From the NCBI GenBank assembly GCA_947184155.2, contig CAMXCT020002373.1, forward strand, positions 38,383-102,382: 64,000 nucleotides of DNA. Reading direction: 5' to 3'. Positions 1 to 64,000 of this stretch are shown here, one piece after another. How positions within the stretch are numbered: the stretch's first letter is position 1; each line of letters starts with the position of its first letter. The DNA comes from Cladocopium goreaui (lineage: Eukaryota > Sar > Dinophyceae > Suessiales > Symbiodiniaceae). A program made the translations under genes and the position numbers. The notes beneath the pieces are model-generated. The model saw only the letters and a program-made list of their open reading frames with translations. It ran no database searches and was not told the origin of the DNA.

Positions 1-55
1 ACAAGCTGAAGCACGGAACGCCACGGCCGTCGACTTCCTGCGTGGACTGCGTGGA
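1..55 (+). CDS. possible exon fragment at window edge
   Basis: Frame 2 reads through a GC-rich opening segment (QAEARNATAVDFLRGLR) before the sequence turns AT-rich near base 60. The composition contrast and open frame suggest the 3' end of an exon that begins outside the window. No family is recognised. The donor site is not certain. Confidence 0.25.
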
Positions 56-399
56 CTATATGGGATGATTGCCCCATGTCATGTTACGCTATTTTATGGA
101 TTTGTATGGTAGTTCTAGTTGGATATGCTACAACCCAAAAAAAGATGCCAAAAAGTTGACATCATCGAACTACCATCCTGGAAATTATATCGGCACCTTT
201 TTCGCGGTTACTGTACGATTATATAGATATCAGGATGTACTGGTATTGTATGGAATATCATGGGAAAAACGTTCCGATTTCATTTTATTTCATGGGAATT
301 TCATAATTGTTTTTTTTTGTGGGATGTATCATGAATTTATGAATATTGTCCATACATTCATGAATTGATAGTTGTATATGTATATAACTGGTATTTCAC

Positions 400-548
400 G
401 TGATGGGATCATCACTTGATGATCTGAGACATGTGCTCTCCATCCCGAGGCCGCGATCTCCCCCTAAAAAGTTCATCCCCCCAAAGGTGCCATCCGGAGG
501 TTCCAAGCCAGCAATCCGCAAGGACAGAAGCAGATCTCGAAGTCACAG
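400..548 (+). CDS. candidate exon, Ser/Arg/Pro-rich
   Basis: An open frame encodes a basic Ser/Pro/Arg segment (RPRSPPKKFIPPKVPSGG, then KDRSRSRSHS) within an otherwise AT-rich stretch. RS-type tails occur in splicing factors and many dinoflagellate proteins, but the piece is too short to assign. A GT follows the Arg/Ser segment at about 549. Directly after it 'aaccatagga' is tandemly repeated about four times, then a MITE-1 copy starts at 622. The opposite strand is also open but has no coherent composition. Confidence 0.3.
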
Positions 549-621
549 TAACTTGGTCAATGGTAAAACCATAGGAAAACCATAGGAAAACCATAGGAAA
601 ACCATAGGAACATGGTGGCTG

Positions 622-742
622 GCCCTCTGGTAAACGTTTACGTTTAACTATGGAAAGATCCACCATTTTATAGCTGGGTAAATCCACTATTTCTATGGCC
701 ATGGCTTCAAGTTCGCAAACTGTTAGTCATTTCCAGAGGGTA
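622..742. mobile_element. MITE-1 copy (CCCTCTGG...CCAGAGGG)
   Basis: The inverted ends CCCTCTGGTAA and CCAGAGGGTA bound about 120 bp, with the internal family motif 'tatggaaa-atc-cca...ctatttctatggcca'. This is the first of at least nine copies in the window. Copies are flanked by TA, as expected for Tc1/mariner-type integration. No coding capacity. Confidence 0.7.
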
Positions 743-1640
743 TATCCTTTGGTGTCATCAGCTCTATGGCTGGGAAATCTCCGATCTCTGACCTAAATGG
801 AGGTGAAAATCACCGTGAAAATCACTGAACTAAATGGAGAACTGACCATTGCCATGTTTGGTCGGCTGCAGTCGAACCACATATATTTGAGACGTTTCGG
901 GCGATGATACTGGTACCCTATCCCCAACTATCCATTCTCCTTAAACAAGACTAACATCAAAAACGATTCGGTTATTTCATACTCTTAGTGAAGCTTCCCC
1001 ACATAGAAAAGTTCCTCAAGGCCGCGAAAAAAATGCAACCCATCACTAATAGAGGGTCGCCTCTGATAAAAATTGTGTGCAGGCTCGGCCTTTGGTTGTC
1101 GAGTTCCCTATTTCAGACCCAGATGTTGAGGAAAGTGTTCAATGCCTAGTGCCATGTCTCTCCAATCAGCAATGTCCATTAGTTTCCTGAGTTGTAACCA
1201 TGTAACGCTTTCTTGTGTTGAAGTAAACCGAGATGAAATGGATGGGACAGTTTTCTTACTGGTGCTTAGCAGGGAATGTTTTAATGACCCAGAATTCCGT
1301 ATTAACAATCATCCCATTCCCCCATTCTCTACGAAGCATCAGTAAGTTTTAGACGGAGATACAACCGTTGTTGAACAGGAAATCATGTAGCATGATTTTC
1401 GGTGGCCAAGTTGGCCGGATGAGGTCGAAGAAAAAGAAAAAGATCCAGCGCCTCTTGATTTCAGCAACTGAAGCAGTGTGAACAAAAAGACCTGGTTGGT
1501 TGATGATCAGTTGGTCATTTCATAGGGATTCCAACCATCAAAAAATATGGGGACCACTTGCATTTTATTCCTCCAGGAAAGCAAAAGATCACAAGGGCAT
1601 TCAAAGTCACATCACAGAAACTGTTCAATCACGGGAATTG
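743..1640. other. non-coding, no gene seen
   Basis: AT-rich sequence with only short overlapping ORFs on both strands and no recognisable protein. 'ccatcgg'-type simple motifs and a stretch resembling degraded MITE interior are present. I see no RNA gene. Confidence 0.4.
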
Positions 1641-1652
1641 CAAAGACTGGTA

Positions 1653-1742
1653 CTGGTTGGTGTTTTTATTATTATTTTTTCCATATTCATCATCCCAACT
1701 GACTTTCATATTTTTCAGAGGGGTAGGTTTACCACCAACCAG
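1653..1742. mobile_element. MITE-2 copy (CTGGTTGGTG...CACCAACCAG)
   Basis: Inverted ends CTGGTTGGTG and CACCAACCAG enclose a conserved interior ('ttttccata', 'cccaactgactttcatatttttcagagggg'). GGTA precedes and follows the element, which fits a 4-bp target duplication. Other copies lie at 11,661, 17,208, 18,050, 41,652 and 59,227. Confidence 0.7.
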
Positions 1743-2500
1743 GGTATGTTTTCCAAGTTTTCCAAGTCCAAGAAAAAATCGAGGACTTTCAAAGCTAAAA
1801 CCTGATTTTTTTGTGCATGGGGTATCTATGTTGGATGGCTTTGCCCAACTCCAGGGTAGCAGATCCTAGGGAACAGTTGTTGAAGTTTACCTCCATGGCA
1901 ATGATCAATCCATGCAAATGTTCCAAAGTGATCCTTTTACCCATGCAAATGCTCACTTTCAATACTGAAATCATCCACTTCTGGGATCTTTGCATATATT
2001 ACTGCCACGTAGGTTTACCAGAGGCAAAAGCTGGCCGTTCTGCAGCCTGAGGATTCCTCGAAAGGCAAAAAACTTAAGCACAGAAAGCCAAGTGCCTTGG
2101 AAGCCTTGATGAAACCAACCTTAAAACAGGGGAGAAAAACGTGTCAGTCTGTCTGTCTCAACAAAAATGATAAAAAATGGCAGACAAGAAAACATCCAAC
2201 ATATTTTCATGACATGTTGTTTTGTTTTTGAATTAAGCAAAGGTGGGGTTCCCAGAAGCATTGAGAAGCGCTCAGATAATCAGATGATCTCCTCAGTATT
2301 CAAAGCGGTCCGGACCTGATTCTGTGAAAAGCCTTGTAGCGACTGGGAGGGCAGCACCCAACATTGCCGACAGGTGAGAACGGCGACAAGAAGGGTAAGC
2401 GTTCATCTTCACGAAAGCGCAAGGAGGTTGGGAATTTCTTGGCTGTGATGAGGGTTTGTCTGAAAACAGGATGCCCGAACAGGAAGGGCCCCCAGCCCCC
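1743..2500. other. non-coding, no gene seen
   Basis: Overlapping short ORFs only. The sequence leads into the complex satellite that starts near 2,530. Nothing in it can be assigned. Confidence 0.35.
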
Positions 2501-2526
2501 GATATTAAAAATGTAGGTGGTTTACA

Positions 2527-4690
2527 TAAGAAGCCATTGATGTGTGGCCTCGGGGTGGCTGTTGGCTGCAGGATGAAGCATGCCAAGTCAGCGCTTGAAG
2601 CGTTTTAGATTTTTAAGGGTTGGAGGGTTTTAAGGGTTTGGAGGGTTTTAAGGGTTTGGAGGGTTTTAAGCGTTTAAGGGCTGGCAGACGCCAGACTTGG
2701 ACGCCCATAAGAAGCCATTGATGTGTGGCCTTGGGGGGCTGCAAGAGTGGCCATAAGAAGCCATTGATGTGTGGCCTCGGGGTGGCTGTTGGGTGCAGGA
2801 TGAAGCATGCCAAGTCAACGTTTTAAGGATTTTAGGGTTTTTAAGGGTTTGGAGGGTTTTAAGGGTTTGGAGGGTTGTGGCCATTAAGGAAGCATTGATG
2901 TGTGGCCTCGGGGGCTGTTTGGCTGCAGGTGAAGATGCCAAGTCAGCGTTTGAAGGGTTAAGGTTTTTTAAGGGTTTGGAGGGTTTTAAGGGTTTGGAGG
3001 GTTTTAAGCGTTTAAGGGCTGGCAGACGCCAGACTTGGACGCCCATAAGAAGCCATTGATGTGTGGCCTTGGGGGGCTGCAAGAGTGGCCATAAGAAGCC
3101 ATTGATGTGTGGCCTCGGGGTGGCTGTTGGGTGCAGGATGAAGCATGCCAAGTCAACGTTTTAAGGATTTTAGGGTTTTTAAGGGTTTGGAGGGTTTTAA
3201 GGGTTTGGAGGGTTTTAAGGGTTGAAGGGCTGGCAAACGGCAGACTTGGACGCCCATAAGAAGCCATTGATGTGTGGCCTTGGGGTGCCTGTTGGCTGCA
3301 GGATGAAGAAGGGTTTGGAGGGTTTTAAGGGTTTGGAGGGTTTTAAGGGTTTAAGGGCTGGCAAACGGCAGACTTGGACGCCCATAAGAAGCCATTGATG
3401 TGTGGCCTTGGGGTGCCTGTTGGCTGCAAGAGTGGCCATAAGAAGCCATTGATGTGTGGCCTCGGGGTGGCTGTTGGCTGCAGGATGAAGCATGCCAAGT
3501 CAGCGTTTTAAGGGTTGTAAGGTTTTTAAGGGTTTGGAGGGTTTTAAGGGTTTTTAAGGGTTTGGAGGGTTTTAAGGGTTTGGAGGGTTTTAAGCATTTA
3601 AGGGCTGGCAAACGGCAGACTTGGACGCCCATAAGAAGCCATTGATGTGTGGTGTGGCCTCGGGGTGCTGCAAGAGTGGCCATAAGAAGCCATTGATGTG
3701 TGGCCTCGGGGTGGCTGTTGGCTGCAGGATGAAGCATGCCAAGTCAGCGTTTGAAGGGTTTTAAGGTTTTTAAGGGTTTGGAGGGTTTTAAGGGTTTGGA
3801 GGGTTTTAAGGGTTTGGAGGGTTTTAAGCGTTTAAGGGCTGGCAGACGCTAGACTTGGACGCCCATAAGAAGCCATTGATGTGTGGCCTTGGGGGGCTGC
3901 AAGAGTGGCCAGAAGAAGCCATTGATGTGTGGCCTCGGGGTGGCTATTGGCTGCAGGATGAAGCATGCCAAGTCAACGTTTTAAGGGTTTTAAGGTTTGT
4001 AAGGGTTTGGAGGGTTTTAAGGGTTTGGAGGGTTGGTGGCCATAAGAAGCCATTGATGTGTGGCCTCGGGGTGGCTGTTGGCTGCAGGATGAAGCATGCC
4101 AAGTCAGCGAAGGGTTTTAAGTTTTGAAGGGTTTGGAGGGTTTTAAGGGTTTGGAGGGTTTTAAGGGTTTGGGGGGTTTTAAGCGTTTAAGGGCTGGCAA
4201 ACGGCAGACTTGGACGCCCATAAGAAGCCATTGATGTGTGGCCTTGGGGGCTGCAAGAGTGGCCATAAGAAGCCATTGATGTGTGGCCTCGGGGTGGCTG
4301 TTGGCTGCAGGATGAAGCATGCCAAGTCAACGTTTTAAGGGTTTTAGGGTTTTTAAGGGTTTGGAGGGTTTTAAGGGTTTGGAGGGTTTTAAGGGTTGAA
4401 GGGCTGGCAAACGGCAGACTTGGACGCCCATAAGAAGCCATTGATGTGTGGCCTTGGGCTGGTTGTTGGCTGCAGGATGAAGCATGCCAAGTCAGCGTTG
4501 TAAGGGTCTAAGGTGTTAAGGTTTTTAAGGGTTTGAAGCGTTTGGAGGGTTTTAAGGGTTTGGAGGGTTTTAAGGGTTTAAGGGCTGGCAAACGGCAGGC
4601 TTGGACGCCCATAAGAAGCCATTGATGTGTGGCCTTGGGGTGCCTGTTGGCTGCAGGATGAAGCATGCCAAGGGATTGTTTCAGCGGCCC
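2527..4690. repeat. complex satellite with telomere-like TTTAGGG/TTTGGAGGG blocks
   Basis: Two modules alternate throughout. One is a run of TTAAGGGTTTGGAGGGTT units. The other contains 'aagaagccattgatgtgtgg' followed by 'tggctgttggctgcaggatg' and 'aagcatgccaagtcagcg'. Roughly 18 copies of the second module occur, in irregular order. The G-rich strand is always +. The long ORFs here (for example KPSKPLKPSKPLKPSK on the minus strand) are translations of the repeat and not genes. The G-rich blocks resemble degenerate telomere repeat (TTTAGGG) and could be of subtelomeric or amplified-telomere origin. Confidence 0.85.
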
Positions 4691-4704
4691 ATAAGAAATT
4701 GATG

Positions 4705-5110
4705 TGTGGCCTTGGAAAGCGAAGAAGGAGCCTTGAAAGACAAAACCTTCAGACAAAACCTGCCGGAGGAAAACTTACTTGGCCAAAGCATGTAATTTTC
4801 ATGTCCAAATGCCTAGAAGTCGCAACGGGAGGACGAAGCATGCCAGGAAAATGTTTACGTGATGTGGCCTTGCGCCGGCTGGCTGGCTGCGAGATGGGTT
4901 TGACCGTGGAAAGCGAAGAAGGAGCCTTGAAAGACAAAACCTGCAGACAAAACCTTCCGGAGGAAAACGTACTTGCCCAAAGCATGTAATTTTCATGTCC
5001 AAATGCCTGGAAGTCTTAACTGGAGGACGAAGCATGCCAGGAAAATGTTTACGCGATATGGCCTTGGGGCAGCTTGATGGCTGCGAGATGGGTTTGACCT
5101 TGGAAAGCGA
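4705..5110. repeat. ~190 bp direct repeat, about two copies
   Basis: The block starting 'ggaaagcgaagaaggagcct' and running through 'catgtccaaatgcc' to 'atggccttg' is present at about 4,712-4,905 and again at 4,906-5,100, followed by a further partial start at 5,101. It shares 'gaagcatgcca' with the satellite to its left, so it is probably a derived outer zone of that array. Confidence 0.75.
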
Positions 5111-6490
5111 AGAAGGAGAAGTTCCACACCTGCGGTGGTCCCAGGCGCCGCCCCTGCCTTGGCCAAGGCCGGGGTCGGCGGATAAGTATCATACACTGTT
5201 AGTATAGTAGACACAGCTGGGGATTGGGAGATTTCTGGGCTTCGTTGGACCTCTGCGGAGCGAGCTGTTTTTATCGAGTGGTGTGGATGGCGAAAACCCG
5301 AGCCGGCGAGCCGGAGTCGCGGAAGTTCAATAGGTTTACCCGGCCTGGTAAACTAGCGTAAATATGCGTAAATCACTATGGAAAATCAGCCTTTTGAATG
5401 AAAAAAACACAACGAACTAAATGGCAATTTTCAATAGCAAACCCCTGGGTTCACTGGATTGGGGGTAGGTGAATCCTCACTAATATGTTTCATTGAAAGA
5501 GAAAACAGCCCAGCAAGTTGTGATATTCTTATTGGGTGTTTGAGCTACAGATCCATATCTGGGATCAACTTTTGATGGTCAAACTTGGGTAATTTGATAC
5601 GTGGTGTGCTAGAAATGGGAATATTATACCAACTAGCCAAGAGATTAGATTGGCCATGATAATTTTGAAGGGACAGATTCTGGTATCATTGCCAACTTTC
5701 TATTGATCAACTTGAGCACAGAAATGTTAAAGGTAAATGTGATTGATATTTGTTAACCCTTTCAAACAGGCTGTATAGCTCAATACTATATTGTTCACTG
5801 TTTAAGGATTGGAGCCTAGACTGTCTAATTTCGCTCACCATTCTCGCCTCATATTGAAGCCAGGCACAACTATGATTTGGTCCACCCTTCCGAATGGGCA
5901 AGAACAAACAAGTGGCTCACTGATTGTTGAGACTTATGGTTACTAACAAAGTGTCAATCACTTAAAAGCCGGCTGAAGTACTGACATATTATTGACGTTC
6001 AAGCGGTTGACATGTTGTGCTGGGGATAGAGTTACACAAAATGGATGATATTGGACCTCAGACGAATAGTTTAAGTACGGTGGGAAGGTGCGGAGCTTGT
6101 GACACAGGATCTGAATGGATGACTTTGTGTCATATGTTGCAAAACAAATGCCTCCTAATAAAGGAATATATATAAAGGATATATATATATCCAATTCGCC
6201 ACTGAAGTCTGAAGTTTGACAGTTTGGATTCTCACTTTCTTGGATCAGGCAGGCAGCAGGTAACGCATGTTGGAACACATCAATCCTCGGAAGCGCATCA
6301 CAGAGGGTTTTCGCTGAATGAATCTGAAGCCACTGAGGCAGCTGAGCGTACCTTCAGGATCCTTTCAAGTAGATTCAGGTAGATGTGGGTTTTAAGCTGG
6401 CCATGTTGCTACTTTCAGGTTCATTGTCTTTCATGGTATGTCATTGTTTCATTTTTTTTGTGATGTGTACGGATTTCTTGTTTATCATAG
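5111..6490. other. non-coding with a decayed MITE-1-like block
   Basis: A degraded copy of the MITE-1 pattern can be traced at about 5,335-5,455 ('ggcctggtaaact...caattttcaatagcaaac'). The rest is AT-rich with short unconvincing ORFs. No gene is seen. Confidence 0.35.
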
Positions 6491-6493
6491 AGA

Positions 6494-6609
6494 TACCCTC
6501 TGGTAAACCAACATAAGTATGGAAAATCACCATGTTTATCCATTTTATAGCTGGGTAAATCAACTATAAATGGCCATTTTCAATAGCTATGTTAGTTTAC
6601 CAGAGGGTA
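6494..6609. mobile_element. MITE-1 copy, near-perfect
   Basis: TACCCTCTGGTAAACCAACA at the left end is mirrored by TTAGTTTACCAGAGGGTA at the right end, with the standard interior. It is one of the best-preserved copies and defines the family. A TA dinucleotide sits at both outer edges. Confidence 0.8.
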
Positions 6610-6831
6610 ACTGGAATGATGAAACGACAGATGCTGGTGATGGGGGGCAGGTCTCAGGTCTCTTGATAGATGCCCCTTGGTCAACTCGAAGGCGTCCCAT
6701 TCGAAGGAGATAAAATCCAAGAAATTCATGGTCCGTAGCCTCTGGTAAAAGTTGATGGCATCCCACATCCCACGATATCACGATATTCCCATAGAGTCAG
6801 TGAATGGTTTAAGTTTGTTCTTTTGCTTCAA

Positions 6832-6941
6832 TACCCTCTGGTAATTTAACATAGCTATTGCAAATGGCCATAGAAATAGTGGATTTTCCCAGCTATAAAA
6901 TGGTGATTTTCCACAGTTATGTAAACGTTTACCAGGGGGTA
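6832..6941. mobile_element. MITE-1 copy, inverted orientation
   Basis: The ends are TACCCTCTGGTAATTTAACA and AAACGTTTACCAGGGGGTA. The interior is in the opposite orientation to the 6,494 copy (tatggcca...tccatag order reversed), so two copies face each other 220 bp apart. Confidence 0.75.
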
Positions 6942-7250
6942 CCTGAAATAGACAATCAGGGAAACGGTAAAATCATGGAACACGTGTGAACATGCCCTCT
7001 GAAAGGCGATTTGTAAAGTCACACTGGATATGAAATAATATGAAATATACCTATATGGCAGTGGGTCAAAACCTTGTACCCCTGGTGAACATCAAAATAG
7101 CTGGTACATGGATGTTCATCCCATTAAAAATGGTATTAATAGGTATTGATCCATACCCATATATCTTATTGGATCACATTAAATACCCATGATAATTGGT
7201 AGTGAATCATATTGCTAACCATCATTTTGGCATCCACTCTTCAAGCACAG

Positions 7251-7370
7251 AAGGCGTTCGGAACCGTCTCGGTACGGAGTAACACCGTCACAAGCGGCAC
7301 AAAGGGGGAAAATCACCCCGAAGTGGCGGTCAAGGTGGGCAAAAAGAAGTCCCTGGAAGGCAGAAAAGAT
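7251..7370 (+). CDS. candidate exon, lysine-rich
   Basis: The exon would start after 'cttcaagcacag' and reads KAFGTVSVRSNTVTSGTKG followed by HPEVAVKVGKKKSLEGRKDG. It is a GC-rich island in AT-rich sequence, with an AG acceptor in place. A decayed MITE-1 copy (about 7,376-7,510) begins directly after it. No domain is recognised. The alternative frame stops early. Confidence 0.4.
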
Positions 7371-7375
7371 GGAAA

Positions 7376-7510
7376 ACCTTTGGTTAAACTGACATAACTA
7401 TGGAAAATCACCCTTTTTAATGGGTAAATATGGAAAATCACAATTTTTAATGGTAAAATCAACTATTTCTACGGCCATTTTCAAGTTCGCAAAGTGTTAA
7501 CTTACCATTG
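7376..7510. mobile_element. MITE-1 copy, decayed
   Basis: Ends 'acctttggttaaact' and 'gttaacttaccattggt' enclose the family interior, with 'tggaaaatcac' duplicated internally. It lies immediately downstream of a candidate exon. Confidence 0.55.
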
Positions 7511-7562
7511 GTTCATCATGATTTTCAATGGCCATCGAGACGGTAATTGACAAAGCCATATG

Positions 7563-7680
7563 GGGGTTTCCATAGCCATGGTGGTACCCCAACAATCGCT
7601 GGATGGGTTGTTTCACGGAGAATCCATCTATGAATGGATGAGAACTAGGGGTACCCCCATTTTAGGAAACCTCCAAGTAC
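7563..7680. repeat. inverted-repeat MITE (GGTTTCC...GGAAACC), family 5
   Basis: 'gggtttccatagccatggtg' on the left is mirrored by 'acccccattttaggaaacc' on the right, around a 'gctggatgggttgttt' core. Related copies lie near 41,020-41,135 and 57,566-57,672. Confidence 0.5.
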
Positions 7681-7689
7681 AATGTGAGA

Positions 7690-8840
7690 CCCCCAAACGA
7701 TAGCTCCGTTGACTTGTATCTTGGTTAACTATGGTTAACTAGGTAACTAGGATCTATGGGGAATACAACTATATACTTGATTGGTTTATAAACCGCTGGA
7801 GGGCCTCATCTTGTACATAAATGTCAACTCCGGAAATAGACCCTGGTTGATTAATGGGAAGGATTACCATCATTTATAGTGACAATCTGCTACTATGAAT
7901 GGTACCTCCTCCCCAATTAAACAGCCAAGGAATCTGTTAATTCGGGGTTGACACTGTGCTTATGTTGATTGATCCGAAGAATTTCGCCTCTATGTGCATC
8001 GAATTGCATATGTACTTTTAACATATTTTAACTGTAGTCCGTACTTCCACTTGGAATGGGACGTAAGCCAATCAACTACTAAGCACTTACTCTATACTAG
8101 ATACCATTATGTTTTGGAATCAGCAAGTGAGTGCTTGAACTTGTTGTCGTTTCTAGTTTCCTATTGCTAAGCTGTAGAATGGTAACTCCTGGCCGCATTC
8201 CTATGGAATGCCGGCGGAAGTGAATTTTAAGGAACTGCAGCAAACACCACAAAACATGAGTTGGTCTGAAGGTCTGAAGGTCTGAAGATGGGGTATCCCC
8301 AATTCAATCCCAATTCCAATGGATTGGCATTGGGCAACACTTTGTGTCTCATCAAAATGAAAAAACAATTTCGGACACAACCTCATATCGCCATGTTGGT
8401 CGTATAATCCATTGTATACCATCACATCGCACGTTTCACATTTTTCATACAATTACATCTGGGTTTGATACCCCCATTCTCGTTGGGCCAGTGGGATCTC
8501 CTTGTTTGAACATTCATCATTTATCCAGATCCAGATGCCAATCGCAACGTCCAGCCAGATTCTCCGCAATGGCTGGGCTCCATCACAAAGATCATTGGTG
8601 AATGATTGGTTCATGGGTTGGCGAGCCAGTGAAGATTTGAATTTGTTTTTTTCCTGTTATTTCCTGGGTGAAACAAAGAAGCTTTGCGATCAGAGTCGAA
8701 GAGCGAACATGGGACTAAAATTGGGTCACTGGATAGCCATACACTCAGACTTTGAAGTTTACTTTGATGGGTTTAGATGGATAGCAGCTGTTTATCCCAG
8801 TATTTGTTTGAAGCAGTCGAGAAAGCACCAAGGTCAGAAA
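7690..8840. other. non-coding, no gene seen
   Basis: AT-rich with several short ORFs on both strands that lack coherent composition. Triplicated 'ggtctgaa' occurs at about 8,262-8,285. Nothing else can be assigned. Confidence 0.35.
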
Positions 8841-8845
8841 GCGTT

Positions 8846-8951
8846 GTTGTTTTGCAACTCCAACCTGACACACTTTGCCGCCGTGATGGCGGCCTTGAGA
8901 CGAATGGTGTTCACCCCGACGACAGGTCCGGGTGCGGGACATGTGGTAAGA
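8846..8951 (+). CDS. candidate exon
   Basis: A GC-rich frame reads NSNLTHFAAVMAALRRMVF and TPTTGPGAGHV and meets a GTAAG donor-like sequence at about 8,945. No family is recognised. The upstream boundary is uncertain. Confidence 0.3.
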
Positions 8952-8969
8952 TGCAGCGTCTAAGATGGG

Positions 8970-9670
8970 GGCAAGGCTAAAAAGACCAGCTAAAATTGGC
9001 TGTTTCCCCATCTAATAAATGGGTTTGTCATGGTTTGTCTGAACATGGGGTCTACCCCGCTTAAATGGCTGTTTAACAGGGAACATGATGAATAACTAGC
9101 GGACTTTTGGGCACCCTATCTTTACGACAAACCTTTATAATACCCCTTAAATTGCTTTGCCTGGTAATTCAAGGACTGGAAAATCCTGTGTTTTTTCACT
9201 CGAGAAAATAATCTACAAACAGAGAAGAACTGGTCGATTTCCAGTGCCCGAGTAGATCACAGAATTTTCGAATCTGCAGATGTGATGTTGAAAAATCAGC
9301 CCCTGAGCGATTGGTCACGACAGATGCCGCTTCCAAACCGGGTGGGTTGGGGTTAGTTAGCTTACCTGGAAAGCTTCATTTGCTCCTTCCATCGTCAGAC
9401 ATTTGCCAAAAACGATCATTGATTGAATTTTGATGAATTTTGTCTGACTTGTTCGTTCTTGAAGGGAGAATTTACCTGGAATCATGTGTGTGTGTTTTTT
9501 CCCATTCAATTTATTTCAATTTAGGGCGTCCCCATGAATCTTCCCTTAAACCAACTCTGGGATTATTGGTTTATCACATTTCGTGACCATAATTCTGGAT
9601 GAATTAAAGCGAACTCACAACAACTAAGCTCCAAAAATGATGTTTGTAGTCCATGGGGAAGGATGTCAAC
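8970..9670. other. non-coding, no gene seen
   Basis: AT-rich sequence. I see no structured repeat or coding frame. Confidence 0.35.
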
Positions 9671-9689
9671 CATGGCCCAGATTCCCAAT

Positions 9690-9828
9690 TTGTTCTGAGA
9701 TCCGGGCAGCGGAACATTCGGAACATCGCCCGCCGTTCCAGAATCAGCTCAAGGGTAGCTGCTGCACGTTCTATGTCGAAGATTCGCTCGCCACCGTGAC
9801 GTCCCTCCTAGCCACCGCGGCCGAATAA
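9690..9828 (+). CDS. candidate terminal exon
   Basis: A GC-rich island reads IRAAEHSEHRPPFQNQLKG, then SCCTFYVEDSLATVTSLLATAAE, and ends in TAA. The sequence turns AT-rich straight after the stop, as expected of a last exon. No domain is recognised. A second frame is partly open, so the call is tentative. Confidence 0.3.
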
Positions 9829-9839
9829 AGGGCGTAGCT

Positions 9840-10610
9840 TGGTTCCGCAATGGCGAATTGAAGCGGGGTTTGTTGGCTGGGTTTGTCGACATAGGTCGGT
9901 CTTAATATGGTGAATACACATTCAAATTGAAGCCTGCATTTTTTGATTGTAGCAAGACTGGGTAATCATGCATGCGCCGTTTTCAGCTATAGATAGATTT
10001 TGAAACCTATATATCATGAAATACACACCTGCATTTTGTTTAAGCTTTGCGAAACCTATGAAACACACAGACACTTGGTAAAAGATTACATGGTGGTGCC
10101 CCCTAGATATCTTAAGTATTCTTAAATTGGTTCATATTTAGGTTATTTGGTCTGTGGTAAATATATCGAAGTAGATCATGTGGTTTATAAACTAACTCAT
10201 AACCTGGAGGGGGCCACATTGTACAAGCGTAAAGCCTAGCGATCTTCGCTATTGCCTAGGACGACGGCTGAGCTAGCTGGGGACCAGGTACGAGGGCAGC
10301 GGGTTTTTAGAACGGGTGTGAGTCATTTGAGGCATTAAACATGGCAATTGTTGATGGGTTATGGGGGGGATTATCGGATTTTAAGTATTAAAGATATGTA
10401 TAGATATATATATATATACTTGATAAAATATGGTCGATTGGTCATTATATCAGGGGGGTGTGCCCTTTTTGTATTGTGGATTATTGGAGACTGTCATGAT
10501 GAGTCTCAGGAATCTTGTTCTGAACCAAGCAGTACAATTTGAGGCTTCTGCTTGGCTCATCTATGTAATGTGATTTACTCTCAATCAATGTGGCAATTGA
10601 AGATCCCCTA
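9840..10610. other. non-coding; holds a ~70 bp repeat also found at 17.98 kb
   Basis: 'ggattatcggattttaa' followed by 'tattaaagatatgt' at about 10,345-10,400 recurs at about 17,980-18,035, preceded in both cases by 'caattg(t/c)tgatgggttat'. The repeated block is a dispersed element of unknown type. No gene is seen. Confidence 0.45.
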
Positions 10611-10629
10611 AAACCTCCATTTGTAGGGG

Positions 10630-11066
10630 GTTACCCAGTGCCACGATTACCAGATGGCAATGGGAATTGAACCCGAGGTATTCAGCTCACTGCCCAATAG
10701 GCATTGATCCAGATCCTGCGACAACTCATGTGCAAACAGTTGAGGTTGATCGCGCAAACATCATTGCCAGTTTTGACTGGCACAACACACTAGATAGTGC
10801 CCTCAACCCTCTAGGTCTACTCGATGATTCAGTCGTCGAAAATTTCGTTGCTCTCGACCAAGCGGCCGGCAGAGAGATCGAATTCCACATAGTGAGCTAC
10901 AGCGGGACCGAAACGCTCTGAGCAACTCGTGAAACTGCAGAGAACCTCTGTGGATATCTCAGAGAGCGCGGTCTGAAGTTCCGAGAGGTATTTATTTGCC
11001 CAGACACCACCAGAAAGCCAAAAAATCTATCGGCATCAAATGGAATTTGGCCATCATTCACAATAT
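10630..11066 (+). pseudogene. HAD-like domain reading frame broken by a stop
   Basis: One frame stays open for about 145 codons except for a TGA at 10,919. It contains 'SFDWHNTLDSALNPLG', matching the HAD-superfamily motif I pattern (hydrophobic-D-x-x-x-T-L), and about 50 residues later 'EFHIVSYSG', which matches the beta-strand plus Ser of motif II. After the stop the same frame continues as 'ATRETAENLCGYLRERGLKF' and 'EVFICPDTTRKPKN', with a Lys where motif III would be. This suggests a haloacid-dehalogenase-type phosphatase fold, possibly from a repeat-borne gene. The first Asp of motif I is present but the second Asp is replaced by His. There is no start or splice evidence, so I treat it as a relic. 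Confidence 0.45.
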
Positions 11067-11079
11067 GGGGTTTTACCAT

Positions 11080-11650
11080 CAAAACATATCAAAGGGATGG
11101 CGATATAATATAATGAAGAAGTTACAGTTCGAATGTGGTAGTGCATTCGACACCTGTATATGTCCATAAGTAATTTTAATGTAAACGCATCATAATATAT
11201 CACCTTTTAAAACCCTGCTATTTGTGATTTACAACCTACACTTATACCCTATATATATATATATACCTATACTGTTTACATTATGTAGAATTCATGTTCG
11301 AATGGTATGAATCGTCCCGCTTATGGGCCGTTGTTGGGGATGCGGAACGCAAAGAGTACAAGTCAGCACCTGAAATGAGAGTGAAATTGTCATACACTCA
11401 AAGAAAAAATCAAACGGCATCCGGAAATGCAAGGAACCCTGAGATTTCTCACCATGTTGTTTTCTTCAAACTCCAAGTGTGGCTCCCGTTGTTCCCAACG
11501 GGATAGGTCAGATCTGACAAACCAACTTTAACCATCTGACATCCATCTGTTGCCATGGTGATGAGTTACAAACCCAGCTGATTCATCCCTTCATGGTGGA
11601 AAGCAACCGGTTCCACCCCCCAACCCTTGGAACCGTAAAAAACCCATGGT
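11080..11650. other. non-coding, no gene seen
   Basis: AT-rich, with a short (TA)n tract near 11,252-11,264. The short + frame at 11,294-11,506 has no recognisable features. Confidence 0.35.
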
Positions 11651-11660
11651 TCCCTGGGTG

Positions 11661-11783
11661 CTGGTGACTGGAACATAAATTTTATGACTTTCCATTCAGT
11701 TGGGAATGGAATGTCATCATCCCAACTGACGAACTCACGAGCCATCATTTTTCAGAGGGGTAGGTAGGTCAACCACCAACCAG
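11661..11783. mobile_element. MITE-2 copy, long variant
   Basis: The right end is intact (ACCACCAACCAG) and the left end is diverged. The interior contains 'tatgactttccattcagttg' and 'catttttcagaggggtaggt'. The longer interior matches the 41,652 copy, so there are at least two MITE-2 subfamilies. Confidence 0.6.
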
Positions 11784-11789
11784 ATATGG

Positions 11790-12320
11790 TTTATTGATGT
11801 TTTTTGGTGATAGATCTATAGTTAATGGGATTATAACCCATTTATAACTGATGAAAAACCATCCTTTTGGGGTAGGTTGAAACCACCAGTTCCATGTGGA
11901 TTTTCCTCCATGGATCCATGCTGATCCCACCAAATTTCAGGGCCAATGCAGCCCAGCGTCAACCAGCAAGACAATGAGGCGTCACCGGGGCGAGCCCTTG
12001 GGCCGTTGGGCATGCCGTTTCAAGGGACCGATTGACTGAGGACGTTGAGGATTGACCATTTGGAGGACATTTAGATGGGATTTACTTCCGGATTTATGTT
12101 ATATCATTATAGATATATCTAGTTATATGTATGTCAATGTATATATATATATGTATACTGGTATCTACTGTTTAGATGGATAGATATGTTTAGTTCCCAT
12201 GTGCCCCATGGTGCTCTTACTTGTTTACCTACACTTGGCTCGCCATTTGCCGTAAATGCTGAGAACTATTTCATACGTGGAGCATATCGGCCTTGAAAAT
12301 ATAGAGAAAAAACCCTAACT
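11790..12320. other. non-coding, no gene seen
   Basis: AT-rich sequence with (TA)n at about 12,137-12,152. No assignable feature. Confidence 0.35.
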
Positions 12321-12324
12321 ATTA

Positions 12325-12482
12325 CTGTACATTATATAATATATATATATATATTATTATATATATATTATATATTTTATTATATATACTATATAATATA
12401 CTCTATATATATAATATAATATTATATTATTATATTATATTATTTTATATTATATTATATTATATATATTAATTATATTATG
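12325..12482. repeat. AT microsatellite
   Basis: About 150 bp made only of A and T, in imperfect TATA and TATTA units. Confidence 0.9.
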
Positions 12483-12551
12483 TGTGTGGGGATCCATAAT
12501 TCCCTTGATTATTGGCTATCAGCACCATCGTGAACTTGATTTGTTTTGACA

Positions 12552-12755
12552 GAGCAAGGAAGTGACTACCGATATGCCAAGCGCTGAGTTGGTGACACTA
12601 TGGTTTGCACATGTAAAGGAAGGCATGTGCTTGGATCAAGAGGCGAGTTCAAGCAGAACAAGGATTTCATGGCCAATTCAAACTTGTCATCCGAGGTTGT
12701 CACCACAGCTGCCGTGTTTCTGGCGTCGATTCTCCCACTGTGGAGTGGATTCAGA
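12552..12755 (+). CDS. candidate exon with hydrophobic segment
   Basis: The segment follows 'ttttgacag' (acceptor-like). Its best frame reads LGSRGEFKQNKDFMANSNLS and SEVVTTAAVFLASILPLWSGF, the latter being long and hydrophobic enough for a membrane segment. It ends in 'attcagaatg' just before a MITE-1 copy. A second frame is open too. No family is recognised. Confidence 0.35.
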
Positions 12756-12760
12756 ATGAT

Positions 12761-12887
12761 TACCCGGCCTGGTAAACGGTTGCGTTTAACTATGGAAAAA
12801 CACCATGTGGACCATGGGTAAATCGGTAAATCCTATATTATTTCTAGGGTCATTTTCAATAGCAAACTGTTAAATTACCAGAGGGTA
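12761..12887. mobile_element. MITE-1 copy
   Basis: The left end TACCCGGCCTGGTAAAC is slightly diverged. The right end TTAAATTACCAGAGGGTA is canonical. It begins within ten bases of a candidate exon, a recurrent placement in this window. Confidence 0.7.
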
Positions 12888-12889
12888 CT

Positions 12890-15640
12890 TGGTTCATTCC
12901 CACATATCGGACAAAGTCTTTGCTCTGGCGAGCATTTTTGGCGGAATAGGGGTAAAACCTTCTCCGGGTTTACCGGCTCGGCCTCGTTGCCACCCAAATA
13001 TTCAGGGTGTACCGTTGGACTTCCACGACCCCCAAAAAAGCACCATTTGTTCGTCATGAAAGCATCCGATCTACCAGGACGTTCTTGGACTTAAAAAAGT
13101 GTTGCCATTTTCCGGAACAGAAATTGGATCCAGTTTTGAGGTTTGAACACAGGGCAGCTACTTTTTTGCCACGTCTATCCGGTGGTTGGGTGAGAGCTTT
13201 GTTCGGAGCTACGAATCGAGTTTTGGAAACCGCGGCCCTATTAGTGTCCATGATTTACCATTAAAGATGGTGACGTTCCATAGAAAACTGTAACTTAAAT
13301 TACCAGAGCATAGATGAGTAGGTGAACCATATTTTTTGGTTTCCTAAAATGAGGTTACCCCCAAATCATCCTAACATATCCTAACCATCATAGTATCGAT
13401 ATTGTTTTGTCGTAACTTGGGATCCGTTGGGTCCCCTTTTGGTGATTCCGGCAGATCATGAAGATTTGAGAAGCTCACCACTCCCATTCCGGTTCCGTGA
13501 TGGGGGGTCCTTGGATATTTCTGAAAACCACTTGCAGTAATGAAGCCACACTTGTGGGCCTTCCTACGGGTAAGTTGGATGGAAAAGTGATGCTAACCGC
13601 GGTTTCTGGAAAAAATGTAGTTGGAAGGGTTTTCTGAAGCAATTTAGAAGTGGCGGCCCTAGGTTTTTGATGGCTTAAGCAGAGCGCTACCAGATGGTGC
13701 CAGCATCTTGTTGGTTTATGATCTCCATGAACTATCGATGCCTCTATCTAAAATCCTAAGTAACCTGTCGAAATAAACCAACTTGTTGCGATTCCGGTCC
13801 CTGGGTACCTTTTTTCGTTCCAAAGTTGGTGCAGGAGAGGTCATGGAGAACGCGCTTTAGGTGCTCTTTCCAGTCGCGTCGACTGGGGAAAATTTTTGGA
13901 GCTGATTCTTGGGATCTCAGCCAAGGGTTGGTCCAGTTTTGGAGCTGATCCCAAGCTGTAGCTGTATAGCAAGGAGTACGTACGAACTATTGTAGATGAT
14001 CACTGCTATCTTTGAGGCTCGAGGTTTGAGCAGGAAGGTTACGAGATGTTACGAGTATGACTCGTCATATTTCTTGCTATGTCAGTCAAAGTGTAATGAA
14101 GTCTTTAACCTTGGGTAAACCTTGGATACGTTGAAAATCTGTGAAGACTGTGGTAATTTTTGGTACTTTTTTTCGCAAGCCCCAAACAGATAGAACCGTT
14201 GACAACCTGGAATTATCATTCATTCCATCCTGGATTTCCACTGATCTGTCTTCCTGGGAGTTACTGTACTCTCTTGCAGCGGGCATACGTACTGACCAGC
14301 CCAACTCATTATTGCAGGGTAGTGAGATACATGTATCAAGCCAGTGACTTCCAGAATAAGTCTGATTTTTTATGCATTCGGAAACCCCTTTGGGAATTTG
14401 GTGATGTCTTTTTCCATTGGAAACTCCAACATTTTCCAACAGAAGATCCCCATTTCAGTGGTTCAATCGGAAACCCCAATGAATTTGGTGAGAAGCACTG
14501 AAATTGGGATGAAGATCCCAACAAAACCCTTTTTTCATCCCCATTTCAGTGGTTCAATCAGTTCAACCCCCCACGTTTCATGGCGGAGCCAAACGTTTGA
14601 GCCTTGCAGAAAAATGGTCCCTTTTAAGCACTTTATAAATGGGATTATCATCTCATTGAAGTGATATATCACCTAGAAATGGTATTGTAACTGGTTTATT
14701 ATGTTTATTTCATGTTATAAACTAGTTGCAAGAGTTGTGTCCACCCATAGCCACATCTGGTTGGCCATAATCTGTGCAGGTGTACAGGAGAAGGGCTAAT
14801 TCGTCTCAGTTTGCCTCCGGCTCTCATCGCCGCGCCCCTGAAGCTGCAAACTTAGTGGATTGAGCTGAGTTGAGTTTGAAGCTTGGAGGCGATCTTTTGG
14901 CAAGAGCCTTCAAAAAGCAAACAAGTAGCATAGGCCTGGGAAATAGGCCTTACATATGGTAGGTACCTCCAATTTAGGTTCCTGAAATCACCATTGAAAT
15001 ATTGAAATGAAACTTGAATGAAATTGAGTTGAAGCCATGAAATAGATCATTGGTGTTGCCACCTTTTTAAACAATATGTAAACTCTAGTTGGTTGCGGGT
15101 TATTTTGTGTGATTACTTGTTTGCTTATTTGCCATTTTAGTGGATTGATGTGCCATTTTGACATCAACTGGTTGCGGGTTTCTGTTGTTTTCAAGGTATT
15201 TGAGCAAATCATAACTACCTCCATGTGTCCTCACCATGGACTAGGTCATTCGACTGGATGGGTAGAAACGAATCCTGAATAGTCTTTTGGTATGGGATTA
15301 TCTACGTTCACCAGCTAAGAATTTGTCATTTTTTGCCGGGTATCTGGCTGATTGACCATGTTAAAGGATTGCTGGTAAGGGAACCATAATACTTGTTTCA
15401 GACTCGTAGAGTAGCTCAATTTGCCCTGTCAACATTTCTTTCCGCAAAATTGAGCAATGGAAATGGTGTTCTGGGTTGAAAGTTACAATTTTAATAATCC
15501 CTATCCCCTGATATTCAATCCCCCCAGACGGAACCCTGCTTTAGTTTGGACCTATTTCATATTGGGGGGTCTATCTGGGGTCAACATTATTGGGATTGGA
15601 GTACCAATCATGACGCAACCGAATTATCCTGGCTGGTGGT
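12890..15640. other. long stretch without a confident gene
   Basis: Short ORFs on both strands overlap and none has convincing composition. 'ccccatttcagtggttcaatc' occurs twice (about 14,449 and 14,540), a local duplication. About 14,945-14,998 holds a partial family-3 MITE ('aggccttacatatggtaggt'). No RNA gene is seen. Confidence 0.35.
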
Positions 15641-15695
15641 TTGGAACATTTTTCCCCACCTGCCAGGTGAGGGTTGTTAGATTTTATGTCAGTTG

Positions 15696-15812
15696 CCTCC
15701 TCCTCCTCCTCCTTCTCCTCCTGCTCCTCCTCCTCCTCCTGCTCCTCCTCCTCCTCCGCCTCCTCCTGCCTCGTCCTCCTCCTCCTCGTCCTCCTTGTCA
15801 TCCTTGTCGTCC
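15696..15812. repeat. (TCC)n-rich trinucleotide tract
   Basis: About 115 bp of imperfect tcc/tcctcctgc units. All three frames are open (poly-Leu, poly-Ser or poly-Pro), so the ORFs across it are artefacts of composition. Confidence 0.85.
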
Positions 15813-15839
15813 TTGCTCAACTGCGACCCGCGATCCACA

Positions 15840-16100
15840 GTGTTCTCTGCCGGACCTCAACCACGACCACCCACGCCCAGTGTTCCCTGCCGGACCTCAA
15901 CCACGACCATCCACGCCCAGTTTTCCCTGCCGGACCTCAACCACGACCATCCGCGCCCAGTGTTCCCTGCCGGACCTCAACCACGACCATCCGCGCCCAG
16001 TGTTCCCTGCCGGACCTCAACCGCGACCATCCGCGCCCAGTGTTCCCTGCCGGACCTCAACCGCGAGTATCCACGCCCAGTGTTCCCTGCCGGACCTCAT
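15840..16100. repeat. 40 bp minisatellite, about 6.5 copies
   Basis: The unit begins 'tgttccctgccggacctcaa' and ends 'cgcgcccag', 40 bp long, with single-base variation. Because 40 is not a multiple of three, the three frames rotate through the repeat, which argues against protein-coding selection. Confidence 0.9.
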
Positions 16101-16104
16101 GTAG

Positions 16105-16685
16105 GAAGATATGGGACAAAGAATGTGCAGAAGAAAGTTAGAAAGAATGTCAGAAAGAATGTCAGAAGATATGCCAGAAGATATGCCAGAGAGAATGCCA
16201 AATAGAATGCCAGATAGAATGCCAGAAGATATGTCAGAATATATGCCAGAAGATATGCCAGATAGAATGCCAGATAATATGCCAGAAGATATGCCAGATA
16301 GAATGCCAGAAGATTTGCCAGATAGAATGCCAGAAAATATGCCAGAAGATAAGCCAGATAGATATGCCAGAAGATATGCCAGAAGATATGCCAGAAGATA
16401 TGCCAGAAGATATGTCAGAATATATGCCAGAAGATATGTCAGATAGAATGCCAGAAGATATGTCAGAATATATGCCAGAAGATATGCCAGATAGAATGCC
16501 AGAAGATATGTCAGATAGAGTGGCAGAAGATATGCCAGATAGAATGCCAGAAGATTTGCCAGATAGAATGCCAGAAGATATGCCAGAAGATATGCCAGAT
16601 CATATGCCAGAAGATATGCCAGATAGAATGTCGAATAGAATGTCAGAAGATATGTCAGATAGAATGCCAGAAGATTTGCCAGTAA
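16105..16685. repeat. 12/24 bp minisatellite (agaagatatgccagatagaatgcc)
   Basis: About 580 bp of 12-bp half-units 'gaagatatgcca' and 'gatagaatgcca'. The period is a multiple of three, so one frame is a long (MPEDMPDR)n reading. It directly follows the 40 bp array. An ORF across 16,364-16,810 is repeat translation. I see no start context or splice signal to support a gene. Confidence 0.85.
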
Positions 16686-16739
16686 GAAAATGTATAAATG
16701 TCATGGTGGGGATCACACGAAGTAAAGTAATTTATTTGT

Positions 16740-16797
16740 TCATAATCCCAACTGACTTTCATATTTTTCAGAGGGGTTCAAACCACCAACCAGTATC
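16740..16797. mobile_element. MITE-2 right half
   Basis: 'cataatcccaactgactttc' followed by 'tcagaggggttcaaaccacc' and 'aaccag' is the right half of MITE-2. The left half is missing and is replaced by the minisatellite border. Confidence 0.6.
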
Positions 16798-17207
16798 AAT
16801 TATGATTTAGAGATTTTAGAGATGGCCAACCGCAATATTATTTAAGTTGACGTGTCAATAATATTTATCCTTTGGTAAATAAACATAGACCCTGAACATA
16901 ACCAGTTTTAAATGGAAACTAATATTCCAACCCCTATCTGGCAGGGCAGGGTCCATGTTAATTTACTGAAGGGTACCAAAATCTTGCTACACAACTACAC
17001 AAGGACATATCCACAAAGTCTGCCGCAACATACCTGGAACTTACCTCCTGGTGGGTTGGTAGCTTCAACCAGCTTCGAGAGAGACATGTGAAGGAATGAT
17101 CTTCACAAGCGGATCGAGCTCGTTGCATGCCATACGCATTTCAGGAAAACTTTATTTTCGATGAGTAGAAACACAGCATCAACACATACAAACATGTCTG
17201 GTTGGTG

Positions 17208-17294
17208 GTTTCAAACATTTTTATTTTCCATAATTTATGGGATAATCCTTCCCATTGACTAACATTTTTCAAGATGTTTAAAACCACCAACCAG
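17208..17294. mobile_element. MITE-2 copy with ATGT target duplication
   Basis: CTGGTTGGTGGTTTCAAACA on the left is mirrored by ACCACCAACCAG on the right. ATGT stands immediately before and after, supporting a 4-bp target-site duplication for this family. Confidence 0.75.
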
Positions 17295-17299
17295 ATGTA

Positions 17300-17545
17300 T
17301 ATGACCTTTTGCCAAAAATAGTTGACAGAAGTTTTGTGCCAGTTGTTGATAATTAGTGTGGACCTAGTGGTTGTTTCTCTTTGTTGTGAGGCGGCACGTA
17401 ACTAAATTCACCAATTCTGCAAGGCTGCGCTAGGAAACCCGCTAGGTTTGCGCTAGTTTTGATTCACACCCATGTTCAAGGATATTTTTTCTGTATTCCT
17501 GTTTGCTTGCTATTTCAACATGAAGAGAAGTCAAGATGTAACACT
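17300..17545. other. non-coding, no gene seen
   Basis: No coding or repeat feature is evident between the two MITEs. Confidence 0.3.
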
Positions 17546-17657
17546 TACCCTTTGGTTATTTATATAACATGGCCATGGAAAGTCACCATTTTTAGTAGGT
17601 AAACCTCTATTTTCATGGGCCGTTTCCCATGGCAAACTGTTAAATAACCAAATGGTA
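17546..17657. mobile_element. MITE-1 copy
   Basis: The ends TACCCTTTGGTTATTTA and TAAATAACCAAATGGTA are compensatorily diverged from the consensus, keeping the inverted repeat while changing its sequence. Confidence 0.65.
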
Positions 17658-17669
17658 GTCATTTTCTGT

Positions 17670-17840
17670 GCTCTAACCCAGCATGTTTTAATCACCAAGA
17701 ACCACAGCTCAGCCCTTGGCATCCTTGGCGCCCGCTCTCTCAGACGGCCGGCTTTGATTGTTTTCGCTGAGGTCATCCACGTTGATTCGCCCCTCGGAAA
17801 TCCTCCCCGGAAAGTGTTCGCCGTGCTGGGGATAGTATAG
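17670..17840 (+). CDS. candidate exon
   Basis: A GC-rich island reads VLITKNHSSALGILGARSLR, then RPALIVFAEVIHVDS and PPRKVFAVLGIV before a TAG. It starts close to a MITE-1 copy. The minus strand is also open. No family is recognised. Confidence 0.25.
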   Translation, partial: ALTQHVLITKNHSSALGILGARSLRRPALIVFAEVIHVDSPLGNPPRKVFAVLGIV

Positions 17841-18049
17841 CCATCCCGAAACAGAAAGATCTCGAAAAGTGTGTCCAGGAGCCATCGGATTGGCAGTAAA
17901 ATATCTTATTATTGGGATATAATGGGATATATATGTTATATGGCCATGAAAAAAAGTATCTTCTGGTATGATATGTAAACAATGGCAATTGCTGATGGGT
18001 TATAGGGTGGATTATCGGATTTTAACTATTAAAGATATGTTGATATATA

Positions 18050-18148
18050 CTGGTTGGTGGTTTCAAGCATTTTTTCCATAATATATGGGATGTCATCCTT
18101 CCCATTGACTTTCATATTTTTTAGAGGGGTAGGTATACCACCAACCAG
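18050..18148. mobile_element. MITE-2 copy
   Basis: Full length, CTGGTTGGTGGTTTCAAGCA to ATACCACCAACCAG, with the standard interior. A further left half-copy lies at about 18,252-18,330, so this locus holds two insertions. Confidence 0.75.
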
Positions 18149-18329
18149 GATATGTAAATACTTATTTCAAGGGTTTTCCCACTTTGCTATCTGGGGTTGC
18201 TATTATATAAAAAATATATAAAATTATATACATATTATAATTATATATATATACTGGTTGGTGGATTGGAACATTTTTTATTTTTCCATATATTGGGAAC
18301 AATAATCGCAGCTGACTAATATTTTTCAA

Positions 18330-18520
18330 ACGGCATCGAGGGTCCATGGGGGGCACAGTCCGGTGACTTGTCTTTCTTCTTCTGTTCTGGCTTTCTCCTA
18401 GTCAACTTGTTCTTTCCTATCCCGCGGTTCTGTCCCATGTCCGCGTCTCTTTACCCCCTGTGGGTTCCTAGCCCTCGGTTCACCGGCATCGAGGGTCCAC
18501 AGGGGGGCAAAAGCCCGGTT
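18330..18520. repeat. direct repeat of 'ggcatcgagggtcca' block
   Basis: 'ggcatcgagggtcca(t/c)' followed by 'ggggggca' and 'gtcc/cccggt' occurs at about 18,333-18,372 and 18,485-18,522. Both copies are followed by 'cttgtc' and a pyrimidine-rich run. The function is unknown. Confidence 0.55.
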
Positions 18521-18837
18521 CTTGTCGTTACTTTTTCGCGTCCTTTCTTTCCACAGCTCACTTTCCTCACCTTGTCTTTCTTTTGTCACGCCCTGTTTGT
18601 CCTCCAGGTTGTCTTCCTACAGTCCTACACTCTGTCTCTTGGCACGGCGTCTCATCCGGTGCTTTTCTGGCTCAACAGCAAGAGAAAGAAAGACCGAAAC
18701 CAAACAGAAAGAACACACAACTTAAAACCACAGGAAGCAAAGCCTAGAACGAAACTAAAGTAAGGAAACAAAACATCACACACACACACACACATTCAAA
18801 CACATTCAAGCACGCGCAAAAACCACAGGCAACACAC

Positions 18838-18903
18838 GCCTCTGCGCCTTGGTCCAATGGAGCGGTGGAACCTTCTGCCCACGTTCCGGACCAAGGCGCA
18901 GAG
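18838..18903. repeat. perfect 17 bp inverted repeat (hairpin)
   Basis: CCTCTGCGCCTTGGTCC is exactly mirrored by GGACCAAGGCGCAGAGG across a 32-base loop. It sits just before a purine-rich (gaag/aaag)n tract at about 18,930-19,010, whose Lys/Arg-rich frames are compositional. Confidence 0.8.
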
Positions 18904-18904
18904 G

Positions 18905-19095
18905 GAAAAGGCTGCCAAAGAAAAAGCCGAAAAGACAAAACAAGAAGAAAAAGAGAAAAAAAAACAAGAAGAAGAAGAAAAGAAGAAAAAGGAAGAAAAT
19001 GAGAACCAGAAAAACGAGAGAGCTCGAAACGACAGAGAGCAACAGAGCGCTAGACACAGAAGAAAGAGAGAGCAGAAGAAGAAGACCGGCACAGC
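18905..19095. repeat. purine-rich low-complexity tract
   Basis: An imperfect gaaaaag/agaag run. The Lys-rich frames on + and Phe/Ser-rich frames on - follow from composition and I do not call genes here. Confidence 0.7.
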
Positions 19096-19209
19096 CAAAA
19101 AAAGACTGCTGGGCGCGCGTGGACCGCGGTCTCTGAGGCGCCCGGTGCCGAGGGGAGCGGGGGGAAAAAAAAATAGTAGAACGGGGATTGAGGGGAGTTT
19201 ATGTTAGTA

Positions 19210-19960
19210 TGTTGGTTGTTACGTTTTTGTGTTTCTTATAAACATCCCCGCTTGGTGCCCCTGGATGAGATCCAGGGGCTTTATCCAATTTTTTTATCCA
19301 GGTCCCATGTGTTCACCTTGTGCCCAAATTTTATCCCAGCAGATGTCTGTAACTGAAATTGCTTCTGGGCCATGAATTTCATCCAGATGCAACAATATAT
19401 CTTTTTGTTTTTACTTGACCTCAAACTTTGAATTTTAGCCGGGGCCCATCTTTGCAAATTCAAAGGTGCTCATACCTCAAGGCTTTGGATTTCATACACT
19501 GTGTTCACGGTTTATCGAACATTTGATGGAACGTCAGACCATGGAAATTCATCCACCAAGCCTGTGGCATACCAAAAACTCATGAATCTCATGACGAACA
19601 TGAGGTGTTTTGGCTGTTCGTTGGTAGGCAAGGGAGGGTTGGAATTGAATGGAAATATATTTAAAATGTTTGAGAACACTTGTGATGGCCGACTAACAGC
19701 TATTTGGCTTCAAGGGATTTCAGCTTGCGGCTTCAGCCCAATGGAAAATTTCGAAATTTGGATCGAGACGAGGGGCGGCACTAACGAAACGTATGTGCTG
19801 TCTCTGACTGACCCTCGTCTACTATAATTGTTTCTGATGTTTTGCTTTGGTGTCCTGATTGACATAACTGCTGACCACGAGTATTTTGTCGACGAAAGTT
19901 GCGACTTTGGTGAACTAGTTTGTTAAAATTCAACATTCAATTGATGTCAATAGTGTCAAT
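19210..19960 (+). other. mostly non-coding; one weak ORF
   Basis: An ORF at 19,501-19,827 encodes 108 residues (MFTVYRTFDGTSDHG at its start) with normal composition but no recognised domain and no splice support. The rest shows nothing. Confidence 0.25.
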
Positions 19961-20002
19961 TGTAAAATCACCAGGATGCATTGTGAGGCAGAGGGGAGGA
20001 GA

Positions 20003-20614
20003 TCAGGACGCATTTGCAGCAGAAATCTGCATGCAGAGGTGGAAGCACTCAGAGGGCGATGCATAGCTGCTTGTGCAGATCAAATGCTGAGCCTCCAAGA
20101 GTTGAAGGAGATGTGCAAGCGCAAACAGGCGAGGTGTTGGCCAACAGATGACAGATGACACAGGATTTCGAAACATGATTTGTTCTCTGTCAGGTTGCGC
20201 CTGAGCCCTCTCAGGTCCCTGAGGCTGGTCAGCCTCCTCAGGCTGATCAGCCTGAATTGGCTCCCTGTGAGATCCGTGAGGTTCGGCAAACTTGAGAAGA
20301 CTCTTTTCTTGGATAATTTGGATATCTTGGGTTTTTTTGGGGGATGATGATGTTGATGTGTTGATGCTGGAGGCTGCCGTGCGCAGCACCGAAGAGATTC
20401 CGAATGGACATGCAGCGCCTGGGAAAGGCGTTGAGGCCTTGTGAATCCGAGTGGTTGCTCTGGTTGGGGTGCATGAAGTGGCTGCCAAGCGGTTTATGAT
20501 GTTGAAGGGTGACATGGGGTGTAAGATGACTGAAGAGAAGAGTTTAAAGATTGACAAACAGTGAGAGGTCTGAGATGGTGAAAACAGGTGTTGTTTCGAT
20601 CTCAAGACACTCAT
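20003..20614 (-). CDS. unrecognised ORF with Gln/Pro/Glu repeat
   Basis: A 203-residue open frame. Its middle holds a degenerate Asp-Gln-Pro repeat (EPIQADQPEEADQPQGPERA). The start is Ser/Thr-rich and the end Leu/Cys-rich. The + strand at 19,976-20,158 is also open (ADQMLSLQELKEMCKRKQAR reads as a helix), so one of the two is a shadow. A second minus-strand ORF ends three bases upstream at 20,611-20,874, and the two may belong to one decayed gene. No function is assigned. Confidence 0.3.
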   Translation of the reverse strand: MSVLRSKQHLFSPSQTSHCLSIFKLFSSVILHPMSPFNIINRLAATSCTPTRATTRIHKASTPFPGAACPFGISSVLRTAASSINTSTSSSPKKTQDIQIIQEKSLLKFAEPHGSHREPIQADQPEEADQPQGPERAQAQPDREQIMFRNPVSSVICWPTPRLFALAHLLQLLEAQHLICTSSYASPSECFHLCMQISAANAS

Positions 20615-20874
20615 TGTTGTTGATTTTGATGGGTCGTCCAGGATGAAAACCCATGCGATGGGGTTTGGCGGATCTTTCCTTGGGGTTGTGCGCAGGGTAG
20701 CCTCTTCACTTCGATCATGTGCAGCAGTGAGATGAAATCCACAGGTGTAAGGTCAGTAGACTTATATGTAAATTTCTTAGCTCGGGTCATGAGATGAACA
20801 TGAGACTCCAGCATGTGCTGCCGCTGTTCATTTCCCTTGCCAGGTGTCCAAAGAACAAGATCATCAAGATCCAA
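20611..20874 (-). CDS. unrecognised ORF fragment
   Basis: Reads DLDDLVLWTPGKGNEQRQHM and TDLTPVDFISLLHMIEVKRL, with globular protein composition. The frame is open upstream to about 20,910 (FWLSLVPLDLDD), so the annotated Met is not necessarily the start. It lies next to the 20,003-20,614 frame. Probably a relic of a repeat-borne protein. Confidence 0.35.
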   Translation of the reverse strand: MDLDDLVLWTPGKGNEQRQHMLESHVHLMTRAKKFTYKSTDLTPVDFISLLHMIEVKRLPCAQPQGKIRQTPSHGFSSWTTHQNQQQ

Positions 20875-21224
20875 AGGAACCAGTGACAGCCAGAAGCAAC
20901 GGACAGTAGGTGTTTTTTATTTATAAAATCCATCAACTGGGAGGGAGCGACACGCTCTATGGTGCGGAAGTTTCAAAAGCACATCTCTCAGTTGATGGTG
21001 GCGGATTTCAAACAAAGCATGTCGGGTTCGTGGGTTCTATGGTTAAACAATTCTTATTGTCCGTTCTCCACTTTCTTTCCGTTCTCGCATTTGTGTAGTG
21101 AAGGGTTCATAAAAAGGTGGCAGTGGATCATGAGGGGAGCGAAAGGCGAAATAAGCAGACCCTCACATTCACTGTCATCTTTGTAAATCTAGATTTTTTT
21201 AAAGCACCGCATCAACCGCCAACT

Positions 21225-21365
21225 TCAACCATCAACGACGTGGTTGAAGGTCCCAGCAACGACAAGCAATGACAACACTGACATCAAATTTACGAGACCA
21301 AAAAAATATGAGACCCTCCCTCACCTGACATAAAATTTAGGAGACCTTCAACCAACACCCCATAA
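21225..21365. repeat. block of 'gacatcaaatttacgagacc' motifs
   Basis: Variants of (tgacat)(c)aaatttacgagacc occur about three times here, followed by 'ttcaaccaacacc'. A closely similar series lies at 29,705-29,790 at the downstream edge of element A ('gacatcaaatctatgagaaa', then 'ttcaccgcaacacc'). The two sites may mark ends of related elements. Confidence 0.5.
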
Positions 21366-21429
21366 ACAATCTTGCAGCAGAGGCTGCCACAGGGTTGTTC
21401 AAGCAGCTTTGGCATATGCCCGAATGACA

Positions 21430-21700
21430 ATTAAGCGGTGAAGTGCATGCACGGGCTGAAAACATGAGACTGAGATTCATGAAAATTAAATGGTGACATT
21501 CTTGCACAGGCTGAAAACATGAGACTGAGATTCATGAATATTAAATGTGACATTCTTGCATAGGATGAAAACCTGGGGCCTGAGCTTCATGAAAATGAAA
21601 TAGTGAAGTGCTTGCACAGGATGAAAACCAGGGGCCTGAGTTTCATGAAAATGAAATAGTGAAGTTCTTGCACAGGATGAAAGCCTGGAGCCTGAGTTTT
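21430..21700. repeat. ~60 bp tandem repeat, five copies
   Basis: The unit runs 'cttgcacaggatgaaaacc' ... 'cctgagtttcatgaaaatga' ... 'aatagtgaagt', 56-61 bp long. The copies diverge from left (gaaaacatgagactgag) to right (gaaaccaggggcctgag). Confidence 0.85.
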
Positions 21701-21850
21701 ATGAGTGCCACTCTGGGATACCAGAAACGTTCCGCAAAGGTTTTCATTGGTCGCAGTTTGTACCTCATACACCATTTTTATTGAAGGATTTTAGCCCCAA
21801 CTGGGGGCTAAAAACCAGGTTGCCTGTCTAGAATGCTACAGCAACGGGTA

Positions 21851-22343
21851 TTTAGATGTTTATTTGGTTGATTCAATCTAGCAATGGACCATGAAATTTA
21901 GCTCGGGATCGGAGATGTTTGTGGATAAGATCCATGGGGTGAGGTTGTAAAGAATGTGGTTTATGATAACGTGTTCACAGTAACCCTCGACAACACTCCC
22001 CAATAGATGCAAAAGGGGTGGTTTGTTCAAGACTGCAGTGACTACAGCTGCTCGAGAACCTGGCTTTGAGTATGCGAGTCTTGTTTGCTGATAAAATCCA
22101 CGAGATGAGGTTACTTTGAAGGATTTGAAAGATTTGGTGCAGAATGCCCAGCTTTTGTAACAAACTTGTTGTGGGATGAATTCCATTGGACAAGGGTTAG
22201 TTGCTGATGACAGATAGTAAGATATTTTCTTAGATGTTTATTTGGTTGATTCAATCTGGCAATGGACCATGAAAATTAGCTCGGGATCGGAGATTTTTGT
22301 GGATAAGATCCATGGGGTGAGGTTGTAAAGAATGTGGTTTATG
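21851..22343. repeat. ~112 bp direct duplication, 382 bp apart
   Basis: The block from 'ttagatgtttatttggttga' to 'aagaatgtggtttatg' is present at about 21,851-21,965 and 22,231-22,343 with few differences. Between them lies a partial third version (about 22,080-22,110). Confidence 0.8.
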
Positions 22344-22458
22344 TTTACCACATGAAGGGGTCAGTTATGGGTGAACCAGCTCAATGAGTGCTTTGCAGCC
22401 CAGGCGATACCCTCGAACTTTTCGAGATTTAAGCGAGGTGATCTGGTGATCAAACGAA

Positions 22459-22728
22459 TTGAACCGGTTGCTGGAACTTGACCAGCAGCATCACTCGAGC
22501 CGCCCCCTCCTCACCAGCGATGGGCGCATCCGACTTCGCAACCCTTCGACAGGAACCACCGAAGTCGGGATCCAATGGTCAGAACTGCTGGAAAGAGCAC
22601 CGCAGTACTTTTCGCTGCGATATGATCGTATCAGGGCCCGCGAGGAATATGGAAAGGCGGTTCATGGAGAGATTGCTAGAATCGCACGACAATTGGCAAC
22701 ACCACCGCACCTTAGGAATGTAACTTGA
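22459..22728 (+). CDS. unrecognised ORF fragment
   Basis: 89 residues, charged and globular (GRIRLRNPSTGTTEVGIQWS; REEYGKAVHGEIARIARQLA). Just upstream a different frame reads FSRFKRGDLVIKRIEP, which resembles the 'GDLV' strand at the C-terminal end of retroelement integrases, so a frameshifted retroelement remnant is possible. That family link is a guess. Confidence 0.3.
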   Translation: MNRLLELDQQHHSSRPLLTSDGRIRLRNPSTGTTEVGIQWSELLERAPQYFSLRYDRIRAREEYGKAVHGEIARIARQLATPPHLRNVT

Positions 22729-22879
22729 CATGACCTGGCACGTTCTGGTCAGTGTGGCATCCGGAGGATGGTCATGTCAGTGGGTGAGGGGATAAGATCC
22801 TGCAGTCCAAGGTTTGGTTTTTTTCCCCAACAGCGTAAGAATAGCTCCGGTGTGCACTGGTGCAGGCGCCGGGTCAGGT

Positions 22880-23290
22880 TCAATGAGGTTCTGGAGAAGG
22901 TTCCGAAGGTTCCGGAGAAGGTGTGGGAGGCCTTGGTGCAAAGCCATTCAGTTTCAACAGGGTTCCGGAGAAGGTTCCGGAGAAGGTTCCGGTGAAGGTC
23001 TGGGCAGAGCCAGGTTAGGTTCAACAGGGTTCTGGAGAAGGTTCCGGTGAAGGTCTGGGATGCTTTGGTGCAAAGCCAGGGCAAGCCGGGTTATATAGGT
23101 TCAACAGGGTTCTGGAGAAGGTTCCGGTGAAGGTCTGGGAGGCTTCGGTGCAGCCGGTCAGGTTCAACAGGGTTCCGGAGAAGGTTCCGGAGAAGGTTCC
23201 AGGAAGCCTTGGTGCAAAGCCAGGTCAGGTTCAACGGGGTCCGGAGAAGGTTGCGGAGCAGGTCCCGGAGAAGGTTTTGGGAATCTTTGG
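22880..23290. repeat. minisatellite 'ggttccggagaaggttccgg'
   Basis: Degenerate units of ggttc(c/t)ggagaa alternate with 'aggttcaacagggttctgga' and 'ctgggaggccttggtgcaaa'. One frame gives (RFRR)n and another VPEKVPEKVP. No gene is called. Confidence 0.8.
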
Positions 23291-23299
23291 TGCAGGCCA

Positions 23300-24500
23300 G
23301 GTCAGGACAGGGTTTCCAGCGCTTGGCTTGGCAGCACGCTTCAGAAAGATTTCTAAAAATAAAACGTTGCGGCTGTTGGGCATACCACCGAAGATTATTT
23401 TCATTGTTTTGTCTTCTTAGTTTTGAAATTCTGGAGAGTGCTAGTACTTTTCCTTGTCTCCAATTTGCTCAAGGAATTCTTGCAGTCGGTGCGAGATATT
23501 CCCAGAGCACGCGTGGACACGATTGAGCAGATTGCTGGTGCAGCTGCTTCGTCTGAAATGCCCGCAGGCAAGAAGGTCCCAACAAACAAATCTTAGGATT
23601 TGGAGAGTTTTGAGTTGATTAAGAGAGTCAACTGCAGTTTCTTTGTTTGCCGGCTGTCGGGTTGAAGAGGAGTGAAGAAGAAACCAATTTTTTGGCACTT
23701 CTTGTTTTGGTTCTCTGTTTGGAAACGTTTAACTTGGTAAACCTTGAGATCACTCAGACATGCGGATCCGACAGTCCTTGGGCTTGGGGGGAACAAGCCC
23801 TCTTGGTCAGAGATGTTAGAAAACCCCAATCGATCAACAAGATCGCAAAATTTGGTCTTGAGATGCTTGAGGGACGAGCATCTTTTTCTGTCTGGTGGAC
23901 CGGGCAGAGATGGCAGAGACTTCAATCGATCAAGAAGATCGCGTGAGCAGGGAAAATGTCAGAAACAACATGTGTCCCGGGAGATCAGAGCAGTGTTTCG
24001 AAACTTTTGCCAGGCTATGTGCCTCAATGGTCTGGTTTTTATCCAGGGTTCACGGTCTAAGGTTGTTTTTTATATGCACCTCAGTGTTAGGGTTTTCATC
24101 CACAGGGCACGGTTAAAAATTAATAAACGCAGATTAAAAAAATTAGGCTTGACCCCAAAACCTATCCCCTCATGTAACCTCAGTACAATTTTTTATCAGG
24201 CCTCAAATTTTGGGTTGGAACCTGGTTTTGATCCAGTTCCCCGAGATAAAATCCATGTCCAAACCCTAAAGGCAGCACCACACGGGGATTATAAACATCT
24301 TATCGTTGGTTTTGATGATTTTTTGTTTTGTCAATTTTAGAGCATTTTTAGTCAAAAGTATTCATAGGTTCCTTGTTGATTATTTTATCGGTTATTATTG
24401 TTGGGATTAGGATTTGTTGAGATTGTTGTGACAATGTTTGGTTTATATACGGTAACGACATTTGAATATGTGGAGGGCGGGCCAGACCGCAAGGCCCCGG
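23300..24500. other. no confident gene
   Basis: Long overlapping + strand frames (23,647-23,946 and 23,744-24,340) have weak composition and no domain. 'tcgatcaacaagatcg/tcaatcgatcaagaagatcg' is repeated at about 23,829 and 23,925. Confidence 0.3.
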
Positions 24501-24511
24501 AGGTAGTATGA

Positions 24512-26112
24512 AATACCAGTTCGTATATTTAAATGTAGTTGCAGTATGTTTAAATGAATTGGATTCCGTATGTTTAAATGGCTGGGCGGGCCAAGGAAAA
24601 CCTTCACGGAGGTAGTCTAAAATACCTGTTCATATGTTTAAAAATCATCCTCCTGCCAATTTCCACTACTAAATGCTATGACCTAGGTCCCGGAAAGTGA
24701 ACCAAAAATTTAGTGTGAAATTTCCAGAAACCATTTAGTAGAGAATCATGATTTTTCAAAAAACAATCAAGTAAACATCTCTAGACCCATGATCCACATT
24801 TAGTAGTGAGGTAAAAATGATATGTTAACCATATGATGTCAAATGTTGTTTGTTGGGTAAAACCATTTAGTAGAGATGTCAAAATAATGTTGCAAAATCA
24901 CAGGAACCATTTAGTAGAGGTTGCGAAGTAGAGTTCATAAAACGGTCACAATGACACGAGACAAAACTGAAAAACCATTTAGTAGAGATTCCCATTCCGT
25001 CGCCCCCGATAGCCATTTGGCCAATCCATGTCCATCAGGATGAATCACGTCAATCCAGATAAATTATTCCTAACGATAAATCAAAGATATTCCTGGGTTG
25101 AAGTAAATCAACATGATCGGGTATACCGCGATATGAAACAACAGAAGTTGGACAAAGATAGCATCCTTGCAGTATCCTGCCATGCCGCCTCCAGTCTAGC
25201 CAAGTGCTGCCTCTACTAAATGGATGGTCATGGGATCAGTCTATCTAGAACTGTTTCAAACAAAGCCCTGTTGCATCCTTGTGTGCCCTATTATCCCTTA
25301 CGTGCTATGGAACACCATTTTGTAGTCCCAAAATGTCAAAAATCTGTCAAGATTTCCCCTGTAGCCAAGTGCTGCCTTGCCTTTTTTGGGGGCGATGCCA
25401 AATCCCTCGCTTGGGTGTTTCTTGCTCGTCGGGTGCTGCCTTTCGTGTTTTTTTTTTGCCTTTTTTGGGGGCGATGCCAAATCCCTCGCTTGGGTGTTTC
25501 TTGCTCGTCGGGTGCTGCCTTTCGTGCTTGGGTTCTTTTGTTGCCTTTTTTGGGGGCGATGCCAAATCCCTCGCTTGGGTGTTTCTTGCTCGTCGGGTGC
25601 TGCCTTTCGTGTTTGGGTTCAACATGATCGGGTATACCGCGATATGAAACAACAGAAGTCGGACAAAGATAGCATCCTTGCGGTATCCTGCCATGCCGCC
25701 TCCAGTCTAGCCAAGTGCTGCCTCTACTAAATGGATGGTCATGGGATCAGTCATATGTGTTTCATGTTGTTTTCTCTACTAAATGGACCCCGTGTATTTC
25801 TCTACTAAATGGCTTTGGGGTTTTGGTCGAGTGATGTTGGTCCCCCAACTTGTGGTCAAACGAGTACCTCTACTAAATGGAACAGGGCGTTTGGTCGAAT
25901 CATATTGGCGTCTTAAGACACTCTGAAAATATATCCAAATTTTGCGCTTCAGCTGAACCAGGGGCCCACATTTAGTAGTGAAATTCGATCATGCATGCAC
26001 ATCCATTTAGTAGAGCTTGAGGCTATGCAGGCCGTTTCTTCACTACAAAATGGTTGCACAGCCCCAACCCTTAATTGACAGGGGGTTTAAAAATCCGTAT
26101 ATTTAAATGTAG
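24512..26112. repeat. composite element built on CCATTTAGTAGAG motifs
   Basis: About fifteen copies of CCATTTAGTAGAG or close variants occur. They are in + orientation at 24,730-24,985, in - orientation (CTCTACTAAATGG) at 25,212 and 25,721-25,870, and in + orientation again at 25,967-26,010. Both outer borders carry 'gtatatttaaatgtagtt' (about 24,522 and 26,095). The central part is itself duplicated (separate entry). The layout is that of a foldback or composite non-autonomous element. No transposase is present. Confidence 0.6.
25109..25753. repeat. nested direct duplication with three ~82 bp units inside
   Basis: A 133 bp segment starting 'caacatgatcgggtataccg' and ending 'gtcatgggatcagtc' is present at 25,109-25,243 and 25,621-25,753. 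Between them 'tgccttttttgggggcgatg' ... 'gggtgctgcctttcgtg' is repeated three times (about 25,376, 25,457 and 25,541). Frames through it are open because the unit lacks stops, not because it is a gene. Confidence 0.8.
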
Positions 26113-26441
26113 TTACCGTAAGGTGGATACTTGTTGCGGTTGATGCGTTTTATCAGAAATTTATATATACTAGAATAATTGGAGGGGTTATCATTTATCA
26201 TCTACCGTCGCCCCACACGCCTCGCGGACATCGTCTTCAACATAAATAATCTGCGTGCTCAGATTTCGGTTTGGAATTTTCGGTCGCAACGATGTTGACG
26301 GAAATGTGTCGGTGAGTTGAAGATTTTTTCTCAGAAAGATGTTTCTTTGTCCCTGTTGGATGGAAAGTCGTTGAACAACCATGTCGCTGTCCTATGTAGC
26401 AATTCGTCGCTCACAGCATTTTTTCGGCATTGACCTTTCCG

Positions 26442-27261
26442 ATGTCTCCAAAGAAGAACTCCGACCAGAAGAAGGGTGGATACTCCAAGGAAGAGCCCAA
26501 GCCCAACAATCCTGAAGAGGAAGAGGAACAGTTGTGAATGTTCTTGCTGATGTGCCATCCTCATCATCCAATCCACCAGTCATTGGCGAGGGCATCTTTC
26601 AGATTATGGAGATGGATGATGAAACCTTCAGCAAGTGGTTGAAGGAAAACAGCATTGATACCTTATCTAACTAGAGCGATGCTATGATGAATACTACGAA
26701 GCAGATGTTCGAACGTGTGAAGTCCATCAAGTAGTCAGTGAAGGAGGCTGGAATGGAAGAGCGCAACACACTGGCAGAGCAGAAGAAGAAAGAGACTTTG
26801 ACCGAGAAGAAGAAGCAGGACAAAGCAGACATAAGCAGGCCGTGAAACCTACATCACAGTCCGCATCAGGGTTGGTGATGTTGTCTATGAAGTCCGCGTC
26901 CAGAAGAAGACAACGGTTGGTGACCTTCGGAAGCAGCTGATGGTTGTGATAGGACGTGCCTTGTCTAACTCCTTGAAGGGAAGTGATTTCGGAGCACACC
27001 CGCAAGACTTTGAAAGCATACGAGGTGAAGGATGGTGATGAGATAATTGCGGAAGAGTTGGCAAAAATTCCGAAGGGAACTACGGTATCAATCACCGGCA
27101 ACGAGGTTGAGGCAGTGGTGGATGGGCAGATGTTTCTCACCACTCTTTACTATGGTACCGACACTTTGACAATCGGAGAAGTCATTTTCAATGCCGTGGA
27201 GGCAGGGGCATCCACTGATGAGGGTGAAGTGGATGAAGAAGAAGAATACGATGAGCAGTAG
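26442..27261 (+). pseudogene. decayed ORF: acidic N-terminus plus ubiquitin-like fold
   Basis: Read in consecutive frames this gives a start MSPKKNSDQKKGGYSKEEPK, a Glu-rich run, then VLADVPSSSSNPPVIGEG, METDD-like acidic text and a Lys/Glu-rich helix (LAEQKKKETLTEKKKQDKAD). Next comes 'YITVRIRVGDVVYEVRVQKK' with 'TTVGDLRKQL', and after a frame change 'LKAYEVKDGDEIIAEELAKI'. That order (strand, strand, TTVxDL helix, L-x-x-Y-x-V-x-D-G-D-x-I) is typical of ubiquitin-like domains. It ends in an acidic tail (DEGEVDEEEEYDEQ) and TAG. At least three frame changes and two in-frame stops mark it as decayed, unless small introns explain some of them. Repeat-borne origin is inferred. Confidence 0.45.
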
Positions 27262-27631
27262 GTCAGAGATTTGCCAGATTGACCGATTTGTGTGGAATAC
27301 CGTGGAAAGCATGATGACCTCTCCACACACATGTCCATCTAATTAACCCACACCTGGTTGATCGAGAGCACACGGACGTCCACACTCATAGCCTGAAAGT
27401 ATTGTCTCGATTAGGGTTCGGCAACTGACATTTTTGTCCGATTTGAAAGGCAAAAGAGTGTGTGAGGCGGTGCGTTTGTCAGTGTTGTCGGGAAACTTCA
27501 TTTTTTCCATTTCAGAAAGGCGTTCATTTGAAGGGTTGCCACTTGCCATTCGTCAGTTTCACTTTGTAGCAGACATTTCTCACTCAATTCGCTTCGTTCC
27601 CAGTGTTTCCTTTCCATCTTTGGTTTGCCAA

Positions 27632-28769
27632 ATGTCTTCCACCAAGACCATAGAAGAGAAACCAAAGAAGGGACACTGGACACAGAAAATCAACAGAGAG
27701 AACCGTGATTTGAAAGAATTGAACCGAGTTTTGATGAATGAGTTGAAGAAGCAGGGATCAGACATTGTCATCCAACTTTCTACATCCGAGACTTCAAGTG
27801 CTGTCGGAAGTGGCGGGTATGACGGTGGCAACCCCCCTGATGACCAATGAGGTGATGGTGATTCGGGAGGAGATGGTGATGGAAGCGGTGATGACTTTGA
27901 CCCTGACGACACTGATGATGACCTTTTCCAGTCTTTTGCCAACAAATTCATTGAGGTTGCCGTGATGTATGACTTCAACAATGTCGTCACCCTCTACTTC
28001 ATGGTCAATCCCAGTTGGAAGATGAAGGCGTTGGACTATCTCATCTGTGCGAAACTCAAGATACCCGGTGGCATTCTTGAGTTCAGCAATTCCAAGGGTG
28101 ATGACCTCTACAAGATGCGCACTTTTGACGACAATGGCATCAAACGGACAGTCCATACACGTCAAGATTGGTGGGTTGAAGGGTGGAACGAACAGACCTT
28201 CAAGACCAGCAAACTTGGAGAAAGTGATGAATGCCTTTTTTAAGAACTCCAAGAAGACCTACAACAAACGAGTTGAAGCAGTTGATGACGATGTTGTGCC
28301 ACAAGTTCCTCTACCTTTCCAACAACTCATCAACCAGATTGACCAGCAGATTGTCTCCATCAAAGCGAAGATGGCATTGGATGAAAACATCATCAAAGAA
28401 GTGCTGGAGAACTTGGAGGACAACAAGCTCAAGGAACTGAAGGAAGTGTTTGAACTGCGTGATGGCAAAACTACGGAGGACAAGTTGGCATCAGTGGCAG
28501 ACACCCTTTGGAAAGAAGTTGGCATCATCAAAGATGGCAACCCACATTTGAAGAACAATCGGATTGCTATGGTTGAACTTCTTTTGGAAGTCTTTGGACG
28601 AAACTATCACAAGTTCAAGTCTGGCAATTTGACCTACTCATTGGAAGGCTTCATCAAGGAAATTGATGCCATTGAGAACCTGCGGAAGGGTCAGGGGACT
28701 GCTTTTGAGAGGCAGAATGCTGCTGAAAATCAGGAGGTTGTTGCTCCACGGTCATGTCCTTTGATGTAG
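27632..28769 (+). pseudogene. decayed second ORF of the 26.4-28.8 kb unit
   Basis: The start MSSTKTIEEKPKKGHWTQKI leads to a helical stretch (ENRDLKELNRVLMNELKKQG), a Ser/Gly/Asp-rich linker with a TGA at 27,848, an Asp-rich run, then 'FIEVAVMYDFNNVVTLYFMV' and 'ALDYLICAKLKIPGGILEF', possibly a second beta-grasp-like domain. After a frame change near 28,225 it continues as 'VMNAFFKNSKKTYNKRVEAV', a long helical region (NIIKEVLENLEDNKLKELKE) and 'HKFKSGNLTYSLEGFIKEID', ending at TAG 28,767. It follows the first ORF at about 370 bp on the same strand with a similar layout. No known family is recognised with confidence. Confidence 0.45.
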
Positions 28770-28795
28770 ATTGAAGACTATTTCCCTGCTGTCGT

Positions 28796-28863
28796 CAAAA
28801 TCCCCGACAAAGTGTCGTAAAAATCCCCGACAAAGTGTCGTTAAGTTTCCCGACAAATTGTCT
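28796..28863. promoter_or_regulatory. three palindromes CCCGACAAAGTGTCG
   Basis: CGACAAAGTGTCG occurs twice exactly and once as CGACAAATTGTCT, spaced about 27 bp, just downstream of the last ORF. Each is a 5-bp stem with a 3-base loop. Possible roles are a protein-binding site, an RNA 3'-end hairpin series or an element terminus. Confidence 0.5.
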
Positions 28864-29150
28864 TGTTTTGATTAGAGATTGAAGGTGGACTGTCGCGACC
28901 GAAGGGCGGGAAAATGACTTTTGTTTTGGAAATTCATTTGGATGGACTGCTGGTTTTGATTGCCTCCATTCCCTCTCAACCCTTCTGACCCAGCACTTCC
29001 ACCCCGACAGATTTTTGTTTGATGTCATCCTGCCCGACGTGAGGTTCTGACGACATTATCATCACCATCTTTGAGAAGGGGTGGCAACCGGTGCGTTCAA
29101 CCAGAGCATGGAGGGTCAGTCCATCTATAAACCACATCTTTCCATTTATT

Positions 29151-29151
<1 letters not shown>

Positions 29152-29182
<31 letters not shown>

Positions 29183-29304
29183 CATACATACATACATACG
29201 TACATACATACATACATAGATACATACATACATACATACATACATACATACGTACATACATACATACATACATACATACATGCATACATACATAGATAGA
29301 TAGG

Positions 29305-29338
<34 letters not shown>

Positions 29339-29356
29339 CATACATACATACATGTG
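29152..29356. repeat. (CATA)n and (GATA)n microsatellite
   Basis: About 145 bp of catacata followed by gatagata and catacata again, then (TAAT)n. ORFs on both strands are repeat translation. Confidence 0.95.
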
Positions 29357-29625
29357 TAAATAATTAATTAATTAAATATATATATATATTTAATGTTTAT
29401 ATTTATTCTTAGCTGATTTGGTCAATTGGTGGAGCGAACCGCTCCGTGCGTAGTAACTTCAAAGCACACCCCCATTTGACTAAATCGGTTTAGGACACCC
29501 CCAGCGGATTAGATTGCTTGGTTGCTGGATATTTTTAGGGGTTGGTTGACGGGGGAACCTCCCTATCTTATCCACGACATTTTTTTTGGGGATATAAAAT
29601 TTCTTGGGATTGTAATGACCCCCAA

Positions 29626-29682
29626 AGGATGGATTGCCCAATTCAAGGAATGTTATGATGCCTGAATTGCCCTATCCATCCA
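29626..29682. repeat. short inverted repeat (GGATGGATTGCCCAATTCAAGG)
   Basis: 'ggatggattgcccaattcaa' is mirrored by 'ctgaattgccctatccatcc' with two mismatches around a 14-base loop. It lies just outside the downstream end of element A. Confidence 0.55.
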
Positions 29683-29704
29683 AAACCACCAAAGGGGATA
29701 ATGA

Positions 29705-29790
29705 CTGAAATAAAATCTACGAGACGCTGAAATAAAATCTATGAGACACTGACATCAAATCTATGAGAAATTCACCGCAACACCAACACA
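29705..29790. repeat. tandem 'aaatctatgaga' motifs at edge of element A
   Basis: (ctga)(c/a)ataaaatctacgagac is repeated three times, then 'ttcaccgcaacaccaacaca'. Similar text occurs at 21,225-21,365. It directly abuts the 3' end of the element A coding region and may be its untranslated or subterminal sequence. Confidence 0.5.
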
Positions 29791-31136
29791 TCTTGTCATC
29801 TTCTCCTCAGCATGCTGGATCTGATGAACTGCATGGTCTGATAAATCCTTGGCTCTGAAGAACTGGGAATTCCTTGTCATGTTGGCTATGGCACCTAATG
29901 CTGCTGCACTTTTGTGATCTTTCAACTTCTTCAATCTCTCTGATGCTTTGGTATGTGCATCTTCCTGCTTTTTCTTCAAAGATGCTGCTTGTTTCTCAGT
30001 CTCATCCTTGGCCTTCTTCAGCTAATCAAACTCTCCCAGCAATGCCTTCTGAAGCTTCTGCAGCTTGATCTTCCAATCACTCTGCAGCTGGTCTGGCCAG
30101 CCTCTGCTGGCTGGACCTGATGTGCTTTTGCATGCCCCCTGCTCCATGTAAGCAATGACAAACGGCCACAATCTGCATCATTTTGCTTGATGCGATTGCA
30201 TCGCTGGAGCTGGACTTGATCTTTCTCCACTGAATCAAACAAGCTGATCAAAGCAACTGCTCTTTGATGGCAATCTTTGTGCAAGGTGCCCAAAGTCTCA
30301 TAGTATCTCCAGCTTGATGAATCTTTCACAAGCAATGTCCAATGTGGAGGAGTGCGGCCCTGGATTGGGCAAAGGAGCATCTCCACACCTGATGCAAAGC
30401 TCAAAATGCTTGCCTGGACATTCTGAAATGCTGAAATGTTTAATCTTCACTGGTCAAAGGGGTGCTCAATCTGGCCACCAAAGCTGGATCCAGCATCTGC
30501 ACCTCATCAGGAATCTTCAGGCTGTATCTCATCAACTCCCAAGCTGCAACTAAATGCTCATCTTCTAAATACCCATTTGCTCCAATGGGCTGCAACTGCA
30601 ATGAGTACTCGACAAAGGGCTGGGGGAAACAAGCCATGGCTTCCAAAATCCTTTGCATCACTGCTCTGCTCAAGGAGTTGAACTGCTTATGTTGCACTGG
30701 CTTCTTCCACTCTGCTCTTTCTTCCTCAATGTGGCTTGTGCCGCAGCTGATGGTGCCAGTGGCTGTGAAGACAGTGGCCTTGTGCTCATTGATGCTGCTC
30801 AATGCCCCTGTCTTTCCAAAAGATTTGGGCCCAGCCTGCTCATCTGTGATTCTTACCTCTAGGCCCATCAAAGGATGTTCTGATGGTGGTGGCAATGGTG
30901 GCTTCTCTTCATCTGCATGCTCTGTATGCTGCATGTCTTTCTTCATACTGACCAGCAGCTTTTTACCAACTCCATCAGAACCTTTCTTCATGCTGCCCTT
31001 CTTCAGAAGCTTGGCCTTTGCTGATGGTTTAGTCTTCAAACTCGCTTTTGCCTTTGCTGATGGTTTTTTCTGTGATGCTTTTCTGTTTTGCCAACCTTTT
31101 TTCCCGAGAGCGTCTGAGCGCAGGGTTCTTCCAATA
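29761..31136 (-). pseudogene. element A: Ulp1/C48-like cysteine peptidase, decayed
   Basis: On the minus strand a Lys-rich start (KKPSAKAKASLKTKPSAKAK) leads to a globular region, 'DEHLVAAWELMRYSLK', then the peptidase core: 'LLCPIQGRTPPHWTLLVK' (catalytic His), 'WRYYETLGTL' (Glu where Asp is usual), 'CNRIKQNDADCG' (oxyanion Gln and nucleophile Cys). One base is out of frame after the Cys-Gly; the +2 frame continues 'LWPFVIAYMEQGA', matching the sister protein at 43.2 kb. A TAG at about 30,019 interrupts the frame before a coiled-coil tail (DETEKQAASLKKKQEDAHTK; ASERLKKLKDHKSAAALG). These match the Ulp1/SENP family that cleaves SUMO-type modifiers. One frameshift, one stop and a missing start point to decay. 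Confidence 0.7.
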
Positions 31137-31148
31137 GTGGGGGTCTGT

Positions 31149-31552
31149 AAAACATCTTCTCATCTTCACATCTTCTCATCTTCCCATCTTCTCATCTTCA
31201 CATCTTCTTATCCTCACATCTTCTCCTCATCCCTCATCTTCTCATCTTCACATCTTCTCATCCTCACATCTTCTCATCTTCACACCTTCTCATCTTCACA
31301 TCTTCTCATCTTCACATCTTCTCATCTTCACATCTTCTCATCCTCGCATCTTCTCCTCATCTTCTCATCTTCACATCTTCTCATCCCCTCATCTTCTCAT
31401 CTTCACATCTTCTCATCTTCACATCTTCTCACATCTTCTCACATCTTCTCATCTTCTTATCTTCTCACATCTTCTCACATCTTCTCATCTTCACATCTTC
31501 TCACATCTTCTCACATCTTCTCATCTTCACATCTTCTCATCTCACATCTTCT
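31149..31552. repeat. 'tcttcacatcttctca' minisatellite inside element A
   Basis: About 400 bp of 8/16-bp units tcttca-catcttctca, ending in a (cctcttg)n tract at 31,552-31,620. The (HIFSSSHL)n ORF on + is a translation artefact. Confidence 0.9.
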
Positions 31553-31686
31553 CCTCTTGCCCTCTTGCCCTCTTGCCCTCTTGCCCTCTTGTCCTCTTGC
31601 CCTCTTGCCCTCTTGCCCTCTCCTTCTTTTCTATTTCTCTTTTGAAGGCGGGAGCAGGGGCAGTGCCAACGAGACGGCACGAAACG

Positions 31687-31973
31687 CAACCCTTTCGCAC
31701 GAAATGAGGGTCGATCGTCAAAAACTGAGGAAAAATTGCGATTTTACTTGTGCCGGAGCAACCCTTTCGCACGAAATGAGGGTCGATCGTCAAAACTGAG
31801 GAAAAATTGCGATTTGACTTGTGCCGGAGCAACCCTTTCGCACGAAATGAGGGTCGATCGTCAAAAACTGAGGAAAAATTGCGATTTTACTTGTGCCGGA
31901 GCAACCCTTTCGCACGAAATGAGGGTCGATCGTCAAAACTGAGGAAAAATTGCGATTTGACTTGTGCCGGACT
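31687..31973. repeat. 72 bp repeat, four copies in two alternating types
   Basis: 'caaccctttcgcacgaaatg' starts at 31,687, 31,759, 31,830 and 31,902. Copies 1 and 3 read 'caaaaactgagg...gattttact' and copies 2 and 4 read 'caaaactgagg...gatttgact', so the higher-order unit is a dimer of 143 bp. Confidence 0.9.
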
Positions 31974-31974
31974 T

Positions 31975-33945
31975 GTCTGTGTGTAAAAGCGCCTGTGTGT
32001 AAAAAGCGTCTGTGTGTAAAAGCGTCTGTGTGTAAAAGCGTCTGTGTGTAAAAGCTTCTGTGTGTAAAAGCCTCTGTGTGTAAACGGGTCTGTGTGTAAA
32101 AGCGTCTGTGTGTAAAAGCGTCTGTGTGTAAAGTGTTTTGTGTAAAAGTGTTTTTGTGTGTGAAAACGTCTGTGTGTAAAAGCGCTTTCGTGTGTGTAAA
32201 AAAGCTTCTGGTTTGTAAGAGCGTCTCCGTGGTGTCACAATCCTCATGCTTTTGAAAAAAGCACACTCGTGTGGTACAGAAGCGATCCTTTGTGTGTTCA
32301 AAGCGTCTGTTTGTAACAGCGTCTGTGCTGTACCAGTGTTTGCTGTGTCACCACCGACTGTTTTGCTGTAACCAGTGTTCTGTGTGTCAACAGGGCGATG
32401 TGTGTCAATTGTTTTTTGTGTTTCCAAGCGTCTGTTGTGTAAAAAGCGTCTGTGTGGAAAAAAAGCGTCTGTGTGTAAAAGCGTCTTGTTTTTTTTGTGG
32501 TTGAGCAAGCGTCTGTGTTAAACAGTGTTTGTGTAAAAGTTTTCTGTTGTAAAGCCGTTTGTGTGTAAAAGCTTCCTGTGTGTAAAACGTCTGGTGTGTG
32601 TAAAAGTCTTGTTGTAATAGCGTCTGTGTGTAGAAAGCGTCTGTGTGTAAAAGCGTCTGTGTGTAAAAGCGTCTGTGTGTAAAAGTGTTTGTATGTAAAA
32701 GTGTTTGTGTAAAAGTGTTTGTGTGTAAAAGCGTCTCGTGTGTAAAAGTCTCTGTGTGTAAAAGCGTCTGTGTGTAAAAAGCGTCTGTGTGTCAAAACGT
32801 CTGTGTGTAAAAGCGTCTGTGTGTAAAAGTGTTTGTGTAAAAGTGTTTGTGTAAAAGCGTCTGTGTGTAAAAGCTTCTGTGTGTAAAAAGCGTCTGTGTG
32901 TAAAAGCGTCTGTGTGTAAAAGCGTCTGTGTGTAAAAGTGTTTGTGTGTAAAAGTGTTTGTGTGTAAAAGTGTTTGTGTGTAAAAGCGTCTGTGTGCAAA
33001 AGCGTCTGTGTGCAAAAGGTTGTGTGTGTAAAAGCCTCTGTGTGTAAAAGCGTCTGTGTGTAAAAGCGTCTGTGTGAAAAGCGTCTGTGTGTAAAAGCTT
33101 GTGTGTGTAAAAGCCTCTGTGTGTAAAAGCGTCTGTGTGTAAAAGCGTCTGTGTGTCAAAGCGTCTGTGTGTAAAAGCGTCTGTGTGTAAAAGCGTCTGT
33201 GTGTAAAAGACTGTGTGTAAAAGCGTCTGTGTGTAAAAGCGTCTGTGTGTAAACCCACATCGATATAAAGGAGCCCACGGGAGTCCGCGTCTTGTGTGTG
33301 TAAAGCCAGTCTCCAACTGTGTGTGTAAACAAAGCGTCTGTGTGACACAAGTGGCCTCTTTGTGTACAACAGCGTCGTGTGTACAAACCATAAAGCGGCC
33401 TTCTCAGTGAAAGTCTCTGTGTGTAAAAGCAAAGCGTGTGTAAAAGCGTCTGTGTGTCAAAGCGTCTGTCTGTAACAGTCTCTGCGTGTGAAAGTGTTTT
33501 GTGTAAAAGCGTGTGTGTAAAAGCGTCTGTGTGTGTGTGTAAAAGTCTCTGTGTGTAAAAGCGTCTTTGTGTAAAAGTCTCTGCGGGTAAAAGCCTCTGT
33601 GTGTAAAAGTCTCTGTGTGTAAAAAGCCTGTGTGTAAAAAGTGTCTGTGTGTAAAAGCGTCTGTGTGTAAAAGGGTCTGTGTGTAAAAAAAGCTTCTGTG
33701 TGTAAAAGCGCCTGTGTGTAAAAAGCGTCTGTGTGTAAAAGCGTCTGTGTGTAAAAGTGTCTGTGTGTAAAAGCGTCTTTGTGTAAAAGCTTCTGTGTGT
33801 AAAAGCGTCTGTGTGTGTAAAAGTCTCTGTGTGTAAAAAGCGTCTGTAAAAGCGTCTGTGTGTAAAAGCGTCTGTGTGTAAAAGGGTCTGTGTGTAAATG
33901 TGTTTGTGTGTCAAAGCGTCTGTGTGTAAAAAGCGTGTCTCCATA
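31975..33945. repeat. ~2 kb array of 16 bp TGTGTGTAAAAGCGTC
   Basis: Well over 100 imperfect units, some truncated (tgtgtaaaagtgtt), all on one strand. The long minus-strand ORFs (LHTDAFTHRRFYTQT...) have no gene meaning. Base order is strictly directional. A short non-repeat patch sits at about 32,215-32,440 and another at 33,250-33,330. The array lies exactly between the two coding halves of element A. Confidence 0.95.
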
Positions 33946-33949
33946 GTAA

Positions 33950-35640
33950 CAACAGAAGACTCTGCTCCTCTACGCTCTCGGGCCATCCGTCGTCTAGTCT
34001 TGTTGTTGCTTCTGGCCTGGATTTGGCCTAATGCTTCTTGCTTGCTCATGGAGGGCAGCAGCTTCTTGCTCAACCATTTCCTTGCAGCTGGTCTCACTAG
34101 ACTTCTCTTTTGCATATCTTCTCTGGCCCTTGCATTCTTGATCACAAGGCTGCCAAATGTCTCATCCAACATCTTCCTTCTATAAAACTCTTTTCCCAAT
34201 GAAAGGCTCAATTAAAAAAAACAAGCTGTTGTTGCATGGCAGGAGGAGCTCATCGCTGATGTCTGTGAAATCAATTGCTTGATTCTTCTTTGCTGCCTCC
34301 ACCTCATGCTTGCTTTCATGTCTCAGATCCTCATCTGCTACCTTCTCTGCATGCTCCTTCTCATCTTCTGCTGGAACTTGATGCTTTTCTGCTTCTCCAC
34401 CCTGAACTGGATGAGCATTGCTCCAGCTGATGAGGTCTGTGATGCATGTTGCATCTTGGCTCAAGCTGAAGTCTGGTATTGATGGAACTCCATCCTGCAG
34501 CCATGAATACCTCTCTCCAGCCAGTCTGATGGGATCCTCTTGGTTCCCATCTTGCATGCCCACTCCTCATCTGTGATCTTCTTCAACTCACCTGATGGGC
34601 TGCACCTGCATGCCACTAAACCATTTTTGATGGCTGCCGCCACCACCCAATTGGTTTTCTCATTCATGGCCTCCATGTAGTCTTGGCTGGATACTGCTGC
34701 TCTGATGCTGACATGACCTAAGATGTGAGCTGCTGCTATGTTGCAAATGTGCTCTGCCTATGCTGTCTCAGCTGCAAAATTGTGGCAGCAAATGAATCTT
34801 TGATTGCAATTCCTGCTGGCTCCTGCATGGCTTGCTCCATTGCAGTCCACTTCATCAACGCTCCATCACACAGGCTGAGTCATGATGGAGATCTTCTCGA
34901 AGAGGCCTGGAAACTCATTCCTGAGCTTCACAAAGGGCTTCATGAATTTTTAGACCTTGCCTCCCTTATGCTGCACCTTACTGTCTCCAATCAGGAACTC
35001 CTCTGTCTCTATCCACTTGCATTGCTCATCTACATTGCCCAATCGTGCATGCTGGTCTCCAAAGACAAGCAAGCCTTTGGCCACTTCCCCTGCCAAGGGA
35101 CCTTCACCAACAATGTTGCAAATCTTCTGTCTGGCTTCATAGGTCAGCCTGTACTTCTCATCATAGCTGTTTGCAGACATCGTCCTCATGCCTGCAACTT
35201 TTTTCAGACCTGTCTCATCAGAGGCTGTGATGATTTGCATTGCATTGCTTTCCACTGTTGCTTGAGCTGATGCAATTTCCTCTGACCTCTCTGAAATTCA
35301 CTGGATCTTGGTACCTGCATCCTGCAAGCTCATGCTCTGCAAAAATGACCTTCTGACTCACAGCTTTGCCCCAAATGGGAACTTGATCAGACATAGTGAT
35401 GCAAAGGTTCTTCCTTGCCTTAATCACTTCTGCTGGATTGGAAACCAACCCTGATTCCTCCAAAGCTGCCTCGCTAGCTGCTCCCATCAACCAGTGAGCC
35501 CTGACTTTTGACTCAATGGGAGACAGCTTATGTGTCAGCTCCTTCTGTATGTAGGATGCTGATATCCATCCTACAAGCTTGTCTGTGTAGTTCCTGTCAG
35601 TGATGCCAGCAGTGTGGCCGCTGCTGAGGGCCAGTCTCAG
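33950..35640 (-). pseudogene. element A: putative transposase-like protein, decayed
   Basis: Read 5'-3' on the minus strand: GITDRNYTDKLVGWISASYI, 'SPIESKVRAHWLMGAASEAA', 'NLCITMSDQVPIWGKAVSQK', 'DEKYRLTYEARQKICNIVGE', 'AKGLLVFGDQHARLGNVDEQ', then after a TAG at 34,950 'KFMKPFVKLRNEFPGLFEKI', and in other frames 'DGALMKWTAMEQAMQEPAG', 'MNEKTNWVVAAAIKNGL', an acidic stretch and a basic end (KTRRRMARERRG). The SDQVPIW, YEARQ and LLVFGDQ...RLGN blocks match the 46.8-48.6 kb protein of element B in the same order. The acidic residues in SDQVPIW and FGDQH could be metal ligands of a DDE-type transposase, but this is inferred. Several frame changes and stops indicate decay. The 5' end is cut at about 35,640, next to LINE sequence. 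Confidence 0.55.
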
Positions 35641-35699
35641 CCCGCATGCTCACAAAGTTCATGCCTTGCAAAATTTGGCCTGGCCCAGGGCTTTACATG

Positions 35700-37595
35700 G
35701 CGTATCAGTTGTCCCCCATTTCAAGGTGCTCCGAACGGGAGCGAACGGGAGCGATGAGGGGTTTACGTGCTGACCGCAAGGGTGCCAATCCAGTGCTCCA
35801 TCTGTCAAGGTAAACCTTTTTGGCTGGACGGTCCTCCAGACCATTAGAGATGCCCGTGAGCTTGGGGGCCACGGTGCCTGATGGACTTCCCAAGAATGGC
35901 CCCACGGCAGTCTTGGTCTCTCGTTTGCAGCGGGTGGGTTGGACTTTGGGACCTGGGACCTCATGGACTTATCCAAGATCGGCTCGGGTCTTTCAGTCTC
36001 TTTGCTTCGTCCTGGGATGAATTGTGTGTCCGTTTTCGGTTGGCTTGGGCTCGTGTTCTCCATGACGCAGCTGGGCATCGCCCGACGTTTGAAGGGTTGG
36101 AAGAAGTTGATGCGGTGGCCACGCAAAAGAGCTTGAGCCAATTTAGTGTAGTCGACCCGGTTTACTTGAGGTGCCACCTTGACGGTACACTGTTTGTGCA
36201 GAATGGCCGTGCCAAGTTTGATCAAGCTGTGGATGATCGATGTCCATGGTGTGGGGCCAAAGGTGGGATTGAACATCGGGCCTGGACTTGCCCGCATTGT
36301 GAGCCCTGTAGGAGCCACCCTTTCCTCGTCTCAGCAACATGGCTGGGGTTTGGTCCTTGCTGAATGGGAAGTATTTGTGGACTTTCTTCTAAGGGATCAT
36401 GGATTTCGCAGGTTGTCCCCGGTAGGTCTCCCCCCAAGAGCCTCCAACTGGTGTGACCTTTTCGTTGATGGAACTTGTGCTCATCCAGTAGAGCCTCAGC
36501 TGCGATATGGTGCGTGGGCTGTGACTTGGGCGAGTGGTGGACCAGGTAACCTTGACAACAAAGTGGTGCTTGCAGGTCATTTGCAAGGGTTGCGTCAGTC
36601 CGCATTTAAGGCTGAAATGGCGGCAGTTTTTCATGCTTTGCAGTGGGCTGCAGAGAGCTGCCTGAAAGTCAGAATTTGGTGCAACTGTCAAAGCGTGGTT
36701 CACGGGTTCGGAAGTTGCTGCGGGGTGGCAAAGTACATCCCAATCGAGCCCATTCTGGGGTGTGGCAAAGTATTGCGACAGTTTTGCTGCAGGCTGACTT
36801 TGAAGTGCAAATCATCAAGGTGGTTTCTCATTGCCAGATTAGTGCTGCTACAACACCGGAGGAAAAGTTGGCTTCTTGGCATAACCAACTCACTGACCAA
36901 GCGGCGACGTATGTCAATGAAAAGCGTGAACCAGAGTTTTGGCAAGCTTGGAAACAACTGGAGACTGCACTGACTGACCGCAGGCGATTACATGTAGCCC
37001 TACTGCTGATGCTCCTCAAACAATCACGTTTGGCGACCCAGGATCAACCTCGAAGTCGTCCGGTGCAACAGGTGGCTCATCCAGGAGTGACGGTTGCGAT
37101 GCCAGCCGTACCTGCAGAATGGACCATGCCAACCAAGCTGTTCAAACGTTATGGACGTGAGAATGTTGAGGCGGTACATCGTTGGTGGGCTGCATGTGGC
37201 CGTCCACCGATTTCTGGCCGAGAGGAAATGCAAATGGTAGCAGGTTTGCAACTCTTTTTAGATTTCACTTGGCATACCAACCATGCCGGACCATGTCTCC
37301 ATCGAAAGCGATGGTACTCACAGCCAGAGGGCCTGCCAGCAGGATGTGTTGTCATTTGGGGGACTGGGTTAAGGTATTTTTGTTGCTTTGGAAAGCTTAT
37401 ATGAGGTGTCAGGGTGTCAACATCCCCCACAAAATGCCCAAGCCGGTTGGGATTTCCATTGGCAAGTGGTTAGTAACTTACTACTTGCGTTGGCTTGATT
37501 GCAAAGCCAAGGAAGTGGATGAACATATGCTGCGGCAATTAGGCAGGCAGGCGGTGTCCCAAAGGGATGTTAGTAGTGTCACACCTGACAGGTAG
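35700..37595 (+). pseudogene. LINE (non-LTR retrotransposon) 3' fragment: zinc knuckle and RNase H
   Basis: Frames shift at least four times along one coherent protein. In order: GANPVLHLSR (with a TAA), 'GLPKNGPTAVLVSRLQRVGW', 'LFASSWDELCVRFRLAWARV', a knuckle 'CPWCGAKGGIEHRAWTCPHC', then a type I RNase H: 'NWCDLFVDGTCAHP' (first Asp), 'FKAEMAAVFHALQWAAES' (Glu), 'VRIWCNCQSVVHGF' (Asn at the position normally Asp), 'IIKVVSHCQI' (His) and 'WHNQLTDQAATYVNEKRE' (Asn/Asp). A Trp-rich tail ends at TAG 37,593. The reverse transcriptase part is absent. Such LINE proteins with C-terminal RNase H are frequent in dinoflagellate genomes. Frameshifts and the Asp-to-Asn change make it non-functional. Confidence 0.8.
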
Positions 37596-37639
37596 AGAGC
37601 TTGGGTGCAGGGGTCGTCCGCTGCCTCTGTGCCTGCACA

Positions 37640-37692
37640 TAAACGGCAATAAACGGTAATATTTTTCAAAGGGTCGAAACCGCCAACCAGTG
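37640..37692. mobile_element. MITE-2 right-half remnant
   Basis: 'atatttttcaaagggtcgaa' followed by 'accgccaaccag' is the right half of MITE-2, just after the LINE fragment. Confidence 0.45.
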
Positions 37693-37699
37693 TATATAT

Positions 37700-39440
37700 A
37701 TATATATTAATACATATACTATCATTGTTGGTTGTGACAATGATGATGCAATGAATCGTAAGAGATTAGAGTTTGTAGGGATGTGCTGGGGTTATACCCC
37801 AGTTTTACATATTACAACGCGTTTACGGGACGTATCGACCAGCGTCATGATGTACTAAATGGGATGATCTTAATCATAGGGGAAACACCAGTAAAACCAC
37901 CATTTGTAGATTGTCCATGAAATCCCTATTATGTAGATGATTTCTTCCATTCAAACCACCATTTTGGATGATTTGCCCATCGTGACTGATCGTTCAATCT
38001 CCGTGGTTTATAAGACATGTAAAATTGGGAAAACCTATAACTCGTTTGCAGGTCGTAACGTTGGCCTGTTGTTTTTTTTAAAGGGTGTCTTTGACATGAG
38101 GTGACAACTTCTTCGCGCGGCACTGAGGAAGTAATCAGTACCTCATGCGGCCGGAGGTGTTCCCCTATCCCTTTGTGCTCATAATCATGCACTGCATTTT
38201 CTGAAGCTCGGTTTTTTCTGGCTCGGGCGGATCGAATCTTCCAAGCTTATGCCTTGGTGAAGCGTTGGGTTGATTAGGGGGATATAACGAACTAGTGCTC
38301 ATGGGTTTATAGATGTTTATAGAAACCATATATGGCTAAAATATGTGAAAATCCCATGGCTGTTGCTGTAATAAAGCAATCCCGAAATAGAGGTTTTTTC
38401 CTGGGTTAACTGGATGGATACTTCAGAAAAATGAATGTTTTTGCCGATGGATGTCAACACCAACCAGAGGAATTTCATGGGATTTAATCGTAGTGGGGTT
38501 TAATCGGTTTTAATTGGGAGTTAATGGATTTTAATGGGATTTAATGGGGTTTATAACATTTTACAACCAGCTTCATATTGTTTGGTGTGTTTGAAAACGT
38601 TGCCAGAACCCATAAATTGCCATTTGATTGGAAAATGATGATCAATCCTCAAATTCAAGGGTACCCTATTTTCAAACCAACCCATAGGTTTGCAAGGTAC
38701 CTAATATTGGCCATGGCTGTCTTGGGACATATGAACAGAGCACTGCTTGAGAGTATGACAATAGCGGGAAAATCCCATTTTTTTTCGCTGGGTAAATGAA
38801 AATACCTGCTGGTTAGTGAAAACAAGTGATACATGGCGAACTGGAAACAGTTTTCATTTAGTGAAAAATGATGTTCGATGTTTGAAAAATGTCCATTTGG
38901 TTGGCGGATTTCCCAGCTATGTTTGATGACACCGGAGGGTAAATGGTCCAACAACCATCGATGGATAGTCCAGCACCCGAACTGTCGCGATCCTACAGTA
39001 TCTTGATGTATCTTGTGTGCCTCAGACATGTTCACAGAAGAAAACACTAATCGTTCGTCTCGCGAACTGAGGGACACGTTACCCCATTGTATCAAAAGTA
39101 AAATTTGCCAGACACCTGATTAATACTGTGGATGGTTGCGGTTTATCCTGCACCAATTGGTATGTGGTTTATCCCCTTATAACCCTATCATTTACAGTGT
39201 TTCATAGTTATTTACGGTGTTTCATAGTTGCCTAACGGTTGCCTTTTCTGTTGCAGGATTTCGCGTTTCCTTCAAAAGTTGGTGTTTGAAATGCCAACTT
39301 GCCATGAGACATATTCCCAGTCCTCGCGAAGACAATAATTGGATGCGATGAAGGCTCTGATGATTCATCTCAGAAGTGATGCATGGGTGCCTTATTCAGT
39401 TAGATTGTCCAGCATCGTAGCTTCACAAATGATGCATGTA
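37700..39440. other. no gene seen
   Basis: AT-rich. 'gggtttaatcggttttaatt' and 'ggatttaatggggtttataa' form a short degenerate (ttaatggg)n patch at about 38,480-38,560. 'tttacagtgtttcatagtt' is duplicated near 39,192. The ORFs are incoherent. Confidence 0.35.
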
Positions 39441-39447
39441 TCTATCA

Positions 39448-39595
39448 ATGGCCATTTCAGTAACCTAAATTGCAGGTACCTACCATACATAAGGCCTATA
39501 TAAGGCTTATGTAAGGGAATATACCCACAAAATATGGGCTTATATGGTAGAGTATCTCCGTTTTAGGATCCTGAGATTCTCATTGAATCTATGTA
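39448..39595. repeat. MITE family 3 copy
   Basis: 'aggtacctaccatacataag' on the left is partly mirrored by 'cttatatggtagagtatct' on the right, with 'tcccacaaaatatgg'-like interior. The 57,062-57,215 copy has the same order, and a partial copy lies near 14,945. Confidence 0.55.
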
Positions 39596-39598
39596 TCA

Positions 39599-40261
39599 TT
39601 GTTGTCGATGATGCTTCTGTCAACATCCCCAACGACGTCAAGCCCATCGGTTACTGCACTGTTGTTCGACACCAGACACACCAGGGACATATGCCCAGTG
39701 CCTTCACACTGCGGCAACTCCCTTCATACTCAACGACCTTGGCACGAAGATGCAGAGTATGCAGAAGGGTACGCCCTTTGCCAGGAGATGCCGGCGTGGC
39801 AATACGCTATGCTGACCGAATCCGCGGAGGTCGGGAAGGTTCTGGAGTGGCTCTTCAATTTGGAGATCATCACTCCAAAGGACCGGCTGTGGTTGGGATT
39901 CGCCTTCATGTAGATTGGACGGCTGTTGAATGACTCACCTGTGCATGAAGCTTGTCGGCAACACCCCGCACTGAGAATGTACTGCAAAGGTCTTTGGCAG
40001 TCACTGGCAGCAGTCCGCAGGAAGTGGCCGACACCCGGGAGGAACCTCACGAAGAGAGGGAATGTCCTGTATGGAAAGTTCTCCCTTTTGCCGTTTGTGT
40101 TTGGGTCTTCTGTAAAAAACCTTGCTGCTACAGCACTTGCTAAAGTCGGCGGAAAGAATCCACATTTTCGGTCTGGCAGAGATCAGGGACATCAGACTAC
40201 TGGTTTGGCCTCCCACATCTTCCGTTGCTATATGATGTGCAGGTATAGGAAGGATGGGTAA
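39599..40261 (+). pseudogene. unrecognised protein, one frame interrupted by TAG
   Basis: The same frame reads through both sides of a single TAG at 39,911. Before it: 'WHEDAEYAEGYALCQEMPAW', 'TESAEVGKVLEWLFNLEIIT' and 'PKDRLWLGFAFM'. After it: 'IGRLLNDSPVHEACRQHPAL', 'RMYCKGLWQSLAAVRRKWPT', 'PGRNLTKRGNVLYGKFSLLP' and 'VKNLAATALAKVGGKNPH'. Composition is that of a folded protein, with conserved-looking Trp and Cys. No family is recognised. The stop could be real decay, or the TAG may lie in a short unrecognised intron. A mapped transcript would decide. Confidence 0.45.
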
Positions 40262-40557
40262 ACTGATAAGTTTGGGCAAGACCATCAATCTTGCCCCAAC
40301 AATGGAGTCTAGATATGGAACCAATGAGAACTATGTATATCCCTTGTCCCATTACAACCTCCAAGTATAGGTCCATTGCCACGTTTGATTGCCTGAGGGT
40401 ACTAGAATATTTCATGATGTGGGTATCTCCAGGAATGGAGAATAAATTGCATCAATTTATGTCACATTTGATGGGACAAAAAACCTTAACCACTTGATTT
40501 CGGGGTGCACCAGTGTAGGACAAAGCCATGTTTTGATGTTCAATTGGTGTTATTGAA

Positions 40558-40818
40558 TTGTTTTTGGACCACCAACAGGGGTGCAAAGGGTGTAAACCTT
40601 ATGGTTTGAATAAACTGTTTTTATTTTGTCCCCCAAAAAACGAGCAAGTGACCAATGAATATGAATTGTTTGAACCAAAGAAACAAGAATTTAGAAGAAT
40701 ATCGTCGGACAATATACCACCTGCATGGAGGGCAGCAGACGTGCTGAGGTTACAAGCAAACAAGGGCTTTGCCCTATTTGTTCAACCGATAAATGGAGGT
40801 TTCCCAAAATGGTGGTAA
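40558..40818 (+). CDS. candidate exon, unrecognised
   Basis: Open frame with PKKQEFRRISSDNIPPAWRA and ADVLRLQANKGFALFVQPIN, then a stop. Normal composition. No domain or firm splice sites. It lies about 300 bp after the interrupted ORF and might belong to the same gene. Confidence 0.3.
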   Translation: MFLDHQQGCKGCKPYGLNKLFLFCPPKNEQVTNEYELFEPKKQEFRRISSDNIPPAWRAADVLRLQANKGFALFVQPINGGFPKWW

Positions 40819-40890
40819 CCCTTTCCCAAAATCCATTTGAAATCATCCATCCACTATGAAGCATCCATTTAAATCATCCATCCATTCATT

Positions 40891-40996
40891 TACCCTCTGG
40901 TAATTTAACAGTTTGCTATTGAAAATTGTCATTTATATTTAGAGTGGATTTTCCCATTGAAAATGGTGAATTTCCATAGTTATGTTAGTTTACCAT
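40891..40996. mobile_element. MITE-1 copy
   Basis: Left end TACCCTCTGGTAATTTAACA. The right end is truncated after 'gttagtttacca'. The interior is in the same orientation as the 6,832 copy. Confidence 0.65.
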
Positions 40997-41014
40997 GATA
41001 AATGGATGCTTTAA

Positions 41015-41135
41015 TTCTCTATAGCTGGATGGGTAAGTCGTCATGGAGGTTTCGTAAGTCATGGGGATACCCCCAGTTATCATCCATTTCTAGATCGGAT
41101 TTTCCACGAAATAAACCATCCAGCGATAAAGGGAT
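41015..41135. repeat. family 5 MITE copy
   Basis: 'tagctggatgggtaagtcg' and 'ggaggtttcgtaagtcatgg' are answered by 'ataaaccatccagcgataaa'. It is similar to 7,563-7,680 and 57,566-57,672. Confidence 0.45.
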
Positions 41136-41139
41136 GGCC

Positions 41140-41645
41140 TCATGTGTTGAAAGCCACTCTCAGTGGCTCCATCTGCCTTGCTGGTACCCCAGTTCGGCAT
41201 CGCGAGCCTTAACGGGCGTTGGGTTTTAACCCGGTTAGCCGTTGGGTTCAAGCTAGATAGAGCATGATAGAACATGATATAACTACAGTCAACATCAGTC
41301 AGTCAGGTTTATGAACAAACATTTCATCATGCCACTGCAGGGGCTTTTGGTGCCGCGCTTGAGGCTCAATATTTGCACTCGTCCTCTTCGTGTGTTCGCC
41401 TGGTCTCTATCCAGCACTGACTGTTACTTGGCCACAAAATGGGTCAACGTTTTAATCCAAGGGAAGCTCCCAAGTGTTGATGTTGTACTTATAACATCTT
41501 GTAACTTAGTGAAGATTTGGATTCATGTTTGGATTCCGTTTGGTTGAAGTGTTAAAATGAGGGACACAGTCAGAACTTCCATATTCGTTTTTCGGCAAAG
41601 CACAGGGCTTTTGGTGAAGTTTGTCATCATAGTCCCCATGCAAAT
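41140..41645. other. no gene seen
   Basis: Short ORFs only. Nothing recognised. Confidence 0.3.
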
Positions 41646-41651
41646 GGCCAT

Positions 41652-41773
41652 CTGGTTGGTGGTGACTGGAACGTGGCTGGATTATGACTTTCCATTCAGT
41701 TGGGAATGGGATAATCAGCCCAACTGACGATTCGTCCATCATTTTTCAGAGGGGTTGGTATACCACCAACCAG
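41652..41773. mobile_element. MITE-2 copy, long variant, next to element B
   Basis: CTGGTTGGTGGTGACTGGAA to ATACCACCAACCAG. The interior matches the 11,661 copy. Its right end lies 14 bp from the left end of element B, with 'ttatatagttatta' between. Confidence 0.7.
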
Positions 41774-41787
41774 TTATATAGTTATTA

Positions 41788-41830
41788 ATCCCTTCCTCCT
41801 AATACTAAACGCCCCCCTAATACTAAAAAC
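41788..41830. repeat. left terminal inverted repeat of element B
   Basis: Two nested motifs, CCTCCTAATACTAAAC and CCCCCCTAATACTAAAAAC, pair with 51,628-51,671. The first 24 bases match exactly. Confidence 0.85.
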
Positions 41831-41935
41831 AGGCATCCATCTCCAATTTCCGAAAATTTCAGTTTGGCCAATTTGACTTTTAATTGATCCCCTTTAAAAA
41901 ACAATTCAAAAATCAACCTACCATTTGTGGGTTCT

Positions 41936-41987
41936 CCCCCCTAATACTAAAAACTAATTCATCCCGGGGTGTTTAGTATTAGGGGGG
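41936..41987. repeat. left subterminal hairpin of element B
   Basis: CCCCCCTAATACTAAAAAC and GTTTAGTATTAGGGGGG face each other across 16 bases. The right end has the matching structure at 51,599-51,650, so both termini repeat the same core several times. Confidence 0.8.
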
Positions 41988-42114
41988 CTAGTCCTACTCC
42001 CCAAATCCAAGCTGCCTGGCTGGTCTAGCTGCCTGCATGTTTTGCTGACACCACGCTGTCTGGCTGCCTGAAAGCCACCCCTCATGCCTTGCTGCCTGCA
42101 AGGTCTTTCTGAGC

Positions 42115-42209
42115 TGGCTGGAGTCTTGAATTTTGAAGATCCCATAAACACCTATGTTAAGGGTTTCCCTTAATTTTAGGGGGTTAAAAAAAAATTCAAG
42201 ACTCCAGCC
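42115..42209 (-). other. candidate introner-like intron 1 (GC-AG, inverted repeat ends)
   Basis: GGCTGGAGTCTTGAATTTT (42,116-42,134) is perfectly mirrored at 42,191-42,209. On the minus strand the segment can be read as an intron starting GCTGGAGTC and ending GACTCCAG, with AT-rich inside and GC-rich coding-like flanks. Symmetrical ends that also serve as splice sites are the hallmark of introner elements described in dinoflagellates. Confidence 0.55.
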
Positions 42210-42294
42210 ACCGTACTTCCTGGCTGTACTTCCTGGCTGTACTTCTTGGCTGTCTAGCTGCCTACGCATCCTTAGCTGGCTGCCTTTCTGTCTG

Positions 42295-42414
42295 AGCTGG
42301 CTAGAATCTTTAATTTATAATTGAATCCCAGAAATTTAATTGATTATGGTTATGTTGTAAAGGTTTTAGGAGTAATTAATGAATAACAATCCCCATTAAA
42401 GATTCTAGCCAGCT
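42295..42414 (-). other. candidate introner-like intron 2
   Basis: AGCTGGCTAGAATCTTTAAT (42,295-42,314) is perfectly mirrored at 42,395-42,414. Read on the minus strand, GCTAGAATC...GATTCTAG gives GC-AG boundaries. The interior has only A/T-rich text and no ORF. Confidence 0.55.
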
Positions 42415-42484
42415 TTCCATGCCGCTTGCCTGGAGCTCACTGTCTGGCTGAGCTCCATGCTTTGCCAGGTTCTGTCTGAGGGCT

Positions 42485-42599
42485 GGCTGGAATCTTGAAT
42501 TTATATTTCCCATTAAAACAACAGCAACTATTGGTAATTATTTAGAAGGTGACCCATGTAATTAAGAAATTACTTTACTAATTATTCAAGATTCCAGCC
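42485..42599 (-). other. candidate introner-like intron 3
   Basis: GGCTGGAATCTTGAAT (42,485-42,500) is perfectly mirrored at 42,584-42,599, with GC-AG boundaries as in its two neighbours. All three share the terminal consensus GCTGGARTCTT. The intervening 60-190 bp pieces are Gln/Ala/Ser-rich on the minus strand and could be short exons. Confidence 0.55.
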
Positions 42600-42948
42600 T
42601 GCCCCTCTGTCTCCTTGCTCCTCTGGCTGTCTAGCAAGGAGGACCTGCCTGTCTGGCTTTACTGATCCAGCTGCCTTTCACGACTGCCATCCAGTCCTGC
42701 CAACTCTCTGTCTGCTCTTTGTGCCTGTCTACGTCTGCCTGCATGCATAGACAGCCAGCTGTCCTGGGAGAGTGCTGTCGAGATAAAGATGGAGGGGTTT
42801 GTGTTGGTGTAAATATATATATATATATTTGTTTTTTTTATTTATTTATTTGTCAATGTCAAGTAATTAGTTAAAATAGGAGGTGGATGTAGGAGGAGAT
42901 ATGTGTATAACTAATGGGATGAAAGTAAAAATGGATTTACTGGGGGTT

Positions 42949-43114
42949 CTAAATTCTTTGCTGTCTGTAGGAGTGAGAATATTGCTGCCTAGCTGCTTGT
43001 CGCAGCTCCATACAACACACCTTCTTCCCCAGCAGGTGCATTTCTGTCTGTATGTCTTGCAAGGCTGCCAAAGCTGCCTGCAAGAGCTGCGTCTGCTGTG
43101 CCTTGGCTGCACAA
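42949..43114 (-). CDS. element B gene, candidate last exon: coiled coil
   Basis: After 'tttttttttggtggatccag' the frame reads CAAKAQQTQLLQAALAALQD, IQTEMHLLGKKVCCMELRQA and ARQQYSHSYRQQRI before TAG. Heptad-like Leu/Ala spacing suggests a coiled coil. Joining a GT donor at 43,214 of the peptidase exon to this acceptor keeps the frame. Element A also has a coiled-coil tail after its peptidase. Further exons could lie downstream among the three small introns. Confidence 0.5.
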
Positions 43115-43214
43115 CTGGATCCACCAAAAAAAAATGCTAAAACAGCTACCTGTTGTGCTAATCGCTGCCTGATGATTGGAGATCTGACTTGCCTGGCTGT
43201 AAATCACTGGCTAC

Positions 43215-44409
43215 CTAGTGAAAGATGGATGGCTTTTCTGCTTTCTTGCTGCTTTCTTGGCCTCCAAAGCCTTTGCTGCTTTCTTGGCCTCCAAAGCCTT
43301 TGCTGCCTTGTCTAAAGACTTCTGCTTCAGCACTGCTTCTTGCCAGGACTGAAGCTTCTGGCTCAGCTCCCCAACTGTCTGCCATGTGGACTGACTACAT
43401 CCTAGGAACTCTCTGGCTTGTCTTTCCATGTACTGAAGGCACCAGAGGCCACAACTGAAACCGTCTGACTGGTGGAAACGGTTGCATGGCACTGGCAGCT
43501 CTGTCTCTGTCTGCAAACAGACTTGCAGCACTGTGCTAGCTGCTGCTTTGGCTGTTTCTGGCTGCATCTTGAGTGTGTCGAAGTACTGGACCTCTGGTTG
43601 TTCTTCTTTGCTGCTGCCTGCCTTGCTCAAAGAAAGCAGTGTCCAGTGCTGTGGAGCTGAGCTGTGGATTGGTACCAGCAGCAAAGTCTTGCTGTCTGCC
43701 AGGAAGTCTTCCATGGCTTTGCAAACTGCACCTGTCTCTGCTGCTAGCTTGCTTTGAGCTGGGGTTACCCATCGCACTGCACTGCCTGGCTTCAGTCTGC
43801 TGCTAATCTCTCTCCAGCCTGCCAAGAGCTGATCATCTGTCACCAGCTGGCCGAACTGGTAGAGATCCACTTGCTGCATCCAATCTGCCTGCAAAGACTG
43901 CCTGGCTGCATCCTTGAGCTGCTGTGGAGCCATTGTCTGCCTGGCTGTCTTTGGCAGCAAAGGGCATTCTAGATCTGCCTTGCAAATCCACTGGCTGCCC
44001 TTGCTCGGTATCTGGCAGAGGAGCTGGCTGCCCTTTGCTTTCTCCACTGTCACGACCAAGCCTTGCCAGGCTGCCTTTGCTGTCTCTCCAACAACTCTGC
44101 CTATGGCACCATGCCACTCTGACTCCTCTTCCTCTGCTTTCTCTGCTGCCTCTGCTGTCTTGATTGCTGCTGTCTTCTTGCTCTGCTTTTTCTTCCTTTT
44201 CTGCAAGTGACTGTACTTGAGCTTGGCACTGGGCTTCAACTTTTTGCCTGCTGTCTTGCTGCTGACTGGTCTGACTTGCTCCAATGCCTGCCTCTGTGCT
44301 TTGGAGCCCGCTTTCTGCCTCCACTTCTCAACAAGCTCTTTCTTGGCCTTCTTTCCTTTCTTCCTTCCTCTGGCTTTATCCTTTCTCTTCTGCGAGGCTA
44401 CTTGGCTGA
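43215..44409 (-). CDS. element B: Ulp1/SENP-like (C48) cysteine peptidase exon
   Basis: An intact open frame of about 400 codons. Residues 10-85 are Lys/Arg-rich (nuclear-type). The catalytic core lies at about 240-335: 'LLLVPIHSSAPQHWTLLSLS' with His258, 'VQYFDTLKMQPE' with Asp281, and 'CNRFHQSDGFSCGLWCLQYM' with Gln317 and Cys323. Order and spacing fit Ulp1-family enzymes, which cleave or mature SUMO-like modifiers. A Lys/Ala-rich helical tail (SLDKAAKALEAKKAAKALEA) ends the exon. An AG acceptor at 44,411-44,410 restores the frame left by a GC donor after the transposase exon. The in-track start Met at 44,419 is in intron-like text, so the piece is probably an internal exon rather than a separate gene. 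Confidence 0.75.
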
Positions 44410-44495
44410 CTGCATGCATCCATGGAGTGCTTGGCCTGGCAGAAGGTGTAACTAATTAGCCATGGAGTGGTTTCTTCAAAGATTGGAACCTAGAA

Positions 44496-46790
44496 GATAA
44501 GGACTTTAGAAAGGGAAATGCAAGGAGGTGAAGTAGTTTTTAGTATTAAGGTCTGGTGCTTAGTATTAGGGAGAACCTGCCTGGAGCTAGCCTGGCAGCA
44601 CAGAAGCAGAAGTTTTAGTAAAGACTTTAGAAAGGGAAATGCAAGGAGGTGAAGTAGTTTTTAGTATTAAGGTCTGGTGCTTAGTATTAGGGAGAACCTG
44701 CCTGGAGCTAGGCTGGCAGCACAGAAGCAGAAGTTTTAGTAAAGACTTTAGAAAGGGAAATGGAAGGAGGTGAAGTAGTTTTTAGTATTAAGGTCTGGTG
44801 CTTAGTATTAGGGAGAACCTGCCTGGAGCTAGGCTGGCAGCACAGAAGCAGCAGTTTTAGTAAAAACTTTAGAAAGGGAAATGGAAGGAGGTGAAGTAGT
44901 TTTTAGTATTAAGGTCTGGTGCTTAGTATTAGGGAGAACCTGCCTGGAGCTAGCCTGGCAGCACAGAAGCAGCAGTTTTAGTAAAGTCTTTAGAAAGGGA
45001 AATGGAAGGAGGTGAAGTAGTTTTTTTTAGTATTAAGGTCTGGTGCTTAGTATTAGGGAGAACCTGCCTGGAGCTAGCCTGGCAGCACAGAAGCAGAAGT
45101 TTTAGTAAAGACTTTAGAAAGGGAAATGCAAGGAGGTGAAGTAGTTTTTAGTATTAAGGTCTGGTGCTTAGTATTAGGGAGAACCTGCCTGGAGCTAGGC
45201 TGGCAGCACAGAAGCAGCAGTTTTAGTAAGGACTTTAGAAAGGGACATGGAAGGAGGTGAAGTAGTTTTTAGTATTAAGGTCTGGTGCTTAGTATTAGGG
45301 AGAACCTGCCTGGAGCTAGCCTGGCAGCACAGAAGCAGCAGTTTTAGTAAGGACTTTAGAAAGGGAAATGGAAGGAGGTGAAGTAGTTTTTAGTATTAAG
45401 GTCTGGTGCTTAGTATTAGGGAGAACCTGCCTGGAGCTAGGCCTGGCAGCACAGAAGCAGCAGTTTTAGTAAGGACTTTAGAAAGGGAAATGGAAGGAGG
45501 TGAAGTAGTTTTTAGTATTAAGGTCTGGTGCTTAGTATTAGGGAGAACCTGCCTGGAGCTAGCTTGGCAGCACAGAAGCAGCAGTTTTAGGAAGGACTTT
45601 AGAAAGGGAAATGGAAGGAGGTGAAGTAGTTTTTAGTATTAAGGTCTGGTGCTTAGTATTAGGGAGAACCTGCCTGGAGCAAGCTTGGCAGCACAGAAGC
45701 AGCAGTTTTAGTAAAGACTTTAGAAAGGGAAATGGAAGGAGGTGAAGTAGTTTTTAGTATTAAGGTCTGGTGCTTACTATTAGGGAGAACCTGCCTGGAG
45801 CTAGCCTGGCAGCACAGAAGCAGCAGTTTTAGTAAGGACTTTAGAAAGGGAAATGGAAGGAGGTGAAGTAGTTTTTAGTATTAAGTTCTGGTGCTTAGTA
45901 TTAGGGAGAACCTGCCTGGAGCTAGGCTGGCAGCACAGAAGCAGCAGTTTTAGTAAGGACTTTAGAAAGGGAAATGGAAGGAGGTGAAGTAGTTTTTAGT
46001 ATTAAGGTCTGGTGCTTAGTATTAGGGAGAACCTGCCTGGAGCTAGCCTGGCAGCACAGAAGCAGAAGTTTTAGTAAAGACTTTAGAAAGGGAAATGGAA
46101 GGAGGTGAAGTAGTTTTTAGTATTAAGGTCTGGTGCTTAGTATTAGGGAGAACCTGCCTGGAGCTAGGCTGGCGAAGCACAGAAGCAGCATTTTTTCGTC
46201 CGCTTAGAAAGGGAAATTGGAAGGAGGGAAGTCGTTTTTCTTATTAAGGTCTTGTGCTTTCTTCTTAGGTAGAACCTCCTGGAGCTAGGCTGGCAGCACC
46301 GACTCCTCACGTTTTAGTAAGGACTTTTAAATTGGACATGGAAGGAGGTGAAGTAAGTTTTTTTAGTATTCAGGTCTGGTTCTAGTAATTATGGTAGTAA
46401 CCTCCCTGGAGCTAGCCTGGCAGCACATAAGCATCCGTTTTAAAGTAAAGTTCTTTATAAAGGGAAGAAAATGGAAGGAGTGAAAAATTATTTTTTTCTT
46501 CTTGTTTCGGTGCTTCTTCTTCGTGAGAACCTGCCTGGAGCTAGGCTGGCAGCACAGAAGCAGCAGTTTTAGTAAGGACTTTAGAAAGGGAAATGGAAGG
46601 AGGTGAAGTAGTTTTTAGTATTAAGGTCTGGTGCTTAGTATTAGGGAGAACCTGCCTGGAGCTAGCCTGGCAGCACAGAAGCAGAAGTTTTAGTAAAGAC
46701 TTTAGAAAGGGAAATGGAAGGAGGTGAAGTAGTTTTTAGTATTAAGGTCTGGTGCTTAGTATTAGGGAGAACCTGCCTGGAGCTAAGATG
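44496..46790. repeat. array 1: ~121 bp unit carrying TIR-like motifs, ~19 copies
   Basis: Each unit reads GTTTTTAGTATTAAGGTCTG, then GTGCTTAGTATTAGGGAGAA, CCTGCCTGGAGCTAGCCTGG, and 'agcagttttagtaaagactt' ... 'aaggaggtgaagta'. The two TTAGTATTA(A/G)GG cores and their spacing match the terminal repeats of element B. The copies are very similar except for a degraded patch at about 46,170-46,510. The array fills the interval between the transposase and peptidase exons and is most simply an intron. Confidence 0.95.
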
Positions 46791-46818
46791 AAATAGGTGA
46801 AGTCAGTAATTAATCAGC

Positions 46819-48572
46819 TGTCTCCCTGCCTCACTGTTGGATGCTGCAGCAACTCTTCCACTGCCAGCTGTTCTGCCTGGCTCATCGCAAAATCCGCTGG
46901 CATGTCAACGAAAAAGCCTGTCTGCACTCCATGCTGGCTGGAGAACAGGTAAGAGCCTTCATACTCTGGCTGTGGCTGCTGGCGTGCCCTGACTCGCTGA
47001 TGTTTTCCAATCTGCAGTGGCTGCCATAGACCAGCAAAATGGAAGGCATCACTCGACCCACTGGCTTCTTGTCTGGCTGAAAGTATTCTTCTACCGCCTG
47101 CCTGGCGACAAAAGAAACTCGCCATCTAGGCGCCTGCCCTGGACTTCTGGCTGCTGTCTCAACAGGCTGCTCTGGCTCTCCAAGCTCCTCTTCTGCTGCA
47201 ACCATCTGTTGCTCTGCTGCTTCTCCAGCTGCTTCCTCCTTCAACTGCTCTGCCTGCTTCTTCCTGGCTCGCTTTCTGACCCTCTGCTGCAGGGCCCGCT
47301 CCTGTCTCACTGTGCTGACCAGCATCTTGCCTGGAGGAGGCTTCAGCCAGACAGGAATCTGGTCACTGAAAGTCAGCACTGTTTGCTTCCTGTTGACAAA
47401 CCAAGCCTCTCTGTCTCTCACTGGAAGGTCTTCCTGCACAACTGGCTGAGCTGCCTTGTAAAGCTGACTGTCGTAGTGCCTCCAAGCTGCCTCCATTCTC
47501 TTTCTCAACTCCTCCTTGCTGATGTTTTGAGTCTGCTGGCAGCTTCTCTCTCGCAGGCCTGCTCTGGCTGCTAGCTTCGTGGCCTCTTTATCCCGCTGCT
47601 TCTTCTTGGTCTGCAGTGTCTTCAGCTTCTGTCTCCATGCCTGGAGCTCCTGGAGCTTCTCTGCTGACAACTGCTCCTCTCCCTCTCTGTGCTGTATGGA
47701 CTGCTGCAGCCTGTACTCATAGTCCCTGACTAGGTCTGTGAGACTCAGCAGATGTTGCTGGCTCTCTTCATACTGAGCCCACAAGGCTGTGGCCATCCAA
47801 ATCACTCTGCATCTGTCTGGGCGACCTAGCTGCTTGCCTGCTCCAGCCACTCGACTGCCTTGGGCCTTGCTGGTCCGCTTTTCCATGCTTAAGTGGCTGC
47901 CTCTTCTTCTCAAACCTTGCTTGCCTAGCTGTCTCTGGCTGACAAACTCTGTCATCTGAGCCATTGTGTCTGTCTTCTCCAAGTTTCTGACTGCTGTCGT
48001 GCTCAAGCCGTATTTCGATCCTATGATCTGTCTGGCTTTGGTCTTGCTCAAGCCTGGCTGCTGGCAAAGCTCCACTAGTTCTGCGTGGAGCTGCAACTTG
48101 GTTTGTGCTGTTGGCTCAGCTCGATGCTTTCTGACTCCAACTGCTGGCTTTCCATGCTTCCTCCCTGAACCTTTGGGCCTGCCTCCCTTCCTCTTCGATG
48201 GTGGCAGAATTACTGCTGCACTGTCCTCAGCTGACTCTAAACTGACTAGAGCTTGCTGCTGTGCTGGACTGAGAGGCTGCACTTCTTGCCTGGCTATCTT
48301 CTCACTAGAAGAACCAAACATGTAATCCAAACGATAGAACTTGGTGACTGAGCTACCTGGACTTGAGGACTGTCTCTTCTGCCCTCTCTCTGGGGTAGCA
48401 GCTGCCTGCCTCAATTCGTTTGACAAGCTTCTCCTGACTGACACACTCTCTGCCTGTCCTTCCTCCTCCTGGCCATCCTGGCTCTGCACCTTCCCATCGC
48501 TCTTCATCACACTGGCTGCCAGTGCTCTACTTTCTGACTGACTCGAGCAGAAGGACTGGAAATGAAACAAAT
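46819..48572 (-). CDS. element B: putative transposase exon (AT-hook, HTH, acidic motif)
   Basis: An open frame of 574 codons ends at 46,882. A second frame takes over between about 47,000 and 46,960 and ends at the GC donor near 46,818 (SYLFSSQHGVQTGFFVDMPA; AEQLAVEELLQHPTV). Residue landmarks: AT-hook-like GRPKGSGRK at 142-150, a helix-turn-helix-like 'LSKTKARQIIGSKYGLSTTA' at 186-205, coiled coil at about 310-345, 'VLTFSDQIPVWLKPPPGK' with Asp415, a Lys/Glu coiled coil to about 490, 'RWRVSFVARQAVEEYFQP', and 'ILLVYGSHCRLENI'. Element A has homologous blocks in the same order (SDQVPIW; RLTYEARQ; LLVFGDQ..RLGN). DNA-binding features plus spaced acidic residues suggest a DDE-type transposase, but the full triad is not established and the second Asp of A is Ser here. 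The frame change may be a small intron or a mutation. Confidence 0.6.
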
Positions 48573-48639
48573 CTGGCAGAAAACAAACAAGCAAACACAC
48601 ACACACACATAATTATATATATGTAATAAAATATATAAG

Positions 48640-48760
48640 TATATATATATATACCCACGTATTTACTATTCTATCTAACTCATTATCTGTCTAATTACCT
48701 ATCTGTCTACCTTTCTATCCATCCAAGTTTCTGCACAACTGATTCCAATTCAACTGCCCT
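48640..48760. repeat. (TCTA)n patch plus 'ctgcacaactgattccaat' repeat, copy 1
   Basis: A tctatctgtctaatt-type microsatellite followed by 'ctgcacaactgattccaat(t)caactgc'. The same pair occurs at 50,665-50,860 on the other side of array 2, so array 2 is flanked by a direct repeat. Confidence 0.7.
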
Positions 48761-48805
48761 GTGGCTTGCCAGCTGGTGAAGTAATTATATAATTAATTAG
48801 TTTTT

Positions 48806-50668
48806 AATATTAAGGTCTGGTGCTTAGTATTAGGGAGAACCTGCCTGGAGCTAGCTTGGCAGCAGAGAAGCAGCAGTTTTGGTAAGGACTTTAGAAAGGG
48901 AAATGGAAGGAGGTGAAGTAGTTTTTGGTATTAAGGTCTGGTGCTTAGTATTAGGGAAAACCTGCCTGGAGCTAGCCTGGCAGCACAGAAGCAGCAGTCT
49001 TAATTAGTAAGGACTTTAGAAAGGGAAATGCAAGGAGGTGAAGTAGTTTTTAGTATTAAGGTCTGGTGCTTAGTATTAGGGAGAACCTGCCTGGAGCTAG
49101 GCTGGCAGCACAGAAGCAGAAGTTTTAGTAAAGACTTTAGAAAGGGAAATGGAAGGAGGTGAAGTAGTTTTTAGTATTAAGGTCTGGTGCTTAGTATTAG
49201 GGAGAACCTGCCTGGAGCTAGGCTGGCAGCAGAGAAGCAGCAGTTTTGGTAAGGACTTTAGAAAGGGAAATGGAAGGAGGTGAAGTAGTTTTTAGTATTA
49301 AGGTCTGGTGCTTAGTATTAGGGAGAACCTGCCTGGAGCTAGCCTGGCAGCACAGAAGCAGCAGTTTTAGTAAAGTCTTTAGAAAGGGAAATGGAAGGAG
49401 GTGAAGTAGTTTTTAGTATTAAGGTCTGGTGCTTTGTATTAGGGAGAACCTGCCTGGAGCTAGCCTGGCAGCACAGAAGCAGCAGTTTTAGTAAGGACTT
49501 TAGAAAGGGAAATGGAAGGAGGTGAGGTAGTTTTTAATATTAAGGTCTGGTGCTTACTATTAGGGAGAACCTGCCTGGAGCTAGCCTGGCAGCACGGAAG
49601 CAGCAGTTTTAGAAAGGACTTTAGAAGGGAAATGGAAGGAGGTGAAGTAGTTTTTAGTATTAAGGTCTGGTGCTTAGTATTAGGGAGAACCTGCCTGGAG
49701 CTAGCTTGGCAGCACAGAAGCAGCAGTTTTAGTGAAGACTTTAGAAAGGGAAATGGAAGGAGGTGAAGTAGTTTTTAGTATTAAGGTCTGGTGCTTACTA
49801 TTAGGGAGAACCTGCCTGGAGCAAGCTTGGCAGCACAGAAGCAGCAGTTTTAGTAAGGACTTAGAAAGGAAATGGAAGGAGGGAAGTAGTTTTTAGTATT
49901 AAGGTCTGGTGCTTACTATTAGGGAGAACCTGCCTGGAGCTAGCTTGGCAGCACAGAAGCAGCAGTTTTAGTAAAGACTTTAGAAAGGGAAATGGAAGGA
50001 GGTGAAGTAGTTTTTAGTATTAAGGTTTGGTGCTTACTATTAGGGAGAACCTGCCTGGAGCTAGCTTGGCAGCACAGAAGCAGTTTGAGAAAGGACTTTA
50101 GAAAGGGAAATGGAAGGAGGTGAAGTAGTTTTTAGTATTAAGGTCTGGTGCTTAGTATTAGGGAGAACCTGCCTGGAGCTAGCCTGGCAGCACAGAAGCA
50201 GAAGTTTTAGTAAAGTCTTTAGAAAGGGAAATGGAAGGAGGTGAAGTAATTAGTTTTTAGTATTAAGGTCTGGTGCTTAGTATTAGGGAGAACCTGCCTG
50301 GAGCTAGCCTGGCAGCACAGAAGCAGCAGTTTTAGTAAGGACTTTAGAAAGGGAAATGGAAGGAGGTGAAGTAGTTTTTAATATTAAGGTCTGGTGCTTA
50401 GTATTAGGGAGAACCTGCCTGGAGCTGGCCTGGCAGCACAGAAGCAGCAGTTTTAGTAAGGACTTTAGAAAGGTAAATGCAAGGAGATGAAGTAGTTTTT
50501 AGCATTAAGGTCTGGTGCTTAGTATTAGGGAGAACCTGCCTGGAGCTAGCCTGGCAGCACAGAAGCAGCAGTTTTAGTAAGAACTTTAATTAGAAAGGTA
50601 AATGCAAGGAGATGAAGTAGTTTTTAATTAGTACTAAGGTCTGGTGCTTAGTATTGGGGGGACCTGCC
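48806..50668. repeat. array 2: same ~121 bp unit, ~15 copies
   Basis: Same unit and orientation as array 1. Variants include a 4-bp 'aatt' insertion in several copies (for example at 50,240 and 50,588). It lies between the first coding exon and the putative transposase exon. Confidence 0.95.
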
Positions 50669-50749
50669 TGTATTCTATCTATCTGTCTATCTAATTGTCT
50701 ATCTAATTATCTATCTAATTATCTATCTATCTATCCATCTAATTATCTA

Positions 50750-50785
<36 letters not shown>

Positions 50786-50860
50786 ACTAATTATCTATCC
50801 ATCTATCTATCTATCCATCCATGAAACTGGCTGCACAACTGATTCCAATGCAACTGCTCT
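50665..50860. repeat. (TCTA)n patch plus 'ctgcacaactgattccaat' repeat, copy 2
   Basis: About 150 bp of atctatctaatt units, then 'ctgcacaactgattccaatg' and 'caactgctct'. It is a partner of the 48,640-48,760 block. Confidence 0.75.
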
Positions 50861-50876
50861 AATTAATTAATTCAAC

Positions 50877-51142
50877 TGTCTGTCTGCTGCCAAGCTGCTG
50901 CCTCTGCTGCCAGGGCTGCCAAGGCTGCTTGCTGAGCTGCCTGCACTTGCTGGTCTGGCTGCGCTCCCTCAGGCTGAGTGACTGGCTGCTGGGCAGCTGG
51001 CTCAGCAACTGCTTGGACTGGCTGCGCGGCTGCCATTACTGCCCGTCTGTTTGCCCTTACTACTGACTGGCTTTGTTCTGCCTCGCTTTTTTTTGCTTGA
51101 ACCAGCACACAATGGAGGCTAGCTGTCTGTGGACCTGACCCG
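50877..51142 (-). CDS. element B gene, candidate 5' exon, Ala/Gln-rich
   Basis: After the pyrimidine-rich acceptor 'ccagttttttttccag' the frame reads SGSGPQTASLHCVLVQAKKS, then EAEQSQSVVRANRRAVMAAA and a long Ala/Gln/Pro low-complexity stretch (QQVQAAQQAALAALAAEAAA). It runs to a GT at 50,876, and joining to an AG at 48,573 keeps the frame into the transposase exon. An upstream exon with the true start should exist between 51,150 and 51,600 but is not identified. Confidence 0.5.
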
Positions 51143-51149
51143 CTGGAAA

Positions 51150-51590
51150 AAAAACTGGACAATTATAAGGATCTTTTTACAATGAATAATTAATCCCCTC
51201 CTCCTATATAATCCTTAAAAACATAAATTCAACATTGGTTCCCACTTTGGTTCCCTAATATTATGGATTCTAATTATCTGCCAAATAAATCTTATTGCCA
51301 GCATAATTATGAAAACCCTCATGATTACTAATTACATATACACATATAATTAATTGATTGTACATCTATTTACTTATTTGTAGCCATCATGAAGCCCTCA
51401 TGAATAATTACTACATAATTATACACGAATGAATTGATTATATATATATATACACTTATAATTATATACATAATTATGCATCTAATTAATTAATTAGAAT
51501 TACTTAGAAATCTGTATAAAATGAATAATCCCTTCCTCCATTCTAATGCATGAATAACTAATTAACATGACTTCGATTTGGTTCCCTAAT
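51150..51590. other. AT-rich 5' region of element B
   Basis: It contains repeated fragments such as 'ttaatcccctcctccta', 'aatcccttcctcc' and 'ggttccctaat', which echo the terminal repeat. These may be decayed internal copies of the end sequence. No exon was recognised. Confidence 0.4.
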
Positions 51591-51598
51591 AATAAATA

Positions 51599-51650
51599 CC
51601 CCCCTAATACTAAAAACTACCTGCCGTGTTTTGTATTAGGGGGGGGGGGT
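51599..51650. repeat. right subterminal hairpin of element B
   Basis: CCCCCCTAATACTAAAAAC faces GTTTTGTATTAGGGGGG across ten bases. It mirrors the 41,936-41,987 structure. Confidence 0.8.
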
Positions 51651-51671
51651 TTAGTATTAGGAGGAAGGGAT
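51628..51671. repeat. right terminal inverted repeat of element B
   Basis: Ends in TTTAGTATTAGGAGGAAGGGAT, followed by TATTA. It is the partner of 41,788-41,830. Confidence 0.85.
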
Positions 51672-51771
51672 TATTATATATATATATATTTATCTATCTA
51701 TTTATGAAACGGCCGACCACTATATCCATCCAACATATTTCACATCCAAGCGCCCAAAACTGTCCTTAAAT

Positions 51772-51905
51772 CCACTTCAAGTTGGCGCATTAACTCCGAG
51801 GCTGAAGCCGCTCTGTCGACATTCAAAAAGGCAGCACAAGAGGCGCAAGATCTGGCGCATCGCGATGGCTCAGGGACCCCAGAAATTTGGGGGGCGGTTG
51901 TCCAC
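51772..51905 (+). CDS. candidate exon, Ala/Glu-rich helix
   Basis: A GC-rich frame just outside element B reads SSWRINSEAEAALSTFKKAA, QEAQDLAHRDGSGTPEIWG, then AVVHN, before AT-rich text. It may be preceded by 'cttcaag'. No family is recognised. It could be the first visible exon of a + strand gene running to about 60.3 kb, but no continuous evidence links the pieces. Confidence 0.35.
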
Positions 51906-51924
51906 AACTGTGCTATATATCCAT

Positions 51925-52070
51925 ATTAGGGTATGTGTCAGAACCTTGGTACCCTAACGAACCCAATATAGATGGGTAAATGGATGTTCATCAGCAAGAT
52001 ACTTGGACAAAAGGTTTTGACTCATATCTATTTAATTGCAATTGACTGGTGAACATCCATTGATAAACAC
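51925..52070. repeat. family 4 dispersed inverted repeat
   Basis: 'tcagaaccttggtaccctaa' and 'aaatggatgttcatcagcaa' are answered by 'caaaaggttttgactcatat' and 'tggtgaacatccattgataa'. Related text occurs near 7,060-7,140 ('gtcaaaaccttgtacccctg'; 'catggatgttcatccc') and 56,995-57,060. Confidence 0.5.
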
Positions 52071-52242
52071 CATGAGACGTTGGGCTTTTCTGTAAGTTTC
52101 CCCAGTTTCAGACCTTTCCCCAACGCTTTACACCATCCAAGCAGCTGTGGTCACGGTCCTCCTTGATCAGGTAGCCAAGAGTGGAGAGGTCCGACGACCG
52201 TATCCAGTCGCCATTGCATGAAATACAGGTTGCATAACCCAT

Positions 52243-52315
52243 AGGATCCATGTATGGTATATATGCTAACATAAAGGGGGTATATTGATGGGATCCATGG
52301 CACACCATATATAGC
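52243..52315. repeat. 'ggatccatgtatggtatata' repeat
   Basis: Contains 'ggatccatgtatggtatata' followed by 'tgctaacataaagggggtat'. A full inverted-repeat version lies at 55,716-55,795. Confidence 0.5.
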
Positions 52316-52319
52316 AGCA

Positions 52320-52960
52320 CCATGGATCCGTCATGGGTAAGGAGAATCCGTCACCGAATGTGTTGGTCTTTGCACCAATTCTCGGGAGACTGCGAAAACC
52401 GCAGTTGAGTCCGTTCCATCTTGAGAAATCAGTGTTGCTTGAGTGTCAATTTTTGGTGATCCGCAGTCTCACGTTTTACATGTCAAAATGATTCAAAATG
52501 GGTGCAGACCTGAAAATTGGGTATGTCCTCAGTGGCAATCTTAAGTGCCCGGACATGATGTTCTAATCATTCTAATCCAATTTCGGGGCGTCCCATCATT
52601 TCAGAGACCCAAATCATCTTGCCATTTGGTCATGAGTCATTTGGCCACAATGCTGGCCATCGTGCTGGCTTTGATTCCACTGCCTGTGAGCCCCTGTCAG
52701 CTTAATGGCTAGCCCCTAGTCTAGAGATACCACAGAAATATTGGATAGAAAGGAATGTGGGTGAAGACGCAAGAGAAAAGCAAGCTATAAGGCTCATGGT
52801 CACGTTTTCTTTGTGCAGGATGCACCAGGATATATGTGCAATTTGCGAGATAGAGTTACCCACATTGTCCACTGATGAATTCTGGGTGACTTTGAAGGAC
52901 GCCACTACGAGGTCAAAGCATGAATGATGGTGCATGCAAGGGAAACTATTCCGAAATGAC
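52320..52960. other. no confident gene
   Basis: A short + frame near 52,630-52,695 (MSHLATMLAIVLALIPLPVS) is hydrophobic but unsupported. Otherwise nothing. Confidence 0.25.
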
Positions 52961-52961
52961 T

Positions 52962-53060
52962 CTATATATATACTGTATATATATACTGTATATATACACT
53001 GTATATATATATATAATTATTTATATATATACTGTATATATAATATATATGTATTTATTT
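52962..53060. repeat. (TATATACTG)n AT-rich repeat
   Basis: 'tatatatactgtatatatat' units repeated about four times, then mixed (TA)n. Confidence 0.8.
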
Positions 53061-53098
53061 AAATTTTGGCCAGAAGGATGGCCATGACTTTTTTGCAG

Positions 53099-53200
53099 GT
53101 GTGGTGTGAAGGAGCACGGATCTTCATGAACCCCTTGGGTCGAAACTTCAATCTTCAGCGTGCCAACAAGGTGGGGGACAGCACCGTTGTGGACGGATAT
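53099..53200 (+). CDS. candidate exon with good splice sites
   Basis: Preceded by 'tgacttttttgcag' and followed by GTGATG. The 102 bp encode VWCEGARIFMNPLGRNFNLQ and RANKVGDSTVVDGY without a stop. Length is a multiple of three. The polypyrimidine tract and AG are the clearest acceptor in this part of the window. The protein family is not recognised. Confidence 0.5.
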
Positions 53201-53496
53201 GTGATGTGATTACCTGAATTATCCTGCACTGTGCTATCCGGAAGGAAGATAATCACGAATTGTTTTTGGTTCAGTTTGTAAGTTTCAGCTTATTCCCCAG
53301 AATTACACAGGATGGGCCCCTTCAGTTATAAGTTGGTTTATAAACACCATTAACTATATAGTTATCTACAGCTATATCTACCATAAGCCATAGACCTCAG
53401 CCACTTATATCGCAACTCAGCTATCTTGGGGGCCCCATCCTGCAGGCCTGATTCTTAAAACATCGCAGTGTAATTCCCCATCTCTGACCCGTGCAG

Positions 53497-53555
53497 TGCT
53501 TGGAGTTTGCCGTGCACCTGACGCCTCAGCTGGAGAGCTTGGCGGAGTGGAAGAG
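53497..53555 (+). CDS. candidate small exon
   Basis: Follows 'ctgacccgtgcag' and reads CLEFAVHLTPQLESLAEWKR up to a GC donor-like 'gaggcttt'. It lies 300 bp after the previous candidate exon on the same strand and probably belongs to the same gene. Confidence 0.4.
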
Positions 53556-54433
53556 GCTTTACATAGCTATGAATACATAGCTATGAAACATACAGTGTAT
53601 TTATATATATATAACAATAATATAAATTACCAAATAGTACTAATAATCATAATAATAATCTATGTATTTTATCAGATGTATATATATATACATAATTTGG
53701 ACATTACCAACAAAGATAGAATGTAAGCCTTAAGCAGGAAAATCGAAGAAGTTATAGATGGATTGGTTTCAAGGACAATCCAAAAGAAAGCATGTATTTG
53801 CATGTTTTTGTTCCTATTTAACGTGAAGGCTTCTGGTGATTGTTTTCTTTTGCGCAAATCCCATGGAACGATGCAGGATGCTCACCATTGGGAGATCATC
53901 AAGATAGACCTTGCTTTAAGCCACTTTTGGCAGATATTTGAGCAGTAATGTGAGAAAAAAATGCCATAAACCACCCATGACTGGGAATGGTTTAAAGTTT
54001 ATACCACCTATAAAAATGGTGATTTGGGGGATGGTTTATTATTGTTTTACCAACATTATTCGAAACCCTCTGTCAGAACACTATACTGGTTGGTTAATAG
54101 GGATTCCCCTATTGGATTGTTAGAATTCCATATAATCATCACATTTTTCGGAAGCAAGGGATTGCCAGTTCATGGATTATGATACTTCTGAATATATAAA
54201 GGGTTGTAGAATAACCCCAGAAGCAATCGCCAACCAAGAGGAATTGAGCAACCACGGCTCGTTTGTGCTTCCCCATGATGTATGGTTAACAAGCCCTTAT
54301 TAGTAATTCACAAACCTAGGGGGTGCTTCAAATACCCGTGATATAAGGCTATTTGCTAGGATATTTCCGTATAGGCATAGCAACCCAAAAGTTACCACAT
54401 TGGCCAATCCGGTAATCAAAATCCCGCTTACAG

Positions 54434-54640
54434 ATGATTTTCCCAGCTAGAAACCACCTCATTTATGTGGGATTTCCCATGGCACACCGGGTAACACGTT
54501 GCCTGAGATACGGCGATTCCTTTTTGGAGCTCTTTCGCCTCCGTTTCCTCTTGGAGCTGCGCGCCGTGTCTCGGCGGTCTCGGCGGCGTCCTGCCACGGG
54601 GGATCTGCAGCAAGGCGCTCTAAAACTGGGATGGTTCACC
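54434..54640 (+). CDS. possible exon, Arg/Leu-rich
   Basis: A GC-rich island reads DSFLELFRLRFLLELRAVSR and RSRRRPATGDLQQGALKLG. The minus strand is also open (GRTPPRPPRHGAQLQEETEA), so the strand is uncertain. Confidence 0.25.
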
Positions 54641-54696
54641 ACTTTCAATAGGATAAATCATAAATCTAAATGGTCATGTTCATGTATTTTCTATGT

Positions 54697-54804
54697 TACC
54701 CTCTGGTAAACCTACAAAAAACTATGGAAAATCACCATTTTTGATGGGAAAATCCACTATTTCTATGGCCATTTTCAATAGCTATGTTAAATTACCAGAG
54801 GGTA
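54697..54804. mobile_element. MITE-1 copy, near-perfect
   Basis: TACCCTCTGGTAAACCTACA to ATGTTAAATTACCAGAGGGTA with the canonical interior. Confidence 0.8.
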
Positions 54805-54963
54805 AATTTAGGGTAAGTGCTTGGTTTTAGACATATTGTGTCCGGCTTCTTTGGGATGACAATCCCCATTGATAGCAATATTGGGATGGGTCATGACTTA
54901 ATACCAGCTATGACTTAGGGTAGGGTTTCGGTATCAGGCTTTTGACCCAGAACTATATATATA

Positions 54964-55080
54964 TACCCTCTGGTTATTTAACATAGCCATGGAAAATGGT
55001 CCATTTATAGATGATTTTCCCAGCTAGAAACCTCCATTTATAAGGGATTGTCCATAGCTATGTTAAACAACCAGATGGTA
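54964..55080. mobile_element. MITE-1 copy, variant interior
   Basis: Ends TACCCTCTGGTTATTTAACA and TGTTAAACAACCAGATGGTA. Its interior 'tttatagatgattttcccag' also occurs alone at about 54,432, which suggests a related internal deletion or second subfamily. Confidence 0.7.
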
Positions 55081-55089
55081 TGTTGATCT

Positions 55090-55700
55090 TGTTGGACATG
55101 ATATGACATGATCATATCAGTTGTTGGGTTTCAATTCTGAGCGAATCAGCTCTGTGAGTTCGGGGATCTTGATTTCTGCTGCGTCCCTTTTTTTTGGGCG
55201 TCCAGTTTTCCAACTTTAAAACACATGGCATCCACCGACTGCACCCTATGCATTCCCAACTTGTGGAACTCTCTCTTGCTCCACGAACAGAACAGACCAC
55301 CTGACTAGTTTCACTTTCGGGACATGGATCGTGGAGAGCATTGAACAGCCTCAAGAAAACGCGGGTTTGTGCTTACCATCCTGTAATCAAACATGATTTG
55401 CTGGAGAATCCTCCATGTATAGATAAATTTCGCAGCTGGAAAGCTCCAGTTTTTTCCAGCTATTGATTACCGGAGGCACCAAATGTCGAAGATTTCATCC
55501 AGCACCAAAACCCAGCCGCAACTCCCCAAGCACCAAACCCCCACGCTCAGTGGATTCGTGCTGAACCGCTGATCATTGGCTTGGGAAAGTCAGGTGCCCG
55601 CGGCATCGCCGGCTTTTTTTGGGGAAAAAAATGCCCCGAAAAGGCGATCTTTATTCAGAGGAAATCGATGGGAACCCCATGCCACTTTTGGTAAGGTTTA
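55090..55700. other. no confident gene
   Basis: Short frames on both strands lack support. Nothing recognised. Confidence 0.3.
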
Positions 55701-55715
55701 CTAAGTACCAATAGT

Positions 55716-55795
55716 ATCCATGTATGGTATATATGGTAACATTTACCATGAATATACCCCAGATGTTAGCATATGTACCATACATGGATCCTATG
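55716..55795. repeat. inverted repeat 'atccatgtatggtatatatg'
   Basis: 'tatccatgtatggtatatat' and 'ggtaacat' on the left are mirrored by 'atgttagcatatgtaccata' and 'catggat' on the right, about 80 bp overall. A related half copy lies at 52,243. Confidence 0.65.
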
Positions 55796-56013
55796 GGGTA
55801 TGAATTGCTGTCGTATGTAGATGTAATGTAGTATGTACCCATCATTTTTTTGATTTGTTTGGGCGAGGATGTTGGTACCAGAGCCCCCCATCTTTGTAGT
55901 TTCTTCGCAATTCACCATTTTATGTCCTCGTTTTGCCGGCTTTATTTTTGACTTGACCCATCCCCTTGTCACACTTGTCTTGTCTTGTCACCTGGGTTTG
56001 TCTGAAAATTGGG

Positions 56014-56121
56014 TACCCTCTGGTAAACTAACATAACTATGGAAAGATCCACCATTTTTCATGGGAAAACTCACTATTTCTATGGCCATTTTCAATAGCT
56101 ATGTTAGTTTACCAGAGGGTA
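56014..56121. mobile_element. MITE-1 copy, near-perfect
   Basis: TACCCTCTGGTAAACTAACA is exactly mirrored by TGTTAGTTTACCAGAGGGTA (with GCTA/ACTA difference inside). This copy is the best reference sequence for the family. Confidence 0.85.
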
Positions 56122-56129
56122 CCCCAAAA

Positions 56130-56930
56130 GCAAGTGGTTCATCATCGTTTTCCACCCAACAAAAACTATATATTAGGGCAAGCAGCTCCAGTGATTCCAG
56201 TCACTCAACAGAGGTATGAACAAGAAGCGATCTACAAATGCTGGCGGTGTCCAATTCTATGTGACAATTGGCGATAAAATCATGCAACATCCATACTATA
56301 CTAATATTATAATATAAACTATATATATGTATTATATTGCTGATTAAATCCTTACTGGAAAAAAACACTTGCTGATTTATACCAAAAAAAATTGAATTTT
56401 CTGGGTAGATGTTTTTCATATCCCAGTAATATCCCCATGATATTCCCATGGCTGCGCACCAGCTCCCTGGGATCAACGAAGACCTGCAGCCACCTGGCTT
56501 GAACTTAAGAGGAATGGGGGGGGCGAGGGAGCTGGAGAAAAAAAATGGTGGATTTAAGGAAAAACACCAATTGGAATTTGATTTATAGTTGATTTATACA
56601 CGCTTATACTATATATATAGGACTAGATAAGTTGTTTTTATAACTAGAATAACTATAGGATTTATAGTGACACAAGTGACATAAATTGATTTAACCAACA
56701 ACAATGGTGGACCTGATTTAACATACACAAAATACCGATGTAACCATCAAAAATCAGGATCTATCCAATGATAATAGAGTTGGGTTTGCCTGAAAAAGGA
56801 ATATTACCTCTTTTGTGTGCCATTATAATAAGGACAATGATGAGTAACTATGGGATTTAAGGGTACTCTTAGACAAACCCAAGTAGTGTGGGTGAAACAA
56901 TAATAAGCCATCCCCCAAATCACCATGTTT
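56130..56930. other. no gene seen
   Basis: AT-rich with short (TA)n runs. No coding frame of note. Confidence 0.35.
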
Positions 56931-57061
56931 ATAGGTGGTATCTTTGCCATTCCCAAATGGGTGGTTTACGACATTTCCCACATTGACCCATATGACTATG
57001 AGTCAAAACCATGGTACCCAAACAGTACCCGAAGCTATAGCTGGTATAGCTGGATGTTTAT

Positions 57062-57215
57062 TCCGTCAATGGCCATTTCAGGAACCTAAATTGGAGGTAC
57101 CTACCATATATAAGGCCTATTTTTCAGGCCTAAATTTCAGGGAAGATCCCCACAAAATATGGCCAAACATATGGTACGTTTACGTACCTCCATCTGTTGG
57201 ATCCTGGAATTCCCA
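57062..57215. repeat. MITE family 3 copy
   Basis: 'tcaatggccatttcaggaac' and 'ctaaattggaggtacctacc' are answered by 'acgtacctccatctgttgga' and 'tcctggaattcccattga'. Same order as 39,448-39,595. Confidence 0.6.
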
Positions 57216-57388
57216 TTGACCCAGTCATTATGCATGGGTCATTAAATGTCCCCATTGAACATCACCCAACCATTGGGTATATGGTCTATAATGGTTACTA
57301 TAAGGTGATGTCACATCCAATATACCCAAAATGGGACAGTTACCAACCCCTGTTATGGGAATAAGTAAAAGGTGGTGGTTTCTTCCAG

Positions 57389-57529
57389 CGATGCTCCTAC
57401 TACGCCACTTGGATGCAGCGATGGCAGAGGCCTTGGGCCTCGTCGTCCAACGCATCTGCCGAAGGGCTGCCAGTGCCATCAGGCGAGGTGCCAGGGATGC
57501 TCCATACTTAGCTAAGTTGGTTGAGATAA
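57389..57529 (+). CDS. candidate exon with consensus splice sites
   Basis: Bounded by 'tggtttcttccag' and GTAAGT. The 141 bp read AMLLLRHLDAAMAEALGLVV, QRICRRAASAIRRGARDAPY, then LAKLVEI, an amphipathic Ala/Arg-rich helix. Length is a multiple of three. No family is recognised. It is the best-supported exon of the 51.7-60.3 kb series. Confidence 0.55.
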
Positions 57530-57565
57530 GTAAGTCAACTGTTGGGTTTGTTATGTGTATATATA

Positions 57566-57672
57566 TATATGGGTTTCCATAAATGTGAGTACCCCAATAG
57601 TTGGATGGTTTAAGAGGGAAAATCCTAGTAAAATTGATGATTTAGGGGTACCCTCATTTTAGGAAACCAACA
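57566..57672. repeat. family 5 MITE copy
   Basis: 'gggtttccataaatgtgagt' is mirrored by 'taccctcattttaggaaacc' with the 'agttggatggttta' interior. It starts 37 bp after the exon donor. Confidence 0.55.
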
Positions 57673-57990
57673 ATATGCGGAATTGATGGGAATATCATGG
57701 GATATAATGGATCAAATCGGATTTAACCATGAATCGCCAACAAACCAGGTATACGTGAGTAAGACTGAATGATCCCCTATTTGAATTACAACCAAGACAA
57801 ACGTATTTTGAGTGGTGCAGATGGGTACTTGGAGCTTCTCAAGCAGCATTAGCACTTGCAGTGTTTGGCCCAAAGCCAAGCGTCAACTGCGGCGGAGTCA
57901 AATGACTGGTGGAATTATAGGGCAATTTTCATGATACTATGGTTATATTATGGTTTATAATGGCTTATAATGGTACCAATAACCGTCAAG

Positions 57991-58185
57991 TGCCACCGCG
58001 GTTCATCCGTTGCGTGGCGCTCTGCCACCGCGGTTCATCCGTTGCGTCGGCTCGCCATGCCGAAGATGACGGAGATCAACAAGAGCATGACGGTGGCAGG
58101 CCTTATCTCGTCCATTCAACCACCGGAGAAACAGAACGATGTGAAGAAAATCCTGCAAGTCTTGAAGAAGTACAGTAAAGACATC
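57991..58185 (+). CDS. candidate exon
   Basis: After 'ataaccgtcaag' the frame reads through 'tgccaccgcggttcatccgt' twice (a 32-bp duplication), then MPKMTEINKSMTVAGLISSI, QPPEKQNDVKKILQVLKKYS and KDIHVP. Charged, helical. The donor is uncertain (GTACAG at about 58,167 or GTGCCA at 58,189). No domain is recognised. Confidence 0.5.
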
Positions 58186-58558
58186 CATGTGCCATGGATG
58201 TGGTTTTTGTGGTGGATATGATAATATGTTATGATATGTTTATGATTTTCTGATAGTCAAATTGAGGCTTTTCAAGGTATTTAAGGGTCAACCCCACAGT
58301 ATTTTGATACTTGCTTCTTCTTTGCCACCAATGGAGATACATAGAGATACACTATGTATTGTAAAATGTTCAGGCATCAAGGTATCATGGATGTTTTTTT
58401 TAGATATCCTGATGATAAATGCAAGATTTTTCCCTGCGACTTTGAGTCTTGGTGCATTGTTTTTTGGATTGGAAATCATTGGGAAATCCAAAATCAACCT
58501 TTTTTCCCCTGGATGTGTACGTATATGTTTGGGGAGAAGTCTCGTCCAAAAATACAAG

Positions 58559-58668
58559 GTCTGGGGTGACAACATCATCGGTGCCGGCAAAATGCTCTAT
58601 CAGAGCAAGAGCCAGAAGCCTTACACGCAGCTCGGCGCTATCCCCCACCGTGACACCCTGGACTATCT
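58559..58668 (+). CDS. candidate exon
   Basis: After 'ccaaaaatacaag' the frame reads VWGDNIIGAGKMLYQSKSQK and PYTQLGAIPHRDTLDYLPQN in a GC-rich island. The minus strand is also open, but + composition is better. The donor is not clear. Confidence 0.4.
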
Positions 58669-58699
58669 ACCCCAAAATCATTGGTTTAACTGTTTGAGA

Positions 58700-59220
58700 T
58701 AACCAATTTGGTATGATTTTGGGGTGTCCCATTCTAAGAAGTCCCATTTGCTGTAGGTTGAAACAACAAAATCCCTGGTTAACTACCCTCGAGAAAACTA
58801 ACATAGATTTTGAACACCCACTTGTAGATCATATTCGTAGGCAAATGTTGGTTATGTTTATCCCTGGATAGTTTTTTTTTGTATGTCTTGAAGCCACAGG
58901 ATTCAAAAGTTCACCAACAACCCTTGGGCTCTGGACATTTTTGATGAACCCCACGGATTATTTTGGATTCGAAACTCACCTATTTTAGTTGTTAGTACAT
59001 GCTGAATTGTGGATTATCTCATTCCCTGGATGGTTAGAATTCCTCTCAACAAACTGGGTGGTGGTTCGAAATGTTGCGTTCTCGCAGAATATACGTCACA
59101 ACTGACTTGGAGCATGTTTCAGGTTGTTGAGTATGCGAGTCTGTCGCCCAAATGAGGTTTTCCCAGTTGTGCTTGACTTATCACCATCCTGATTGCCTAA
59201 CCAAAACCCCTTCCTAGGAT
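58700..59220. other. no gene seen
   Basis: AT-rich, with no repeat or coding signal recognised. Confidence 0.35.
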
Positions 59221-59226
59221 CTAGAT

Positions 59227-59336
59227 CTGGTTGGTGGTTGCAAACATGAATTTTATTTTCCATAATATATGGGATAATCCTTCCCATTGACGAACTCCAT
59301 CATTTTTCAAGATGGGCACATTGCACCACCAACCAG
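59227..59336. mobile_element. MITE-2 copy with AGAT target duplication
   Basis: CTGGTTGGTGGTTGCAAACA to CACCACCAACCAG, with AGAT on both sides. The interior is like the 17,208 copy. Confidence 0.75.
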
Positions 59337-59344
59337 AGATATTA

Positions 59345-59570
59345 TTCATTAGATCAGGTATTAATCACTAATAACTACTATTAACCACAGATAACCACTA
59401 TTAACCACTATTAACCACTATTAATCACTATTAATCATTAATAACCACTACTGTATTAACCACTATTAACCACTATGAATCACTATTACTATTAACCACT
59501 ATTAATCACGATTAATCATTAATAACCACTATTACTATTAACCACTATTAATTACTATTAACCATGGTTA
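59345..59570. repeat. 'taaccactat' tandem repeat
   Basis: About 220 bp of 10-12 bp units ttaaccactat / ttaatcactat / taataaccac. Confidence 0.9.
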
Positions 59571-59591
59571 TTGCGCATGGCATTTGGGTAG

Positions 59592-59709
59592 CCTGGAAGA
59601 CCCAAAGCTGGGTCCGACCAGGTGGTTTCAATGTGGCGTCGCCCCAAGGGCATCCAACATCTCGGTCTACCTGGGGATGACTCCACTGAGCAGCGCAACG
59701 GTGGCGAAG
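59592..59709 (+). CDS. candidate exon
   Basis: Bounded by 'catttgggtag' and GTGGGT, GC-rich. Two frames are open: LEDPKLGPTRWFQCGVAPRA / SNISVYLGMTPLSSATVAK, or GRPKAGSDQVVSMWRRPKGI. I cannot choose between them without neighbouring exon phase. Confidence 0.4.
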
Positions 59710-60180
59710 GTGGGTCCCAAATGTAGCCATGGCGTGGGCTGTCTCTACATCAAGTCACTGGTGACTTGGGACAATCAGCAGATTTTGAGGGTTGTTTTTT
59801 TGGTTTTTTGTGACAATGTTGGGGACAAAACCATGAAGAATATCAAAACTTTTCCGGGTTGATCATCATTGTTTCCATTTCAATGGCAATTTTAGGGTAT
59901 TTCCCTTCTTGGATGCGCCCATGTCTTGAAGGGTTCCTGACAAAAATCGGCTTTAAGGCTTTCAGGCCGAAAAATTCTGTAGACTACATCATTTCTCATG
60001 TCCTAAAAATATCTAGTTTGAAATCATATAAATCTCATCCCTTATCACGTCCATCTTTGTCTTTGCTCCAAGCCACAGTTTTCTCGCTTCAGACTCGGTC
60101 TTGGTGAATCCCAGTCTCAAAGTGTCTCTTCAGCTTCCACTCTAAGCCGCTTTGTTCCGAATCATATGTGGCAACACCCA

Positions 60181-60343
60181 GGCAGACGTGAACATGAAAG
60201 AATTGGAGGCGCTGTTGAAGAAATGCTTTGCCGTGAAGGAGTTCGTCGCTCCCGGTGCCAAGCCCGCGAAGCCGTCGAAGCCGTTGAAGCCCGAAGGGAA
60301 GGGTGCCATGAAGGTGAAAAAACGACCTGGCAAGAAAGCCTGA
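60181..60343 (+). CDS. candidate terminal exon, Lys/Pro-rich tail
   Basis: Reads ADVNMKELEALLKKCFAVKE, FVAPGAKPAKPSKPLKPEGK, then GAMKVKKRPGKKA and TGA. A basic Lys/Pro C-terminus directly before the stop, and AT-rich text after it, fit the last exon of a gene whose earlier exons may be those at 57.4-59.7 kb. No family is recognised. Confidence 0.5.
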
Positions 60344-60349
60344 GAAAAC

Positions 60350-61070
60350 CCTGAGGAATGGTGGGTTTTAACGATTTAACCACAAATTGAGGGGTGCCTG
60401 ACTCATTAGTATCATTAATTAATACTAATTTACTAATTACATTTGAGCTCATTTAATTACAATCTATTCTATACTCATTGGGACTAATTAGTCACTTTGA
60501 TTCTTGCTGGATCTCATCATGATTGTTTTTTCCCAATAAATCTCATGGTTTATGAGTTAGTCATCATTTCCTCAGTAAAAGTATGGACCTGGGCAAATGA
60601 TGGATTGCGGCCATGCACTTCGCCATTGAGTTTGTTTGGAATTAAACTTGCCGCATGAATCATGTGGCGCAGCTGGCTGTTTAAAATCTGCCTGAGACTG
60701 CTCTCCTGAGGTATGTCGACCCAAATCAGGGTGCCGATATCACCTACTGTAGAACTGATTGCAAGAACCCAAGCAAGTCTTTCGATTGGGGGTCCCGGAT
60801 TTTGGGCACATACCCAGGCAAAGAAGGAATTTCAAAGGAACTTCCTTTGCACTCCAATACCATTGCTTTGAGACAGGAACAAAAGTGTGCTGCATGTCGT
60901 GGGAGTTGAAGCGCAGGTGACATTGTCCATGCCTCATAATTATTTACCCATCAAGCAATTGACGTTTGGTGTTTTTCAATGCGCATCGGGTTTTTTGTCC
61001 CTAGTTGAAGAAGATCTGATTTGTTATTTTTTCATTTGTTGAAGAAATCAGCCTAAAGATCGCAAGATGT
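60350..61070. other. no gene seen
   Basis: AT-rich. A weak minus-strand ORF at 60,740-60,937 has no recognisable feature. Confidence 0.3.
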
Positions 61071-61084
61071 TCCATATTTTTTGC

Positions 61085-61231
61085 GCTGCTGTCTTGAATT
61101 ACCAGAGCCCAGGCTATTTTGGTGCCCAAATCTTGGCCTCGTCAGGTGTAGATCTTTTCCCCTCACCGTCCAGCGAGGACAAGATGAATTTCCCCAGGAC
61201 TGGAAGGGCGAGGGGCAACAAACGGGGTAAA
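61085..61231 (+). CDS. possible exon
   Basis: Reads VLNYQSPGYFGAQILASSGV and DLFPSPSSEDKMNFPRTGRA with moderately GC-rich composition. The minus strand is also open. No domain. Confidence 0.25.
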
Positions 61232-61509
61232 CTATCCCATGGCTTCCAGTGGCCAGGGTAAATTATAACAACCTCACTGCCACCGAACCCTGGAATGATA
61301 GGTAGTTTTTGGGGAATTGCCCCCAAAATCGATCGGTATAGCCTTACTTTTTAGGCAAGTTATTTAATAGTGGTTCAGAGCGAACTAAGAGGCCTCTTGC
61401 GGTTGTGGGATAGAGCTACGAATCGAGTTTCCGAACCACAAAAAATTGTAAACCAACTAGCCAACTAGGGAAGGTTGGTTGATGTTGATTCTTACGCCGT
61501 GGGGTCAGG

Positions 61510-61660
61510 TTGAACCATCTTTAAGGAGGTTTCCATGGCCTTTGGTCATGGGACCCGGACACTTCACCATCTTCACCTACACGGAGCTACGTAGACGTTT
61601 GAAGAGAGATCATAGCCCATCGTCATGGCCATGTGGTTCTGTTCATTCTAAGTGCCAAAT
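61510..61660 (+). CDS. possible exon
   Basis: Reads VEPSLRRFPWPLVMGPGHFT and IFTYTELRRRLKRDHSPSSW after 'ccgtggggtcag'. Composition is protein-like. Boundaries are unclear. Confidence 0.3.
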
Positions 61661-61699
61661 GCAGATGCTCCACGTACGGAATGTTGACATATTTTGGTG

Positions 61700-62770
61700 A
61701 TTTTGGTGGTAAATGTGAAATCATATCACACGCTGGGTTTTCCAAGTCTATGATTGTTTACGTAATAGTTTCTTGGATACACACGTTTCCTTTGTCCATG
61801 GCTTGTTGTGGCCACAAGTTCCAAGTTCTTTACCCTGCAGGTTCGCGAAAGCGATGCACTCACCATTGAGATGTTTCCTGAAATTGTCCGATCTCACCAG
61901 GTCTAAAAATGGTTCGCCCTCTGTTACCCCAAAATGAATCGTGAAAAAAATGACTTGATGAAACTTGGGACACATTCAGAACAGCATTTTTTGAAACGAA
62001 AGAAATGGGGATGGGTCACCTATTCTATTCCCATACTGGGGGAATCGGCATCCAACAGCAGCTATAGCTTCGGGTACCGTTTGGGTACCATGGTGCAGGA
62101 CGGGGTTGACGGCATTGAGGGTGCGTGAGACCCTTAGGAGGGCTGGGAAGGAGGGAAAAAGGTGTCCCAAAATATCAAAACATGGGATATGTGTGGGAAA
62201 ATTTGCTCATTTAGATCATGTCGCCCGGATTCATGGCAAAATTTAGATGGAAAATAATGATCAAGATTAATAAATCATGGGATTTAATTAGAGGTCAAAA
62301 AATATATATATATATATAACCTCAGACAAGCCCCATATCTCAAGATATCGGGGGTGTTTTCTTGTGACTGGAACCACGAACCAGGTATGTTGGTAAAGAT
62401 TACCGTTGGTCAGGAGATATACCGTCGCGACTCTTCCACTAAGTTGTGAAGGTTAGCAAGGGACCTCAAACTCAAAGATGGGGTACTTTGCCTGGAAGCA
62501 CAGCAATTTCAGACCCATTTTTTTAGAACTATCACCTCGACAATCTTCACAAGTTGTCTAATTACTTGAGTACGAGAAACCAACATGTTGGTTTGAAATT
62601 GTCTGCCGGCACTTTTGTTTTTGCTATTATACATACCCATTGTGGAATCTATCTATTATTATGGCTACCTTTCTCACCAACCTAACCAGCTTGTTTTTCC
62701 AAGATTGGCTATGTTTTTGCATGCACCTTGTGTTGTAACCTCCACTTGGTTGCAATTGTACAGAATTTTG
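61700..62770. other. no confident gene
   Basis: About 62,030-62,095 holds 'cagctatagcttcgggtacc' and 'gtttgggtaccatgg', an inverted partial of the family 4 repeat at 57,000. Otherwise AT-rich. Confidence 0.3.
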
Positions 62771-62774
62771 GAAT

Positions 62775-62895
62775 ATATATATTATATATAATATTGTAGT
62801 ATAATATATAATATATAACATATAACATATAATATATAATATATAATATATAATATACAATATATAATATATAATATATAATATATAATATATAC
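62775..62895. repeat. (ATATATA)n microsatellite
   Basis: About 120 bp of 'atatataat' and 'ataacatat' units. Confidence 0.9.
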
Positions 62896-63273
62896 CATCA
62901 GCACTCGCGACCATGAAAAATGTAGGGTTTATGTTGCAACCCAGAAAATCAAGGTTACGAGGTTCAAAACCTGGTTTTGGGTTTTCCCCAAAAATCACTG
63001 AAACATCATGTGTTATCACAAGGGTTTGTGAAATGTTCAACCATGACCCAACCATCCTTCTGCCCACAACCAGCTGCCGTTGTTTGCTCCATCCACTACC
63101 ACATCCCCCGATCGGCCGGTCAGCCGGGGTCCTTGGCCTGTGACTAAGGGTGGAGGCTAGCTCAAGCATACATCAAAATCAAATAAAATATTATATGGTG
63201 CTAAATTTATGGTGTGGGGGCCAAAGATAATTAAGGTTGGACATTAGATATATGCCTCAAGCATGCGCGCACC

Positions 63274-63717
63274 CTAAGAAACATACTTGTTCTTTTCGTC
63301 TGAAAATTGCGCTTGAAGCGCATTTCTCACTGACAAAAAAACTCTTTGAATTACCCGAAGTGAGCACGACCTCGGGTTCGTTCGCCTAGCCAAGCGACTA
63401 GGTTTGCCAACATAATCCTCTTGGGACTGGCATGCGAAAACCAGCAAATTTAAAGCCCATGGACCTCGCCGCGCTTGGCGCAACAAGTCCAGGACTTGGT
63501 GGTGCAAATAATGGCCGTTGGGCACAAGTGGAAATCTCTGCTGCCGGCGGGAAAAAGCCATCTGTGCAAGCTGCGCGTAAAGCCGCAAAAACGTCAGTCC
63601 TTGTTGGGCCAATCGTTCGGCTTTGTGGCTAGGCACAAAAACGCTTTCATGGTACAGTCCTTGAAGGAAACCATTGATGACAGAAGCAGCTTCTGCCTTA
63701 GATGCGCACAAGCGCAA
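63274..63717 (-). CDS. unnamed protein exon, minus strand
   Basis: A 147-residue open frame ending in TAG, protein-like along its length: 'KAEAASVINGFLQGLYHESV', 'AERLAQQGLTFLRLYAQLAQ', 'VLDLLRQARRGPWALNLLVF' and 'EDYVGKPSRLARRTNPRSCS' with 'LRVIQRVFLSVRNALQAQF' after it. The frame is open further upstream (WDIFHLRLCASKAEAAS), so this is probably the 3' part of a longer coding region and the Met at 63,717 need not be the start. The 'ED-VGK-SR-sRR' plus basic helical C-terminus reminds me of a repeated, unnamed dinoflagellate protein family, but I cannot name it. Both + strand frames here are shadows. Confidence 0.55.
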   Translation of the reverse strand: MRLCASKAEAASVINGFLQGLYHESVFVPSHKAERLAQQGLTFLRLYAQLAQMAFSRRQQRFPLVPNGHYLHHQVLDLLRQARRGPWALNLLVFACQSQEDYVGKPSRLARRTNPRSCSLRVIQRVFLSVRNALQAQFSDEKNKYVS

Positions 63718-64000
63718 ATGAAATATATCCCAAAGAAATGGACCCCGTACCTTGAAAAATTGGAAGGGAAGAGAGCTGCAAAAAGAACAATGGTTAATGG
63801 TTCATCAACGCGACCAGGCAACACACTTCAGGTAGAATGGGTCCTGTGTGTGGCCGATCACTTTCCGTGAGCAAAAGTCTTCGAACCATCTGTGAAGGAG
63901 TCGAGTGAAATCACCTTTACTCCAACCCCCTTCCGGGCAATCCTTGAAACTGCACTCCACACCAAACAGAGAGCCAGACAGTTTTTTATGGTATGGACTC

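Follow-up and report, generated by a model that had tools for sequence, protein, structure and literature searches.

A recently spread TA-targeting transposon of Cladocopium goreaui whose intact copies are predicted to join a pogo-like transposase to a C48 protease

The window, that is the whole stretch of 64,000 nucleotides analysed from Cladocopium goreaui, a host which bears the dinoflagellate spliced leader, contains a 9,884-bp element flanked by TA and carrying two minus-strand exons and two tandem arrays. The features are given below relative to a longer copy of the same element elsewhere in the genome (C308) and to an intronless relative (C891).

41783-41787 and 51672-51676: TATTA on either side of the element, holding the left (41786..41787) and right (51672..51673) copies of the TA target duplication
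41788..51671: whole element, with internal deletions but intact at either end (exact 20-bp inverted ends)
41788..41829, plus strand: left terminal inverted repeat, from comparison of the arms
51630..51671, minus strand: right terminal inverted repeat, from the same comparison
43238..43270: 33 bp replacing 727 bp of C308, so that the peptidase gene lacks its end with the CxxC...CxxC motif
43271..44409, minus strand: C48 peptidase exon, cut short here at its 3' side, from a profile of 8 relatives
43646-43648 (H), 43577-43579 (D), 43469-43471 (Q) and 43451-43453 (C), minus strand: catalytic codons of the peptidase
44410..46818, minus strand: GC-AG intron between the transposase and peptidase exons, predicted from the open frame in C308 and from intronless C891
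44498..46785: 121-bp tandem array of 18.8 copies with TIR-like TTAGTATTA motifs
46819..48507, minus strand: transposase exon, defective, with the D1 codon (47362-47364, in SDQIPVW) kept and the later Asp deleted
46983..46984: breakpoint of a 730-bp deletion (positions 6744-7473 of the C308 element) by which D2, D3 and the reading frame are lost
47968..48186, minus strand: presumed DNA-binding part, recognised by eye, with an AT-hook-like GGRPKG (48169-48186) and a helix-turn-helix-like stretch (47968-48102)
48798..50670: second 121-bp tandem array, of 15.4 copies

The matching terminal inverted repeats reported in a preliminary description of this DNA were confirmed, as positions 41788-41807 (plus strand) and 51652-51671 (minus strand) are exact inverted copies of each other. 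The ends begin with ATCCC, and the element end has only two matches with at most three mismatches in the window against 0.01 expected. Together with their flanks (41775-41829 and 51630-51684), the inverted arms reach up to 55 nt with 84% complementarity. The TTAGTATTA/TAATACTAA motif occurs 57 times in the 9.9 kb of the element and once in the other 54 kb of the window. The TATTA noted earlier on both sides is present, but a comparison of insertion sites fixed the duplicated target as TA, which stands on both sides of 21 of 22 insertions as a 2-bp match; the right side of L074 is without TA. The flanks match over 3 bp in none of the 22 copies, over 4 bp in one (L079) and over 5 bp in the window alone, which rules out TATTA as the duplication. 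Among copies embedded in arrays, one TA is favoured in three of the six informative cases, and two TA in three short AT-rich ones. These ends and this target duplication were determined for the family of the window only, so that the single-frame relatives described below count as candidate mobile elements.

The 20-base end has 428 + 438 exact occurrences in the host assembly and none in the reversed control. Other copies with both ends were duly found, since the 100 end places listed include 39 facing pairs, one same-orientation pair and no back-to-back pair. Empty sites carrying one TA were also recovered, for two other copies (L076 and L085): flanks rejoined with a single TA match unoccupied sites, the best two over 192 of 192 bases, and among the 40 matches listed for eight rejoined sites, 39 cross the L076 junction and one crosses the L085 junction (98%). 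The element is thus real, a cut-and-paste transposon with terminal inverted repeats. Over 2,400 bp, six intact transposase frames share 99.79-99.96% identity, and the element's spread is therefore recent. Many short copies of 0.4-2 kb also occur. Their identity as introners is disfavoured, as the ends lack GT/AG and the target duplication is TA; the Symbiodinium introner study gives 4-bp target duplications (PMC9860276), and introners are also described in Amoebophrya (PMC7789003).

Two copies with open transposase frames measure 12.4 kb (C308) and 15.0 kb (C207). The window copy is collinear in blocks with the 12,417-bp C308 copy at 96.8-99.7% identity, falling to about 93-95% through the tandem arrays. 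The minus-strand blocks had been described as splicing in frame; the blocks exist, but joining the exon at 48,572-46,819 to 44,409 onward gives 13-38 stops in the three frames, because the 730-bp deletion at 46,983/46,984 is not a multiple of 3. This deletion relative to C308 also rules out a complete transposase in the window. The proposed GC-AG intron (GC 46,818 to AG 44,410) leaves no open frame in the window copy; the same join made in C308 gives one, with a predicted protein of 1,274 aa. The third proposed intron (43,214 to 43,115) lacks support, the peptidase frame of C308 continuing instead to its own stop within the 727 bp replaced here, and a candidate start codon (48,505-48,507) lies inside the exon that follows the first proposed intron (50,876 to 48,573). 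Judged from its sequence, the window copy is defective, with the predicted second and third catalytic aspartates and the C-terminal cysteine motif lost.

The peptidase appears by profile to be a C48-type domain in which H, D, Q and C are kept. A profile of eight relatives matches XopD (1.6e-6) and SENP2 (2.1e-3). By eye, H, D and C are invariant in all eight, and Q stands just ahead of the catalytic C in all eight, misaligned in L091. A Pfam C48 match was obtained for three of the eight members (best 0.02), and none for the window protein alone at E up to 10. The earlier naming as a Ulp1-type SUMO peptidase holds for the C48 type; SUMO is not singled out against ubiquitin or NEDD8, and the profile matches include deubiquitinases. 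The domain resembles C48/CE-clan peptidases (XopD, SENP1/2, RickCE, ChlaDub2) in local sequence and in the order of its catalytic H, D, Q and C, whereas here it is fused to a transposase.

Of 52 peptidase matches in the genome, 25 belong to frames at least 1,000 codons long. Every one of these 25 has a transposase match that shares its contig, strand, frame length and codon phase and falls inside the span of the frame. Peptidase H270 to C335 is covered in all but one, giving 24 loci with transposase and catalytic C48 in a single open frame of 1,030-1,527 codons, the two parts separated by a long lysine-rich linker. Likewise, the frame of C891 continues from the transposase across the GC-AG junction and reaches the beginning of the peptidase region. 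The earlier proposal of one gene for a single protein is thereby supported, and from the 24 loci a single polyprotein looks ancestral. A near-identical peptidase is found at 10 other places, along with one fragment. Other tandem arrays adjoin the gene in the relatives; when the 3' flanks of nine relatives were compared, they had tandem arrays in common and no element ends were found. Searches for terminal inverted repeats found none around the C1965 relative (covering about 1 kb beyond its 5' end) or around the relic at 29.8-35.6 kb. Relatives were confirmed neither in viral contigs (0 of 8 pattern matches) nor in prokaryote genome contigs (0 of 117).

Direct searches of the transposase against Pfam and PDB gave neither DDE_1 nor any other transposase match for any of five members; the presumed DNA-binding part has no Pfam match, and Pfam DNA-binding motifs (HTH_Tnp_Tc5, CENP-B_N, HTH_psq, etc.) are absent from the five at E up to 1. 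The lack of a recognised superfamily noted earlier therefore stands for direct searches, but a profile-profile comparison does relate the transposase to DDE_1 (pogo-type) proteins encoded by this genome (E 4.9e-6, score 46.4), with a Prob of 86 that is below the usual certainty and with DDE_1 as the sole DDE family compared. Controls scored 12.2 (reversed), 13.5 (an unrelated C48 profile) and at most 20.4 over 180 shuffles (30 with a maximum of 17.7, then 150 more reaching 20.4). Each of the five members alone scored 21.1-35.6, two of them (21.1 and 21.5) barely above the best shuffle. The alignment spans D2 and D3 with the signature T..LQ..DT...FK and survives leave-one-out, and the D2-D3 spacing is 35 residues in all five (D-D-35-D). 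An alternative D2, D626 (the QP...VDS aspartate), was rejected as the profile alignment puts D2 at the RD.F/DAF aspartate. Profile comparison, with no direct match, allows the transposase to be placed in relation to DDE_1 (pogo-type) transposases, and the element is best filed as a putative divergent lineage of pogo/ITm-like type that carries a fused C48 protease, rather than as a proven pogo member.

The pogo superfamily (Tigger, Fot, Lemi; DDE_1; IS630-Tc1-mariner group) shares with this element the TA duplication, the 35-residue D2-D3 spacing, the DDE_1 profile relation and short terminal inverted repeats. The element differs in its C-terminal C48 protease and cysteine motif, its length of 12.4 or 15.0 kb, its proteins of more than 1,000 aa, the lack of Pfam-detectable DDE_1 or HTH, and its dinoflagellate host. 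The accessible part of the 2020 pogo survey gives for the superfamily a TA (or TAA/TAAA) duplication, DD29-56D, 1.2-5.2 kb and transposases of 300-977 aa, describes the Mover family as without an hmmscan-detectable DNA-binding motif, and reports that alveolates were searched at 1e-100, with Chromista hits in Stramenopiles and Rhizaria only (PMC7386202). The element could instead be a DDE superfamily of its own with TA targets, outside pogo and Tc1/mariner, whose DDE_1 likeness reflects a common RNase H-like core. This reading, possible and somewhat doubtful, is favoured by the missing direct matches and by the sizes of C308 and of the single-frame proteins, which exceed the pogo ranges (PMC7386202); the span of the alignment over D2, D3 and the signature, its survival of leave-one-out, and a TA target and DD35D within the pogo range speak against it. 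Tc1/mariner elements also share the TA target and the spacing of 35, by which membership is not settled. Their own D2-D3 spacing is near 34-41.

It is unlikely that the substrate of the C48 domain is its own polyprotein, which it would split into transposase and protease, instead of SUMO: the single frame and the long linker would suit such processing, whereas the structurally solved C48 enzymes have ubiquitin-like modifiers as their substrates. Very improbable is membership in a family known to carry C48/Ulp1 domains (Mutator-like, CACTA, Ginger1 or KDZ). Some CACTA and KDZ members do bear Ulp1 domains, and Mutator-like elements with Ulp1 likewise encode the domain within the element; targets are of 8-11 bp in Mutator-like elements, which have a MULE transposase, 3 bp in CACTA and 8 bp in KDZ, unlike the TA here, and no direct Pfam match to the transposases of these three or of Ginger1 was obtained. 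The accessible text on Ginger1 reports Ulp1 domains in some Ginger1 (C-terminal to the transposase) and Mutator members, but Ginger1 has a Gypsy-integrase-type transposase, 4-bp CCGG/CCGT targets and TGTNR ends, against TA targets and ATCCC ends here (PMC2836005). The view of the peptidase as a host gene carried along between the ends, unrelated to the transposase protein, is largely refuted by the 24 single-frame loci, the C891 frame and the near-identical peptidases elsewhere, despite the separate exons and 2.4 kb repeat-filled intron of the window's family.

No description of a pogo-like transposase linked to a SUMO/ubiquitin-type protease was found in the searched literature, which left out most subscription papers; absence of the combination from print is not claimed. 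Papers with transposon and Ulp1 terms concern, by title, other elements (Ginger, PMC2836005; Cryptons, PMC3212892), and the match for dinoflagellate, transposase and Ulp1 concerned giant viral elements of Euglena.

The window thus probably contains a recent copy, with internal deletions, of an element whose intact copies encode a pogo-type transposase-C48 polyprotein. Such a polyprotein would comprise, in order, a DNA-binding part, a DDE_1-type transposase, a lysine-rich linker, a C48 (Ulp1-like) protease and the CxxC...CxxC motif. The transposase would bind the element termini and the numerous TTAGTATTA motifs, cut at TA and insert at TA. The protease may strip SUMO or a similar modifier off the transposase, or off chromatin proteins of the host where the element sits, which would shield the element from modifier-dependent silencing or turnover. 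Intact copies would mobilise in trans both defective copies like the one in the window and the many copies of 0.4-2 kb. More speculatively, the element may represent a dinoflagellate superfamily in which a DDE_1-derived transposase is permanently fused to C48 and disarms modifier-dependent silencing, the arrays being landing pads that concentrate the polyprotein. If this tentative view is true, a self-carried modifier eraser could explain the large recent spread of the element.

In many eukaryotes, SUMO-linked silencing is regarded as a restraint on transposons, and dinoflagellate repeats are largely unclassified. A transposase and a SUMO/ubiquitin-type protease kept in one predicted chain across strongly diverged families of the same genome make a direct test of counter-silencing possible, and dinoflagellates gain a defined family of TA-targeting transposons that was active recently and is represented by hundreds of end copies.

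The element at 41788-51671, 9,884 bp long with its coding blocks on the minus strand, is one defective copy of a transposon that inserts at TA and has spread recently in the genome of Cladocopium goreaui. The matching terminal inverted repeats given in the preliminary description hold, as 41788-41807 and 51652-51671 are exact inverted copies. Within the window the 20-base end has these 2 matches only, even at 3 mismatches, against 0.01 expected, and the arms plus flanks align at 84% over 55 nt. Other copies with the same ends, expected from the outset, are abundant in the host assembly (1,165,616,438 bases, 6,202 contigs), where the 20-mer was counted 428 times on the forward and 438 times on the reverse strand (reversed control 0 + 0). 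Of these 866 places 100 were listed, and 78 of the 100 combine into 39 facing pairs at distances within 16 kb, while one neighbouring pair shares the same orientation and none is back-to-back; 30 of the 39 facing pairs are spaced by 2.1 kb or less and the others by 2.4-15 kb. Two degenerate left-end motifs lie just inside the right end of the window copy, at 51192 (AATCCCCTCCTCC) and 51527 (AATCCCTTCCTCC). A 14,987-bp copy on another contig (C207:17293-32279) has two transposase exons (23607-25235 and 27376-29004) within one pair of ends.

The target site was read from 22 copies with their flanks, which include 20 short copies from the listed pairs (L069-L088), the window copy and a long copy on contig C308. 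TA adjoins ATCCC...GGGAT on either flank in 21/22 copies, the exception being L074 with TC at the right. The flanks match over 3 bp in 0/22 copies, over 4 bp in L079 and over 5 bp in the window copy. Hence the TATTA noticed on both sides is indeed present in the window, but as a chance extension of TA rather than the target duplication, since no longer match is typical of the 22 copies. Unoccupied sites, which were likewise anticipated, do exist. For 8 of these copies, the window's own site not among them, the two flanks were rejoined around one TA and searched in the genome; among the 40 matches listed, 39 span the junction of L076 (the best two at 192/192 bases across it) and one that of L085 (98% over 188 bases), while the other six rejoined sites have no match among these 40. 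The L076 and L085 insertions therefore sit in repeats of which other copies are unoccupied and carry a single TA. Of six informative copies lying in simple arrays, one TA is favoured by three (L070, L080, L082), and two TA are matched by three AT-rich ones (L069, L075, L079).

Nineteen of the 20 short copies have both ends in common with C308, over about 197-252 bp on the left and 91-131 bp on the right; their middle is absent from C308 and alignable among themselves. Unlike these, L071 consists of C308 end sequence throughout. The short copies would be non-autonomous and mobilised in trans. Open transposase frames of 842-868 codons are found in 6 near-identical places of the genome, as against 576 codons in the window; the six are 99.79-99.96% identical to one another over 2,400 bp.

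The defects of the window copy are evident against the 12,417-bp C308 copy. The window blocks 46,984-47,100 and 46,781-46,983 match C308 at 99.1% and 99.5%, and the 730 bp of C308 lying between them (6744-7473), not a multiple of three, are missing, with the loss of the second and third catalytic aspartates (D2 and D3). Likewise, 727 bp of C308 (1480-2206), with the end of the peptidase gene, are replaced by window 43,238-43,270. The coding blocks had been thought to splice in frame; however, no frame of the exon chain is open in the window copy (13-38 stops), and the third of the proposed introns falls where the end of the peptidase gene was lost. The GC-AG join fares better, as it is open in C308, where translation from the first Met considered within the exon predicts 1,274 aa across a putative intron of 3,233 bp, but not in the window copy. 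The copy on contig C4583 has a putative intron of 1,068 bp, likewise GC...AG.

That transposase and peptidase belong to one gene and a single protein is supported by the relatives of the element. Among 52 peptidase matches in the genome, 25 belong to open frames 1,000 codons or longer, and in a scripted tally each of the 25 is accompanied by a transposase match that shares its contig, strand, frame length and codon phase and falls inside the span of the frame. In 24 of them the stretch from H270 to C335 is part of the peptidase match, while on contig C891 only the upstream part is, so that one open frame holds both parts, H270-C335 included, in 24 loci. For example, the single frame on contig C1965 (L091), read directly, runs from transposase through a lysine-rich linker to the Ulp1-like (C48) domain and ends in CSRCRWSSGCLSC, to which the C308 C-terminus, CSKCKYSKTGCLAC, is related. 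No ends were found in the flanking sequence examined for the single-frame relatives. Contigs C6122, C4398, C2946 and C1753 each carry several transposase-C48 genes, the peptidase matches on C6122 being about 15.8 kb apart; this clustering suggests tandem duplication. The window itself also holds a decayed relative:

29788-35595, minus strand: decayed, frameshifted transposase-C48 relative
35,595-34,402, minus strand: its transposase pieces
31,153-33,936: its tandem arrays, between the transposase and peptidase halves
31.1-29.8 kb, minus strand: its linker and C48 pieces (tblastn with L091, 5e-34 and 1e-28)

Its order of transposase, array and peptidase is that of the element. A weak RNase H match on the plus strand at 36170-36973 (0.0069, below the cut-off) is perhaps a retroelement remnant. 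The 21-base dinoflagellate spliced leader occurs 81 + 91 times in the host genome (reversed control 0), which marks the host as a dinoflagellate.

In eight aligned relatives the H, D, G and C of the C48 domain are invariant, and the HW and CG motifs are kept. Single-sequence Pfam searches matched C48 weakly in 3/8 relatives (best 0.02), and the window protein alone gave no C48 match in Pfam. The profile of the eight matched XopD (1.6e-6), SENP2 (2.1e-3), RickCE (4.1e-3), ChlaDub2 (4.8e-3) and SENP1 (0.013) in the PDB. Judging by name, these include both deSUMOylases and deubiquitinases, and hence the C48 protease of the element may act on SUMO, ubiquitin or a related modifier.

The end motif has a core, TTAGTATTA, that recurs in two tandem arrays of 121-bp units:

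44498-46785: 121-bp tandem array
48798-50670: 121-bp tandem array

The element holds 53 + 4 occurrences of TTAGTATTA, and the remaining 54,116 bases of the window hold 0 + 1. On the coding strand each unit reads, by eye, TAATACTAA, a pyrimidine-rich stretch and CAG, resembling a branch site ahead of a splice acceptor. By eye, TAATACTAA is also shared with the TIR core, and the GC-AG intron has 47 such motifs in C308 (3,233 bp) and 16 in C4583 (1,068 bp). Relatives of the element have different arrays adjoining the gene. Subterminal repeats of other transposons are a model for transposase binding, and by analogy the 121-bp arrays may be bound by the transposase.

Five diverse transposase members have in common D443 (DQIP.W), G/H and N positions, D626, D649.F651 and QLTD685 (L013 numbering); compared with Pfam and the PDB, they gave no transposase match. 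Proteins of the pogo-type family DDE_1 (PF03184) are numerous in the host genome (150 scored matches among 716 candidates, those listed being above the cut-off). On contigs such as C875, C3718 and C5566, DDE_1 frames of about 300-377 codons stand at about 2-kb spacing, as if tandemly repeated. A profile of ten aligned host DDE_1 proteins was compared with that of the transposase members and gave Prob 86, E 4.9e-6 and a score of 46.4, against 12.2 for a reversed profile and at most 17.7 for 30 shuffles. In a second run, leave-one-out scores were 37.7-49.7, the L013 and L018 pair scored 30.2 and single members 21.1-35.6, with at most 20.4 for 150 shuffles and 13.5 for an unrelated C48 profile. 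The alignment begins past the first aspartate (D1), pairing RD.F with the LLxDxAxCH aspartate of DDE_1 and T..IQLTDTDFAK.MK with T..LQPCDTH.FA.FK; the spacing from D2 to D3 is 35 residues in all five members. The putative DDE_1 assignment, drawn from one profile comparison of few sequences, is thus well supported against its reversed, shuffled and C48 controls.

In a survey of pogo elements, targets are TA, TAA or TAAA, catalytic triads DD29-56D, elements 1.2-5.2 kb and transposases 300-977 aa long, and the words 'peptidase', 'protease' and 'ulp1' appear nowhere in it (PMC7386202). The present element and its predicted protein are larger than these printed ranges, and no Pfam HTH was found in its transposase; for these reasons it is not filed as a pogo member. 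Nevertheless, the DD35D/DDE_1 relation agrees with the TA target, and the element works like a member of pogo.
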